Positions 1 to 64,000 of a stretch of 64,000 bases of DNA are shown in pieces. The position numbers were made by a program, and so were the translations under genes. The notes below the pieces were generated by a model. That model was not told the origin of the DNA. It made no database searches and was given only the letters and a program-made list of their open reading frames with translations. Position 1 is the first letter of the stretch. Each line of letters starts with the position of its first letter. This stretch comes from Terfezia claveryi (Eukaryota > Ascomycota > Pezizomycetes > Pezizales > Pezizaceae): assembly GCA_015179025.1 (NCBI GenBank), contig WHUX01000225.1, forward strand, positions 18,950-82,949, given 5' to 3'.

Positions 1-1904
1 CAGCAGAATTTCACTCTAGGAAATTAAATGATGGACAAATGAATTACACAACAACTGATAAGGAGTTGTTAGCAATTGTTGACTCACTGAGGTACTTCAG
101 GCCTGAACTACAGGGTCACAAAGTATCATCCAAACAGATCACAAACCCTTAGTCACATTTATAGATAGTATCCCTGAAAGTCAGATGAAGAGAAGGTGGC
201 AAGAGACTATGAGTCAGTTTGACCTAACCCTAGAATACATTCAGGGCAAGGACAACCACATAGCAGATGTACTATCCAGAGGAGTATATAGTCCCCTAAA
301 TCCCCTCTACTGGACAGTCTTCTCACCACACAACTGCTTTACTACAACATCCAGTAGTAACCAACCACCTCTCTGTTCCTATACAAACTTTCAAGAAAAC
401 TCCTCCCCCACTTCTCCATCACCAACATGCCTTCCCCAACAGCTCAGGATTAGAGGAGCCACTGGGAGACCATGTCCCACCAATTCTTGGGAGACAATCT
501 CCCAACACCATCCAAAGGAGAAGGAGCTCCCTCCTCTCCAAATCACCACTACCAACCTCCCACAAGACAGGTGCAGGAGGCGATCCTACCAGGCCTGTCT
601 GGCATGACAGAGAAGGCCTGAATGCAGTCTTTGAGGCTGAAAGGTACAAACCACAGTTGAGGATGATCCTGAACCTGATGAATCTAACAACCACAAAGAA
701 ATTTCAGGCTCAGACAGCTCCAGCAGGAGCCAGCAGCAGTACAAACTGCTGCCACCACTACCAGGGCCCAGGCCCAACAGCAACAACAACAGGAGGAAGA
801 GAGAGGAAGGTCAGTTACAAGAAAACCCAAGTTTCAAGTGGTTATTAACAATGAACCTAGTACCTCCTCTCCCTCTACCCTTGCTGCCTCTGAGGCAGAG
901 GACCCACAGGAATGGACCCTTGTGGATGAGTCCTCTGACTCAGATGAACCTGAGGAATGGGAAAGACCAGGGAACCCATGACTACAGAACAGATGGAACA
1001 GTCTTGAGAAGGGCTGACAGGGGTTCTGTGGTTGTGGGAAACCTTCAGGAGTGGAACCCTACTCTTGAAGGTACCTTGAAAGAAGGGCAGTCTCACCTAA
1101 GTGCAAGGATGAGGCAGACAACAAGAAGGTGCACTTCCAGCCTCCTCCTCCTCCAGGAGCCTCACCTGCATCCTCTGTCAGCACCCTTCCTGACATCTTC
1201 CCTGAGGATCCAATCCTCCCATCTTCCTCCAACAAAACTCAACCAAGAGTTTTGTTCCCAATGTGGTAAAGTGGGCCACAAAACCTCCAATGCAACAACA
1301 AAATCCTGTATTAATCTTTGTGAAAATGTTGGGCAATGGACACTTTAAGGAGATTGCCCAAAGGGCTAATTTCCTCCTCCCAGATGCACCAACTGCATGG
1401 AAACACTCACCTCAGCAACAAATGCCCCCTTGACAACAAACTCTATCCACTGCAACACCCATACCAGCAGAAACCATCAGGAAATGCATCATATGCAACC
1501 AAGATGGTCACTGGTCCACCTATGCCCAAACTTCCAAAAGTCACTACACAGGAGGAAAAGATACCAAGATGCAAGTATTGTCTTGGCTACCATAACCTGA
1601 ACAAAAACTTTGTCAGCTCCTGTAATACTAGGAAAAACAACCTGAAGGCCCTCAATAAGCCCTTCCACAATAGTGACTACCTGAAAAAGACACTAGGAGT
1701 CAGGATGAAGATGAAAAGAGCATGGAACCAGATTTGGTAATTGCTGAGTGGATAGGAGATCATGAGTTGGAATGGCATTATAGAGAAGAGTTGGAAAAAG
1801 ATACAGTGTTTGGACCACTGTACTTAAGAGTCAAGAGAGGAGAGCAAGTACCTACAGTAAAGGTACAGGATGGGTTTATGTACCTCTTGAAGAATTTTGC
1901 TTGA
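1..1904 (+). pseudogene. pol: G1 pol: RNase H tail and zinc-knuckle spacer
   Basis: Positions 1-300 encode the end of RNase H: a TTDKELLAI block near 50-80 with the catalytic Glu, then the closing GKDNHIADVLSR motif at 244-273. About 1.4 kb then separates this from the integrase. The spacer is rich in Ser, Pro and Gln and is spread over several frames by indels. It contains Cys/His clusters resembling zinc knuckles: a CSQCGKVGH cluster near 1255-1290, CIICNQDGH near 1490-1515 in another frame, and CKYCLGYH near 1570-1595. A spacer of this size with knuckles is not usual for Ty3 pol; the D family here has a comparable one. Function unknown; RNA or DNA binding is inference. Confidence 0.7.
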
Positions 1905-2640
1905 GGATGGTATCCCAAGGATTACAAGTTAAAGGTAACCCTGCCTCTGAAGCCCTTATCCAACAAGCACATGTCACTACTGGACATGGAGGCCTTGCAA
2001 AAACAGCAGAAGAGCTTACCAATAAGTACATCTTTCAGGATTTTTATAAGCAGGTTGAACAATTTGTGAGGAGTTGTGAAACCTGTCAAATCACCAAAGG
2101 ATCCACACAGAAACCCCCTGGATTCCTTACTCCTCTGAATGTACCTATTAGGCCATGGGGTAGTATGGCTATGGATTTTCTTAGTATGGAACCTGTTATG
2201 ATTTCATGTACTGAATTTACTCTTGGTTACAGAACTCCTAAAGATGATAAGCCTCACATGTTGTTATTTCATAAGTTATTAGTTATGACTGACAGGCATT
2301 CTGATTTCACATTCTTGTTACCTGTTGCAGACAATGTTGACACATTAGGGGTTATTGATATCTTTGAAAGATTCATTAAGCCTAATGTGGGATTCCCTTA
2401 TGAAATTGTTTCTGACCAAGACCCCTTGTTTATGTCTACTATTTCAAGATTGGATGCAGAAAATGGAATTATGCATAAAGCATCTTCCACATATCACCCC
2501 AAACTGATGGGACAAGTGAAAGAAAGAATAGGACAATTATTCCTATGTTTGCAGCTAAGAAGCTGGAGCAAGGATTGAATTGGGTACAAGCCACACCTTC
2601 TGTTCAAACAGAGGTGAATGCAAGAGTTAGTACTACAAGA
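1901..2640 (+). pseudogene. pol: G1 integrase, zinc-binding and catalytic core
   Basis: This stretch reads as a retroviral-type integrase. The N-terminal HHCC zinc motif is visible as QQAHVTTGH at about 1957-1985 and SCETCQ at about 2072-2090. The core follows: MDFLS at about 2173 carries the first Asp, SDQDPLF near 2411 the second, and KER in the region near 2521 matches the usual GQxER block with the Glu. Between the first and second Asp this family has an extra segment of roughly 25 residues not present in elements B, C, E or F. The frame ends at a TGA at 2576-2578, so the copy cannot make full-length integrase. It would insert the cDNA into the genome. Confidence 0.82.
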
Positions 2641-3600
2641 GGACTTTCCCCCTTTTTACCAAGCTAGGATACCAGCCTAATTTGTCACCACCTATCCTAC
2701 CTCACCCAATTCCTACCTATTCAAACCCTACAACCAGATTTTACCAGGTTGCTGAAAACCTTACTAAAGCAAAAAAGGACCAAATTCAGCAAGCCAACAA
2801 ACACAGAAGAGCCTCCCCTGATTACCAATCAATGATCAGGTGATGCTATCAACAAAAAACCTCCCAGCAAGGTACCACTCCTCAAACTATCCCCAAAATG
2901 GATAGGCCCCTTCACTATTACCAAATATTCACATGGAGTCAAAATGCTAAACTTGACTTCACTGACTTCCCTGACCTCAATAATATCAACAATTCCTTCA
3001 CACCTCACTTCTGAAACCCTTCTTCCCTAATCCAATACAACTGTTCCCTTCCAGACTCTGGAACAACCAGGACCAGTTAAGGGAGATAGGTATGAGGTGG
3101 AAAGGGTGTTGGAATTTAGGTCACAACTAGAACAGGGAAGCTGCAGTACAAGGTGAAATGGAAGGGATGGCCTCATAAATTTGATGAGTGGGTATATGCT
3201 GATGGTGTTGATGAGTCATTGAAAAAACAATTCTGGTTGACTGGTAGTAAGCAAGCAACTTACAAAAAGAGGAAGGTTGGTGAGAATAAGCTTGGCAAGA
3301 ATAAGACAAGGAAAGAAACCTTGGAAATGATTGATAATGAAAGGAAGAAAGTCCTTGCCACCCCTGTTCATCCAATGCAGTCAAGATTGACAAAGGCAAA
3401 GTAAAGAGGTGGACTTACCCCAATTGATGCTCAGACATTTCTTTGAAGAAAGACAGCCACAAAGGGTAATTAGTCAGTATTTTGATGACATTGCTGTTAA
3501 TAAGGATTTCAAGGAAGGTTATAACAATATCAGGTATGATACTGAGCTGAAGGTAGTAGTTCCTACAAGGATAGAAACAATAGGTATTATGGGTTGAAGT
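2641..3600 (+). pseudogene. pol: G1 integrase C-terminus and chromodomain
   Basis: Broken frames continue through the integrase C-terminal region. A chromodomain follows at about 3085-3230, recognisable by YEVERVLEFR, then KLQYKVKWKGW and a following DEW. In chromoviruses this domain reads histone marks and steers integration to heterochromatin. A basic Lys-rich tail follows (3237-3404). A short downstream open stretch at 3409-3597 has no recognised domain. G2 (22261-22998) carries the same order, including the Lys-rich tail, so the tail belongs to the family. Confidence 0.78.
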
Positions 3601-3660
3601 TAACTACTAATGTACATAACCCATATCCCCTATTTATTTCCTAAGATGGAGTTTTTATCT

Positions 3661-3673
3661 AAACAGGGAGGCA
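3661..3673 (+). promoter_or_regulatory. Polypurine tract of G1
   Basis: A purine run (AAACAGGGAGG) lies directly before the LTR. The same run precedes the LTR of G2 at 23050-23060. In LTR elements this RNase H-resistant tract primes plus-strand DNA. Confidence 0.6.
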
Positions 3674-4294
3674 TGTAAGGAAGTGGCTTACTCATACCCT
3701 ATGACTAACCCTCTCCCTCACAAATGTATTTCTTATGTATTTTCTTACTCAGCAAGCATCTCAAAACACACAACATTCTGTGTGCTATCTGCCTTGCTAG
3801 TATTTCACATGCTTTCACATGCTTTCAATCTATATGCTTTACATGCTTTCACATGTATAAGTCTAAGTTAAGACTTAACCTATTTTGTACTAGATAGTAT
3901 TTGAAGTACTATCTAGAGGATCAGATGATGCTGATCTTTATCACATGTAAGGGTCAGATGATGATGCACTGCCTCAGCACTGCCCAGCACTGCCCCATTG
4001 GAAACACATATAGTCCCCTGAATTTCCCTTCAGTTGGACAGACAGTTAGAACTTAGAACATAGTTAGAGTACAATCAATATAGAAGTTCTACTGGTTAAT
4101 CTTCTAAGTGCCTTTGGCACTCCTATACTACTTTATCTATTACAGTAATCTTATGCTACTGGTAATAACTTTAATAGTGAGAATAAACAATACACTATTA
4201 GTAATCTACTTTGTAGTATACATTACTAGCCTAAGATTATCTGATTAGATTAGAACCTTATCTAATCTAATCTGATTGTCCAGTCCCTCATACA
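3674..4294 (+). repeat. LTR of G1 (3' LTR)
   Basis: The LTR begins TGTAAGG and ends near CATACA at 4294, with TG..CA ends, about 620 bp. It aligns along its length with the G2 LTR at 23063-23680. It contains short direct repeats of CACATGCTTT near 3807-3860. The end coordinate is good to a few bases because the two copies diverge just beyond it. Confidence 0.82.
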
Positions 4295-4299
4295 ACACT

Positions 4300-5466
4300 T
4301 TACAGCCTAGGTCTTTTCGAATACGTGACTTGCTCTGGATCCAAGTTGTTCTGAGAATCTTCCTCAAGGGGTTCCAATTCACATTGAATATCTATGAAAT
4401 ATTCTTCTCTATGTCTTCCGAAAAGCCAATGCACATATTCATTTTTGAGTAGTTTTTGGTACATGTGATCACTATTCGCTCTGATTCGTGAACCCCAGAA
4501 CGCATTAACTTACCTATCCAAGAGCTTCTAGTTGGCGGCTACATTATGTAAAGCTTGTAATATGTGATCGTCTACAGTCACGACCTTTGACCGCTGCCAT
4601 TTCCAACCAAAAGCTACGAAAATGAACCCACCAGGATATGAATAGGGATTTCTAGTGTCTAGTCTGGGACAAATCATATGCATTATCACACTGTTTGGTT
4701 GTCCTCCACCTTGAGGAGGAGCACCAATAGGGCGATAAGCAGTTGCAGGTGCCCATAGCCCTCCAAGCTGTTTGGACAACCATGCTAAAAGATCTGCATT
4801 TGCTTGGGAACCACTTGTTTTCTGACCCAGTGCACCCTTTTTGGTTTTGTTCAGAAATAACAATACGATGCTCTGTTTCGGACTGCCAAGGTCCAGTGGC
4901 TTATCAGAAAGAGCTGGGGGCAGGTCCCTGGGATATTGGACAGCATGAGCTGCCTCTGCACTACTAATTGCTTGATCATGAGCTGTTTCTCCACTACGAA
5001 CCTTTTTGGCTATATCCTGACATAATATATTCACAGCATGAATGATTTCCTTATCTGTGCAATAGTTTATCTTCCCTCTAGGAGCTATTGTCAGCAAGCT
5101 GGTAGCATGCCAGTGCAAAGTAGACTAGTGGTTAGTACCTGCCTTTTGAGGTCCGAATATTCCTGTCTTCCTCATGAGTTGTACGACGTCTCTTCTCCAA
5201 AGCCCATATAGACTTGCAGGGATATCTGTGTCAAAAAACCCTGCAACGCCCGCATATCCTCGATTCATGAGAGTAATTGGATCATAGCCGGAGTGTTCAT
5301 CTGTGGATGCATTTCCTTTCGCAGGGTTTTTTTTGGTGGCATCGATGATCGTCTACATCCAGTTAGTGGTAATCCTAGTCTAGTCACTCAGTGTCCATAT
5401 CAGAGAAACACAATCTAAAGAAATTTCATTCCTGTATCTAGTTTGCGAAAATCCAGCTAAGTTGTC
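4300..5466 (-). pseudogene. Unknown 388-codon gene killed by point nonsense mutations
   Basis: Read on the minus strand from 5466 to a TAA at 4300-4302, one frame stays coherent for 388 codons and is broken only by five nonsense codons, at 5380-5382, 5353-5355, 5125-5127, 4528-4530 (all TAG) and 4510-4512 (TAA). Each can be explained by one CA-to-TA or TG-to-TA change. I see no frameshift. The protein is mixed alpha/beta in look, not low complexity, with HWHATSLL near 5110, a Gly/Pro/Gln patch near 4700, and an acidic then basic C-terminus. I recognise no domain. It lies between the G1 LTR and the Plavaka transposase, pointing away from it, and probably belongs to P1 as an accessory gene. It could be spliced: ACTAAC branch-like motifs precede AG at 5125 and 5353. 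The start codon is not determined. Confidence 0.55.
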
Positions 5467-6702
5467 CTAACATAGCAATTACCATGTTTAGGGTAAATAT
5501 TATTCCGTGGTTAGAAAAAATCAACAAATGGCCTCTTACAATCCAAAGATAATATATAGAGTCAAACCCTGAATGAATGAATATTTGATTCCTATATCTA
5601 GGCAGCAAAAATCCCAGTATAGACTCTTGATGTCTGTATAAGATGTTATTCTATACGAAATTGTGAGAGGAAGGTATTGTGAGGTTTCGGCTCAGAGACA
5701 TAGACAAACTTTAATATAGGTGGTTAGTTTGGTATAAAGAATTCTTTTTCGGATGAAGACATGGTAGGCCTGAAGTAAACAATGAAAGAAATATATGCAT
5801 ATCCTATAAATGTAACAAAGTGCGTTGTCAATAACGCTACAAATGGAGCTTCTTTGTGACGTGAATATCCTTTGATAAGAGCTTGTGCCAACCAGACTAT
5901 GACAAGACTAGACTAGACCCTGGTCACCTGAGTTTGACCATTGTTCTTGGCCATGGATTACGAGATCACATGCTCGTAATAAAGCCAAGTAAGTCCTTTT
6001 CTAGTTACAAACCTAAAGATTCCCCACCTTCCAATTGAAAGAACATTTATAAACACTAGTTTAAATACGTACAAGAGCATAATCATACTTGGTAATATTT
6101 TATTGGACTTAATGAGCTCCTGATCGAGTCTAACCTTTTTGATCAGCACTTAATCAGCATAAAGCAAGTCCAATTTCTAAGAGGTCGCCAATTTTGGTCT
6201 GATACATAATTTTTAATGCATGCGTTCGGATATTCAGGAGTCTAAGCCATACACCACAACCTGGCTTGGAACAATTGGGAGTAATTGACGCTGCCTAAAA
6301 CCAGATTTTTTCCTAAAGAGTTTGTTCCTTAAGTGTATTTTGTTCATTGCTCACTGGCATATCACATAAATAATAGATACCAAATGACTGCCTAGATGTA
6401 TTCCCAGAATTACTTACTTTTGTTCTGGGACTTATAAGTCAATTATGTTTCCGCTCTTGGGGTCCAACCGGGGACAACATACCTACTACGATGGGAGTTT
6501 GATAGTCTACCTGGGATTGATCGATCAGGTTCTCAAGACTTACGTACGAGAGGCAATGAAGAGGGTCATTCTTTGGATACTCAGGGGACTTGTGCAACTT
6601 GTCGGAGTTTGCTACGTTTATCTGAATAGTTGTATATAAGAAGGGCCCTAGGGATACTTCTGTACTTAGCTGACGTATTGGATCCTTCTACTGTAGTATA
6701 TT
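5467..6702. other. Non-coding or decayed part of P1
   Basis: No frame here looks conserved. Two related stretches of about 35 bp lie at 5426-5460 and 5588-5622, both containing ATTCCT.TATCTAG followed by GCAAAAATCC or a close variant. The segment separates the minus-strand unknown gene from the Plavaka transposase and probably held the promoter and first transposase exon. Confidence 0.4.
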
Positions 6703-7476
6703 ATGCGGTATCAATTTTGTGACTATCAGTTCAAGAAAGCAGGCTATTATGGTTGCCATCGGCATAGCAAACACCATGTGAAACAATTGGAATCGATTGC
6801 CATTGATAATGCACCACTCCTAGAGCAAAGTTCAACCATCAAACGTTACCGGCTAGGTAATTTGACCAGAGGAAATGCTTACCCCAGCAGATCGATAGTT
6901 TCTTTGGATACCAACAATAATATTCTCGTCAACATCGAAACACCAGACACTAGGGGGGAAGTACTGGATGGTCTAGATCCAGCTACATCTGTTGTACAGT
7001 GTCTTACACCCAGTCTGCAGGTCGGACATGTTATACGTCAGTCATTATTCACTCATATTTGGGACCCGTCATGGAATCCATTGTTACAATTCATGAATAC
7101 TTATGAATATAAGCTTGCCCGGTTCTTCTATGAGAGCAAAACTTCAATGCAACAGATTGACCGATTTTTCCACAATGAACTGCTCCCTATAGATGCTTTC
7201 AGGACACTAGCAGTCAGGTACAAGTCTGGTTATACTTGGCGTAAGAAAATGTGTAGATTGGTAGACCAACTGGAGTGGCAGAATGGGACTGTAGATTTTC
7301 ACCTACAAACATGCGTCCAATTTTTTTATAGAGATGCTGTTAAGTGCATTTAGTATCTTCTCCGCCAGAAAGTTTACGCCCGGGATTTGGTATTTGCACC
7401 AAGGCGTGAGTTTGATCTACACGGCTCTAGAGTTTACACAGAGATGAATACGGTAGAATAATAGTGGGATATGTAG

Positions 7477-7540
7477 GTATGTTTTTGAGGGGATAGTTAC
7501 TACAAATTCGCTTAGTTACCAGATACTTACGAGCCACCAG
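7477..7540 (+). other. Spliceosomal intron in the P1 transposase
   Basis: A GTATGT donor at 7477 and a CCAG acceptor ending at 7540 interrupt the transposase between the YTEM block and the LPIGTT block. P2 has an interruption at the same place (23790-23863) with its own GTATGT donor. Removing 64 nt joins the two conserved blocks in frame. Confidence 0.7.
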
Positions 7541-8888
7541 ATGACCCTACCCATTGGCACCACTCTCATACCTATCCTAATAACATCCGATCAAACATGC
7601 TTGACAAACTTTTCTGGGGATAAAAAATTGTGGCCGATTTTCATGAGTTTAGGAAACATTCCTTCTGATATGTGAAACAATCCTTCCAACTAAGCATGGA
7701 TTCTGATAGCTCTGTTGCTAATTGGCTCTAAACGAACTAAGTCTCTGAGTGGATTTTCGGTTCAGGACCAGAAATGTGATGCTTTAGAAACGCAACACCG
7801 ACTTATCGAATGAATATTAGCCCCCCTAGTCCAAGTTTTTAATGTAAGTTTCTATCCGTCCAGCAGACATTCTAGAGCTATCGCTGACTCATGAAAGGCC
7901 GGCAGATGTGAAATGGTCTATAGGGATAAAAACATCCAACGCTGTGTCCCTATTTTATTAGTATGGCTTGCAGATCACATGGAGAATGTTAATATTCATT
8001 GCATCAAAGTCAACTGGTGTGCAATTTGTGTAGCGAGCCGAGATCAGCTTGGATTGTGGACCAAACGACCGTATAGTGACCGTGATCATGCTGCTTATGA
8101 GCGTCTTTAGGAAGCTAGTGATAATGATATGTAAGTTGTAACTGGATAAATATTGCTGGAGGAGGTAACTAATTTAAGTATGTGCCAAACAGATTAGCTA
8201 AAGCAGATATTAAACCGATCCAGAATACACTTTGGGGCCTCCCAAATGTCCACCCACCAACAATAGTCCAAGCAGATATACTTCATAATATACTTTTAGG
8301 AATCCAAAGGAATATTATGGATTGGGTGCAGGGGTTTTTGGGGAAACATAAACACCTTCCCGTTTTCAATGAAATATGGGGCAGTATACTACCATATCCA
8401 GGGTTTAACCCACCAAAGAAGCAATATTGCCAATCACAATATGGAGTGGTACGGAAATGCGAGTGGTAGGAAGAGTAATACTTATATATTTTACAGCCGC
8501 CATACGTCAAGGGGAGGACACCAGTTGTCTACCACCTGCTGCTTAGAGTGATTTGAAAATTGCTATTCGAGCTATTCGCGCCCCATCGGATTTCTGTCTC
8601 ATTGTCCAATATCGAAGTCATACACTGGATACCATCAAATATATGTCTAAGTACCTGGAGGATTTCTACAAGTACAAACATGTCTTTGCAGAATTTCGTG
8701 CTTCTAAGTCAAATCACAAGCGAGCTAAAGGAGCATCTAAAGATATGGCTGCTTTTCAGGCTTGTCAAGTATGATTTCCAGTTATTTTAAAGTTACTGCA
8801 AGGAAGAAGGCAAAGGAAGCATCTGTAAATTGACAAAGAACAGCAAAACTTGGTACAGGAGATTCTAGGCCAGGCGACATTCAACTAC

Positions 8889-8893
8889 CCAAA
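8889..8893 (+). repeat. Target-site duplication of element A, left copy (CCAAA)
   Basis: CCAAA lies directly before the TG of the A 5' LTR, and the same five bases follow the A 3' LTR at 20532-20536. Removing A and one copy restores the transposase reading ..FNYPKLHLLTHY.. without a shift. Confidence 0.93.
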
Positions 8894-9379
8894 TGTCAGG
8901 CGTTAATTTACTTGCGAGCATTTGACACCCGAACAGGCTTGTTCGAGTGTCAGCACGGTATTTAATTTACTTGCGAGCTATTTGACACCCGAACAGGCTT
9001 GTCGAGTGTCAGCACGGTATTTGAATTTACTTGCGAGGTATTTGACACCGAACAGGCTTTTCGAGTGTCAGCAGCTTGTTCGAGTGTCTTAATACTAGAA
9101 GGGATTAGAGAGGTGGATCGCGGAGTATCACCTGCGATCGCAGGTGACGTCAAGTTAGTCGGGCACCACTCCTTTAGCCACGGCAATCGTGTATATAGGA
9201 AGCCTTAGTTGTTGTTTCTTGTTCTTGTTCCTTACGCAACGTCTTGTATTATAACCTTGGTAATACAGACTCTACCTTTTGTCCTGATACTTCCAATCTA
9301 TGGTTATAGTTTTGTCTTCGTGCGCTCTTTGGAGTCACGTCTTTAGTTATAGCCATAGCCATCGACTTACGCTGTTACA
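8894..9379 (+). repeat. 5' LTR of element A
   Basis: 486 bp, TGTCA..TTACA ends. It contains three tandem units of about 57 bp (8900-9080), each with the palindrome TGACACCCGAACA / TGTTCGAGTGTCA; the second and third units have small deletions. A perfect 20-bp palindrome is at 9128-9147. A TATA box (GTATATA) is at 9191-9197 and the presumed RNA start ACGCAACGT at 9234-9242. The matching 3' LTR is 491 bp. Confidence 0.92.
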
Positions 9380-9392
9380 CTACGTTGCGTCG
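9380..9392 (+). promoter_or_regulatory. Primer-binding site of element A, self-priming type
   Basis: ACGTTGCGT at 9382-9390, just after the LTR, is the reverse complement of ACGCAACGT at 9234-9242 in the LTR, which lies about 40 nt after the TATA box. In Tf1/sushi elements the 5' end of the RNA folds back onto such a site to prime reverse transcription. I see no tRNA 3'-end match. Confidence 0.7.
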
Positions 9393-9427
9393 ATACACTC
9401 TACTAGCGCAACCCCTAGCTACGAACA

Positions 9428-9997
9428 ATGACTCAGCCCGTTGTTGAATTGCCGGCTGCTATTGTCGACCTATTCCTCGTTTGCGAACTGTGTTGAACTT
9501 AGCAAACCAGGACTACACCGGAATACTCAATGAAACCATTACCCTACTAGATCAGCTACTAGGACTACCAGACCGACGACAAGATGTCGTAAGATTACGA
9601 ACCCAAGTAACGAACTTAACGAATCAACTCACGCGCGGCAACAAGAAGACACAACCTTACGCACAGCCACTCAAGAGTTACGAGATGAAGTAACTACTCA
9701 AAAGACAGTGATTAATGAGCTTCGAACGCAGTTGGAAGATATGAGGGCTATCAATGCGACTTTGGCTCGGTTGTAACCAGGAGAAGGAGGGGGTCGTTCG
9801 GAGAAGATATCCAACCCAGAAAAATTCTCTGGAAAAGACCGAAATAAGCTGCGCCCTTTCCTTACCCAACTACGACTAAAGGCTGCTACTTATAGTGAGA
9901 AACAAGCAAAACTTCGACTAGCAGTAAATTCCTTAGCTGAAGATGCCCTAGATCAGGTTACCCCTTACATTGAAAACGATATGGTGAACTTAACCAA
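9428..9997 (+). pseudogene. gag: Element A gag, N-terminal part
   Basis: An ATG at 9428 starts MTQPVVELPAAIVD; a frameshift near 9475 moves the reading to the frame of LNLANQDYTGIL. The segment has a Gln/Asn/Leu-rich coiled-coil-like region (9540-9770), a stop at about 9774, then the capsid-like KFSGKDRNKLRPFLTQLR at about 9820-9875. The frame is cut after ..ENDMVNLTN by element B and resumes at 15734 with LAAFITILENAFGD. Gag forms the particle that packages the RNA. The parts match the retrotransposon gag domain of fungal Ty3 elements. Confidence 0.75.
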
Positions 9998-10002
9998 CCT
10001 AG
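9998..10002 (+). repeat. Target-site duplication of element B (CCTAG), left copy
   Basis: CCTAG precedes B here and follows it at 15734-15738. Removing B and one copy gives an uninterrupted gag frame in element A. Confidence 0.93.
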
Positions 10003-10302
10003 TGTAACAGCGGCTCAAGGGACTGGTGACCAAGGGGTACGTTCTGGACACGGGGGTATGGCAGGGGCTCGGAGGTAGCAAGGCTGGGCGCACTCGAGGG
10101 AGCAAGGCTGGGCGCACTCAGGGAAAAAGGCTTGGTAGGAACCACGGGTTGTATTAAACAAGACGTTGGATAGGGATCCAACTAGACAGTGAGGGCGGGA
10201 AGCTATATATATACATAGTGGCCTAATAGACTTTCCGACGATAACGACAACAAAGAACGCTAGACAATGACAACCGAAGGTAAAGGGAAGACGGTTGTGA
10301 TA
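10003..10302 (-). repeat. 3' LTR of element B
   Basis: 300 bp; aligns with 15431-15733 with a handful of changes. It includes a GCGCACTCGAGGGAGCAAGGCTGG-like direct repeat in two copies (10085-10135) and a TATATATA box. Its pol-proximal end has TA instead of CA (10301-10302). Confidence 0.93.
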
Positions 10303-10320
10303 CTATCCCCCCTTTAGGCC
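10303..10320 (-). promoter_or_regulatory. Polypurine tract of element B
   Basis: On the minus strand GGCCTAAAGGGGGGATAG lies directly before the 3' LTR. The same tract precedes the 3' LTRs of C, E and F. Confidence 0.85.
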
Positions 10321-10604
10321 GGAGCTCCAGCGACAAGAGCCCGTGAATACGAGGAATGAAACAACAAGCCCCAACTCCAAACAATAATGATAGTAATGAC
10401 CATGACCCACATGACCTGACCCTGACCCTGAACAATGACAAAAACGACAACCTTAACTCCAACTCCAAAAGACAAGAACGAAGTATGATGAGGTATTATT
10501 CGATAGGGTGGGGCTTTCTGGGGTAATGCTGGTGGAATAGGGCCACCAGATCAAAGCGTTTTCCAGTCCTCCGCAGGCTGCCAAGTTGTCTCTTCATCCC
10601 CTAA
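10321..10604. other. 3' untranslated region of element B
   Basis: Between the chromodomain remnant and the polypurine tract the sequence is rich in ACAA and CCTGA words with no coding frame. Comparable A/C-rich leaders or tails lie at the same place in E (48536-48675) and, as the reverse complement, in C (55335-55460). Confidence 0.5.
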
Positions 10605-11684
10605 CTATTTAACCTTATACTGCAGATGGCCATACCTCTTTCTTGAATCCAGTACTTCCTCTACTTCCCACTCCTCTTCCCCATCGACTATCACAGGGGG
10701 CGGTGGGGGGTACTTCTGTCCGGGGAGAGGATCGTCTGCCGCTGGCTCAATTTCCGATACGTGTACAACCGGGTGGCGTTTGATATCCTTGGGAAGCCTC
10801 AATCGATAAGCATGAGTACCTACGGCTGCTAACACCTTGAATGGGCCCAGAACTTGTGGTCGAGCTTGCGTGATGGTCGTTGCGTACGGAAGTGGCGACT
10901 AGAAAGCCACACCTTGTCCCCTGGCTGATATCTCGGGGCTGGCAACCTGGATCCATTTGCGTATTCCACCTGTCTAGCCTGAGCATAAGCCAGTTCGGCC
11001 TTTAGAGTGGCATGGAGTCCAGCGATCTCTGATGCAAATGCCTTAGCTGGAAGGTTCTCGAGTTTTTTGTAGGGGTGCCAGGGATTCTACAAATCGGGGA
11101 TGCCAGCCATAATTGGCTAAGAAGGGGGACGTTTTCAGCGACTCCGAAAACTGGTTGTTGGCTGCGAATTCATAGGTTGCCAATAAAGATACCCAGTTAT
11201 TCTGCTGATAGTTGACATAGGCCCACAGGTACTGCTCCATGATAGCATTCATTCGTTCCGATTGACCATCCGTCTAAGGGTGATATGCCGTTGAGAGGTA
11301 CACTTCAATCCCTAGCAGCTTGCAGAATGCTTTCCAGAACTCTGAGGTGAACTGGGGGCCGCGATCGGACACAATCAATTCGGGTAGACCATGATACCGG
11401 AACACATTGTTGAGGTAGAGGTTGGCTAGTTCCGGAGCAGAGTAGGTGTCCTGGCAAGGTATAACATGCCTCATCTTCGTCAACCGGTCTACCACTATTA
11501 GAATAGCATTGAATCCCAAGTCTTCCGGCAACCCCATTACGAAGTCCATCGTTAGGTGCAGCCAGGGCCGATCTGGGATATCTAAGGGTTTTAGGGTTCC
11601 GTACGGGGCATGGCGGGTAGGTTTAGCCCTTTTGCAGACATGGCAATTCCGCAAGTACCTTTCTACATCCTTGGGTTGGTCAAT
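10560..11684 (-). pseudogene. pol: Element B integrase and chromodomain
   Basis: Minus-strand reading continues from the RNase H frame through a TAG in place of Trp in the N-terminal zinc region (11683-11685), then RNCHVCKRAK, the core MDFVMGLPED with the first Asp, SDRGPQF with the second, and a TAG replacing the Gln of HPQTDGQ at 11272-11274. After it comes SERMN with the catalytic Glu. Further down, [16 protein letters not shown] and [25 protein letters not shown] mark the junction to the chromodomain (10600-10700), where the conserved Trp of VKWLG is TAG. All three stops fit CA-to-TA or TG-to-TA change. A frameshift or deletion region lies around 10830-11060. Confidence 0.85.
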
Positions 11685-13712
11685 CTATGTGTATTGTCTA
11701 TTCAAGAGCTCTAAAGTCTTAGCCACTCCAGGGTGCCCAGCGGCCAGGGTATCGTGGTGTTCTTTAATAAGTCGCAACCGCAGTTCACTGTCCGGCACAT
11801 AGAGGCGGTCTAGGTGGTATAGGAGGCCGTCCTGGGTAGTGCATTCGGCCAGGGAAATCTTGGTATGACGACGTTGTCCAGATTCCAATGCGGCAATGAT
11901 GTCTTTAGCCAGGGGGTCTTCCTCATATGCTCGTCGCACCTGTTGCTGAAGGCCAGCTCCAATATCAGTAATAGCATTAGGACCAGTATTAGCATCAGCG
12001 TCAGCTAGACCATTAGCTGCCAAATCGAGATTTTTGGGCTTCAATACCACTTGATTTTGGTATTTTAGCCTTTCATCCCCCCCTTTAGGTAGGTCTCCTG
12101 ACCTCCTAGTCAAGGCATCCGGCTTACCCCCAGCCTTTCCAGGCCGATACCTGATCTTGAAGTTAAAACGGGACAGGAATTCCGACCACCTAGCCTGCCA
12201 GCGATTCAGCAACTTAGTGGTTGTGAAGTATTCCAGGTTCTTATGGTCGGAAAGGACCTCGATAACCCCCTTTGCCGATTCCAGGTGTGGTCTCCATTCT
12301 TCAAATGCCCTTATGATAGCCATTAACTCCTTATCGTAGATCTCGTAATTGCACTCCACTGGTGAGTGTTTCTTGGAGAAGTAAGCTACTGGGTGGAGGA
12401 TACCGTTATCGTCATTCTGGGATAGAATTCCCGCGGAAACGTAGTCAGAGGCATCAGTTTCAACAATACATTCCCGATCTGGGTCGAAGTGGGCTAGGAT
12501 TGGTGCTGTACAGAAGGCTTCCTTAAGGTTCTTGAAGGCCAATTGGGCTGCAGGGTTCCACTGGAATTGTTGATTCTTTTCCATGCCCTTGGTCTTCGTC
12601 AGAGCCGTCAGGGGTGCCACAATTTTCGAATAACCCAGTATAAAACGGCGGTAGAAATTGGCGAATCCCAGGAAGGCCTGTACATCCTTGAGATTGGCTG
12701 GGGTTTCCCACTCCTGGATTGCAGTAACCTTGGCGGGGTCCATTCTGATGCCTTCCATCGTGATTATCAAGCCTAGATACTTCACCTCTTGGACATGGAA
12801 TTCGCATTTTTCGGGCTTTAAGTACAACCCTACTTGTTCTAGCTTTTCCAGAACTTGTCGGACATGGATTTTGTGCTCCGCTAGGGTATCCGAATAGATT
12901 AGGATATCGTCCAGGTAAGCCGTGCAGAACACATCTAGGAAATCTCGTAAGGTATCGTTAATAAAGTGTTGGAAAGAGGCTGGGGCATTGGTTAAGCCGA
13001 AGGGTATGACGTTGTACTCGAAGTGGCCATAACGTGTCCGGAAGGCAGTTTTCCACTCCTCGCCTTCGGCAATCCGTACCAGGTTGTAAGCCCCTCTCAG
13101 ATCCAATTTGGTGAAACATTTTGCCTTGGATAGCCTAGCTAACGTCTCCTGAATCAGGGGCAAGGGGTACCTATTCTTGACCGTTATTTCGTTCAGGCCA
13201 CGATAATCAACAAACAACCGAAGAGAGCCGTCCGACTTCTTCACGAACAGTACAGGAGCCCCAGCCGGGGAAGAGCTGTGCCTAATGAAGCTTTTGTTGA
13301 GGTTTTCCTCCAAGTACTTTTTCAGGGCTTCCAGTTCTACTCGGGACATTCCATAGAGCGGGCCGTAAGGGGGGGTTTTTCCTTCGATCAGTGGGATTGT
13401 GTGGTCGTATGGATGGTGAGGTGCCAGCTTCTCTGCAGCCTTTTCTGAGAACAAATCAATGAATTCATGATATTCGTCTGGAACCATAGACTTCCATTCC
13501 TCCTTAGGACGCAGCTTATTGATTTCCAGGTTAACCTCGCAGATTGACAGGGTGTGGGCCTTCAGCTTGTGCCTTCTAGTGAGATAGGCGAAGGCCCCCG
13601 CTCCAATAAAGTTAATGTTCAGGGGCTTTAGGGGAGCTGGTGAAGTAGGAGGGTTGGGGGAAGTTGGCGGGGAAGTAGGGGAAGATAGGGGAGACAGGGG
13701 GATTCGCAGCAT
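11685..13712 (-). CDS. pol: Element B pol: reverse transcriptase and RNase H, 675 codons open
   Basis: The longest open part of B. From the N-terminus: a Pro/Ser-rich linker (13620-13700), the [17 protein letters not shown] block common to this family, then reverse transcriptase with [23 protein letters not shown] and the catalytic YLDD motif (near 12900-12915). RNase H follows: [14 protein letters not shown] and [10 protein letters not shown] carry the acidic residues. After it comes an Ala/Asp linker (GLADADANTG) and the start of the integrase zinc region, [14 protein letters not shown], cut by a TAG. In F the same region is part of one 1200-codon frame, so B was interrupted by point change. 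The start shown is the first Met in frame, not a true start; pol would be reached by frameshift from gag. Confidence 0.88.
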   Translation of the reverse strand: MLRIPLSPLSSPTSPPTSPNPPTSPAPLKPLNINFIGAGAFAYLTRRHKLKAHTLSICEVNLEINKLRPKEEWKSMVPDEYHEFIDLFSEKAAEKLAPHHPYDHTIPLIEGKTPPYGPLYGMSRVELEALKKYLEENLNKSFIRHSSSPAGAPVLFVKKSDGSLRLFVDYRGLNEITVKNRYPLPLIQETLARLSKAKCFTKLDLRGAYNLVRIAEGEEWKTAFRTRYGHFEYNVIPFGLTNAPASFQHFINDTLRDFLDVFCTAYLDDILIYSDTLAEHKIHVRQVLEKLEQVGLYLKPEKCEFHVQEVKYLGLIITMEGIRMDPAKVTAIQEWETPANLKDVQAFLGFANFYRRFILGYSKIVAPLTALTKTKGMEKNQQFQWNPAAQLAFKNLKEAFCTAPILAHFDPDRECIVETDASDYVSAGILSQNDDNGILHPVAYFSKKHSPVECNYEIYDKELMAIIRAFEEWRPHLESAKGVIEVLSDHKNLEYFTTTKLLNRWQARWSEFLSRFNFKIRYRPGKAGGKPDALTRRSGDLPKGGDERLKYQNQVVLKPKNLDLAANGLADADANTGPNAITDIGAGLQQQVRRAYEEDPLAKDIIAALESGQRRHTKISLAECTTQDGLLYHLDRLYVPDSELRLRLIKEHHDTLAAGHPGVAKTLELLNRQYT

Positions 13713-14251
13713 TGATGTGGACAGTCTGATGTACTACCTGGGTTGAGTAGTCTATAGGGGGTGGTAGTGCACACAGCCCAATGATGGTAGCCCCTGGATT
13801 TCCGCAATGCTTCTTACAGTAACGACTGTTAAACTGCAGAGTATACGAGCCAAAGTTGACGGAGACATCATGCATCCTGAACCACAGGATACCTAGAACA
13901 ATAGGGTATTTGAGCTTGGTAATAAACATGGGGAGGTTTTCGGTATGGTTTCCAAGGGTACTAGGGAGGCATGCAAGTTCCGTGATAGCTCCGAGGAGAT
14001 AGGCTGACCGTCAATGACGTCGAGAAGGCGGGGGTTTTGAGCTTGGATACGGGTATAGAATTTTTAATGACGAAGGTCTGGTCGATAAAAGCAATTCCTG
14101 AGGCTCCACAGTCTATAAGGGCTGATGTGACAGTGTCTTATTATTGAAGGATATTGTGATAGGTACAAAAAATGCTCACCAAACAGGTGAGACTCGTTAA
14201 CAGATATAGAAGGAACAGAAAATGCCGACAACGATAAATGACCTAGGGCAG
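13600..14251 (-). pseudogene. pol: Element B protease, frameshifted
   Basis: The retroviral-type aspartic protease lies between the frameshift signal and the reverse transcriptase. [14 protein letters not shown] is readable near 14080-14120 in one frame and [12 protein letters not shown] with FGSYTLQF at 13830-13930 in another; at least one indel near 13930-14060 separates them. The active-site motif is Asp-Cys-Gly instead of Asp-Ser/Thr-Gly, as in C, E, F and A. The enzyme would cut the Gag-Pol polyprotein. Confidence 0.75.
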
Positions 14252-14297
14252 GTCCCTTGCTAGTGTCAGCAACTAAGCAAGGGACATCCCTTTTCCC
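14252..14297 (-). promoter_or_regulatory. -1 frameshift signal at the gag-pol junction of B
   Basis: On the minus strand the heptamer G GGA AAA (14291-14297) sits in the gag frame, followed by a 5-nt spacer (14286-14290) and a stem-loop (14252-14285) with arms GTCCCTTGC / GCAAGGGAC, one bulged base and TAGT / ACTA. The gag stop lies inside the stem. Slipping one base back leads into the pol frame. Equivalent modules are present in C, E and F. Confidence 0.82.
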
Positions 14298-15394
14298 GGC
14301 TCTTCAACTTCAGATATCGCATGGGCTGCTAAGGGGCGATTCCTACGGAGGGGGCAGGCTGCGATGAAGTGATCGGCCTTCCCACAGGCGATACACAACC
14401 TATTATTCCGGCGACGTTCCCTCTCTTCCTGGGTCAGGCGGGGTCTGCCCGCGGATAGGTCCATAGGGGCTGGTCCGCCAGCCACTAGCAAGGGGTGAGC
14501 TGGTGTGCTGGCGGGTGGCTGGGGGCGAGCATTTGGGAAGAGAGTGCGGGGGGCTGCAGTTGTGGAGGGTTTCAGGCTGTTCTTGAACCTGGCCATTTTC
14601 TGTTCTAACCGACTGGCCTGGTCGATTAGTTCTTCTAGGGTGGTGACATCTGGGAAGTTGATGAGGGCTTGTCTCAACTCCGTGGAGAGGCCTTCCTGGA
14701 ATTGCTCCAATTTCACCTTATCGTTCCAGTCGACTTTAGTAGCCAACCTAGAGAATTCGGCCACATAAGTGGCGAGGTCAGTATTTTTTTGTCGAAGTGC
14801 CCGGAGGGCTCGGGTCGCCGTTCCCTCTGGGTCTGGGTCCCCAAACGCTCGGTCCAAGATGACGAAAAGGGCGGGAACGTCCGCTAGATTGACCCCTGTT
14901 TCCAACACATAGGGCTGGACTTGGTCCAGAGCTTTTCCCTCCAGCAGACCGTAAACGTAGGCGAGTTTGTGCTGGGTGGTTGGAAACTTAGCAGCATCCC
15001 CACTGAGTTTAATACTGATGGAGTTTTTCCAGGCCTTGAGGCGGGCCTGTTCGCCATTGTACTTTAGTGGGGTGGGGAGGTCTTGGGTCTTTGCAGGCAT
15101 GGTATTCGCTGGTGCCTGTGTTTTATGGTCGGCTAGGGCACGGTTAAGGTTCCGAATGGTTAGGCGGTCATCGGCCAATTCCTCTCGGAGGAGGAGGATC
15201 TCATCCTCAGCATCCTTCAGTTTTTGTTCGGTCTTTTGGAGCTCTGCTCCTTGTTGCGCACTGATGGCGTATGTAGCTGCAAATATGTCGACAATAGTTC
15301 GTCGATAGGTTACTAGCTCTGCAGGATCCGAGGGAATTGGAGTTGCTCGCCAGATTTCGTACCTTTCGGTGGGTCGGAGAGTTGTTTCGGACAT
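14273..15394 (-). CDS. gag: Element B Gag, intact, 373 aa
   Basis: The capsid/nucleocapsid precursor starts MSETTLRPTE at 15394 and ends ..GKGMSLA with a TAG at 14273-14275. Residues about 45-100 form a heptad-rich coiled coil (Glu/Leu-rich). The region 110-270 is the gag domain, with PTPLKYNGEQARLKAW, VYGLLEGKALDQ and RALRALRQKNTDLATYVAEFSRLA. Near the C-terminus a CCHC knuckle, CIACGKADHFIAAC, binds RNA. No stop or shift is seen, unlike C, E and F. The start is the first ATG after the primer site, and related starts (MSG.., MSA..) occur at the same distance in C, F and E. Confidence 0.92.
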   Translation of the reverse strand: MSETTLRPTERYEIWRATPIPSDPAELVTYRRTIVDIFAATYAISAQQGAELQKTEQKLKDAEDEILLLREELADDRLTIRNLNRALADHKTQAPANTMPAKTQDLPTPLKYNGEQARLKAWKNSISIKLSGDAAKFPTTQHKLAYVYGLLEGKALDQVQPYVLETGVNLADVPALFVILDRAFGDPDPEGTATRALRALRQKNTDLATYVAEFSRLATKVDWNDKVKLEQFQEGLSTELRQALINFPDVTTLEELIDQASRLEQKMARFKNSLKPSTTAAPRTLFPNARPQPPASTPAHPLLVAGGPAPMDLSAGRPRLTQEERERRRNNRLCIACGKADHFIAACPLRRNRPLAAHAISEVEEPGKGMSLA

Positions 15395-15417
15395 GACAGC
15401 GTACCAGTTGGTCGAGA

Positions 15418-15430
15418 CGATCCAACGTAG
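15418..15430 (-). promoter_or_regulatory. Primer-binding site of element B, self-priming type
   Basis: On the minus strand CTACGTTGGAT follows the 5' LTR (15420-15430 on plus coordinates). ACGTTGGAT is complementary to ATCCAACGT in the same LTR (15593-15601), about 40 nt beyond the TATATATA box. Confidence 0.7.
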
Positions 15431-15733
15431 TGTAACAGCGGCTCAAGGGACTGGTGACCAAGAGGTACGTTCTGGGACACAGGGGTACGGCAGGGGCTTG
15501 GAGGTAACAAGGCTGGGCGCACTCGAGGGAGCAAGGCTGGGCGCACTCGAGGGAACAAGGCTTGGTAGGAACCACGGGTTGTATTAAACAAGACGTTGGA
15601 TAGGGATCCAACTAGACAGCGAGGGCGGGAAGCTATATATATATATAGTGGCCTAATAGACTTTCCGACGATAATGACAACAAAGAACGCTAGACAACGA
15701 CAACCCGAAGGTAAAGGGAAGACGGTTGTGACA
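15431..15733 (-). repeat. 5' LTR of element B
   Basis: 303 bp with TG..CA ends on the minus strand. The TATA run at about 15634-15648 and a GTTGGAT / ATCCAAC inverted repeat around the presumed RNA start are visible. Nearly identical to the 3' LTR, so the insertion is fairly recent relative to A. Confidence 0.93.
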
Positions 15734-15738
15734 CCTAG
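15734..15738 (+). repeat. Target-site duplication of element B, right copy (CCTAG)
   Basis: Second copy of CCTAG, directly after the end of B; gag of element A resumes in frame from here. Confidence 0.93.
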
Positions 15739-16367
15739 CAGCATTTATTACCATTCTCGAAAATGCATTCGGCGATCCAAATCGAGTAGCCAACACAGAG
15801 TACAAACTACAAATGATGATTCAGGGGGCCAGGGAGTTCACTGCCTATTTTGCAGAATTTCAACGATATGCAGCTGAAACGAGTTGGGGTAATACGGCTA
15901 AGTTGGCAGCTCTAAAGCACGGACTTTCCTACCAACTACAACAAGATCTCCTCACCATACATCCTGAGCCCACGGAGTTTAACGAGTATGTGGAGGTCTG
16001 CCAAAGGCTGGATACTCGTCGCCACGCGCTACAAACCCAAATGCGTAATCGTGTTGGACCAACGCCCTGAATGATATCACGCCCTACCGCTCCCGCTCCA
16101 GTTAACCCCCAAATAGTCTAAACTCCCTCTACCTCTACAACCACGGGTACTCACCCTGGGCCTATAGATTTGTCTGCAGGAAGGAAGAAGATATCTCCGG
16201 AGGAAAAAGCAAAGAGAATGGCTGAAGGGAGGTGCTATTATTGTGGAGGAATGGGACATGGGGTTAGAACTTGCCCACACATACAAAAACGTACCCTACA
16301 AGTTGCCGAAACAGTTATGGAAAATACGAATAAGGGACTAGAAGTTGGGGAACAGGCAAAAGAGTAG
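15739..16367 (+). pseudogene. gag: Element A gag, C-terminal part
   Basis: The frame resumes with AFITILENAFGD and continues through REFTAYFAEFQRYAAE, a typical end of the retrotransposon gag domain. A TGA at about 16068 and a TAG near 16119 interrupt it. The last part has a canonical CCHC knuckle, CYYCGGMGHGVRTC, at 16221-16262, and ends at a TAG at 16365-16367. Pol lies in the -1 frame after it, as in B, C, E and F, but I do not find their slippery heptamer or 34-nt stem here. Confidence 0.85.
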
Positions 16368-16375
16368 CCTCACCT

Positions 16376-16870
16376 TAGAGGGATGGCACTGAGTTGAGGC
16401 AGGATAAATTTCTGGACTCTTTAAGCATTTCCAGTTCGTCCTTGCAGTCTTCAGAGGAAGAGTTTTTGGATGGGAATCACCTTATAGTTAGTTGTGAATT
16501 AAATGATAATGGTTCCAGAATCCTTACTCATGCCCTGATAGACTGCGGAGCAATGGGTTATGCATTTATAGACCAGGAATTTGCAAGCCATCACCAACTC
16601 CCCCTTTATAAACTCAATAATCCCCGAACACTAGAAGTCATTGATGGGCGACCAATCGAGTCAGGGACAATCACACACATTAGCAAGCTAAAGCTAATAA
16701 TTGATCAGCACCAAGAGGAACTTCCACTGTTTATTACTAAACTAGGCCACTACCTCATAGTATTAGGACTTCCATGGCTACGACGTCATGATGTGAATAT
16801 CCGTTTCACTAAGAACACTGTTACTTTCGACTCCGATTTTTGCCTCCACCATTGTTGTGAAAAACCCTAG
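16376..16870 (+). pseudogene. pol: Element A protease
   Basis: Aspartic protease of the retropepsin type. LIDCGAMGYAFID near 16537-16575 carries the catalytic Asp in a D-C-G motif, followed by LPLYKLNNPRTLEVIDGRPI and, at the C-terminal side, YLIVLGLPWLRRHDV, matching the I/V-L-G-x-PWL block that follows the second hydrophobic strand in Ty3 proteases. A TAG at 16868-16870 ends this frame. It would release the structural and enzyme subunits from Gag-Pol. Confidence 0.82.
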
Positions 16871-18505
16871 ACTATAAAGGGTATCTCAATTCCAGTTCCA
16901 GAAAACCCTCGAATTGCCCTTATTGCAGGATCAACCTTTAGTCGCCTAGTTAAAAAAGCAAAGCAGGTGGAAACAGCCTTCTGGACAACTATCTACGAAC
17001 TTAACATGGCTTTAAAAGATCCTGAACAACAACCTAAGACGGAGGAGGATAAGATTAAGGAACTAGTGCCTTCTGAATACCACGAATTCCTTCCATTATT
17101 TAAGAAGGCTATTGCGGAAATCCTCCCCCCCCACTGACCTTACGACCATAAAATTCCTCTTAAAGAAGGATTTACTCCCCCTTTTGGACCTCTATACTCT
17201 CTATCAAAACCAGAGTTAGAGGCTCTTAAAGTATGGCTGGAAGAAAACCTGTCCAAAGGATTTATTCGTGCCTCCTCATCTCCCGCAGGTGCACCTATCT
17301 TATTTGTTAAGAAGAAGGATGGGTCCTTGCGTCTTTGTGTGGACTATCATGGTCTTAATGATGGTACCATCAAGAACCAATACCCACTACTCCTTATACG
17401 AGAGACTTTGACTAGACTTTCTAAGGCACGATACTATACGGCTCTTGACATTAGAAGCGCCTACAACCTCATCCGGATGGCGGAAGGAGAGGAATGGAAA
17501 ACAGCGTTCCGAACTCGTTATGGCTTATATGAGACCTTAGTTATGCCTTTCGGCCTCACAAATGCTCCTGCCAGCTTCCAACATTTTATTAATGATGTTC
17601 TCCATCCCTTCCTCGACAATTTCTGTACGGCTTATCTTGATGACATTTTAATATATAGCGATACCCTCGAAGAACACCGAACATATGTACCAAGGTATTG
17701 CAAGCTCTCCAAAAAGCCGGCCTCTACCTAAAACCCGAGAAGTGTGAATTTCATAAGACCACGGTCCACTACCTGAGCATGATTATCTCAGCAGAAGGGA
17801 TACAAATGGATCCAGCTAAAGTTAAGGCCGTAATGGACTGGGAATCCCCAATTAACCTTCATGATGCTCGTGCTTTTCTAGGATTCGCCAATTTTTATCG
17901 CTGGTTTATCAAAGACTTCTCCAAGATTGTGGCTCCTATCATGAAACTAACAAAAAAAATACAACCTGGCATTGGAGCGACGAATGCTAGAAGGCGTTCC
18001 AAAACCTTAAAACAGCATTTATTTCCGCTTCCATTCTCAGCATTTTGATCCCGACCATGAAATTATAGTAGAAACAGATGCATCAGACTACGTTTCTGCT
18101 AGAATTCTTTCGCAATATGACGATAATAGCATACTTCACCCTGTTGCTTACTTCTCCAAGAAGCACTCACCAACTGAATGCAACTATGAGATTTATGATA
18201 AGGAATTAATGGCTATTATCCGATGCTTCGAAGAATGGCGAGCTGAATTGGAATCCACCCCCCATCCAATCAAAGTACTTTCAGATCACAAAAATCTAGA
18301 ATACTTTATGTCAACAAAGCTCCTCAACCGCCGTCAAGCTCGATGGTCAGAATTTCTCTCCCGCTTCAACTTCAAGATAGTTTATCGTCCAGGTAAAGCA
18401 GGGGGAAAACCAGATGCATCAACAAGAAGGTCAGGAGACCTTCCAAAGGAAGGAGATGAACGTATAAGGTTTCAAAATCAAGTCTTCTCAAACCTCACAA
18501 TTTAA
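16871..18505 (+). pseudogene. pol: Element A reverse transcriptase and RNase H
   Basis: Reverse transcriptase blocks are clear: [11 protein letters not shown] (with a TGA just before it), [28 protein letters not shown] and the catalytic YLDDILIYS at about 17632-17660. Frameshifts occur near 17700, where the reading passes to [17 protein letters not shown], and again between about 17955 and 18045. RNase H follows with ETDASD at 18071-18090, [10 protein letters not shown] and [10 protein letters not shown], so its acidic residues are kept. The frame ends near 18505 after [10 protein letters not shown]. Function: copies element RNA into DNA and removes RNA. Confidence 0.87.
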
Positions 18506-20040
18506 CAATCAATGCGACAGTAGAAGAGCTGGAACTAGAGGACTTGTTTAATAGGGGTTTTGAAGTTGATCCACTGCCAAGAAAGACATTAGCTAAGCTG
18601 CAACAAGGAGAGAAGCGATCTAAGGACATCTCGCTAGCCGAATGTGAAGAGGATAATGGAAAGCTAAAATATCATAGGTGGATATATGTACCAAATTATA
18701 TGCCTCTAAAGTTACGTCTAATCCAGGACCATCACGATATCCCAGCAGCGGGGCATCCAGGGCGATCCAAGACACTTGAGCTTATCTCGCGACAATATTA
18801 TTGGCCAAAAATGCATAAGGATGTTGATCAGTATGTACGCAATTGTCACCTCTGTCAACGTGCTCGAACGACACGACATGCCCCATACGGCATTCTTCGA
18901 CCACTCGCAATTCCCCAAGGTGCTTGGCAAGATATCTCCATAGATTTCATTATTGGGCTACCCTGGTCAAATGGATACAACGCAATTTTGGTAGTAGTAT
19001 GTCGACTAACTAAAATGCGGCACTTTATTCCCTGTCGTGATACCACTACTGCAGAGCAATTAGCAGATCTATATGCTCGGCATATCTTCCGCCTCCATGG
19101 TCTTCCTAGAACAATTGTATCAGACCGTAGGTCTCAATTCATCTCTCACTTTTAGAAAGCTCTCTGTCAAGTGCTTAAGATTCAACCTCTCCTGTCCACA
19201 CCGTTTCACCCTCAAACTGACGGCCAGACCGAACGAGTCAATGCCACTCTAGAACAATATTTACGGGTGTATGTTAATTATTTGCAGGATGACTGGGAGA
19301 ACTGGTTGCATCTCGCCGAGTTTGCAGCTAATAATCAAGCTTCTGAAACAACTGGGTCATCTCCCTTCTTTGCGAATTATGGTTATGACCCACTGTGGCA
19401 ATTTGATTTCGAGGAAAAGCCCATACGACCTGATGAGCAGAGTGCTATAGAGGTGGCCGGGAAGATCAAGGAAATAACGGAACACTTACAAAACGAGATG
19501 GCTAGGGTGCAGGCACGGCAACAGGAGCAAGCAGACAAAGGACGAGATAATGCTCCAGTATTCAAGGAGGGAGATCTGGTTTGGTTTAATAGCCAGCACA
19601 TTACAACACAACGGCCAAGTAGAAAGCTCGACCATAAACGGATTGGCCCCTACAAGATCACAAAGGTCATATCCCCCTATGCATATGAACTCGACTTCCC
19701 CGCTAGTGTGCATTATCATCGAGTCCAGCATGTTTCACTTCTCGACCCGGCAAACAATAATCCCCTACCTGGGCAATACAATCCCCCACCTCCACCAGTG
19801 ATAGTTGATAATGAGGAAGAGTGGCATGTGGAAGAAATCTTGGATTCTCGTCTTCGGAGGAAGAAATTAGAGTACTTAGTGAAATGGGTAGGGTTTGAAA
19901 GACCAGACTGGGAACCGGCAACAAACATCAACAAACTCAAGGCTATTGATGACTTCCACAGGCGAAATCCGAGCAAACCAGGACCATTGCGGAAGACGAA
20001 GACTAAGCCTCAAGGGACTTCGGCCGTAAGGAGGGGATAT
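18506..20040 (+). pseudogene. pol: Element A integrase and chromodomain
   Basis: The HHCC zinc region is HHDIPAAGH..CHLCQ at 18730-18860. The core has DFIIGLPW with the first Asp (about 18946), SDRRSQF with the second, and, after a TAG in place of Trp at 19153-19155, TDGQTERVN with the Glu at about 19216-19245. A GPY/F-like segment (KRIGPYKI) follows near 19636, then a chromodomain: VEEILDSRLRRKKLEYLVKWVGFERPDWEP at 19828-19917. After the chromodomain the frame stays open across the polypurine tract and 3' LTR to a TAG at 20359-20361. One point change is the only visible break in the integrase. Confidence 0.88.
20028..20040 (+). promoter_or_regulatory. Polypurine tract of element A
   Basis: AAGGAGGGGATAT lies immediately before the TG of the 3' LTR, in the position of the plus-strand primer. 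Confidence 0.75.
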
Positions 20041-20531
20041 TGTCACGGCGTTAATTTACTTGCGAGCTATTTGACACCCGAACAGGCTTGTTCGAGTGTC
20101 AGCACGGTATTTGAATTTACTTGCAGCTATTTGACACCCGAACAGGCTTGTTCGAGTGTCAGCACAGTATTTGAATTTACTTGCGAGGTATTTGACACCC
20201 GAACAGGCTTGTTCGAGTGTCAGCAGGCTTGTTCGAGTGTCTTAATACTAGAAGGGATTAGAGAGGTGGATCGCGGAGTATCACCTACGATCGTAGGTGA
20301 CGTCAAGTTAGTCGGGCGCCACTCCTTTGGCCACGGCAATCGTGTATATAGGAAGCCTTAGTTGTCATTTCTTGTTCTTGTTCCTTACGCAACGTCTTGT
20401 ATTATAACCTTGGTAATACAGACTCTGCCTTTTGTCCTGATACTCCAATCTACGGTTATAGTTTCGTCTTCGTGCGCTCCTTGGAGTCACGTCTTTAGTT
20501 ATAGCCACAGCCATCGACTTACGCCGTTACA
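20041..20531 (+). repeat. 3' LTR of element A
   Basis: 491 bp, TGTCA..TTACA. The three tandem units with the TGACACCCGAACA palindrome are at 20072-20101, 20132-20161 and 20193-20222. The 20-bp palindrome is at 20281-20300 and differs from the 5' copy at two symmetric positions. TATA box at about 20345-20350. Confidence 0.93.
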
Positions 20532-20536
20532 CCAAA
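20532..20536 (+). repeat. Target-site duplication of element A, right copy (CCAAA)
   Basis: Second CCAAA, directly after the A 3' LTR. The P1 transposase frame resumes within it. Confidence 0.93.
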
Positions 20537-21470
20537 GTTGCACTTGCTAACACATTATGCTGAACAAGTTATATGTTTTGGAACACTACCCCAGTTTTCT
20601 ACCGAGATTACGGAGGCCCTTCATAAACCCCTAAAAGACGCTTATCGCCACTTGAATAGAGTTGACGCCAGTTCGCAAGTTCTAGATAGTCATGCGAGGG
20701 AAGGTGCATTTAAGATGTTAGAGTTGAATTTGTGTGCGTGGGATAAGGAGTTAAATTTGGGAAGTGATATTAAGAGCCTAGTGGCAATGTTAGAGAAAAG
20801 CAACCCCGGTAAAAAAGTGAAACCCGGAAATCCGGTATTACGAGGGCAGAAGCAGGCTCAGAGTGGTAGTCCGGAGATGCTCACAACTCTGGCGAGCATA
20901 CTGCATACTGAGGATCCCAAACTTGGTGTCGAAGTTCCAGGAGTACATGAGATTGAATAGTAATTCAGAGGGGATGGGAGGGGACATTGGGCAGATAGGA
21001 AGGTACCGGGGAGAATACTTCAATAGCATTGCAGTTCCAGTTCAACAATTTCAGGGGATGGCACCAAAATACATCATGTGCGATGGACTGGTAATCAGGG
21101 ATTCCGAAAGACAGGAGATGTGCGAGCAGATTGGGTTTGGGTTCAGTGGAGACCAAGATGCGAAAACTCCAATGGTAAACTGGATGGGAGGACGGTAGAG
21201 AGGTTAGAAGGGCTGTTCAGGGTATGGGAAAGGATACAAGGTGAACATGAGGTAGCATATGTAAGGTTAATGTAAGTAAAGGGTCCAAGGAGACCATATA
21301 GTAAGGAAGGGATGATACGAATGGAATTCAGGGATGAGCAACTCGATATGCATTTTGTAAGAATTTCAGATATAAAGGGGATAGCTCATCTGATACCATT
21401 GGAGAAGGGGAGGGTCTGGTTGGTCAACAACAGGATAGATTTCAGTATGTGGAATGAGTTGTATAAATAG
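20537..21470 (+). pseudogene. Plavaka/KDZ-type transposase, C-terminal third (P1)
   Basis: Continuation of the P1 transposase after element A. KLHLLTHYAEQVICFGTLPQFSTE and LHKPLKDAYRHLNR (20537-20660) match the YPKLH..H and E.LHK..KD.Y blocks of this family and are echoed in P2 at 25090-25210. A stop at 20958-20960 and shifts near 20950 and 21185 follow, with IAVPVQQFQGMAP, then EGLFRVWERIQGEHEVAYV, then VRISDIKGIAHLIPLEKG (about 21359-21412), and the frame ends at a TAG at 21468-21470. The C-terminal block is typical of Plavaka proteins. It is far better preserved than P2. Confidence 0.85.
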
Positions 21471-21861
21471 AATTAAATTAGTTGTGATCTAAAAATCAGA
21501 ATTCTCAAAGTGATTGTTTGTGGATACAGTATGAGCGGGGACATTGTGAAGGTCTAAGTTAAGATGGTGAGAGTCCAGGATAAGTACAATAGATCTGCGC
21601 TCTGGTGGTAATGGCGCGAGGGCGGTCAGGATCTAGATGAGGACAGAGCATTGTCAGGACGCCTGGTGACCCTTTGCGGCGAAACCTGAAGTACTTAGTG
21701 CTAGGGCGTCAGACTACATCTTTCAGCACCAGGGCATCAGACTACAACCAGTTGTGCCATGGTGACGAAACGTCCTGGAGGCATCAGGTGCCCAGCTAGC
21801 AGGTGACTATCATCAGAGCGCTTGGTGATGGTGTTGTGGCGTAAAAAAATCATTCCTGATG
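21471..21861 (+). repeat. Right subterminal region and terminus of P1
   Basis: No coding frame. From about 21590 the segment turns GC-rich and holds many short related words on both strands: GACGCCTGGTGAC, GGGCGTCAGAC, GGGCATCAGAC, GGCATCAGGTG and GCGCTTGGTGATGGTG. It ends GCGTAAAAAAATCATTCCTGATG next to G2 integrase sequence at 21862. Clustered subterminal repeats are the usual binding sites of transposases such as KDZ and CACTA types. The same terminal hexamer CTGATG and the ACGCTTGGTG word recur in the FB element. Confidence 0.65.
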
Positions 21862-22998
21862 GATTAGATACAGAAGAATGGAATTTTGTATAAAGCATCT
21901 TCCATATATCACCCTCAGACTGATGGAATCAGTAAAAGGAAGAATAGGACAATTATTCCTATGTTTGCAGCTAAGAAGCTAGAATAGGGAATGAATTGAG
22001 TACAAGTCATACCTTCTGTTCAAACAGAGGTGAATGCAAGAGTTAGTACTACAAGAGGACTTTCTCCTTTTATTACTAAGCTAGAATACCAGCCTAATCT
22101 GTCACCACCTATCCTACCTCACCCTATACCTACCTATTCAAACCCTACTACTAGATTCTACATGGTTGCTGAAAACCTTACTAAAGCAAAAAGGGACCAA
22201 ATTTAGCAAGCCAACAAATACAGGAGGGCCTCACCCAACTATAAAGCTGGTGAGTAGGTTATGCTATCAATAAAGAACCTTCCAGCAAGATACCATTCCT
22301 CCAAACTATCTCCTAAATGGATAGGCCCCTTCACCATTACTAATTATTCAGAATGGAGTCAAAATACAAAACTTGACTTTACTGACTTCCTTGACCTCAA
22401 TAATATCAATAATTCCTTCCATACCTCACTTCTGAAACTCTTCTTCTCTAATCCAATACAACTGTTCTCTTCTAGGACTCTGGAACAACCAGGACCAATT
22501 GAAGAAGGAAGGTATAAGGTAGAAAGAGTTTTGGAATTTAGATCTCAACCTAGAATAGGGAAGTTGCAGTACTTGGTGAAATAGAAGGGATACCATTAAA
22601 AGCATAATGAATAGGTATTTGCTGAGGATATTGATGAGTCATTAAAAAAAGAATTCTGGATGCATGGTAGCAAGCAAGCAACTTATAAGAAAAAAAAGGT
22701 TGGTGAGCATAAGCTTGGCAAAAATAAGACAAGGAAAGAAACTTTAGAAATGATTGAGAAGGAAAGAAACAAAGTCCTTGCTCCCCCTGTTTTATCCAAT
22801 ACAGTTAAGATTGACAAAAGCAAAGGTAAAGAGATGAATATTCTCCAAATGATACTTAAACATTTCTTTGCAGAAAGAGTTATTGAAAAAGACTTTAAGG
22901 AAGGTTATTATAATGTCAGGTATGATATAGGAGCAAGTGGAAGTAATACCTATAAGGATAGGAACAATAAGTATTATGGATTAAATATTGACTACTAA
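21862..22998 (+). pseudogene. pol: G2 integrase C-terminus and chromodomain remnant
   Basis: Aligned with G1 2449-3600. It begins at the end of the integrase core, passes through stops, and reaches the open stretch 22261-22584 (integrase C-terminal region to the first half of the chromodomain, ending KLQYLVK before a TAG where G1 has Trp). The Lys-rich tail is at 22660-22998. Dead copy. Confidence 0.75.
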
Positions 22999-23062
22999 TA
23001 TACATAAATCCAGACCCCTGTTTATTTCCTAGGCTGAGAGTTTTTATCTAAACAGGGAGGCA

Positions 23063-23680
23063 TGTAAGAAAGTGGCTTACTCATACCCTATGACTAACCC
23101 TTTCCTTCATAAATGTATTTCTTATGTATTTTCTTACTCAACAAGTATCTCAAAATATACAATATTCTATGTGCTATCTGCTTTACTAATATTTCACATG
23201 CTTTCACATACTTTCACATGTTATTACATGCTTTCATATATATAAGTCAAAGTTAAGACTTAACCTATTTTGTACTAGATAGTATTAGGAAGTACTATCT
23301 AGAAGTTTCTATTATATTAATCTCTATCACACGTAAGGGTCAGATAATGGTGCACTACCTCAGCACTGCCCTAACATTGCCCTGTTGGAAACACATATAG
23401 TCCCCTAAATTTCCCTTTAGTTGGACAGATAGTTAGAACTCAGAATATAATTAGAGTACAATTAATATAGAAGTTCCACTAGTTAATCTCTAAGTACCTC
23501 TGGCACTCCTATACTACTTTAAACTATTACAGTAATCCTATGCTACTGGTAATAACTTTAATAGTAAGACTAAATAATACACTATTAGTAATCTACTTTA
23601 TAGTATACATTACTAGCCTGAGATCATCTGATTAGATAAGATCTTTATCTTATCTAATCTGATTTTCCAGTCCCCCTTAC
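23063..23680 (+). repeat. LTR of G2 (3' LTR)
   Basis: About 620 bp, TGTAAG start, preceded by the AACAGGGAGG purine tract. Aligns throughout with 3674-4294. The differences are largely C-to-T in CA and G-to-A in TG contexts, as expected of RIP. Confidence 0.82.
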
Positions 23681-25710
23681 TATACATTTACAAGCATATA
23701 TATGCTAGGCCCCAGTCAGGAACTTTTACATATAGCAGGAAAGGATTTATATAGAGATGAATACTATATCATAGTGGTAGGATACACAGGTATGTAATTG
23801 CCCCATTAATGACTTATAGATACTATATTTGGTAATGATTTAGTTATTAATTTCAGATCTTAGATAACACTTCCAATAGGTACTACATTAGTTCCTATAC
23901 TATTTGCATCCAATGCTGCCTACCTGATAAAGTTTTCTGGTGATGGTAAAGTGTAGCCTATATATATAAGTATTGGCAACATTAAGTCAAGGTTTTAGAA
24001 TAAACCTATATCTTATACCTAGATACTAGTTGCTCTACTACTTTATAGTCCTAAGTAAGTCAAAAAAATCCCTGGCTGGTTAGAAGAGAGATAGGAGTAA
24101 GAAGCAATTCAGATTTTGTATGATCTACTTAGATTTATCTTGTATCTATTATCAGATACTATACAGGATAGGCAGAAAATAAAGTATATAGACAAGATAA
24201 TTAGAAAATATTATTTCTAAGTTACTGGCTGGCTTGCAGACCATATAGAAAATACAATAATATATAGGATTTATACTATAAGGTATCCAATATATGAATG
24301 TCTTCAGGACCAACTAGGCTAGTTTCAGAAATATCTTATATATAATACTAATAAATATCAGGAATGGGTTAACGAATCAGATACTATAAGTCTTTATGAT
24401 AAAGAGGTAAAAGCTATCAATAATGTACTATGGATCCTGTAAGTTATAGTCCTATAAGAAGTTATTCAATCAAATATTCTTCATACTATGCTGTTGGAAA
24501 ACTTGCAACATTTGATGGAATAGATCAATAGGTATTTGGAAAGCTATAATAGACTCCTTGCATTCAATAATATTTGGAGTTTACTACCTCATTACTTTGA
24601 CAATTACATCCCTTGAAAATTATATTGGCTTTTGAGTCAACTCTCTAGCAAAGAAATGCAATTAATTTTTTGAGTTATCTTAGGGGTTTTTATAGTTTCT
24701 TTATGCTACTAGACAGACACACTATATCCGACAGATATTTAAGAGCAAGATTTCAAGAAAGCAATCACTTGTATATAATACTTAACTAATTTTATGCTCC
24801 TCTCTAGATATCGAAGTTATACTAATAGTACTATAGAATATATGAGGGAATATCTGTAATGCTTCTATATTACAAAAGATGTTTTTTAAGATATTAAGCT
24901 AGTAAGGCTATAAAAGCTAGAGCAGATAATGTATCAAAAGAACTAATGGAATAAAATTAGAGTCGAAACTTCTAAGCAGATACAAATAGATACACTGTAG
25001 TACAAAAGGCTTATATTATAATAGAAGATAAGAAGAAATAGGCATACTTAGTAGATTAGGTTCTGGTGGAGGATTTATATTTCAATTTTCCAAAGATCCA
25101 TATATTAATACACTAGGCTGATTAAATCTCCCACTATAGTAGCTTGCCCTAATTCTCAATAGAGGTTTATAAGATATTACATAAGTAATTTAAAGATGTA
25201 TACTATTAGAGTAATTATGTTAACAGTATTTTACAAGTGATTATAAGTTATAGCAGATATTATAACTTTGCTATGAGGGAATTAGAGATAGCAGTATGGG
25301 TAGAGGAGGGTGCGGCATTTCAGAAGAGGTTAAAAGATATTATGCATCTAAAATGAAGAGGTATGGAGCTAATTGTAGAAAGTTAAAGTAAAATTTTCAT
25401 GATACTAAAAGACAAGTATTAGCTTAAGATAATGAAAAATCTGTTAGGTATAGCAGACAAGTTCTTGGTTCTAGAGATTGAGAAGCATTTACATCAGTTT
25501 TTTAAAGACAATGTTTATATAATAGCAGATTATCCATAATCAGATATAGGGAGGATTTTATTGAATATAAAGATGCAAGCATATAATGTGATTAAAATTC
25601 TAGTACCAGAGCAGGATGTAGATGACAAGAAAAGTTATCAACTATAGTATGTATGTACAATAGGTAGGAAAAGTTGGTATAGAAAAGAGGTAAAGTAGAA
25701 TATAGTTTGG
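23681..25710 (+). pseudogene. Plavaka-type transposase P2, heavily decayed
   Basis: A second transposase of the same family as P1, starting abruptly at the block just before the intron. Landmarks matched to P1: RDEYY (P1 YTEMN); after the intron, LPIGTTLVPILFASN and FSGDGKV.PIYISIGNI at 23870-23990; WLADHIENT at 24228-24255; NILHTMLLENLQHLMEWI near 24475-24530; RYRSYTNSTIEYMREYL near 24805-24855; FSIEVYKILHK.FKDVYY near 25155-25205. It carries stops every few codons, nearly all TAG/TAA. The left part is missing because G2 adjoins it, and the last part is missing because D1 inserted at 25711. Probably the outermost, oldest element of the block. Confidence 0.8.
23790..23863 (+). other. Spliceosomal intron in P2
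   Basis: GTATGT donor at 23790 and an AG at 23863 (or a TTTCAG at 23856) flank 67-74 nt at the same protein position as the P1 intron. Confidence 0.6.
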
Positions 25711-26382
25711 TATAATAGAGAATGTTGTTTCATTGCTTATATAATTGATTATATACTTTTTGTATTTCCTATATTACTACTATATTATATAACTAAGCCT
25801 CTCGGTTGAAGAACTAGCCTTCTACTACCTTCTATTGCTTTATAAGCATCTATAGTATATGGAATTTGCCATGGGAAGTTCCATGGCACTTGCCATATAA
25901 AGACACCCTCATTATGGCCACGTGACCTCTGTTTAAAGGCATGTGACTCATTACTATGGCCACATGACTATCATTATGGCATATAACTCATTACTATGGC
26001 CACATGACCCCTTTTGTATAGCACACTACCTTTTGGTATGCCACCCTTTATTGTATTTATTTCCTTAGTCATCAGATCTCAGAAGAGTATAAATAGGCCA
26101 CTGGATTCCCTCTGGAATCCACAAGAACTAAGAAGTGAGCAGATAGTAGCAAGCAAGTCTATATTCTGATCAGATCAAGATTATATAGCTTAAATAGCAC
26201 AAATTATATAAGATAGATTACACCAGTTAATTACTGTTCCCTCTGGAAACATTCCACATAGTAATGTCCTTACCCTTCTAAGGTCTTACCTCAGCAGAAC
26301 CGAAATATACAAACGTTCATACCTACGGATATAGATTATATAAATAGTACTGAATGAATACTATCTAGTACTATTAATTACA
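25711..26382 (+). repeat. 5' LTR of D1
   Basis: 672 bp, from TATAATAGAG (TG mutated to TA) to ATTACA at 26382. It matches D2 33240-33951 (reverse) and the two halves of the D3 LTR. Tandem copies of a roughly 40-bp unit with ATGGCCACATGAC lie at 25912-26008; the first has the palindromic CACGTG. A TATAAATA box is at about 26090. Confidence 0.9.
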
Positions 26383-27230
26383 TTTTTTTTAACTCACTTA
26401 CTTAATCTTTACTCTTAAATCCAAGGCCTAATCAACCTTCAGATACCTTTATTACACTCATACAAGTGTATACAATTCAATACATAAGTGCACATATAAA
26501 ATCGATATCCTTATTCAACTAGCTAGCCAACAAAAAAAAATCTAAAAAACAAGACATTAGACTCTCAACTACAGTACATCAATAAAAGACTTAGAAGTAA
26601 GCTAAGCAGAGCTCTAATGGGCAGTAGTATCCCACATTAAACAATCCCACCCTTATTCACAACACTTTTCCCAATAAGATTAATAACTCATCTTGCACTC
26701 CTGGCAACTGCCATTATATCTGTACCTGTAAATCCAGTACACTATTAAAAAACTGGCCCCCCAAGTCCCAGGAATAATTGGTCTAAACAACCAAGCATCA
26801 CAATCCCAAGGTTCAAATCTCGCTGCCTCCACTGTAGCTATTTTCTCCAGAAATGAATTACCTCCATCAGAACCTTCCTTAGGCCCAGACATCTCTACCA
26901 ATACCTCTGTGCCTACAATGTCTACCTCAACACACCAAGCAGAAAAAGTGATACTCTTGCCGGAAAAACTAGAACTAAATTCTAGACTAGTAGACGAAGA
27001 AAAACCAGGACTATAAGAAACATCTGAATTCTGACATCCAGCCTTACTAGCAGAGTGAGCTACCAAGCCAATGGAACCGTCAGTCGAATGGAGATTATAA
27101 GGATCATCAGCCACCACACTATCTGCACAGAAAGGTGCTAAAGAAGAAAAGTAACTCGACAATCATATTGCATAACCAGCTGCATTTAGTTGTGGATAGA
27201 TGATGAAATCAGATATAATGGTGTCTAAAC
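26383..27230 (+). other. D1 leader and possible start of gag
   Basis: A T-run follows the LTR, then about 850 bp that aligns with D3 62724-63540. Short coding-like stretches occur in several frames but none agrees between the two copies, so I cannot place the gag start. No self-priming site like that of A or B-F is seen. Confidence 0.45.
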
Positions 27231-28990
27231 TTAGTAAAAAGACTAAGAGGTCGAGACAGTTAACTATGTTACCCAAAGATATTAAGAAATTAGTAGAAGA
27301 AACTCCTTGAAAGAATAGATTTATAGTTCCTAACATAGAAGGGGAAATAAATCTGTCCATAGATATAGAAATACTAGAGAACCAGGTAGAGCAAGAACCA
27401 AACTATATTTTAGTACAGCTTTACCTCTCACACCAAAAGAATTTTAGGACAGACATCTTCCAACAATTAAGGAGATTTTGAAATATACTCGCTTAATAGG
27501 ACATGCCCAACAGTATTATCCTGAAGATACTCGACTCTTAATGGAAGCCATAGTAAAATACTATTTATGGCTAATACCTTACCCATTTAAAGAAAAGGAC
27601 TTAGAAATAAACGCATTTTTAAGTAAGGAATTAAAGAAACCTATTGTTCCACTTTTAAGGAAACCAAATTGGGTAATATATAACTGGGAAGAAATAATAG
27701 CATTCATGATAAGTGGCACTCATCTAGAAGAATCAGTACATACTGCGGAGGATTTTTTCAATCCTAGCAAAGAACTTCCAGGAGCATTTCTGAAAACACT
27801 AAAAGATTAATTGAAAGGCAAAGGTCGAATACCTGATACACCAGAATGGAGGACTGCGTCAGCTAAAGAACTAGACGATAAAGACCAACCACCAGAAGAT
27901 ATAGAATTACTAGAAGACGATGATGATCTAGACATAGGACTAGACTAACAGAAGCAGAAAATGCAAGGAAAAGGACGAGACCCCGATAATAGCGGAGATG
28001 ATAGCTCAGACTCTAATAAGACATTGTCAGTTGTAAGTTAAACTCTTAAAAGAAAACCTAAAGGAGGAAAATCAGTTGAACACTAGCAATAGAAATCTAT
28101 AACAGGAATAGTTACAACGAGTAACCATAAAGCAATGAATGCTTTAAAAAGAATAAAGATTGATCTACTAGAAAAAATAAGAGGAGAAGACAAAAAATGG
28201 CAAGACTTATAGTATTTTGACTCTTGGGCCACAGCAATGTAATGTTAGTTTGTTATCAAAGAAATAGATTTAGAAGGTACTTCAGCTTTGGAAATTGTTG
28301 GATTCAGAATGGAAGGAAGCATACTCACTACTTATAATTAATTCCTAAGAGAAAAAGAAAAGAATGTGACATTCTTTAGATTCATACTAGCACTAAGGGA
28401 TTTTCTGATACCCTCCACTAGTAAGGACATTTTGTGGAAACAATGGGAGACAGCTACATCATACAAAGACAGACGTCATATGGGAATTAAACAGTTCGCC
28501 AACTGGCTTACTGAAATGCAAATCAAATTGATTGACAAGGATGGTAAACAATCAATATTGTAGGAAGTAAAAAGAAGAAAGTTTCTTAATTACCTGCTGC
28601 CAAATATGTCAGCGATATTAATTCCTTTAATCAAAGAAGAATGGTCATATGATCAACTCATACATTAAACAGAGTCATATGAAGCTTTAAAGAAAGATAT
28701 TGCCCCACCATCTACACCAAATATATCCCAATGACAACACCCTCGGAATGAAAATCGGAGTCATGGTCTATGCAGGGACCAGAATCAATGACAAAAAACA
28801 AGATTTAATCCTAGCAGCAATCTCAATACCAAACCCAACACAAAAAAATGGAAGGACTCAGATTGGGACACCATCACAAAAAAATTAGATCAGAAGATAA
28901 AGATGCAATTAATTAGAGATAAGAAATATCTATAGTGTTGGAACCCTGGACACTCCTACAAGGACTATAGGAAAACACAAAATAAGGTAC
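27231..28990 (+). pseudogene. gag: D1 gag
   Basis: The frame begins near KKTKRSRQLTMLPKDIKKLVEE and runs through YTRLIGHAQQYYPEDTRLLMEA and PYPFKEKDLEINAFLSKELKKP (27478-27810) with stops at former Arg, Trp and Gln codons. An acidic patch (EDDDDLDIG) lies near 27915-27945. FFRFILALRDFLIP and the region to 28563 look like the retrotransposon gag domain. A knuckle remnant CWNPGHSYKDY lies at 28937-28970, with some Cys positions lost. D2 carries the same on the minus strand (38990-40005). D3 carries its N-terminal part. Confidence 0.72.
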
Positions 28991-29079
28991 TCATGCGTAC
29001 AGCTGTACAAGATTTAGTTATACCGATAGCTATCAAGGGTAAAAACAATAAGGATAAAATCAAGGAATGACCTTTGTCA

Positions 29080-31020
29080 AGACAAGTACCAGATTTTAGC
29101 AAGGTATATATTAAAGCTAACAAACACCCCGTACTAGCTTTAATTGATCTCTAAACAAAGGGAGGAGACTTAATTAATTCTTAATTTGTATACCTATACA
29201 AAATACTGACTAGAAGTATTGAGAAGAAATTATTAAGTACTGCAATCAAAGGCTCAAAAGGAATGATAGACAAAGCTTGTACTATCAAACTAGATTGAAT
29301 AGGTTATGTAGAAGAATGAACATTCTATGTAGCTTATTTGACTAGATGGGACATGATACTAGAAAAACCTGCTCTCAGTAAAGTGCGAGCAATAATTCCT
29401 GCCTATTAGGAACTAGTTACTATCCAACCAGAAAACATTCTACGATTCCAGCTAAGTGTATGAAAGGGATCTAGAACCATAGCAAATGGTATAAGATCAG
29501 CGTATACATAGGTTAGCTGTAAATCAGTTACAGATTATAGCAAACTAGATAATTGGGAAAATATTAGTGACATAGAAGAAACCAATCCAGAAAGAGAACT
29601 CGTGACAGCAGTTTCTACGGTATAGAAACAATTTAACCCTATAATGGAGTTTCCCTTATTATTTCCCAAAAGAATTCCATGGGAATTACCTCTACTAAGA
29701 AAAATTAATCACTCTATTAAACTAAAAGTAGGAGCTACTTGGATACCAAAATAGTGACCCTCAGGACATCGATTCAGACAACAAATCCATGACAAATTAG
29801 TTGAAGAAGAAGTATCAGGTTGCATATATAGAGTTAAAAATGACACAAATGCTATAGTCATATTCACTATCCCTAAATGAGATAAACTGGAAGAAGCTAG
29901 ACATGTCAATGACTGTCGAGACTGCAATTTAGCTGTTAAACTAGACCACACCTCATTGCCAGATATTAATGAAGCAATTGAACTAGTAGTAGAGAATCCC
30001 ATTTGGACTAAGCTCGACTTAGGTGACGGATTTTTCAATATTAGGAATAATAAAGAATCCGAATAACACTCTACCTTTTTATGTCATATGGGATATTTTA
30101 GAAGTAGAGTTATACAACAAGGGGATTGTAATGTACCTGCTACCATAGTTCGCATTATGCATGAAATTTTTAAGGACATGGTCTATAAAAATTTAATCAT
30201 CTATATGGATGATATTAATATATTCTCCAAAACGTATAAAGAACATGTAGAATTATTGTAGAAAGTACTTTAATATCTACAGGACGAGAAATTCTATCTT
30301 AAAGAAAGCAAATGCCAGTTCTTTACTACAAGATTAGAAATCTTAGGATATGTTTTGACATCAGATGGATTATATATAGACCCGAAGAAGAGAACTACTA
30401 TATTAACATTTCCAACTCCTACAAGAAAAAAGGATCTTAGAGGATTTCTTGGAATTGTTAATTATCTTAGCAGATTTATTCCTGACTTGGTGTCATATGC
30501 AAGCACCTTGTCAGAACTGCAAGGAGAAATAAAGAAATGGAAATGGACAGATACTCATAATACAGCGTTTGAAAAACTTATGGAACTTGTAAATTCCCTA
30601 TATACTTTAAAATCCTGGAATAATGAATCTACCGAACCCAAATATTTAGTCTGTGATGCTAGTGATGTAAGACTAAGATCATGGATAGGTCAAGGACCAT
30701 TGTCATACATCAGACTATCATGCTTCCACTCTAGAAAATTTAATCCAGTATAACTCAATTATCCTACTTTTCAAAAGGAATTATTAGTGATTATTAACTC
30801 ATTAAAATTTTTTTAAGCACAATTAAGAGGTTACAAGTTTACTATCCTTACCAACCACAAACTATTAGTAACCTTTCATACTCAAATACCTACAAGCTAG
30901 AAATTGAGGTGATGGCAAGATTACCTAATAGAATTTGATACAGACATACAGCACACCGCAGGAAAGGAAAATTTGATAGCAGATACTCTATCAAGAAAGC
31001 ATAAATACTTGGACACTCCC
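29080..31020 (+). pseudogene. pol: D1 protease, reverse transcriptase and RNase H
   Basis: Protease remnant: ALIDL near 29140 and a downstream WDMILEKPAL block near 29345. Reverse transcriptase: LDLGDGFFNI near 30014, IYMDDINIFS at 30200-30230 with the catalytic Asp pair, then LGYVLTSDGL and RGFLGIVNYLSRFIPDL at 30345-30490. RNase H: LVCDASD at 30646, KELLVIINS at 30778, LTNHKLLVTF near 30847 (Asn where the catalytic Asp is expected) and GKENLIADTLSR near 30961-30996. Stops are scattered. Typical Ty3 order; YMDD instead of the YLDD of B, C, E and F marks a separate lineage. Confidence 0.82.
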
Positions 31021-32460
31021 ACTACTAAGGACGATTATATTTCCAACAGCATCGATCCTTCTAACTATACCTACAACCACAACATCTCTACCAATACTTT
31101 AAGAACTTTCCATTTACCAGAAACCTCCACTTAAAACAATATGGTTTCTTATAGAGCTATCAATTTCAAGCATATCAACTGTGACTTCAACAAATATCAT
31201 AGAAGAGCTAAAGAACTTGGACACTATATCTTTTGTCCATACTTCGAGGGTATCCAAAATGAAGAAAGTGAATATAACATGATAAAGGAAGAAGAGTCTT
31301 CAGACGATGAGACTCTATCCACCATACTAGAAGAAGTTGTCAGCGGGTATGATCGTGTACCCAATATAAATAAGAACAAACCTTTAATAGTTCTTGGACT
31401 AAGATATAGACCTCCATCTTCTGAAAATGCTCAACAAAATGCCCATGCTCCTGAAGAAGTAAAGGAAATTGCTATTGACCTAGCTCATAGCAATTGGCAA
31501 CAACATAAAAGGATGTACTGGTCCTTTTGCCAAGATTTTTACTATCCAATTTATAGCAGCTCCCACACCATGAACAACTACATGTTTACTATTGAAACAT
31601 GTACAATTTACAATTACTACAGACATGGCAGTTTGAACTATAACTTGTCAGCTACAGTTCTTAAGAAGGAGAAGGAATTCCTTATGACTCATATTGCGCA
31701 TCTCGTATCTTCAAATAAGTCTCAAAAGGAACTAGCACCAGTACAACAAACGCTAGCTTATCTACCTCCACAAGCTCTCAGCCATGAAGAGGCTATCTAA
31801 GAAATCAGAAAATAGGCAAAAAGATGGATTACCAACAAACTAACATACCAGACTCTCCAACCCAGCATTCAGTTCAGTAACCCTACCGAACAAATAAGCA
31901 CCCGACAAATGGAATAGGAGATCATAAATTCTCCTGTTGCCCCACAACAACCATGGAATATACCTCAACAACCAGCTGCAACCACTAGCAGTAGCAACGC
32001 GATTCCAATCAACACCACCACCATCACTACTTATTCTAAAAAGCGAGTAGCTATTGACGAAGATTTAACACTTTCTTTCATTCAAGACATCAAAACCTCT
32101 AGACAGCATTGTAATTTCTATTTCTTAGGACATAATGCTTCTACATGCAAGGAGAAGAAACCCACCATCAATGACTTCAATATAAGGATCGAACCGACCC
32201 TCAACAAGCTCATTGAAGAGAAATAAATCAGCGATGGATGGGAAGATGACAAGAACTACTTCATCATATATTGGCTTAACCAAGTTACAGGTATAAAAGC
32301 CGCATATCAATTATGCATGAGAGTATGTTCTATCTGGAAGAATTACTATAATACCTTTGTGAACTGTAAGGATTATAGAAAAAAGATGGATTTTTGTATG
32401 TCAAGAACCGACAAGGATAATGGAGATTAGTCTTGCCTTCTATCTTTAACATCGAAGGTA
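31021..32460 (+). pseudogene. pol: D1 extra pol segment between RNase H and integrase
   Basis: About 480 codons separate RNase H from the integrase. The open part 31141-31800 encodes 219 residues with an acidic patch (EEESSDDE) and the stretch WQQHKRMYWSFCQDFY, conserved in D2 at 36400-36440. After stops, a Pro/Gln-rich part (31940-32030) precedes a Cys/His cluster, CNFYFLGHNASTC at 32110-32148. The Tyr in that cluster is probably a former Cys (TGT to TAT), giving C-x2-C-x3-H-x4-C. I recognise no known domain in the rest. The G family has a comparable knuckle-bearing spacer at 300-1740. Confidence 0.6.
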
Positions 32461-33239
32461 AGAACTATCTCGAATTGGTTATTAAAGATGACATGAAGCA
32501 ACCGCTCATAGTGGCATTGAAAAAACAATGAAATATCTTACTGACCGATATGATTACCAGTCCTTTGCAGAACCAATTAAGGACTATATCAGAAGTTGTG
32601 ATACTTGTTAATAGACAAAGTATTCCAACAAGGCGCCACTTAGACTCATAACCTATTACATGTACTAAGTAGGCTATGGACTGATATATCGATAGATTTT
32701 CTTAAGTTAGTACCTGTGGTTACTAAGTGTTTAATTTTATACCTGAATATCCCTGTTGAAGAAGATTATATAGTTTGTATTTCATGACTTTGGACGATTG
32801 TCAATAGACAATCAGGATTCAAGTTTCTTATTCCTGTCTAAGATAATTTCATAGCAGAATAATGTAGTACTACTTTTGATACTTATATAGTCCCGACTAT
32901 GGGATACCCTTTTTGTATTGTTTTTGACCACGACACTCTTTTTATATCAACGCACTTTCAAGATTGGGTATTATCATGGGATATACTCTATAACATTTAT
33001 AGAATTGATACTTACTAGTAATATTCTGTATATGGTATGTAGTCAACAGCCTCCTAATTTATAGTAGGATCCTATACTGAAATATTTTCCCAATTTGTAT
33101 ATAAGGATAACTTCTTAAATAGATTCAGGATAGTTAGTAGATTGTAGATAAATGATTGTTTTTCTATTTTTGAATAATACTTTTGTAATATAAAGTAACA
33201 GCCTTTTATTATATACAAAAATCCTAGTGCCTATATCAT
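32461..33239 (+). pseudogene. pol: D1 integrase, truncated by D2
   Basis: The HHCC region is visible as HSGIEKTMKYLTDRY and RSCDTC near 32510-32610. The core follows with IDFL near 32692, a long insertion with WTIVNRQSGFKFLIPV near 32793-32840, and IVPTMGYPFCIVFDHDTLF near 32886-32943 with the second Asp. Sequence loses similarity towards 33180 and is cut at D2. The chromodomain expected after it should lie beyond the right end of the window. Confidence 0.7.
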
Positions 33240-33951
33240 TATAATAAATAGTACTAAACAGTATTCATTCCATACTATTCATACAATCTATATCTATAGG
33301 TACGGACGTTTGTATATTTCAGTTCTACTGAAGTAAGACCTCAGAAGAGTAGGGAGATTACTATGTAGGACATTCCCAGAGGGAACAGTAATTAACTGGT
33401 ATAATCTATTTTATATGATTTATACTATCTAAGCTATATAATCTTAATCTGATTAGTATATAGGCTTGCTTGTTACTGTGTGTTTGTCTGCTTCTTATTG
33501 TGGATTTCAAAGGGAATCTAGTGGCCTATTTATACTTCTCTAAGATCTAATGACTAAGAAAATAAATACAATAAAGGGTGGCATATCAGAAGGTAGTATA
33601 CTATACAAAGGAAGTTATGTGGCTATAGTAATAAGTTACATACTCTAAACAATAGTCATGTGGCCATAGTAATAAGTTACACACTCTAAATAATAGTCAT
33701 ATGGCCATAGTAATAAGTTACATGCCTTAGACAAAGGTTATGCAGCTATAATAAGGGTGTGCTCATATAGCAAGTTCTATGGAATTTCCCATAGCAAATT
33801 CCACATGCTATAGATACTTATAAAGTAGTATAAAATAGTAGAAGGCTAGTCCTTTGACTAAGAGGCTTAGTTATATAATATAGTAGTAATATAGGAAATA
33901 CAAAAGTATATAATCAATTATAGGGGCAATAAAACAACATTCTTTATTATA
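33240..33951 (-). repeat. 3' LTR of D2
   Basis: 712 bp, reverse complement of the D1 LTR. Four copies of the unit with a GTCATGTGGCCATAG-like core lie at 33615-33750. On the minus strand the LTR begins TATAATAAAG, mutated from TGTAAT, and is preceded by an AGAGAAG purine stretch. Confidence 0.88.
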
Positions 33952-34440
33952 CTTCTCTAAATAGAAGGATTTCCTATCCTTACTTCTCTCACTCTGCTAA
34001 ATTGGTTTTTATACATCCTAAAATTTAATGTATTATTAATATATCAGCATTAATATAAATATCCTTAGTATTTCCTTAACTCATAATTCTATCTCATTCT
34101 TATTGGATGAGAGCTCAAGTCTCATCTCTAGTTTGTTGTCCTTGTTTTCTTTGATATCTCTTGAATGTATTTTCCATACTTCTAGTCATCCAGAAGTCTT
34201 AGAGAATTTCAGTACTGATATCTTTAGTATTTATCTAGAAATTATATTTAGGAGAGTATTTGAGCCATCTGACCTTATATTGTCTTTTTCTGGTTTGAGG
34301 AGCTATTCTAAATTCTAATACCTTTTCAACTTCATAATGATTATCTTGAATTGGTCCTGGTTCTTGAGTTTATCTATAAGGGAACTAAGTAGGATTATTT
34401 TTATAGTAGAGTTTGAGTTTACTAATATAAAAAGTATTAT
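33952..34440 (-). pseudogene. pol: D2 chromodomain and pol C-terminus
   Basis: On the minus strand RQYKVRWLKYSPKYN then INTKDISTEIL and DFW (about 34150-34300) read as a chromodomain: the VRW block and the following acidic/aromatic helix are clear. TAG codons replace what are probably Trp and Gln. A basic tail (RYQRKQGQQTRDE) follows before the LTR. This is the only visible chromodomain of the D family in the window. Confidence 0.65.
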
Positions 34441-36695
34441 ATATAAGATAGAGGTCAGATTGACTAGATAGGTTTAGGCTATAATTATTACATTTTTGAT
34501 TACTAGAAATAATAGGAAATGGACCTAGCTATTTTGGTTTGAGTTTAGATAAGATATTTGATAAGTTGATATTTTCTGAGGAAAGTATAACCTATTGTCC
34601 GACTGAAAATTTGGCTATATTAGGTAGTCATTTATTCACTTAAGATACTTGAGTCTTCTTAATGTCATATAGATTTTTAAATATTATCTCATGATGTTCA
34701 TTTGCTAGTACATATACATTAATGAGGTATGGAAGTATCAATATACTAAAATGTGCATTAAATCTAAATAGTATGGAAAAGGTGCTATTCTATTTAGTAG
34801 CATTATACTTAGAGTTACATTTCAACTATATCTTTGGTAGTTTCTATAGCCAATCAAATTCTTTAATTTTACAGGCTCTTGCTACTTGCAGAATTTCTTT
34901 GTTTATAATATCTGATTGTCCATCTACATATGGATGATATATGGTAGACAATTCCAACTTAATTCCTTTATTTCTAGCCTAATCTTGAAAATGCATTGAT
35001 ATAAAAAGAGTGTCATAATTAAAAACAATACAAAAAGGGTATCTCATAGTCGGGACTATATGAGTATCAAAAGTAGTAGGATATTGTTCTACTATGAAAT
35101 TATTTGAGATAGAAATAAGAAACTTGAATCCTGATTGTCTATCAATAATTATTCAAAGTCATGAAATACAAACTATATAATCTTCTTTAATAGGAATATT
35201 CAAGTACAAAATTAAACACTTAGTAAACACAGGTGCTAACTTAAGAAAATCTATCGATATATCTGTCTATAGCCTACTTGGTACATGTAATAGAATTACA
35301 AGTCTAAGTGGTACCTTGTTGGAATACTTTGTCTGTTTACAAGTATTACAACTTCTGATATAGTCCTTAGTTAGTTCTGTAAAGGACTGGCAATCATATC
35401 AGTTAGTAAGATATTTTATTGTTTTTTCAATACTACTATAAGTAGTTGCTACATATGCATCTTTAATAACTAATTCGAGATAGTTCTTACCTTTAATATT
35501 AAAGGTAGAGGGCAAGACTAATCTTTATTGTCTTTATCAGTTCTTGATATACGAAAATCTATCTTTTCTCCTATAATCTTTACTATTTATAAAGGTATTA
35601 TAGTAGTTCTTCCAGATAGGACATACTCTTATATATGATTAATATATAGCTTTCATACCTGTACCTTGATCTAGTCAATGTGTAATGAAGTAGTCCTTAT
35701 CATCTACCTATCTATCACTAATATGTTTCTCTTCAATGAGCTTGTTAAGAGTCAGTTTGATTCTTTGATTGAAGTTATTGTTAGTATGTTTCTTCTCCTT
35801 CTCTATAGAAGTATTATGTCTTAAGAACTTATAGAAATTACAATGCTGTCTAGAAGTCTTGATGTCTTGAATAAAGGAGGGTACTAGGTCTTTGTCAATA
35901 GCTACTTACTTTTAGGAATGAGTAGTAATAGTGGCAGTATTGATTGGAATAGTGTTGCTGCTGCTAGTAGTTGTAGCTGGTTGTTAAGGTGCATTCTATA
36001 GTTGTTGAGAGGTAACAGGAGTATCCTTGATCTCTTGTTCTATTTGTTGGTTGCTCATTCATTCGGTAGGGTTACTAAACTGAATACTGGGTTAGAGAAA
36101 GGGGTATGTCGGCTTGTTAGTATTCCATCTCTTTGCCTATTCCTTAATTTTATAGATAGCTTCTTCCCAGCTAAGAGCTTGTAGAGGTAGATATGCTAGT
36201 ATTTGTTGTACTGGTGCTAGTTCCTTTCGAGACTCATTTGCAGATATAAGATATACAATATGAGTCATAAGGAATTCCTTCTCCTTCTTAAGAACTAAGG
36301 CTAACAGGTTATAGTTTAAACTGCCATGTCCATAATAGTTGTAGATTGTACATATTTCAATAGTGAACATGTAGTTGTTTATGGCATGGGAACTGCCATA
36401 AGTTGGACAGTAGAAATCTTGACAAAAGGACCAATACATCCTTTTGTGTTGTTGCTAGTTGCTATAAGTTAGGTCAATAGCAATTTTCTTTACTTCTTCA
36501 GGAGTGAGGGTATTTTATTAAATGTTTTTAGAAGAGGAAGGCCTATATCTTAGTCCAAGAACTGTTAAAGGTTTGTTCTTGTTTATATTGGATAAATGAT
36601 CATACCTGTTGAAAACTTCTTCTGGTATAGTAGATAGAGTCTCATCGTCTGAAAACTCTTCTTCCTTTATCATATCATATTTACTTTTTTCATTC
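34441..36695 (-). pseudogene. pol: D2 integrase and extra spacer
   Basis: Minus-strand reading shows the integrase core around 34950-35270 (TMRYPFCIVF block near 35030) and the HHCC region near 35330-35420. Upstream of it the spacer matches D1: CNFYK..HN cluster near 35830-35860 and the WSFCQDFY block at 36400-36439. All frames are heavily interrupted. It confirms that the long spacer is a family trait. Confidence 0.65.
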
Positions 36696-38960
36696 TAGAT
36701 GCCTTCAAAGTATAGACAGAAGATATAGTGTCCAAGTTTTTTAGCTCTTCCACAATATTTATTTAAGTCACAATCGATATGCTTGAAGTTAATAGCTCCA
36801 TGAGAAACTATATTGTTCTGAGTAGAGGTTTCTGGTAAATGGAAAGTTCTTAATACATTGGTAGAGAAATTATGGTTATAGGTATAGTTAGAAGGATTAA
36901 TGCTATTGGAAATATAATCATCCTTAGTAGTAGGAGTGTCTAAGTATTTATGCTTTCTTGATAGAGTATCTGCTATTAAATTTTCCTTTTCTGTAGTGTG
37001 CTGAATATCTGTATCAAATTTCATTAGGTAATCTTACCATTGCCTCAATTTCTGACTTATAGATATTTGTGTACTATAGAAGGTTACTAATAGTATATGG
37101 TCAGTAAGGATAGTAAACTTGTGACCTCTTAATTGTACTTTAAAAAATTTCAATGAGTCAATAATTATTAATAATTCCTTTTGAAAGGTAAGATAATTGA
37201 GTTGGGCTGGATTAAATTTTCTAGAGTGGAAGCATGATAGTCTGATATATGTTAACAGTTCTTAACCTATCCATGATCCTAGTTCTATATCACTAGTATC
37301 ATAGACTAAATATTTAGGTTCAGAAGATTTATTATTTTAGGGTTTTAAAACATGTAGGGAATTTACAAGTTCCTTAAGTTTTTTAAACACTATATTATAA
37401 GTATCTGTCCATTCCTATTTCTTTATTTCTTCTTGCAGTTCTGACAAGGTGCTTGTATACAATGCCAAATCAGGAATAAATCTACTGAGATAATTAATAA
37501 TTCCAAAGAATCCTCCAAGATCCTTTTTTCTTGTAGGAGTTGGAAATGTTAATATAGTAGTCCTCTTTTTAGGTCTACATATAATTTATCTGATATCAAA
37601 ACATGTCCTAAAATTTCTAATCTTAGAATAAAGAACTAGTATTTACTTTCTTTGAGATAGAATTTCTCATCCTATAGATGTTGAAGTACTTTCTTCAGTA
37701 ATTCTATATGTTCTTCATATGTTTTGTAGAATATATTAATATCATCAATATAGATGATTAAATTTTTATAGACTATATTCTTAAAAATTTCATGTATAAT
37801 GCAAACCATAGTAGCTGGTACATTACAATCCTCTTATTGCATAACTCTATTTTTAAAATATCCTATATAATATAAAAAAGTAGAGTGTTACTCAGATTCT
37901 TTATTATTCTTAATATTAAAAAATCTATCTGCTAGGTCTAACTTAGTCTAAATAGGATTCTCTGCTACTAGTTCAATTGCATCATTAATATCTGGTAATG
38001 GAGTATAGTCTGGTTTGATAGCTAAATTGTAGTCTCGACAGTCATTAATGTATCTGACTTCTTCTAGTTTATCTTATTTAGGGATAGTAAACATAACTAC
38101 AGTATTTATGTTATTTTCTACTCTATATATGTGACCTGATACTTCTTCTTCGACTAATTTGTCATGGATATATTGTCGAAATCGATGTCTTGAAGGCTAC
38201 TATTTTAGTATCCAAGTAGCTCTGGCTTTTGGTTTGATAAAGTAATTAATCTTTCTTAGTGGTGGCAATTCCTATAGAATTGTCTTGGGGAATAATAAAG
38301 AAAACTCCATTATAGGGTTGAATTGTTTCTGTACTATAGAAACAGCTGTCATGAGTTCTCTTTCTGAATTGGTATCTTCTACGTTACTAATATTTTCTCA
38401 ATTATCTAGTTCACTATAATCTATAACTAATTTATAGTTAACCTATGTATATACTAATCTTATACTATTTGCTATAGTCTAGATCCTTCTATACACTTAG
38501 CTAGAATTGAAAAATATTTTCTAGTTAGATAGTGACTAGTTCCTGATAGGCAGGAATTATTACTTGTACTTTGCTGAGAGCAAGTTCTACTAGTATTATG
38601 TCTCATCTAGTCAAATAAGCTACATAGAACATTTGTTCTCCTACATAACCTATCCAATCAAGTTTGATAGTATAAGCTTTGTCTATCATTCCTTTTGAGC
38701 CTTTAATTGCTATACTTAATGATTTTTTCTCTATACTTCTAGTTAGTATTTTGTATAGGTGTACAAATTAAGAATTAATTAAGTCTCCTCCTTTTATTTA
38801 GAGATTAATTAAAGCTAGTATGGGGTGTTCGTTAGCTTTAATAAATACCTTGCTAAAATCTGATACTTATCTTGACAAGGGTTATTCCTTAATTTTATCC
38901 TTATTATTTTTGTTCTTGGTAGCTATTGATATAGCTAAATCTTATATGACTATATACATG
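36696..38960 (-). pseudogene. pol: D2 RNase H, reverse transcriptase and protease
   Basis: Minus-strand blocks match D1 in order: FDTDIQHTTEKENLIADTLSRK at 36960-37024 (end of RNase H), RFIPDLALY near 37465, the reverse transcriptase with a YIDD-like motif near 37745-37760, and a protease remnant near 38550-38860. TAG/TAA codons are frequent. Dead copy. Confidence 0.7.
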
Positions 38961-40005
38961 AGTACTTTATTTTATCATTTCCTATAATCCTTGTAGGAGT
39001 ATATAGGATTCCAAAACCATAGACATTTCTTGTCTCTAATTAATTGCATCTTTATCTTCTGATCCAAATTTTTTGTAATAGTGTCCTAATCTGAGTTCTT
39101 ACAGTTTTCTGTATTGGCTTTGGTACTGGGATTGCTGCTAGAATTAAATCCTGTTTTTTGTCATTGATTCTAGTCCCTACATGAACTATAACTCTAATTT
39201 TCATTTTAAGAGTGTTGTCATCGAGATGTATTTAGTATAGGTAGTAGAGCAATATCTTTCTTTGAAGCTTCATATGATTCTACTTGATACACAAGCTGAT
39301 CATATAACTATTTTTCTTTAATTAAAGGAATTAATGTAGCTGATATATATAGCAGTAGGTAATTAAGAAACTTTCTTCTTTTTACTTCCTGTGATATTGA
39401 TTGTTTACCATCTTTGTCCATTAATTTGATTTGCATTTCAGTAAGCTAGTTGGTAAACTATTTAATTCCCATATAATATCTGTTCTTATATAGTGTAGCT
39501 GTTTTCCATCATTTCCATGAAATGTTTTTACTAGTGGAGAGAATTAGAAAATCCCTTAGTACTAGTATAAATCTAAAGAATATCATATTCTTTTCTTTCT
39601 TTCTTAGGAATTTATTATAAGTAGTAAGCGCACTTCCTTCTATTTTGAATCTAACAATTTCCAAAGCTGAAGCACCTTCCAAATCTATTTCTTTAATAAC
39701 CAACTAATATTATATTGCTATGGCTCAAGAGTCAAAATATTTTAAGTCTTGCCATTTTTTGTCTTCTCCTCTTATTTTTTCTGGTAGATTAATCTTAATT
39801 CCTTTTAAAGCATTAGTTGATTTATGGTTACTCATTGTAACCATTCCCATTATAGATTTCTATTGCTAGTGTTCAACTGATATTCCTCATTTAGGTTTTC
39901 TTTTTAAGGTTTAATTTATAACTGACAATGCCTTATCAGAGTCTAAGCTATTACCTCTACTATCATCAGGGTCTTATCCTCCTTCTTACATTTTCTACTT
40001 CTATT
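38961..40005 (-). pseudogene. gag: D2 gag, C-terminal part
   Basis: Minus-strand gag: knuckle remnant near 38990-39030 and the region KEIDLEGASALEIVRFKIEGSA with FFRFILVLRDFLI at 39509-39703, matching D1 28256-28410. The gag N-terminus is beyond the insertion of C at 40006. Confidence 0.7.
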
Positions 40006-40528
40006 TGTCATAACTGTATTCTTAGTCTTGATTTGATACTCGAACAGGCTTGTTCGGGTATCATGCTGTTTTGACACTTGAATAGGCTTGTTCGGGTGTC
40101 ATTGATGGGTTATCGTTACCTTGCTTGGCTTCCGAGATAAGGGATCTTGGAAAGCTTATTCCTTCCGTTGCCCTAGCCTGGAATTATATATATATAGCTT
40201 CTGTCCCTCGTACTGTCATTGGATCCCTATCCAATGTCTTGTATATCTAATACAGGACCTTGCCTCTCCCAGTGCTTGTGCATCTCCCTTGTGCACCCCC
40301 TTATCTCGTAAACAGCTCTGCAGCACAGCTGCCTCCCTTCAACACACGTAGCAACTGCCTTCGTGTATCTTGTGTCTCTTGCCCTCTATCTCTCTCACCC
40401 TCACCCTTGCCCCCGTCCTAGCCTTTTCCCCTAGTCACACACATAGTATTCCTACGTGAGTGTCACCCTAGCCTTGCCCTTGCTCCAGCGTACCCCTTGG
40501 TCGCCTTGTCCCCAGAGCCATCATTATA
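40006..40528 (+). repeat. 5' LTR of element C
   Basis: Begins TGTCATAACTG and ends CATTATA (CA mutated). Two copies of the 30-nt palindrome also found in element A LTRs are at 40034-40063 and 40072-40101. A TATATATATA box is at about 40186-40196. From about 40110 onward it resembles the LTRs of E and F. Confidence 0.88.
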
Positions 40529-40564
40529 CTACATTAGATCTTCTCGACCAACTGGTATACTGTC

Positions 40565-41734
40565 ATGTCCGGAACCCCTTCACCCGCTATCAGGTTTCAA
40601 ACCTGGAGGAGCTCTCCCATACCCTCAGGCTTGAACGAGTTGAATGCCTACTGTCGAGAAATTATCAACATCTTCGAAGCCATGGATACCATCAGGGCCG
40701 AACTCAGCAACAGCCTGGCCATGGCTGAACGAAAATTGAGATCTGCTGACGAAGAGATCACGGTCCTCCAGACCGATCTCGACCATGTGAACCTTGCCCT
40801 AGCTATCAAAAGGACCACGGTCCAAAACCTCAGCTAGGCCCTAGCAAACCTGGCAATACTAACAACAACAGCAGCCAGTAACAACAAGACCGAAAGCATC
40901 CCGACTCCCCCCAAGTTCAATGGGGATTGGGTTCACCTACGAGCCTGGAAAAATGATGTCAATCTCAAGCTGAACAGGGATTCTGCCAGGTTTCCGTCAG
41001 AACAACATCGACTGGTATACGTTTTCGCCTTGCTGGAGGAGAAAGCTTATGATCAGATCCAGCCATATGTCCTCAAAACCAGGATCAAGCTTGATGATAT
41101 CTCAGCTCTTTTCACAATCCTGGATAGGGCATTCGGGGACCCCGATGCCATTGGCACTGCCAGTAGCGCCCTCTGAGCCCTCAGGTAGAAAAACACTGAT
41201 CTGTCCACTTATGTGGCAGAATTCTCGAGACTGGCAGCAGAGGTCCGATGGAATGACCAGTCCAAACTGGAGCAATTCCAGGAAGGGCTAAATGACGAAA
41301 TCCAGCAGGCCATGGTCAACCTCCCGGAAGCCAAAACCCTTGATGAATTGATTGACTAGGCTTCCCAGGTGGAACAGCAGATGTTCTGGCTCCGCAACCA
41401 CCCCACGTTCAGGTCAGCACCCCATCTCCCACAACCCCAGCCTCAGCAACACCATGCCACCAAAATAGCTCAGGCCCCTGCCAATAAACTAGCACATCCA
41501 TTATTGGTGGCAGGAGGGCCCACCACTATGGACCTATCATCGGGAAGGCCTCGACTAACCCAGGAGGAAAGGGACCACCACCACACTAATAGGTTGTGCA
41601 TTGCGTGTTGAAAAGGGGACTACTTTGTTGCGGCATGTCCCCTCTGACAAAACCACTCCCTGGCCACTCATACTATCTCGGAAGCCTGGATTGAGGAGAT
41701 TGATGAGACGGGAAAAGCTCTGTCCCTTGCCTAG
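40565..41734 (+). pseudogene. gag: Element C gag
   Basis: Starts MSGTPSPAIRFQTW at 40565. It keeps the coiled coil (SADEEITVLQTDLDH), the gag domain (PPKFNGDWVHLRAWKN, FALLEEKAYDQIQPYV, FTILDRAFGDPDAIGT) and CIAC..GDYFVAACPL at the knuckle, where a TGA replaces a Gly codon. Further stops are TAG after QNLS, TGA and TAG in the RALRALRQ block and TAG before ASQVEQ. It ends ..GKALSLA at TAG 41732-41734 as in F. F and C gag are close relatives; C is the more decayed. Confidence 0.87.
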
Positions 41735-41755
41735 TCACTGACACTAGCAAGGGAC
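41710..41755 (+). promoter_or_regulatory. -1 frameshift signal at the gag-pol junction of C
   Basis: Heptamer GGGAAAA at 41710-41716 in phase as G GGA AAA, spacer GCTCT at 41717-41721, stem-loop 41722-41755 with arms GTCCCTTGC / GCAAGGGAC. The gag TAG is inside the stem. Preserved although the surrounding genes are full of stops. Confidence 0.82.
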
Positions 41756-43401
41756 CTGCTCTATGCCATTTGTCTTTGTCTGCATTTTCTGTTTTTTCTA
41801 CTGTTGACGAATCTTGCTTGTTCAGCGAGCATTTTGTTGTATCTATCTCCCTCAGAATCAATGATAGAATAATCAATACGTTAGCAATTATAGATTGCGG
41901 AGGTTCAGGAATTGCATTCATTGACCAAGCCTTTGTCAGTAAATTTTCTATACTCACATTCAAGCTCAAAACCCCTCGTGTCCTGAATATCATTGACGGT
42001 CGACCCAACTCCTCTGGAGATATTACCGATATTGCGTGCTTGTCTGCCCTGGTGGGGGATCACTCCGAGGCCAACCTCTTCATGTTCGTCACTAAGCTAA
42101 AATACCCAATTGTCCTCAGAATCCTCTGGCTCAGAATGTACGATGTATCGGTCAGCTTTGGCTCATACACCCTGTAGTTCAATAGCCAGTATTGCCAAAA
42201 ACACTGCAGAAATCCAAAAGCCATGGTTACTGGGCTGTGTGCCTTGCCACCCCCGATAACCCACCCAACCCAGGTGGTACTTCGGCATACGCACATCGAT
42301 GTCAATCCCCCTGATTCCCCCGCTTCCACCCCTGTACCTACTGTTCCCCCTGTTTCTCCAATTCCCCCAATTCCCCCTATTGTACCACCTCCAAAACCTC
42401 TGAATGTTAGCTTTATCAGAGCAGGGGCTTTCGCTTACCTCACTAGGAGGCACAAGCTGAAGGCTCATGCCCTGTCTATACATGAGGTAAACCTGGAGAT
42501 TAACAAGATGAGGTCTAAGGAGGAGTGGAAGTCCATGGTCCTAGGCGAATACCACGAATTCATTGACCTATTCTCGGAGAAGGCTGTAGAAAAGCTCGTA
42601 CCCCACCAGCCATATGACCACACTATTCCGCTGATAGAGGGTAAGACCCCCCCCCTATGGGCCCCTCTATGGAATGTCCTAGTTAGAGCTGGAAGCTTTG
42701 AAGAAATACTTGGAAGAAAACCTCAACAAGAGCTTCATTCGCCATAGCTCCTTACCAGTAGATGCTCCAGTGCTGTTCATAAAGAAATCGGATGGCTCTC
42801 TCTAGTTGTGTATCGATTACCGGGGCCTAAACGAGATAACGGTCAAAAACAGGTACCCCCTACCTCTAATCCAGGAGACATTAGCCAGGCTTTCCAAGGC
42901 AAAATAGTTCACTAAATTGGACTTGCGAGGGGCATACAACCTGGTATGGATCGCCGAAGGGGAGGAGTGGAAAACGGCCTTCTGGACACATTACGGCCAC
43001 TTCGAGTACAACGTCATGCCCTTTGGCCTAACCAACGCCCCTGCCTCCTTCCAGCACTTCATCAATAACACCTTACGGGACTTTCTGGATGTGTTCTACA
43101 TGGCCTACCTCAATGATATCTTGATTTATTCAGATACCCTAGTGGAGCACAAGATTCATGTCCGGCAGGTATTGGAGAAGCTGGAGCAAGCTGGGTTGTA
43201 CCTCAAGCCCGAGAAATACCAATTCCATGTGCAGGAGGTTAAGTATCTAGGGTTGATCATCACCACGGAAGGTATTAGAATGGACCCCACCAAGGTCACT
43301 GCCGTTCAGGAATGGGAAATCCCAGCAAATCTCAAGGATGTTCAGGCCTTCCTGGGATTCGCCAACTTCTACCGACGGTTCATTCTAGGATATTCCAAGA
43401 T
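41735..43401 (+). pseudogene. pol: Element C protease and reverse transcriptase, N-terminal part
   Basis: Protease: AIIDCGGSGIAFID near 41886-41925 (D-C-G), then LKYPIVLRILWLRMYDVS. A TAG at 42175-42177 precedes a Pro-rich linker (42300-42390). Reverse transcriptase: [17 protein letters not shown] near 42422, a shift near 42650, [35 protein letters not shown] near 43022, then AYLNDILIYSD, where the first catalytic Asp of YLDD has become Asn. The frame reaches [10 protein letters not shown] and is cut by FB; removing FB and one AT restores [12 protein letters not shown]. Confidence 0.87.
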
Positions 43402-43660
43402 CATCAGCAAAAAAAATATTCGCGTCATGTGTCTTCCTGTGCGTCGGACGCACAGGACGCATGGGACAGGAACTTACAATCAGGACGCCAAACGCTTGGT
43501 GCGCCAGCGTCGGGACGCAACACTCGTGCGCACCAGCGTCGGGATGCAACACTCGTGCGCACCAGCGCCCAGGACGCAACACAAGTGTGCTCCCACGCCT
43601 GGGACGCAACAGAAGCATGCTACCACTTCTTGGACGCAACATGAGACGGGCTGCTCGTCC
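43402..43660. repeat. FB left terminus and subterminal repeats
   Basis: After the inverted terminus the region is built from short GC-rich words: GGACGCA, GCGTCGG, ACGCTTGGTGCG (43492-43503) and four to five copies of a unit of 30-36 bp with GGACGCAACA (43505-43650). Such clusters are typical transposase-binding sites. They are similar in kind but not in order to the right side (46731-46978). Confidence 0.7.
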
Positions 43661-44395
43661 CCAACGCTATAGGTTCCACGTCTGGCGTTGCTGAACCAGG
43701 GCCCCAAATCGCTCTCTTCTACAATGCACACCCGCTCACCGCTTGCATCTACGACGCTCTAACATCAGCCAGCTACGTACCACTAATGCAGCCATTGAAT
43801 ATGCATGGAGCAGAAATATCCATTGTATTCACTAAAATTATATACACAGAGGTATTGAGCAATAGATATATATATAGAACATGCAATCGCTGCTTCAATC
43901 GCTTTAACACTCGCTCTAATACTCGCTCTAATACTCGCTCTAATACTCGATCCAATACTCGCTCTAATACTCGCTCTAATACTCGCTCTAATACTCGCTC
44001 TAATACTCGCTCTAATACTCGCTCTAATACTCGCTCTAATACTCGCCGTAATACTCGCTCCAATAGTCACTCTAATGCTAGCCGTAATGTGCTGGGATAG
44101 AGAGCGAAGGGAAAATGCACGGGAAGGGAGGTATATATACAGGAAAACGATAGTTGCCAAGGCCGACTGCTATGGCCGACAATTTAGACTTTCCGAGGAC
44201 AATGAGATAAGCGATAACAAGAGAAGTGGCATGACAGTGATCAATGGCGCTCAGCCCCCTTTCGCACGCGGGTGCCGTACTATTCAATGCCTGGCCTGGA
44301 AATAGTCATATTGGGCAATCGTAGTCGTGGTATTGCGATATGTGCGGAGTTCACGCTTTGTGATATGTTTCGTAGGAATTCATGCATTCGTGGGC
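43661..44395. repeat. FB left inverted arm
   Basis: Pairs in reverse with about 46061-46730. Shared blocks include GGTTCCACGTCTGGCGTTGC, CTACGACGCTCTAACATC and the region around TCATATTGGG and GTGCGGAGTTCACGC. No coding frame. It contains the 12-bp minisatellite. Confidence 0.8.
43906..44090. repeat. 12-bp minisatellite in the FB left arm
   Basis: About twelve tandem copies of ACTCGCTCTAAT with a few variants (CGATCC, CGCCGT). The inverted arm has the same array with fewer copies (46366-46500), so copy number has changed since the arms were made. Open frames across it are an effect of the 12-bp period. Confidence 0.9.
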
Positions 44396-46060
44396 TTATA
44401 TATATATATGCGCGAGAAACTCGTGCTTTTGGAGACTTATATATATATATGCGAGAAACTCATGCTTTTGGAGACATATAAGCCGCGAATGCATGGATTT
44501 CTCGCATATATGTATATATATGTCTCCAAAAGCACGAGTTTCTCGCACATATATATATATATATGCACGCGAATGCATGGATTTCTCGCATATATATATA
44601 TATGTCCCCAAAAGCATGAGTTTCTCGCACATATATATATAACTCTCCAAAAGCACGAGTTTCTCGCATATATATATATATATGCCCGCGAATGCATGGA
44701 TTTCTCGCATATATATATATATATATGTCTCCAAAAGCACGAGTTTCTCGCACATATATATATATATGCCCGCGAATGCATGGATTTCTCGCATATATAT
44801 ATATATGTCCCCAAAAGCATGAGTTTCTCGCACATATATAGATATATATGCCCTCGAATGCATGGATTTCTCGCATATATATATATATATATGTCTCCAA
44901 AAGCACGAGTTTCTCGCACATATATATATATATATGCACGCGAATGCATGGATTTCTCGCATATATATATATATGTCCCCAAAAGCATGAGTTTCTCGCA
45001 CATATATATATAACTCTCCAAAAGCACGAGTTTCTCGCATATATATATATATATGCCCGCGAATGCATGGATTTCTCGCATATATATATATATATATGTC
45101 TCCAAAAGCACGAGTTTCTCGCACATATATATATATATGCCCGCGAATGCATGGATTTCTCGCATATATATATATATGTCCCCAAAAGCATGAGTTTCTC
45201 GCACATATATAGATATATATGCCCTCGAATGCATGGATTTCTCGCATATATATATATATATATGTCTCCAAAAGCACGAGTTTCTCGCACATATATATAT
45301 ATATATGCACGCGAATGCATGGATTTCTCGCATATATATATATATGTCCCCAAAAGCATGAGTTTCTCGCACATATATATATAACTCTCCAAAAGCACGA
45401 GTTTCTCGCATATATATATATATATGCCCGCGAATGCATGGATTTCTCGCATATATATATATATATATGTCTCCAAAAGCACGAGTTTCTCGCACATATA
45501 TATATATATGCCCGCGAATGCATGGATTTCTCGCATATATATATATATGTCCCCAAAAGCATGAGTTTCTCGCACATATATAGATATATATGCCCGCGAA
45601 TGCATGGATTTCTCGCATATATATATATATATATGTCTCCAAAAGCACGAGTTTCTCGCACATATATATATATATGCCCGCGAATGCATGGATTTCTCGC
45701 ATATATATATATATGTCCCCAAAAGCATGAGTTTCTCGCACATATATAGATATATATGCACGCGAATGCATGGATTTCTCGCATATATATATATATGTCC
45801 CCAAGAGCATGAGATTCTCGCACATATATATATATAAGTCTCCAAAAGCACGAGTTTCTCGCATATATATATATATATGCCCGCGAATGCATGGATTTCT
45901 CGCATATATATATATATATATGTCTCCAAAAGCACGAGTTTCTCGCATATATATATATATATGCCCGCGAATGCATGGATTTCTCGCATATATATATATA
46001 TATGTCCCCAAAAGCACGAGTTTCTCGCACATATATATATATATGCCCGCGAATGCATGA
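44396..46060. repeat. FB core: higher-order tandem array with 371-bp period
   Basis: Two kinds of monomer of about 41 bp alternate: one with GCGAATGCATGGATTTCTCGC, the other with CCAAAAGCAYGAGTTTCTCGC, each followed by an AT dinucleotide run. Variants of the second (GTCTCC, GTCCCC, AACTCTCC) recur in fixed order, giving a nine-monomer higher-order unit of 371 bp: the AACTCTCC marker lies at 44641, 45012 and 45383. Two monomers at the left (44396-44480) are in opposite orientation, so the axis of symmetry of FB is near 44480 and the array expanded on the right side only. Confidence 0.88.
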
Positions 46061-46730
46061 ATTCCTACGAAACATATCACAAAGCGTGAACTCCGCACAT
46101 ATCTCCATACAACGACTACGATTTCCCAATATGACTATTTCCAGGCTAGGCATTGAATAGTACGGCACCCGCGGGCGAAAGGGGGCTGAGCGCCATTGAT
46201 CACTGTCATGCCACTTCTCTTGTTATCCCTTATCTCATTGTCTTCGGAAAGTCTAAATTGTCGGCCTTACCAGTCGGCCTTGGCAACTATGGTTTTCCTG
46301 TTTATATACCTCCCTTCCCCTCGCATTTTCCCTTCGCTGTCTATCCCAGCACATTACGGCTAGCATTAGAGTGACTATTGGAGCGAGTATTACGGCGAGT
46401 ATTAGAGCGAGTATTAGAGCGAGTATTAGAGCGAGTATTAGAGCGAGTATTAGAGCGAGTATTAGAGCGAGTATTGGAGCGAGTGTTAGAGCGAGTGGAG
46501 CAGCGATTGCATGCTCTATATATATATCTATTAATCAATACTTCTGTGTATATAATTATTAGCGAATACAATGGATATTTCCGCTGCGTGCATATTCAAT
46601 GGCTGCAATAGTGGCTACGTACCTGGCCGATGTTAGAGCGTCGTAGATGCAAGCTGGTAGCGGGTGTGCATTGTAGAAGAGAGTGATTTGGGGCCCTGGT
46701 TCAGCAACGCCAGACGTGGAACCTATACCG
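46061..46730. repeat. FB right inverted arm
   Basis: Reverse complement of the left arm with scattered substitutions, from GAATTCCTACGAAACATATC near 46058 to GGAACCTATACC near 46730. It includes the reversed minisatellite GAGCGAGTATTA, about nine copies (46366-46500). Confidence 0.8.
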
Positions 46731-46978
46731 TTAACAACCTCAATTGAGTTGAGGACGCGATGGCAATGAGCGCTGACATCCAGACGTTGAGCTTATGTCA
46801 ACCACCGTCCGGACGGCTTTTGGGGCCCCAATGGCGTCAGGACGCAGCGCGGGGCCCTAGTTGCGTCCGGATTGTAATGCAATACCCCGGGGCATCCGGA
46901 CGCACAGGACGCACAGGACGCAAAATCGCGTCTGGACGCTTGGTGGTGCGTCCTGACGCATATTTCTTTTTGCTGATG
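46731..46978. repeat. FB right subterminal repeats and terminus
   Basis: GC-rich words GGCGTCAGGACGCA, GTTGCGTCCGGA, GGACGCACAGGACGCACAGG and GACGCTTGGTGGTGCG (46935-46950), then an A/T-rich stretch and TTTTTGCTGATG. Most similar to the right end of P1, which has GCGCTTGGTGATGGTG at 21818-21833 and ends CTGATG. Confidence 0.7.
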
Positions 46979-47974
46979 ATTGTGGCCCCCCTCACAGCCC
47001 TGACCAAAAAAGACCAGCGATTCCACTAGAGTCTAGAAGCCCAATTTGCCTTCCAGAACCTTAAGGAAGCCTTCTGCTCAGCACCCATACTTGCCCACTT
47101 TGATCTCGATAGTGAGTGTATCATGGAAACGGATGCCTCCGACTATGTCTCTGCCAGAATCCTGTCCCAGTATGTCAATGGAGTCCTCTACTAGGTGGCC
47201 TATTTCTCCAAAAAGCACTCCCCAGTGGAGTGTAATTACGAGATCTATAATAAGGAATTAATAGCCATTGTCCGAGTTTTTGAGAAATGGAGGCCTCACC
47301 TGGAGTCAGCCAAGGGTATCGTCGAGGTGCTATCCGATCATAAGAATCTTGAGTACTTCACCACCACTAAGATGTTGAACTGACGGCAGGCTAGGTGGTC
47401 GGAGTTCTTATCTCGATTCAGCTTCAAGATCAAGTATTGGCCTGAAAAAGCTGGGGGTAAGCCAGACGTACTGACTAGGAGATCAGGAGACCTCCCTAAC
47501 TTAGGGGGGGATGAAAGGCTGAAGTACTAAAATTAGGTAGTACTGAAACTTGAAAATCTTGACCTGGCGGCCAATAGCCTTGCTGTGGCTGATACTGATG
47601 CTGATGCTGATACTGATGCTGATGCTGATGCTGATGCTGAGGCTGATGCTAAAGCTGAAGCGAATCCTGGAGCAGATCTCCTTCTATGGATATGACAGAC
47701 ATATGCGGAGGATGACCTGGTTAAAGATATAATCGCCGCAGTGGAGTCTGGATAGCGCCATCATACCAAGATTTCCCTAGCCGAGTGCACTACCCAGGAT
47801 GGCCTCCTATACTACCTAGATCGACTCTATATACTTGAAGGGGAGCTGCAGATGCAGCTAATCAAGGAACACTATGATACCCTAGCTGTGGATCATCCTA
47901 GAGTAGCTAAAACGTTGGAGCTGCTAGCTAGGCAATATATGTAGTTTGACCAATAGAAGGAGCTAGAGCGGTAC
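46979..47974 (+). pseudogene. pol: Element C RNase H, Ala-Asp linker and start of integrase
   Basis: Continues the C pol frame after FB. RNase H: ETDASDY at about 47129, [10 protein letters not shown] near 47248, [10 protein letters not shown] near 47332; stops TAG and TGA occur at former Gln, Trp or Arg codons. The linker (47585-47680) is a run of GCTGAT repeats, coding alternating Ala-Asp in pol frame. The integrase zinc region begins ([25 protein letters not shown], with the Gly of AGHPG lost) and is cut at GGTAC by E. Confidence 0.82.
47970..47974 (+). repeat. Target-site duplication of element E, left copy (GGTAC)
   Basis: GGTAC precedes E and follows it at 54167-54171. Removing E restores ERY..RNCHVCK in the C integrase. 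Confidence 0.93.
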
Positions 47975-48518
47975 TGTAACGTGGGCTCTGGAAACAAGGC
48001 GACCAAGGGGTACGCCGGGGAGAAGGCAGAGGCTAGGGCAAGACACACGTAGGAACGCTACGTGTGTGACTAGGGGAAGGCTGAGGCGGGAGACAAGGGC
48101 GAGAGGCAAGAGAGACAGTGGGCAAGGGGCACGAGACACGCGGAGGTAGTTGCCGCGTGTGTCAGGGTCAGGGGAGGCAGCTGGGCTACAGAGACAAGGC
48201 GAGGCAAGGCAAGGACAGGAGGTTCGCGGGGTGGGCAGCAGGGCTGCAGAGTCGAGGCGAGACAAGGAGGTGCACAAGGGAGATGCACCAACGTGGAGAG
48301 AAGCAAGGCCCTGTATTGGATATACAAGACATTGGATAGGGATCCAACGAGAGGGCGGAGAGAGCAAGCTATATATACAGGCTTCCTTCCTGGCCAAGGC
48401 CACCGGAAGGAATAAGGTTCCCGAGACCCCTTATCTCGGGAACAGAGATAACAACGATATCAATCAACAATAACGCCGTCCGACTCTCAAACCTGGCTAG
48501 GAAAGGACAGTTGTGACA
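47975..48518 (-). repeat. 3' LTR of element E
   Basis: 544 bp. On the plus strand it runs TGTAACGTGGG..TTGTGACA. A TATATATA box lies at about 48369-48376, and a hairpin GTTCCCGAGA / TCTCGGGAAC at 48417-48443, upstream of the TATA box in element orientation. Confidence 0.95.
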
Positions 48519-48535
48519 CTATCCCCCCTTTAGGC
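48519..48535 (-). promoter_or_regulatory. Polypurine tract of element E
   Basis: Minus strand GCCTAAAGGGGGGATAG directly before the 3' LTR. Confidence 0.85.
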
Positions 48536-48675
48536 TCGGAGCTCCAGCGACTAGGAGGCCTGGGCATGATAACCGGCAAAATCAACACAGGAAACAACAA
48601 CAACAAGGTAAGGACAAAAACCCCAACTCCGAATAACAAGAACATAAACAACAACAAGAATGCAAAGTCACGACC

Positions 48676-49734
48676 TCAGTCGACTGGGCGAGGCTTCCTG
48701 AGGTATCGCTGGTGGAACAGGGTAACCAAATCCTGCACATTCTCCAAGTCCTCTGCGGGTTGCCAAGTGGCCTCCTCGTCCCCTAACCACTTGACCTTAT
48801 ACTGAACTCGTCCATAGTGTTTCCTTGAGTCCAGTACCTCCTCAACCTCCCACTCTTCTTCACCTGCGATCACTACTGGAGGAGGTGGGGGGTGCTTTTG
48901 CCCGGGAAGGGGATAGTCGGCGGCTGGCTCGATCTCCGAGACATGAACGACCGGATGGCGCTTGATATCCTTGGGAAACCTCAGCCGGTAAGCATGAGTG
49001 CTCACAGCTGCTAACACCTCATAGGGGCCTAGGAACTTGTGATCCAACTTACGAGAGGGTCGTTCTGTCCGGAAGTGTCTGCTAGAGAGCCATACCTTGT
49101 CTCCTGGTTAGTATTTGGGGGCCGGTAACCTAGACCCGTTAGCATATTCTGCTTGCCTGACCTGAGCATAACCCAACTCAGTCTTCAGGGTAGAGTGGAG
49201 TTCAGAAATCTGCGTGGCGAACTCCTTGGCTGGGGCATTCTCCCTGGCCTTGCGCAGAGGTGCTAGGGAGTCTATGAACCGAGGGTGCCAGCCATAATTG
49301 GCCAGGAATGGGGACGTTTTCAGCGACTCGGAGAACTGGTTGTTGGCGGCAAATTCACAGGTTGCTAGCAACGAAACCCAGTTGTTCTGCTGGTAGCTGA
49401 CAAAGGCCCGCAGATACTGTTCCATAATCGCATTCATCCTTTCCGATTGGCCGTCCGTCTGGGGGTGGTAAGCTGTTGACAGATGAACTTTGATCCCCAG
49501 AAGTTCGCAGAAGGCTTGCCAGAATTCTGAGGTAAACTGAGGGCCACGGTCGGACACGATCGATTCAGGGAGGCCATGGTATCGGAATATATTATTGAGG
49601 TAGAGGTTGGCTAACTCCGGAGTGGAGCAGGTATCCCGGCAGGGTATAACATGCCTCATCTTCGTCAACCAATCCACCACTATCAGGATGGCATTGAATC
49701 CCGAGTCCTTCGGCAACCCAGTTACAAAGTCCAT
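48676..49734 (-). pseudogene. pol: Element E integrase core and chromodomain
   Basis: On the minus strand MDFVTGLPKDSG holds the first catalytic Asp, SDRGPQFTSEFW the second and TDGQSERMN the Glu. The frame continues through the C-terminal region to a TAA for Gln at 49108-49110 (before [15 protein letters not shown]), then [12 protein letters not shown] and a complete chromodomain: [35 protein letters not shown] (48750-48860). It ends after LFHQRYLRKPRPVD. Among the B/C/E/F group E has the best chromodomain; F and B have stops there. Confidence 0.9.
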
Positions 49735-50976
49735 GGTCAGGTGTTACTAGGGCCGATCCGGGATCTCCAGGGGCTTCAAGGTTCCGTAGGGGGCATGACG
49801 AGTGGGTTTTGCACGCTTGCAGATATGGCAGTTCCGTATGTACTGTTCTACCTCCTTTCGCTGGTCGATCCATGTGTATTGTCTGGCTAGTAGTTCTAAT
49901 GTCTTAGCCACTCCAGGGTGGCCTGCAGCCAGGGTATCTTGGTGTTCCTTGATCAGCTGCATCCGCAGCTCCCCTTCAGGTATATAGAGCCGATCTAGGT
50001 GGTATAGGAGGCCGTCCTGAGTGGTGCACTCGGCTAGGGAAATCTTGGTATGACGGCGCTGTCCAGACTCCACTGCGGTAATTATATCCTTAACCAGGTC
50101 GTCCTCCGTATATGCCCGTCGTATCCGCAGAAGGAGATCTGCTCCGGGGTTCGCTTCAGCTTCAGCATCAGCATCAACATCAGCATCAGCATCAGCATCA
50201 GCATCAACATCAGCATCAGGGTTAGCTTCCACATCAGCCTCAGCCTCAGCTTCAGCTTCCGCAAGGGTATTGGCTGCCAGGTCGAGATTTTCGGGTTTCA
50301 GTGCCACCTGATTCTGGTACTTCAGCCTTTCATCCCCCCCTTTAGGGAGATCTCCTGATCTCCTGGTCAGTGCATCCGGCTTACCCCCAGCCTTTCCCGG
50401 CCGATACCTTATCTTGAAGTTAAACCGAGAGAGGAATTCTGACTACCTAGCCTGTCGGCAATTTAGCAATTTGGTGGTTGTGAAGTATTCTAGGTTCTTA
50501 TGGTCAGAGAGGACCTCGATAACCCCCTTTGCCGATTCCAGGTGTGGTCTCCATTCCTCGAATGCTCGCACAATGGCCATTAACTCCTTATCATAGATTT
50601 CGTAATTACACTCCGCCGGGGAGTGCTTTTTGGAGAAATAGGCTACTGGGTGGAGGACTCCATCGACATACTGGGACAGGATTCCAGCGGAGACATAGTC
50701 GGAGGCGTCCGTTTCCACGATGCACTCGCTATCAGGGTCAAAATGGGCCAGGATTGGGGCTGAGCAGAAGGCTTCCTTGAGGTTCTGGAAGGCGGATTGG
50801 GCTTCTGGATTCCAGTGGAAGGCCCTTTTTGTCAGGTGTGAGCCAGCTTCTACCTTCGTTTTCGTCAAGGCCGTCAGGGGTGCCACGATTCTTGAGTATC
50901 CCAAGATAAATCGGCGGTAGAAGTTGGCAAATCCTAGAAGGCCTGCACATCCTTCAAATTGGCTGGGGTTTCCCAC
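49735..50976 (-). pseudogene. pol: Element E RNase H, Ala-Asp linker and integrase zinc region
   Basis: Minus-strand frame: [23 protein letters not shown] (end of reverse transcriptase), [28 protein letters not shown] and [10 protein letters not shown] (RNase H acidic residues kept), a TAG for Trp at 50443-50445, then a linker of about 40 residues built from Ala-Asp, Ala-Glu and Val-Asp pairs (50150-50270). The zinc region [20 protein letters not shown] and RNCHICKRAK follows, and the frame stops near 49747. The linker is the longest of the four related elements. Confidence 0.87.
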
Positions 50977-51530
50977 TCTTGGATTGCAGCAACTTTGGCG
51001 GGGTCATCCTAATACCTTCCGTGGTTATGATCAAGCCCAGGTACTTCACCTCTTGGACGTGGAATTCGCATTTTTCAGGCTTAAGGTACAGCCCAGCCTG
51101 CTCCAGCTTCTCCAGCACTTGTCGAACGTGGATCTTGTGTTCCACTAGGGTATCCGAGTAGATGAGGATATCGTCCAGGTAGGCGGTGCAGAATACATCC
51201 AGAAAGTCCCGCAGAGTGTCATTGATAAAGTGCTGAAAGGAGGCGGGGGCGTTGGTTAGGCCGAAGGGCATCACATTGTACTCAAAATGGCCATATCGCG
51301 TCCGGAAGGCAGTTTTCCACTCCTCCCCCTCAGCAATTCGTACCAAGTTGTAGGCCCCTCTCAGATCCAATTTGGTGAACCATTTGGCCTTGGAGAGCCT
51401 GGCTAATGTCTCCTGGATCAGGGGCAAGGGGTACCTGTTTTTTACCGTAATTTCATTCAGGCCACGATAATCCACGCACAACCTAAGGGAGCCGTCCGAC
51501 TTCTTCACGAACAGCACCGGGGCACCCACT
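50977..51530 (-). pseudogene. pol: Element E reverse transcriptase
   Basis: [63 protein letters not shown] and [11 protein letters not shown] give a well-preserved polymerase. Small frameshifts at about 51525 and 51005 separate it from the protease and RNase H frames. Catalytic Asp residues are kept. Confidence 0.88.
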
Positions 51531-52436
51531 GGGAGGAGCTGTGGCGAATGAAGCTCTTGTTGAGGTTTTCCTCCAGATACTTTTTCAGAGCTTCCAGTTC
51601 CATCCGGGACATCCCATAGAGAGGTCCATAAGGGGGGGTCTTACCTTCTACCAGCGGGATTGTGTGGTCGTATGGTCGATGGGGGGCAAGCTTCTCCGCG
51701 GCTTTCTCAGAGAACAAGTCAATGAATTCGTGGTATTCACCCGGCACCATGGACTTCCATTCTTCCTTGGACCGCAGCTTATTGATTTCCAGGTTAACTT
51801 CGCAGATTGATAGAGTATGGGCTTTCAGCTTGTGCCTTCTGGTAAGGTAAGCAAAGGCCCCTGCTCCAATGAAGTTGATATCGAGGGGTTTTAGTGGGGG
51901 CGTTTCTGCCATCACCTGGCTAGGATCCTCTATCGGGGGTGGTAGGGCACATAATCCTTTAACGGCAGTCTGTGGGGCACCGCAGTGCTTCTCGCAATAC
52001 CCGCTATTAAAGTTCAAGGTGTAAGAGCCAAAGTTAACGGAGACATCATGCATTTGGAGCCAGGGGATCCCCAGGACAATGGGGTATTTGAGCTTGGTTA
52101 CAAACATGGGGAGGCTTTCCGAATGGTCTCCAATGGCACTAGGTAGGCATGCGAGGTCGGTAATAGCCCCGGAAGAGATAGGTCGGCCATCAATGACATC
52201 AAGAAGGCGGGGGGTCTTTAGCTTGGCTGTTGGTATCGAATTTTTACTGACAAAGGTCTGATCAATGAAGGCTATTCCTGAAGCACCACAATCTATGAGA
52301 GCTGATATTACCACTGTTTTACCATTGAATTTAATAGTTATTGGTACTACAAAATGCTCGCCAAACAAGCGAGATTCGTCAACAGACATAGATGCAGGAA
52401 CAGAGAAAGACGACAAAGACAAATGACCCAGGATAG
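51505..52436 (-). pseudogene. pol: Element E protease and family-specific N-terminal pol region
   Basis: Minus-strand frame from just after the frameshift stem. [17 protein letters not shown] (near 52290-52300) is the active site, D-C-G type, followed by [22 protein letters not shown]. After a short Pro-rich linker come [19 protein letters not shown] and [25 protein letters not shown], leading into reverse transcriptase. Open for 305 codons, ended by a shift. Confidence 0.87.
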
Positions 52437-52482
52437 GTCCCTTGCTAGTGTCAGTGACTATGCAAGGGACAGGGCTTTTCCC
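52437..52482 (-). promoter_or_regulatory. -1 frameshift signal at the gag-pol junction of E
   Basis: Minus strand: heptamer GGGAAAA (52476-52482) in gag phase G GGA AAA, spacer of 5 nt (52471-52475), stem-loop 52437-52470 with arms GTCCCTTGC / GCAAGGGAC and a bulged A. The gag TAG is within the stem. Confidence 0.83.
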
Positions 52483-53591
52483 GACTCATCCACCTCTTCA
52501 ATCCTGGATTCGGAGATGGCGTGGGCGGCCATCGAGCGGTTTTTGCGGAGGGGACATGCCGCGATAAAATGGTCCCCCTTTCCGCATGCAATGCACAAAC
52601 CCTGAGTGCGGCGACGGTCCCTTTCCTCCTGGGTAAGACGAGGTCTACCTGCTGACAGGTCCATGGGGGCAGCCCCACCCGCTATCAGGGAGGGGTGTGC
52701 AGGCTTGTTGACTGGTGTGGGTTATTGTTGTTGGGTGCGTGCTGTCAGAAATGGTGTACGGGGAGTCGAGGTCGGGAGTGTCTTTTGGGGGGCTCTGAGT
52801 GCCGCTGTCTGCTGTTCCACCCAGCTAGCTTGTTCAATAAGTCCCTCCAGGGTCTTGGTCGGTGGGCAGTAAACCAGAGCCTTTTTCAGCTCGAAGGTAA
52901 GCCCGTTTTTGAACTGATCGAGCTTGGCTTCGTCATTCCAATTGAGCTCTGCTGCTAGCCTGGAGAACTCAGCGACATAGGCTGACAGTTCGTTGTGTTT
53001 TTGCTTGAGGTCTCGCAGGGCCCTGCTGGCGGTTTCTTTAGGATCCGGGTCTCCGAAGGCTCGGTCCAGGATTGCCATTAGTGCTGGGATGTCTACCAGA
53101 TCAATCCCCGTGGCCTTGACGAAGGGCTGTACCTGGTCCATGGCCTTACCCTCCAGTAGGCCATAGACGTATGAGAGCTGGTGGTGGACGGTGGGGAACT
53201 TCGCCGAGTCCCCAGAGAGTTTTATCTGCACAGAGTTTTTCCATGCTCGTAGCCGGCCCCGGTCCCCATTAAACTTGGGCGGGGTGGGTAGGTCTTGTGT
53301 TTTCTGGTTTTTTGGACCATCGGTCAGGTCCAAAGCGGGAGTCAGTCTCCGAATGGTTATCCTGTCCTCTGCTGCATCTTCTCGGAGGAGGGTTATTTTA
53401 TCTTCAGCTTCTTGGATTCGCCTTTCGGCTTTCTGAAGGTCCGCTCCTTGTTGTTCGCCGATGGCATAAGTATCTGTGAATATCTCGATCACAGTTCGTC
53501 GGTATGCTGATAGTTCTGTTGGGTCTGATGGGATCGGAGTCGCCCTCCAGGCTGCGAATCTATCGGTGGGTAGTGGAATGTTCGCGGACAT
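52458..53591 (-). pseudogene. gag: Element E gag, one stop
   Basis: Starts MSANIPLPTDRFAAWRATPI at 53591, two codons closer to the primer site than in B but equivalent. Coiled coil at about residues 35-75 (QKAERRIQEAEDKITLLRED), gag domain (PPKFNGDRGRLRAWKN, VYGLLEGKAMDQVQPF, ILDRAFGDPDPKETAS), and the knuckle CIACGKGDHFIAAC near 52570-52612. One TAA at 52722-52724 interrupts a Gln run and fits CAA to TAA. Ends ..GKALSLA. Otherwise full length, 377 codons. Confidence 0.9.
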
Positions 53592-53609
53592 CGTACCGGT
53601 TGGTCTGAA

Positions 53610-53622
53610 AGATCCAACGTAG
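53610..53622 (-). promoter_or_regulatory. Primer-binding site of element E, self-priming type
   Basis: ATCCAACGT on the plus strand at 53612-53620 (minus ACGTTGGAT) follows the 5' LTR and is complementary to the site at 53977-53985 in that LTR, about 40 nt after the TATATATA box. Confidence 0.7.
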
Positions 53623-54166
53623 TGTAACGTGGGCTCTGGGAACAAGGCGACCAAGGGGTACACCGGGGAGAAGGCAGAGGCTAGGGCAAGACACACGTAG
53701 AAACGCTACGTGTGTGACTAGGGGAAGGCTGAGGCGGGAGACAAGGGCGAGAGGCAAGAGAGACAGTGGGCAAGGGGCACGAGACACGCGGAGGCAGTTG
53801 CCGCGTATGTCAGGGTCAGGGGAGGCAGCTGGGCTGCAGAGACAAGGCGAGGCAAGGCAAGGACAGGAGGTTCGCGGGGTGGGCAGCAGGGCTGCAGAGT
53901 CGAGGCGAGACAAGGAGGTGCACAAGGGAGATGCACCAACGTGGAGAGAAGCAAGGCCCTGTATTGGATATACAAGACGTTGGATGGGGATCCAACGAGA
54001 GGGCGGAGAGAGCAAGCTATATATACAGGCTTCCTTCCTGGCCAAGGCCACCAGAAGGAATAAGGTTCCTGAGACCCCTTATCTCGGGAACAGAGATAAC
54101 AACGATATCAATCAACAATAACGCCGTCCGACTCTCAAACCTGGCTAGGAAAGGACGGTTGTGACA
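53623..54166 (-). repeat. 5' LTR of element E
   Basis: 544 bp, same length as the 3' LTR. TATA box near 54017-54026 and the presumed RNA start at 53985 on the minus strand. Confidence 0.95.
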
Positions 54167-54171
54167 GGTAC
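54167..54171 (+). repeat. Target-site duplication of element E, right copy (GGTAC)
   Basis: Second GGTAC copy; the C integrase resumes with YI/RNCHVCK. Confidence 0.93.
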
Positions 54172-55334
54172 ATACGGAACTGCCATGTTTGCAAGCATGC
54201 TAAGCCTACCCTTCATGCTCCTTATGGGACCCTGAAGCCCCTGGAGATCCCAGACCAACCTTGGAAACACCTAACCATGGACTTTGTGACTGGGTTGCCG
54301 GAGGATTCGGGGTTTAATGCTATTCTTATAGTAGTAGACCGATTGACCAAAATGAGGCATGTTATACCTTGCCATAATACCTGTTCGGCCCGGGACCTCG
54401 CCGGCCTCTACCTCAACCATGTATTCCACTACTATGGTCTCTCCAAATCAGTCGTCTTGGACTGTGGCCCCCAATTCGTCTTGGACTTCTGGAAAGTATT
54501 CTATGAGCTTCTGGGAATCAACGTACACCTCTCCACAGTGTATCACCCTTAAACAGATAGTCAGTCCAAGCGAATGAATACGATCATAGAGCAGTAACTG
54601 AGAGCATACATCAATTACCAGCAAAACAACTGGGTTTCACTGCTGGCAACCTGTGAGTTCGCCGCTAACAACCATTTCTCGAAGACTCTAAAAACCTCCC
54701 CGTTTCTGGCCAATTATGGCTGGCACCCTCGTTTTGTGGACTCCCTAGCACCCCTGCATAAGGCTAGGGAGAACACCTCAACTAAGGAGTTTGCCACGGA
54801 GATTGTTGAGTTGCACTCTACCCTAAGAGCCGAACTGGTATATGCTCAAGCCAGGCAAGTGGAGTATGCCAACGGATCATGGTTGCCAGCCCCCAGATAT
54901 CAGCCAGAAGATAAGATGTGGCTCTCCAGCCGGTACTTCCGGACAGAACGACCTTCTCGTAAGCTGAATTATAAGTTCTTGGGGCCATATGAGATATTAG
55001 GGAATGTGGGCACTCACACCTACTGGTTGAAGTTTCCTAAAGTCATCAAACACCACCCGGTCATTCATGTCTCGGAGATCGAACCAGCTGCCAATGATCC
55101 CCTCCCCGGGCAAAAGCACCCCCCACCCCCTCCTGTAGTGATTGCAGGTGAAGAGGAGTGGGAGGTTGAGGAGGTACTGGATTCCAAGAAGCACTATAGA
55201 TGAGTTCAGTATAAGGTCAAGTAGTTAGGGGATGAGGAGACTACCTGGCAACCTGTGGAAGACTTGGAAAATGCATAGGACTTGGTCACCCTATTCCACC
55301 AACAATACTCGAGGAAGCCTCGCCCAGTTGAATA
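54172..55334 (+). pseudogene. pol: Element C integrase and chromodomain
   Basis: Zinc region end [10 protein letters not shown], core MDFVTGLPEDSG with the first Asp (54277), VVLDCGPQF where the second block is altered (SDRG to LDCG, Asp kept), then a TAA for Gln and SKRMN, where the catalytic Glu has become Lys. A TAA near 54597 follows. The open part 54736-55203 covers the C-terminal integrase (LNYKFLGPYEIL, HHPVIHVSEIEP) and the start of the chromodomain [17 protein letters not shown], broken by TGA and TAG. Ends near 55334. Confidence 0.86.
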
Positions 55335-55460
55335 ATGTCAGGCCTTTTGCATACTTGTTGTTTTTTGGAGTTGGAGTTCTTGTCCTTACCTTTGTTGTTG
55401 TTGTTTCCTGTGTTGATTTTGCCGGTTATCATGCTCAGGCCTCCTAGTCGCTAGAGCTCA

Positions 55461-55477
55461 GGCCTAAAGGGGGATAG
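55461..55477 (+). promoter_or_regulatory. Polypurine tract of element C
   Basis: GGCCTAAAGGGGGATAG directly before the 3' LTR. Confidence 0.85.
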
Positions 55478-55852
55478 TGTCACAACCGTGTTCTTAGTCT
55501 TGATTTGACACTCGAATAGGCTTGTTCAGGTGTTGTGCTGTTTTGATACTCAAATAGGCTTGTTCGGGTGTCGTTGATAGGTTATCATTACCTTGCTTGG
55601 CTTCCGAGATAAGGGATCTTGGAAATCTTATTCCTTCCATTACCCTGGCCCAGAATTATATATATATAGCCCCTGTCCCTCGTACTGTCATTGAATCCCT
55701 ATCCAACATCTTGTATATCCAATACAGGACCTTGCCTCTCCCAGCACTTATGCACCTCCCTTGTGCACCCCCTTGTCTCATGAACAGCTCTGTAGCACAG
55801 CTGCCTCCCTCCAACATATGCGGCAACTGCCTCTGCGTGTCTCGTGTCCCTT
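55478..55852 (+). repeat. 3' LTR of element C, first 375 bp
   Basis: Starts TGTCACAACCGTG and matches the 5' LTR. It has two copies of the 30-nt palindrome (55506-55535 and 55544-55573) and a TATATATATA box near 55659. It is cut by D3 at 55853; the rest should lie beyond the window. Confidence 0.88.
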
Positions 55853-56180
55853 TGTAATGGAGAACGTTGTTTCATTGCTTATATAATTGATTATATACTT
55901 TTGTATTTCCTATATTACTACTATGTTATGTAACTAAGTCTCTCGGTTGAAGGACTAGCCTTCTACCACCTCCTATTGCTTTATAAACGTCCATAGCACG
56001 CGGAATTTGCCATGGGAACTTTTATGGAACTTGCCATATGAGCACACCCTCATTATGGCCGCATGACCTCTGTTTAAAGGCGTGTGACTTATTGCTATAG
56101 CCACATGACCATCGTTTAAGGCGTGTGACTCATTACTATAGCCACATGACCCTTTTTGAATAGCGCACCACCTTCTGGTG
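55853..56180 (+). repeat. 5' LTR of D3, left part
   Basis: Starts TGTAATGGAGAACG, the unmutated form of the D LTR start. Holds three copies of the ATAGCCACATGAC-type unit (56058-56150). Interrupted after CTTCTGGTG by element F; continues at 62368. Confidence 0.9.
56176..56180 (+). repeat. Target-site duplication of element F, left copy (TGGTG)
   Basis: TGGTG before F and again at 62368-62372. Removing F gives the uninterrupted D LTR sequence CTTCTGGTGTGCCACC. Confidence 0.93.
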
Positions 56181-56675
56181 TGTCACAACCATCCCCTCCT
56201 AGCCTAGTTCAGCGAGTCCGACTCTTGTTATGACTGTTATTCTGTGTTGGTTATCATGGTTATCTCAGCTTCCGAGATAAGGGGTCTCGGGAACCTTATT
56301 CCTTCCGGTGGCCTTGGCCAGCCCGGAAGGAAGCCTGTATATATAGTGCGCTCTCTCCACCCTCTCGTTGGATCCCTATCTAATGTCTTGTATATCCAAT
56401 ACAGGGCCTTGCTTCTCTCCACATTGGTGCATCTCCCTTGTGCACCTCCTTGTCTCGCCTCGACTCTGCAGCCCTGCTGCCTCCCTTGACACACGTGGCA
56501 ACTGCTTCCACATGTCTCGTGTTCCTTGCCCTCTGTCCCTCTTGCCTCTTGCCATTGCCTCCCGTCTCAGCCTCCCCCTGGTCACACACGTAGCGTTCCT
56601 ACATGTGTGTTATCCTAGCCTTGCCCTTGCCCCGGCGTACCCCTTGGTCGCCTTGCCCCCTGAGCCATCGTTACA
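56181..56675 (+). repeat. 5' LTR of element F
   Basis: 495 bp, TGTCACAACC..CGTTACA. Hairpin CCGAGA / TCTCGG near 56273-56292 upstream of the TATATATAG box at 56337-56345. The presumed RNA start reads ATCTAATGT here (changed), ATCCAACGT in the 3' copy. Confidence 0.95.
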
Positions 56676-56688
56676 CTACGTTGGATCC
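56676..56688 (+). promoter_or_regulatory. Primer-binding site of element F, self-priming type
   Basis: CTACGTTGGATCC follows the LTR; ACGTTGGAT (56678-56686) is complementary to ATCCAACGT at 62070-62078 in the 3' LTR. Confidence 0.7.
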
Positions 56689-56711
56689 TTTGGACCAACT
56701 GGTACGCAGTC

Positions 56712-57929
56712 ATGTCAGGAGTAGGTCTCCCACCACCCGCTGTCAGGTTTCAAACCTGGAGGAGCTCCCCCATACCCTCAGGCTTGAACGAGTTGAATGC
56801 CTACCGTCGAGAAATCATCAACATCTTCGAGGCCATGGATGCCATCGGGGCCGAACTCGGCAACAGCCTGGCTGTGGCTGAAAACAGCTTGGCCGTGGCT
56901 GAACAAAAATTGAGATCTGCTGACGAAGAGATCACGGTCCTCCAGACCGATCTCGACCATCTGAACCTTGCCCTGGCCAACGAACGGACTACGGTCCAAA
57001 ACCTCAGCCGCGCTCTAGGGTACCTTGCAATACCAACAGCAGCCAGTAGCAACAAGACCGAAAGCATTCCAACACCCCCCAAGTTCAATGGGGACCAGGT
57101 TCGCCTACGAGCCTGGAAAAATGCTGTCAATCTCAAGCTGAACGGGGATTCTGCCAGGTTCCCGTCAGAACAACATCGACTGGCATACGTTTTCGCCTTG
57201 CTGGAGGGGAAAGCTTGTGACCAGATCCAGCCATACGTCCTTGAAACCGGGATCAAGCTCAATGATATCTCGGCCCTTTTCACAATCCTAGATAGGGCAT
57301 TCAGAGATCCTGATGCAGTGGGGACGGCCAGTCGAGCGCTCCGGGCACTGAGACAGCGCAACTCAGAGCTGTCTACTTACGTTGCAGAGTTCTCAAGGCT
57401 GGCTGCAGAGGTAAGGTGGAACGACCAGGCTAAGTTCGAGCAATTCCAGGAGGGGCTCAGCGATGAGCTCCAACAAGCCATAGTTACCCTTCCTGCGGTT
57501 GATACCCTCGAGGAATTGATCAACCAGGCCTCCATGGTAGAGCAACGAATGGCCAGGTTACGCCACCGACCGGCCTTCCGACCAACCACCCACCCAGCAT
57601 AACAGCAGCAGCAGCCGAAGCCAGCCCAATCCTCCACAACAACCACGACCCTGGCCAACAAACCAGCATATCCTTCGCTGGTGGCAGGAGGGCCCACCCC
57701 TATGGACCTATCATCGGGAAGGCCTCGACTAACCCAGGAGGAAAGGGACTGCTGCCGCACTAATGGGTTGTGCATTGCTTGTGGTATGGGGGACCACTTC
57801 ATTGCCACCTGCCCCCTCAGGAAGAACAGCCCCCTGGCCGCCCATGGTATTTCCGACCGCCCAGCCAATACCCTGGAACCCAGGATCGTGGAGGTTGATG
57901 AGTCGGGAAAAGCCCTGTCCCTTGCCTAG
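56712..57929 (+). pseudogene. gag: Element F gag, one stop
   Basis: Starts MSGVGLPPPAVRFQTW at 56712, the first ATG after the primer site. Coiled coil at residues about 45-105, with an ENSLAVAE duplication absent from C. The gag domain (PPKFNGDQVRLRAWKN, FALLEGKACDQIQPYV, ILDRAFRDPDAVGTASRALRALRQ) spans about 118-280. A TAA at 57600-57602 lies in a Gln-rich stretch and fits CAA to TAA. After it come GGPTPMDLSSGRPRLTQEER and the knuckle CIACGMGDHFIATC. Ends ..SGKALSLA at TAG 57927-57929. Without the stop it would be 405 residues. Confidence 0.92.
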
Positions 57930-57950
57930 TTACTGACACTAGCAAGGGAC
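57905..57950 (+). promoter_or_regulatory. -1 frameshift signal at the gag-pol junction of F
   Basis: Heptamer GGGAAAA at 57905-57911 in gag phase G GGA AAA, spacer GCCCT (57912-57916), then a stem-loop at 57917-57950: arms GTCCCTTGC / GCAAGGGAC, a bulged C, TAGT / ACTA and a 7-nt loop. Pol is in the -1 frame and open from the slip site; its nearest upstream stops are the two TGA codons about three codons before the heptamer. Confidence 0.85.
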
Positions 57951-57970
57951 CTGCTCCAGGCCACTTACCT

Positions 57971-60900
57971 TTGTCTTTGTCTGCATTTTCTGTGTCTTCC
58001 GCTTCTTCTGTTGTTGACGAATCTTGCTTGTTCAGCGAGCATTTTGTTGTATCTATCTCCTTCAAAATCAATAATGATAGAACAATTTCTACGTCAGCAC
58101 TCATAGATTGTGGAGCCTCAGGAATTGCATTCGTTGACCAGGCCTTTGTCAGTAAATTCTCCATACCCACGTCCAAGCTCAAAACCCCCCGTATTCTGGA
58201 TGTCATCGACGGTCGACCCATCTCCTCCGAGGATATCACCGATATTGCGTACGTGCCTGCCCTAGTCGGGGATCACTCCGAGGCAAACCTCCCAAGGTTC
58301 GTGACAAAGCTCAAATACCCAATTGTCCTTGGAATCCCCTGGCTTAGAATGCACGATGTATCAGCCAGCTTCGGCTCCTATACCCTGCAGTTCAACAGCC
58401 AATATTGCAAAAAGTACTGCAGGAACCCAAAGGCCACCGTCACTGGGTTGTGTGCCTTGCCTACCCCGATAATCCACCCGACTCAGGTGGTACACCTGCC
58501 TGCGCACCTCGATGGCAATTCCCCTGTTCTCCCTGTGCCCCCTGTTCCCCCTGTGCCCCCTGTTCCCCCTGTGCCCCCTGTTTCCCCTGTGCCCCCTGTT
58601 CCCCAAAAGCCTCTGAAAGTTAGCTTCATCGGGGCAGGGGCTTTCGCTTACCTCACCAGGAGGCACAAGCTGAAGGCTCATGCCCTGTCCATACACGAGG
58701 TGAACCTGGAGATTACTAAGACATGGTCGAAGGAGGAGTGGAAGTCCATGGTACCGGACGAATACCACGAATTCATCGACCTGTTCTCGGAGAAGGCCGC
58801 AAAAAAGCTCGCACCCCACCGGCCATATGACCATACTATTCCGCTGATAGAGGGTAAGACCCCCCCCTATGGGCCCCTCTACGGAATGTCCCAGTTGGAG
58901 CTGGAGGCCCTGAAGAAATACCTGGAGGAAAACCTCAACAAGAGCTTCATTCGCCATAGCTCTTCTCCAGCGGGTGCCCCTGTGCTGTTTGTGAAAAAAT
59001 CGGATGGCTCTCTTCGGTTGTGTGTGGACTATCGTGGCCTGAACGAGATAACGGTCAAGAACAGGTATCCCCTGCCTCTAATTCAGGAGACATTAGCCAG
59101 GCTTTCCAAGGCCAAATGGTTCACCAAACTGGATTTGAGAGGGGCATACAACCTGGTACGGATTGCCAAGGGGGAGGAGTGGAAAACGGCCTTCCGAACT
59201 CGCTATGGCCACTTCGAGTACAATGTCATGCCCTTCGGCTTAACCAACGCCCCGGCCTCTTTCCAACACTTTATCAATGATACCCTGCAAGACTTCTTGA
59301 ATGTGTTCTGCACGGCTTACCTCGACGATATCTTGATTTATTCGGATACCCTAGCAGAACACAAGATTCATGTCCGGCAGGTGTTGGAAAAGCTGGAGCA
59401 AGCCGGATTGTACCTCAAGCCCAAGAAATGCGAGTTTCATGTGCAAGAGGTCAAGTATCTGGGGTTAATCATCACCACGGAGGGCATCAGGATGGACCCT
59501 GCCAAGGTTACCGCTGTCCAGGAATGGCAAATCCCAGCGAATCTCAAGGATGTCCAGGCATTCCTGGGGTTCGCCAACTTCTACCGGCGTTTTATCCTGG
59601 GATATTCGAAGATCATAGCCCCCCTCACTGCCCTGACCAAAAAAGACTGGCGCTTTGACTGGAATTCAGAAGCTCAGTTGGCCTTCCAGAACCTCAAGGA
59701 AGCCTTCTGCTCAGCACCGATCCTGGCACATTTCGACCCTGACCAGGAATGTGTCGTCGAAACCGATGCTTCCGATTATGTCTCCGCGGGAATCCTCTCT
59801 CAGTATGTCAACGGCATCCTCCACCCAGTGGCCTACTTCTCGAAAAAGCACTCCCCAGCTGAGTGCAACTACAAGATCTACGACAAGGAGCTGATGGCCA
59901 TCGTGCGAGCATTCGAGGAATGGAGGCCACACCTGGAGTCAGCCAAGGGGATTATCGAAGTACTTTCCAACCATAAGAACCTTGAGTACTTTACCACCAC
60001 CAAGCTGCTCAACCGATGGCAGGCCAGGTGGTCGGAATTCCTCTCTCGGTTCAACTTTAAGATCAAGTACCGACCCGGAAAAGCTAGTGGCAAGCCGGAT
60101 GCGCTAACCCGGAGATCAGGAGATCTCCCTAACGGGGGGGATGAAAGGCTAAAATACCAGAATCAGGTGGTATTGAAGCCCAAAAACCTTGATCTGGTGG
60201 CCAATGTCCTTGCTGAGGCTGAGGCGGAAGCCGACCTACGACAACTGGTGAGACAGGCATACGAGGATGACCCCCTGGCCAAGGAAATCATCGCCGCAGT
60301 GGATTCCGGCCAGCGCCGCCACCCCAAGATCTCATTGGCCAAATGTACCATCCAGGAGGGCCTTCTATACCACTGGGAACAGCTCTATATACTAGAGGGA
60401 GGAGGGTTACGCCTGAGGCTGATCGAGGAACACCACGATACCCTGGTGGCGGGTCACCCTGGAGTGGCCAAGACGTTAGAGCTTCTGGCCAGGGAATACA
60501 CCTGGATTGACCAGCGGAAGGACGTGGAGCGGTACATACAGAACTGCCATGTTTGCAAGCATGCTAAGCCTGTCCGCCATGCCCCGTATGGGACCCTGAA
60601 ACCTCTGGAAATTCCAGATCGGCCCTGGCTGCACCTTACCATGGATTTCGTGACGGGATTGCTGGAAGACTCGGGGTTCAACGCCATCCTGATGGTGGTT
60701 GATCAGTTGACAAAGATGAGGCATGTTATACCTTGCCGGGATACCTTCTCTGTCCCAGAGTTAGCCAACCTCTACCTCAATAATGTATTCCGGTACCACG
60801 GCCTCTCTGAATCGATCGTGTCCGACCGTAGCCCTCAGTTCACCTCGGACTTTTGGAGAGCCTTCTGCGAGCTTCTGGGGATTAAAGTGCACTTGTCAAT

Positions 60901-61573
60901 GGCATATCACCCCCAGATGAACGGCCAATCGGAGAGAATGAACGCCATCATGGAGCAGTATCTGCGAGCTTTTGTCAACTACCAGCAGGATAACTGGGTT
61001 TCATTGCTGGCCACCTGCGAATTTGCAGCGAACAACCAATTCTCAGAGTCCTCGAAAACATCCCCCTTCCTGGCCAATTATGGTTGGCACCCCCGATTCG
61101 TGGACACCCTAGCTCCCCTGCAAAAAGCCAAAAAAGACGCCCCAGCTAAGGAGTTCGCAGCTGGAATTGCTGAGCTCCACTCCACCCTGAAGTCAGAATT
61201 GGCATACGCACAGGCCCGGCAATCGGAATATGCAAACAACTCGAGATTGGCAGCTCCAAGGTACCAGCCAGGGGATAAGGTGTGGCTCTCCAGTCGCCAT
61301 TTCCGGACAGAGCGCCTGTCCCGCAAGCTGGATCATAAGTTCCTGGGCCCCTTCGAGGTATTAGCAGCTGTGGGGACTCATGCCTATAGATTGAGGTTCC
61401 CCAAGGACATCAAACGCCACCCGGTCGTTCATGTCTCCGAGATCGAGCCCGCCGCGGAGGATCCCCTTCCAGGGCAGAAACACCCCCCACCCCCTCCCGT
61501 GGTTATCGAAGGTGAGGAGGAATGGGAAGTAGAGGAGGTACTTGATTCGCGGAAGAGATATGGGCGTGTGTAG
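57971..61573 (+). CDS. pol: Element F Pol polyprotein, 1200 codons open
   Basis: The enzyme polyprotein, expressed by frameshift from gag; 57971 is not an ATG and the frame is open back to the slip site. Protease: Asp at residue 46 in IDCGASG, then [19 protein letters not shown] Pro-Val-Pro repeat linker spans about 185-215. Reverse transcriptase: [35 protein letters not shown] at 450-453. RNase H: Asp 599 in ETDASD, Glu near 640, but [10 protein letters not shown] has Asn 667 where B, C and E have Asp. Ala-Glu linker near 745. Integrase: [16 protein letters not shown] zinc region (about 820-870), MDFVTG, SDRSPQF and SERMN give D, D, E. The frame ends in the chromodomain at a TAG (61571-61573) where E has Gln. 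Confidence 0.95.
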
Positions 61574-61697
61574 TATAAGGTCAAATAGCTGGGGGATGAA
61601 GAGCCGACCTGGCAACCAGCAGAGGACCTGGAAAACCTCAGGACTTGGTCACACTGTTCCACCAGCGTTACTCCTGGAAGCCTCGCCCTGCCAAGTG
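61574..61697 (+). pseudogene. pol: Element F chromodomain remainder
   Basis: After the first TAG the frame continues YKVK, a second TAG (61586-61588) for the Trp of VKWLGDEE, then LGDEEPTWQPAEDLENL and a one-base loss near 61635 that shifts out of frame. Compare E 48676-48800, which is intact here. Both stops fit CA-to-TA type change. Confidence 0.85.
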
Positions 61698-61859
61698 ATG
61701 TTCTTGTCGTTGTTGTTATTGCAGTTGTTGTTGTGGTTATTGTTGGTATATACTTCCGGCGTTGGGGTTGTGTTATGGGTAATTGGTTATTAGTTTTGTT
61801 TGTTTGTTTGTTTGTTTTTACCTTGCCTTCCGCCTTGCCTTTCGTCGCTGGGGCTCCGA
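61698..61859. other. 3' untranslated region of element F
   Basis: A G/T-rich stretch with TTGTTGTTGTT and repeated GTTTGTTT words (61796-61818), no coding frame. Confidence 0.5.
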
Positions 61860-61875
61860 GCCTAAAGGGGGATAG
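61860..61875 (+). promoter_or_regulatory. Polypurine tract of element F
   Basis: GCCTAAAGGGGGATAG directly before the 3' LTR. Confidence 0.85.
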
Positions 61876-62367
61876 TATCACAACCGTCCCTCCTAGCCTA
61901 GTTCTGCGAGTCTGACTCTAGTTATGACTGTTATTCGTGTTGGTTATCGTGTTATCTCAGCTCCCGAGATAAGGGGTCTCGGGAACCTTATTCCTTCCGG
62001 TAGCCTTGGCCAGCTCGGAAGGAAGCCTGTATATATAGTGCGCTCTCTCCACCCTCTCGTTGGATCCCTATCCAACGTCTTGTATATCCAATACAGGGCC
62101 TTGCTTCTCTCCACGTTGGTGCATCTCCCTTGTGCACCTCCTTGTCTCGCCTCGACTCTGCAGCCCTGCTGCCTCCCTTGACATATATGGCAACTGCTTC
62201 CGCGTGTCTCGTGTCCCTTGTCCTCTGTCCCTCTTGCCTCTTGCCATTGCCTCCCATCTCAGCCTCCCCCTAGTCACACACATAGCGTTCCTACGTGTGT
62301 GTTATCCTAGCTTTGCCCTTGCCTCGGCGTACCCCTTGGTCGCCTTGCCCCCTGAGCCGTCGTTACA
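61876..62367 (+). repeat. 3' LTR of element F
   Basis: 492 bp, starts TATCACAACC (TG to TA) and ends CGTTACA. Clear hairpin GCTCCCGAGA / TCTCGGGAAC near 61959-61985. TATATATAG at about 62031-62039. Differs from the 5' copy at a few percent of sites. Confidence 0.95.
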
Positions 62368-62723
62368 TGGTGTGCCACCCTTTATTGTATTTATTTCCTT
62401 AGTCATCAGATCTCAGACGAGTATAAATAGGCCGCTGGATTCCCTCTGGAATCCACAGAAAGACAAGAAGCAACCAAGCAAGCATTCAGAGCAAGCAAGC
62501 CTATATTCCGATCAGATCAAAATCATATAGCTTAGATAGCACAAATCATATAAGATAGATTACACTATTTAATTACTGTTCCTTTGGGAACGTCCCACAT
62601 AGTAATCTCCCTACCCTTTTGAGGTCTTACCTCAGCAGAACCGAAATACACAAACGTCCATGCCTACGGATATAGATTGTATAAACGGTACCGAATAAAT
62701 ACTGTCTAGTACCATTCATTACA
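62368..62723 (+). repeat. 5' LTR of D3, right part
   Basis: Starts with the second TGGTG and continues the D LTR from GTGCCACCC to CATTACA at 62723. With the left part it makes about 679 bp, against 672 bp in D1. Confidence 0.9.
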
Positions 62724-63540
62724 TTTTTTTTAACTCACTTACCTAATCTTTACTCTTAAATCCAAGGCCTGATCAACCTTCGGATACTTTTATTACACTC
62801 ACGCAAGTGTATACAATTCGACACCAAAGTGCACATATAAAATCGATATCGTATTCAACTAGCTAGCCAACAATATCCAACAAACGAGACATTAGACTCT
62901 TAACTCCAGTACATCAACAAAAGACTTAGAAGCAAACTAAGCAGAGCTCTAACGGGCAGTGGTATCCCACATTAAACAATCCTACCCTCGTTCACAACAC
63001 TTTTCCCAATAAGATCGACAACTCATCTTGCACTCCTAGCAACCGCCATTATATCTGTACCTGTAAATCCAGCACACCATTGAAAAACCGGCCCCCAGGT
63101 CCAGGAATAATTGGTCTAAACAACCAAGCATCACAATCCCAAGGCTCAAATTCGCTGCCTCCACTGCAGCCATTTCCTCCAGAAAAGAATTACCTCCATC
63201 AGAACCTTCCTTAGGCCCAGACATCTCTACTAATACCTCTGCGCCCCCAACGTCTACCTCAACTCACCAATCAGAAAAAGTGATACTCTTGCCGGAAGAA
63301 CTAGAACTAGATTCTAACCAGTAGATGAAGAAAACAGGACTATAAGAAACATCAGGATCCTGACACCAGCCTCACCAGCCGCGTGAGCTACCGAGCCAAC
63401 AGAACCGTCAGTCAAACGAGATCATAAGGATCATCAGGCACCACACTATCAGCATAGAAAGATGCCAAAGAAGAAAGTAATCGACGATTATATCGCATAA
63501 CCAGCTGCATTTGTTGCGGACAGATGACAAATCAGACATA
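62724..63540 (+). other. D3 leader
   Basis: T-run after the LTR and about 800 bp aligned with D1 26383-27230. Small indels between the copies put the coding-looking stretches into different frames, so no gene is called. Confidence 0.45.
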
Positions 63541-64000
63541 ATGGTCTGAACTTAGTAAGAAGACTAAGAGGTCGAGACGGTTAACTATGTTACCCGAAGA
63601 TATTAAGAAATTAGTAGAAGAAACTCCCAGAAAGACTAGATTTATAGTTCCTAACACGGAAGGGGAAATAAATCTGCCCATGGATATAGAATTAGGAGAA
63701 CCAGGTGGAGCAGGAACCAAACTATATTTTAGTATGGCTTTACCTCTCGCACCAGAAGAATTTTGGGACAGACATCTTCAACAATTGAGGAGATTTTGAA
63801 ATATACTCGCTCAATGGGACATGCCCAACAGTATCATCCTGATGATACTCGACTCTTAATGGAAGCTGCAGCAAAACACTACTTATGGCTAACGCCTTAC
63901 CCATTCAAAGAAGAAGACTTAGAAATGAACGCATTTTTAAGTAAAGAATTAAAGAAACCTGTTGTACTACTTTTAAGGAAACCGAATTGGGTAATAAATA
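63541..64000 (+). pseudogene. gag: D3 gag, N-terminal part
   Basis: KKTKRSRRLTMLPEDIKKLVEETPRKTRFIVPNTEGEINLP is open here where D1 has stops, followed by YFSMALPLAPEEFWDRHL. One base is missing near 63781 compared with D1, so the frame shifts to YTRSMGHAQQYHPDDTRLLMEAAAKHYLWLTPYPF, which runs off the window. The gag start is not identified. Confidence 0.72.

Follow-up and report, generated by a model that had tools for sequence, protein, structure and literature searches.

The heptamer GGGAAAA, a 5-nt spacer and a 34-nt stem-loop that encloses the gag stop codon most probably form the signal for gag-pol -1 programmed ribosomal frameshifting in a high-copy Ty3/gypsy LTR retrotransposon family of the ascomycete Terfezia claveryi. 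This reading is based on sequence, phase, reading frames, predicted fold, conservation throughout the family and the C-terminal peptide of Gag in relatives. The signal is very probably real and strongly conserved, and appears to be ordinary in kind and unusually clear.

The module was analyzed in four elements (F, C, E and B) of the window, i.e., the whole stretch of 64,000 nucleotides under study. By pattern search, GGGAAAA-N5-GTCCCTTGC was matched exactly at positions 57905-57925 (+), 41710-41730 (+), 52462-52482 (-) and 14277-14297 (-). When up to three mismatches were allowed, five matches were detected in the window (the fifth being the other arm of C) compared to a mean of 0.51 and a maximum of 3 in 100 shuffles. 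At all four junctions the heptamer was found in the gag frame as G GGA AAA, the gag frame ended at a TAG within the stem, and pol was in the -1 frame, open from the heptamer for 1222, 155, 325 and 77 codons in F, C, E and B, respectively, with stops after these lengths in the last three. The gag frames of F, C and E have a stop upstream of the junction, and in none of the four copies are both gag and pol uninterrupted. The in-phase GGGAAAA, the spacer of exactly 5 nt, the 34-nt stem-loop with the gag TAG inside its stem and the -1 frame of pol, all of which had been claimed for these four elements in an earlier note on this DNA, were thus each borne out in four of four.

Table 1. Coordinates of the elements, modules and junction features in the window.
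Element	Feature	Position	Strand	Remark
F	Left LTR	56180..56675	+	94.2% to 61875-62367
F	gag ORF	56712..57602	+	Retrotrans_gag; stop 57600-57602, gag frame then open to junction
F	Slippery heptamer GGGAAAA	57905..57911	+	gag frame G GGA AAA
F	5-nt spacer	57912..57916	+	sequence very variable, length fixed (131 junctions)
F	34-nt stem-loop	57917..57950	+	predicted fold; 13 pairs, single bulge, loop of 7 nt
F	gag stop TAG	57927..57929	+	within 5' arm of stem
F	pol ORF	57971..61573	+	-1 to gag; frame open from heptamer on
F	Right LTR	61875..62367	+	
C	Heptamer, spacer and stem-loop	41710..41755	+	
E	Heptamer, spacer and stem-loop	52437..52482	-	
E	Protease part of pol	51505..52422	-	-1 frame; Pfam matches below cut-off
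B	Heptamer, spacer and stem-loop	14252..14297	-	
B	gag ORF	14273..15394	-	uninterrupted, 373 aa, ending at in-stem TAG
D	GGCAAAA, 5 nt (GAGTA) and 34-nt stem-loop	16355..16400	+	stem-loop unrelated to that of F, C, E and B
D	Stem-loop	16367..16400	+	
D	gag stop TAG	16365..16367	+	

Folding of 60 nt at each junction, a check proposed in the earlier note, returned a stem-loop with 13 pairs and one bulge in all four elements, with energies of -18.5 to -19.1 kcal/mol (z -2.1 to -3.3). Dinucleotide shuffles that folded as well as the 60-nt stretch numbered 3, 0, 6 and 8 per 200 for F, C, E and B, respectively. The 34-nt stem-loop (-17.7) was the most stable among 268 windows of 34 nt at each of the four junctions. 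The bulged base, for which C, A, T and C had been reported, was instead computed as C, C, A and T in the order F, C, E, B, and the predicted bulge of B lies one base further on than in the other window copies. An Rfam scan of the window detected no family at its gathering score.

The elements were assigned to Ty3/gypsy based on their LTRs, their Gag, and RT and RNase H placed ahead of integrase. The pol of F was found by Pfam to include RT, RNase H, an integrase zinc domain, rve and a Tf2-1-type SH3 domain, and its aspartyl protease was matched only below Pfam's cut-off. A CCHC pattern was seen by eye in Gag, and the RT piece had the Ty3-G Gag-Pol among its two best solved matches (7q5b, E 1.3e-72). 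No chromodomain was listed at the C-terminus of the F integrase at E up to 1; a C-terminal chromodomain is present in many members of the Tf1/sushi group, not in all. Beside the F pair of Table 1, the LTRs of E and B are 97.8% and 95.4% alike (B over 307 positions compared), and those of C (40006-40380 and 55478-55852) are 87.7% alike. Several pol frames elsewhere in the assembly are open for at least 1200 codons.

Element C is interrupted by element E (47971-54166), and C-type pol resumes at 54167, directly past the end of the right LTR of E at 54166. An inverted repeat is also present within element C (43663-46732; 77.8% over 1538 nt), with arms at 44121-44450 and 45990-46319 that are 95% complementary and flank a minisatellite with units of about 41 nt.

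The module was then followed across the 72.56-Mb host assembly, in which the exact heptamer-N5-arm pattern was matched 486 times (reversed control pattern, 0) and the arm-N-TAGT pattern 620 times (control, 3). To avoid selection by the junction itself, junctions were collected with a query from outside it, the protease piece of E, whose start lies 15 nt past the hairpin. Of at least 165 matches to this query, the 128 that begin at query residues 1-3 (30 plus 98 loci) were used, and C239 (at a contig end) and matches to later parts of the query were left out; the 128 are the best matches, in which distant members are under-sampled. E is among the 128, and with F, C and B they gave 131 junctions that fall into 63 clusters at 95% identity, with a median pairwise difference of 0.155. 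The loci that had been chosen by the exact module (L001-L030) are not among the 131.

By this approach, GGGAAAA was detected at 114 of the 131 junctions and in 51 of the 63 cluster representatives, the other heptamers being GAGAAAA and AGGAAAA (7 each) and GGGATAA, GGGAAAC and GGAAAAA (one each). The spacer was 5 nt long in 131/131 with 17 distinct sequences, the gag TAG was present in 130/131, and all 13 stem pairs could form in 113 copies, 12 pairs in 12 copies and 11 pairs in 6. The arms, described earlier as invariant, are so in F, C, E and B, but carry some substitutions among the 131 copies. A wider family alignment had been named beforehand as a result that might refute the module, and instead it supports the heptamer, its phase and the frame of pol. 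Similar results were observed for 12 further F-like regions outside the 131, inspected by eye: a junction was found in 11, with GGGAAAA in 10, AGGAAAA in one and a 5-nt spacer in 11/11; in the twelfth (L193) no junction was found at its expected place, which was extrapolated.

Mean diversity among the 63 representatives was 0.024 and 0.029 in the two arms, compared to 0.472 in the spacer, 0.227 in the gag flank and 0.161 in the pol flank. On a parsimony tree built from the flanks alone, with the module excluded, changes per site came to 1.46 and 1.31 in the arms and 2.29 in the heptamer, and to 9.80 in the spacer, 6.52 in the gag flank and 3.77 in the pol flank. None of 172 flank windows of 34 nt changed as little as the hairpin; among 214 flank windows of 13 nt, one was as conserved as the 3' arm and four were as conserved as positions 13-25.

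The 17 copies without GGGAAAA were farther from their nearest relative than the others (median 0.052 vs 0.027, one-sided p 0.0006), as is expected of dead copies. In the 41 core columns of the module in the 131 copies, all 64 transitions were G to A or C to T and 13 transversions were counted, compared to 1178 of 1906 transitions and 1250 transversions in 209 flank columns. Judged from these sequences, the substitutions in the module resemble post-insertion decay. The AT-rich part of the window (22001-40000) has only a mild rise in TpA/ApT (1.1 vs 0.72-0.94), and strong RIP is thus not shown; a large AT-rich inverted duplication is also found in the window (27943-32968 versus 34978-40009, inverted; 85.2% over 5035 nt).

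The junctions display the features of a -1 signal: a heptamer of the form X XXY YYZ in the phase of the upstream frame, an overlapping downstream gene in the -1 frame and, by predicted fold, a stable stem a few nucleotides downstream. In 91 of the 131 junctions the pol frame opens only after a stop 1-2 codons upstream of the heptamer, such that a shift must fall within about 30 nt; the gag/pol overlap is longer in 9, and also in a further 31 in which no upstream pol-frame stop lies within the fetched stretch. Downstream, no stop interrupts the pol frame within the fetched stretch in 125/131. Canonical heptamers in gag phase within the overlap were limited to the 114 GGGAAAA, a single GGGAAAC occupying that position and, in one copy only, another at -51. 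The reading frames, the phase, the spacer and the stem, together with their conservation, fit the classical slippery heptamer, spacer and stem that the earlier note had recognised in this module.

We infer that, as ribosomes translating gag arrive at G GGA AAA, the 13-pair stem-loop located 5 nt further on would resist being unwound. The tRNAs for Gly and Lys would, in a minority of ribosomes, re-pair one base back (on GGG AAA), and translation by these ribosomes would proceed along the pol frame (...SGK-SPVPCLVTDTSKGP...). The remaining ribosomes would unwind the stem and halt at the TAG within it to yield Gag. The slip itself, its exact site and efficiency, and the stem as its stimulator belong to this proposed mechanism.

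A stimulator of another shape, in which the slip is real and the loop TGAC (positions 30-33, counted from the first G of the heptamer) pairs with GTCA downstream (positions 56-59) to form a pseudoknot, appears unlikely. The four additional pairs are all possible in 106 of the 131 sequences and in 46 of the 63 representatives, and hardly any variation is seen at loop positions 30 and 32. By contrast, a C at position 57 breaks the pairing in 15 of the 131, including F and C, while position 32 stays A; GTCA falls in conserved Gly-His codons of pol; and just 9 nt would have to bridge the 13-pair stem.

Compensatory changes in the arms, which the earlier note had suggested looking for, were not found: no double change was detected among the 13 pairs in 131 sequences. 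Single-side changes in the stem numbered 16 cells that keep a wobble pair and 24 that lose the pair (one via a gap), and, with no double change, this pattern would also be given by plain decay. The case for the structure therefore comes from its conservation, predicted stability and position, and from the sister family described below. Part of the conservation is accounted for by coding, since the 5' arm is translated in both frames and the 3' arm belongs to pol.

We also considered whether the conservation reflects a dual-coded peptide rather than RNA structure, with the stem incidental. A Gag search, scored over the 7995 candidates with the most words in common, gave 17 matches from other records, of which 10 (52-61% identity) have the C-terminus GKxxSL(A/V) expected from translation of G GGA AAA NNN NNN TCC CTT G(C/T)N TAG, these relatives being known as protein only; the other 7 (26-45%) are without this end. 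The pol-frame peptide is likewise shared, as GKSGVPCLVADTSKGP is present in P0003, the one sequence with the pol-side motif among the best 120 of 201 protease homologs. These shared peptides and the absence of compensatory changes are what a constraint on protein would give. However, none of 2000 mononucleotide shuffles of the F hairpin was as stable as the hairpin itself, and spacer substitutions in the 131 junctions alter residues in both frames while the length is kept. In the 3' arm, which is single-coded, third positions of pol codons are near-invariant: diversity was 0.043 at positions 34-48 (5 sites) vs 0.248 downstream (47 sites), with a one-sided p of 0.012 from these 5 sites only. 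The sister family, moreover, has an unrelated stem at the same distance from GGCAAAA. A constraint on the peptide with an incidental stem is thus very improbable.

Slightly less probable still is that pol is made by splicing over the gag stop or by reinitiation after the TAG, with the hairpin serving in packaging or RNA stability. A second role for the hairpin is possible; an in-phase canonical heptamer in so short an overlap would nonetheless be superfluous for splicing or reinitiation, and the gag TAG was retained in all but one of the 131 copies.

A sister family (D) was found by search with P0014, which is 48% identical to the E protease, with one copy in the window and further loci at L164-L183 and L196-L201. 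In the window copy pol is in the -1 frame, which stops soon after, and pol is also in -1 in copies L164, L167, L173 and L177. No canonical heptamer is present in the overlap of L164. Among the 27 copies of this type that were fetched or lie in the window, 25 have GGCAAAA and two (L183 and L201) ACTAAAA, followed in all 27 by 5 nt and a stem that starts at the G of TAG. L183 and L201 are more distant and decayed copies. Stem energies ranged from -8.0 to -16.7 in the 27 copies; the stem was the most stable 34-nt window in 8 of 9 copies tested and the third most stable in L168, and the stability of one D-type hairpin was equalled by 8 of its 2000 shuffles.

We tentatively suggest that these two gypsy families and a third, seen as two decayed copies, may keep a layout in which A AAA occupies the A site and is followed by 5 nt and a 34-nt stem-loop that contains the gag stop or has it at the base, the sequence of the stem and the P-site portion of the slip site having been replaced. 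On this view, the GGCAAAA family would dispense with a canonical heptamer and reach the -1 frame chiefly through re-pairing of the Lys tRNA, and conservation of function would lie in the position and size of the stem and not in the identity of the heptamer. Our confidence in this possibility, limited from the outset, was lowered somewhat because L183 has AAAAAAA in phase directly before its TAG, 2 nt ahead of the stem. The non-canonical slip site 5 nt before a stem of its own is the part of this analysis most deserving of a bench test.

The use of -1 frameshifting as a gag-pol strategy of related fungal elements is already in print (PMC10085805, PMC3441728). In the passages of these reports that concern it, -1 frameshifting is described as predominant in Tf1/sushi elements outside the fission yeasts, citing Gao et al. 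2003, with grasshopper corrected to -1 and Tcn1 stated to have a programmed frameshift (PMC10085805), and pol is in -1 in VdLTRE2/3/4 of Verticillium (PMC3441728). Like the family described here, these are fungal Ty3/gypsy elements with pol -1 to gag, and here SH3_Tf2-1 is also found after integrase. The same passages differ in that they give the strategy by reading frame and describe no module of heptamer, spacer and hairpin, and the likeness to the present family is by description, not by sequence, with no chromodomain listed here. According to the relevant part of a review of frameshifting in LTR retrotransposons, PEG10 and Ty3, yeast Ty3 uses +1 (PMC5009743), as the earlier note had stated; Ty3 is likewise Ty3/gypsy, but its +1 shift differs from the -1 frame of pol here. 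PEG10, covered with RTL3 in part of PMC11011659, resembles the present family in its -1 shift between gag- and pol-derived parts of Ty3/gypsy (sushi-ichi) origin. Its stimulator is described in that part of the review as a pseudoknot (PMC5009743), whereas a simple stem-loop suffices for the data here.

Systems of the HIV-1 type, with a canonical X XXY YYZ heptamer, a short spacer and a simple stem-loop as stimulator, are alike in layout and differ in heptamer, stem, host and element. The PEG10 heptamer GGGAAAC is one letter from GGGAAAA. No description of the GGGAAAA module or of the hairpin of the sister family was recognised among titles and abstract openings in the literature, and one may exist. 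One candidate, PMC1142308, was set aside as irrelevant, the letters GGGAAAA occurring, in the passages considered, in a primer table only.

The family provides a natural series in which slip site and stem are near-constant over more than 100 diverged copies and the 5-nt spacer is free to vary, and the sister family adds another stem and a non-canonical slip site in the same genome. Natural variants should thus allow the contribution of each part (heptamer, spacer, stem) to -1 frameshifting in eukaryotes to be tested. The module may also help to annotate gag-pol in retrotransposons of fungi, in which gene prediction is fallible: according to the passage on Tcn1, the predicted gene of this element was given a wrong intron (PMC10085805).

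Further protease homologs were compared with the pol side of the junction. P0031, P0055 and P0059 (37-43%) reach upstream of the protease and are without the pol-side peptide, and several of the 12 homologs inspected for the motif begin downstream of it. Five stretches in viral contigs fit a peptide pattern as candidate relatives, and none was confirmed. By an RPB2 fragment the host looks like an ascomycete, the best hit being at 80% and the named ones among the best 120 of 2348 including Ascosphaera atra (73%) and Tuber melanosporum (72%); an ATP6 search of the assembly gave no match. Among the best 120 of 201 protease homologs, the only named species was Morchella sextelata, with homologs at 42-43%.
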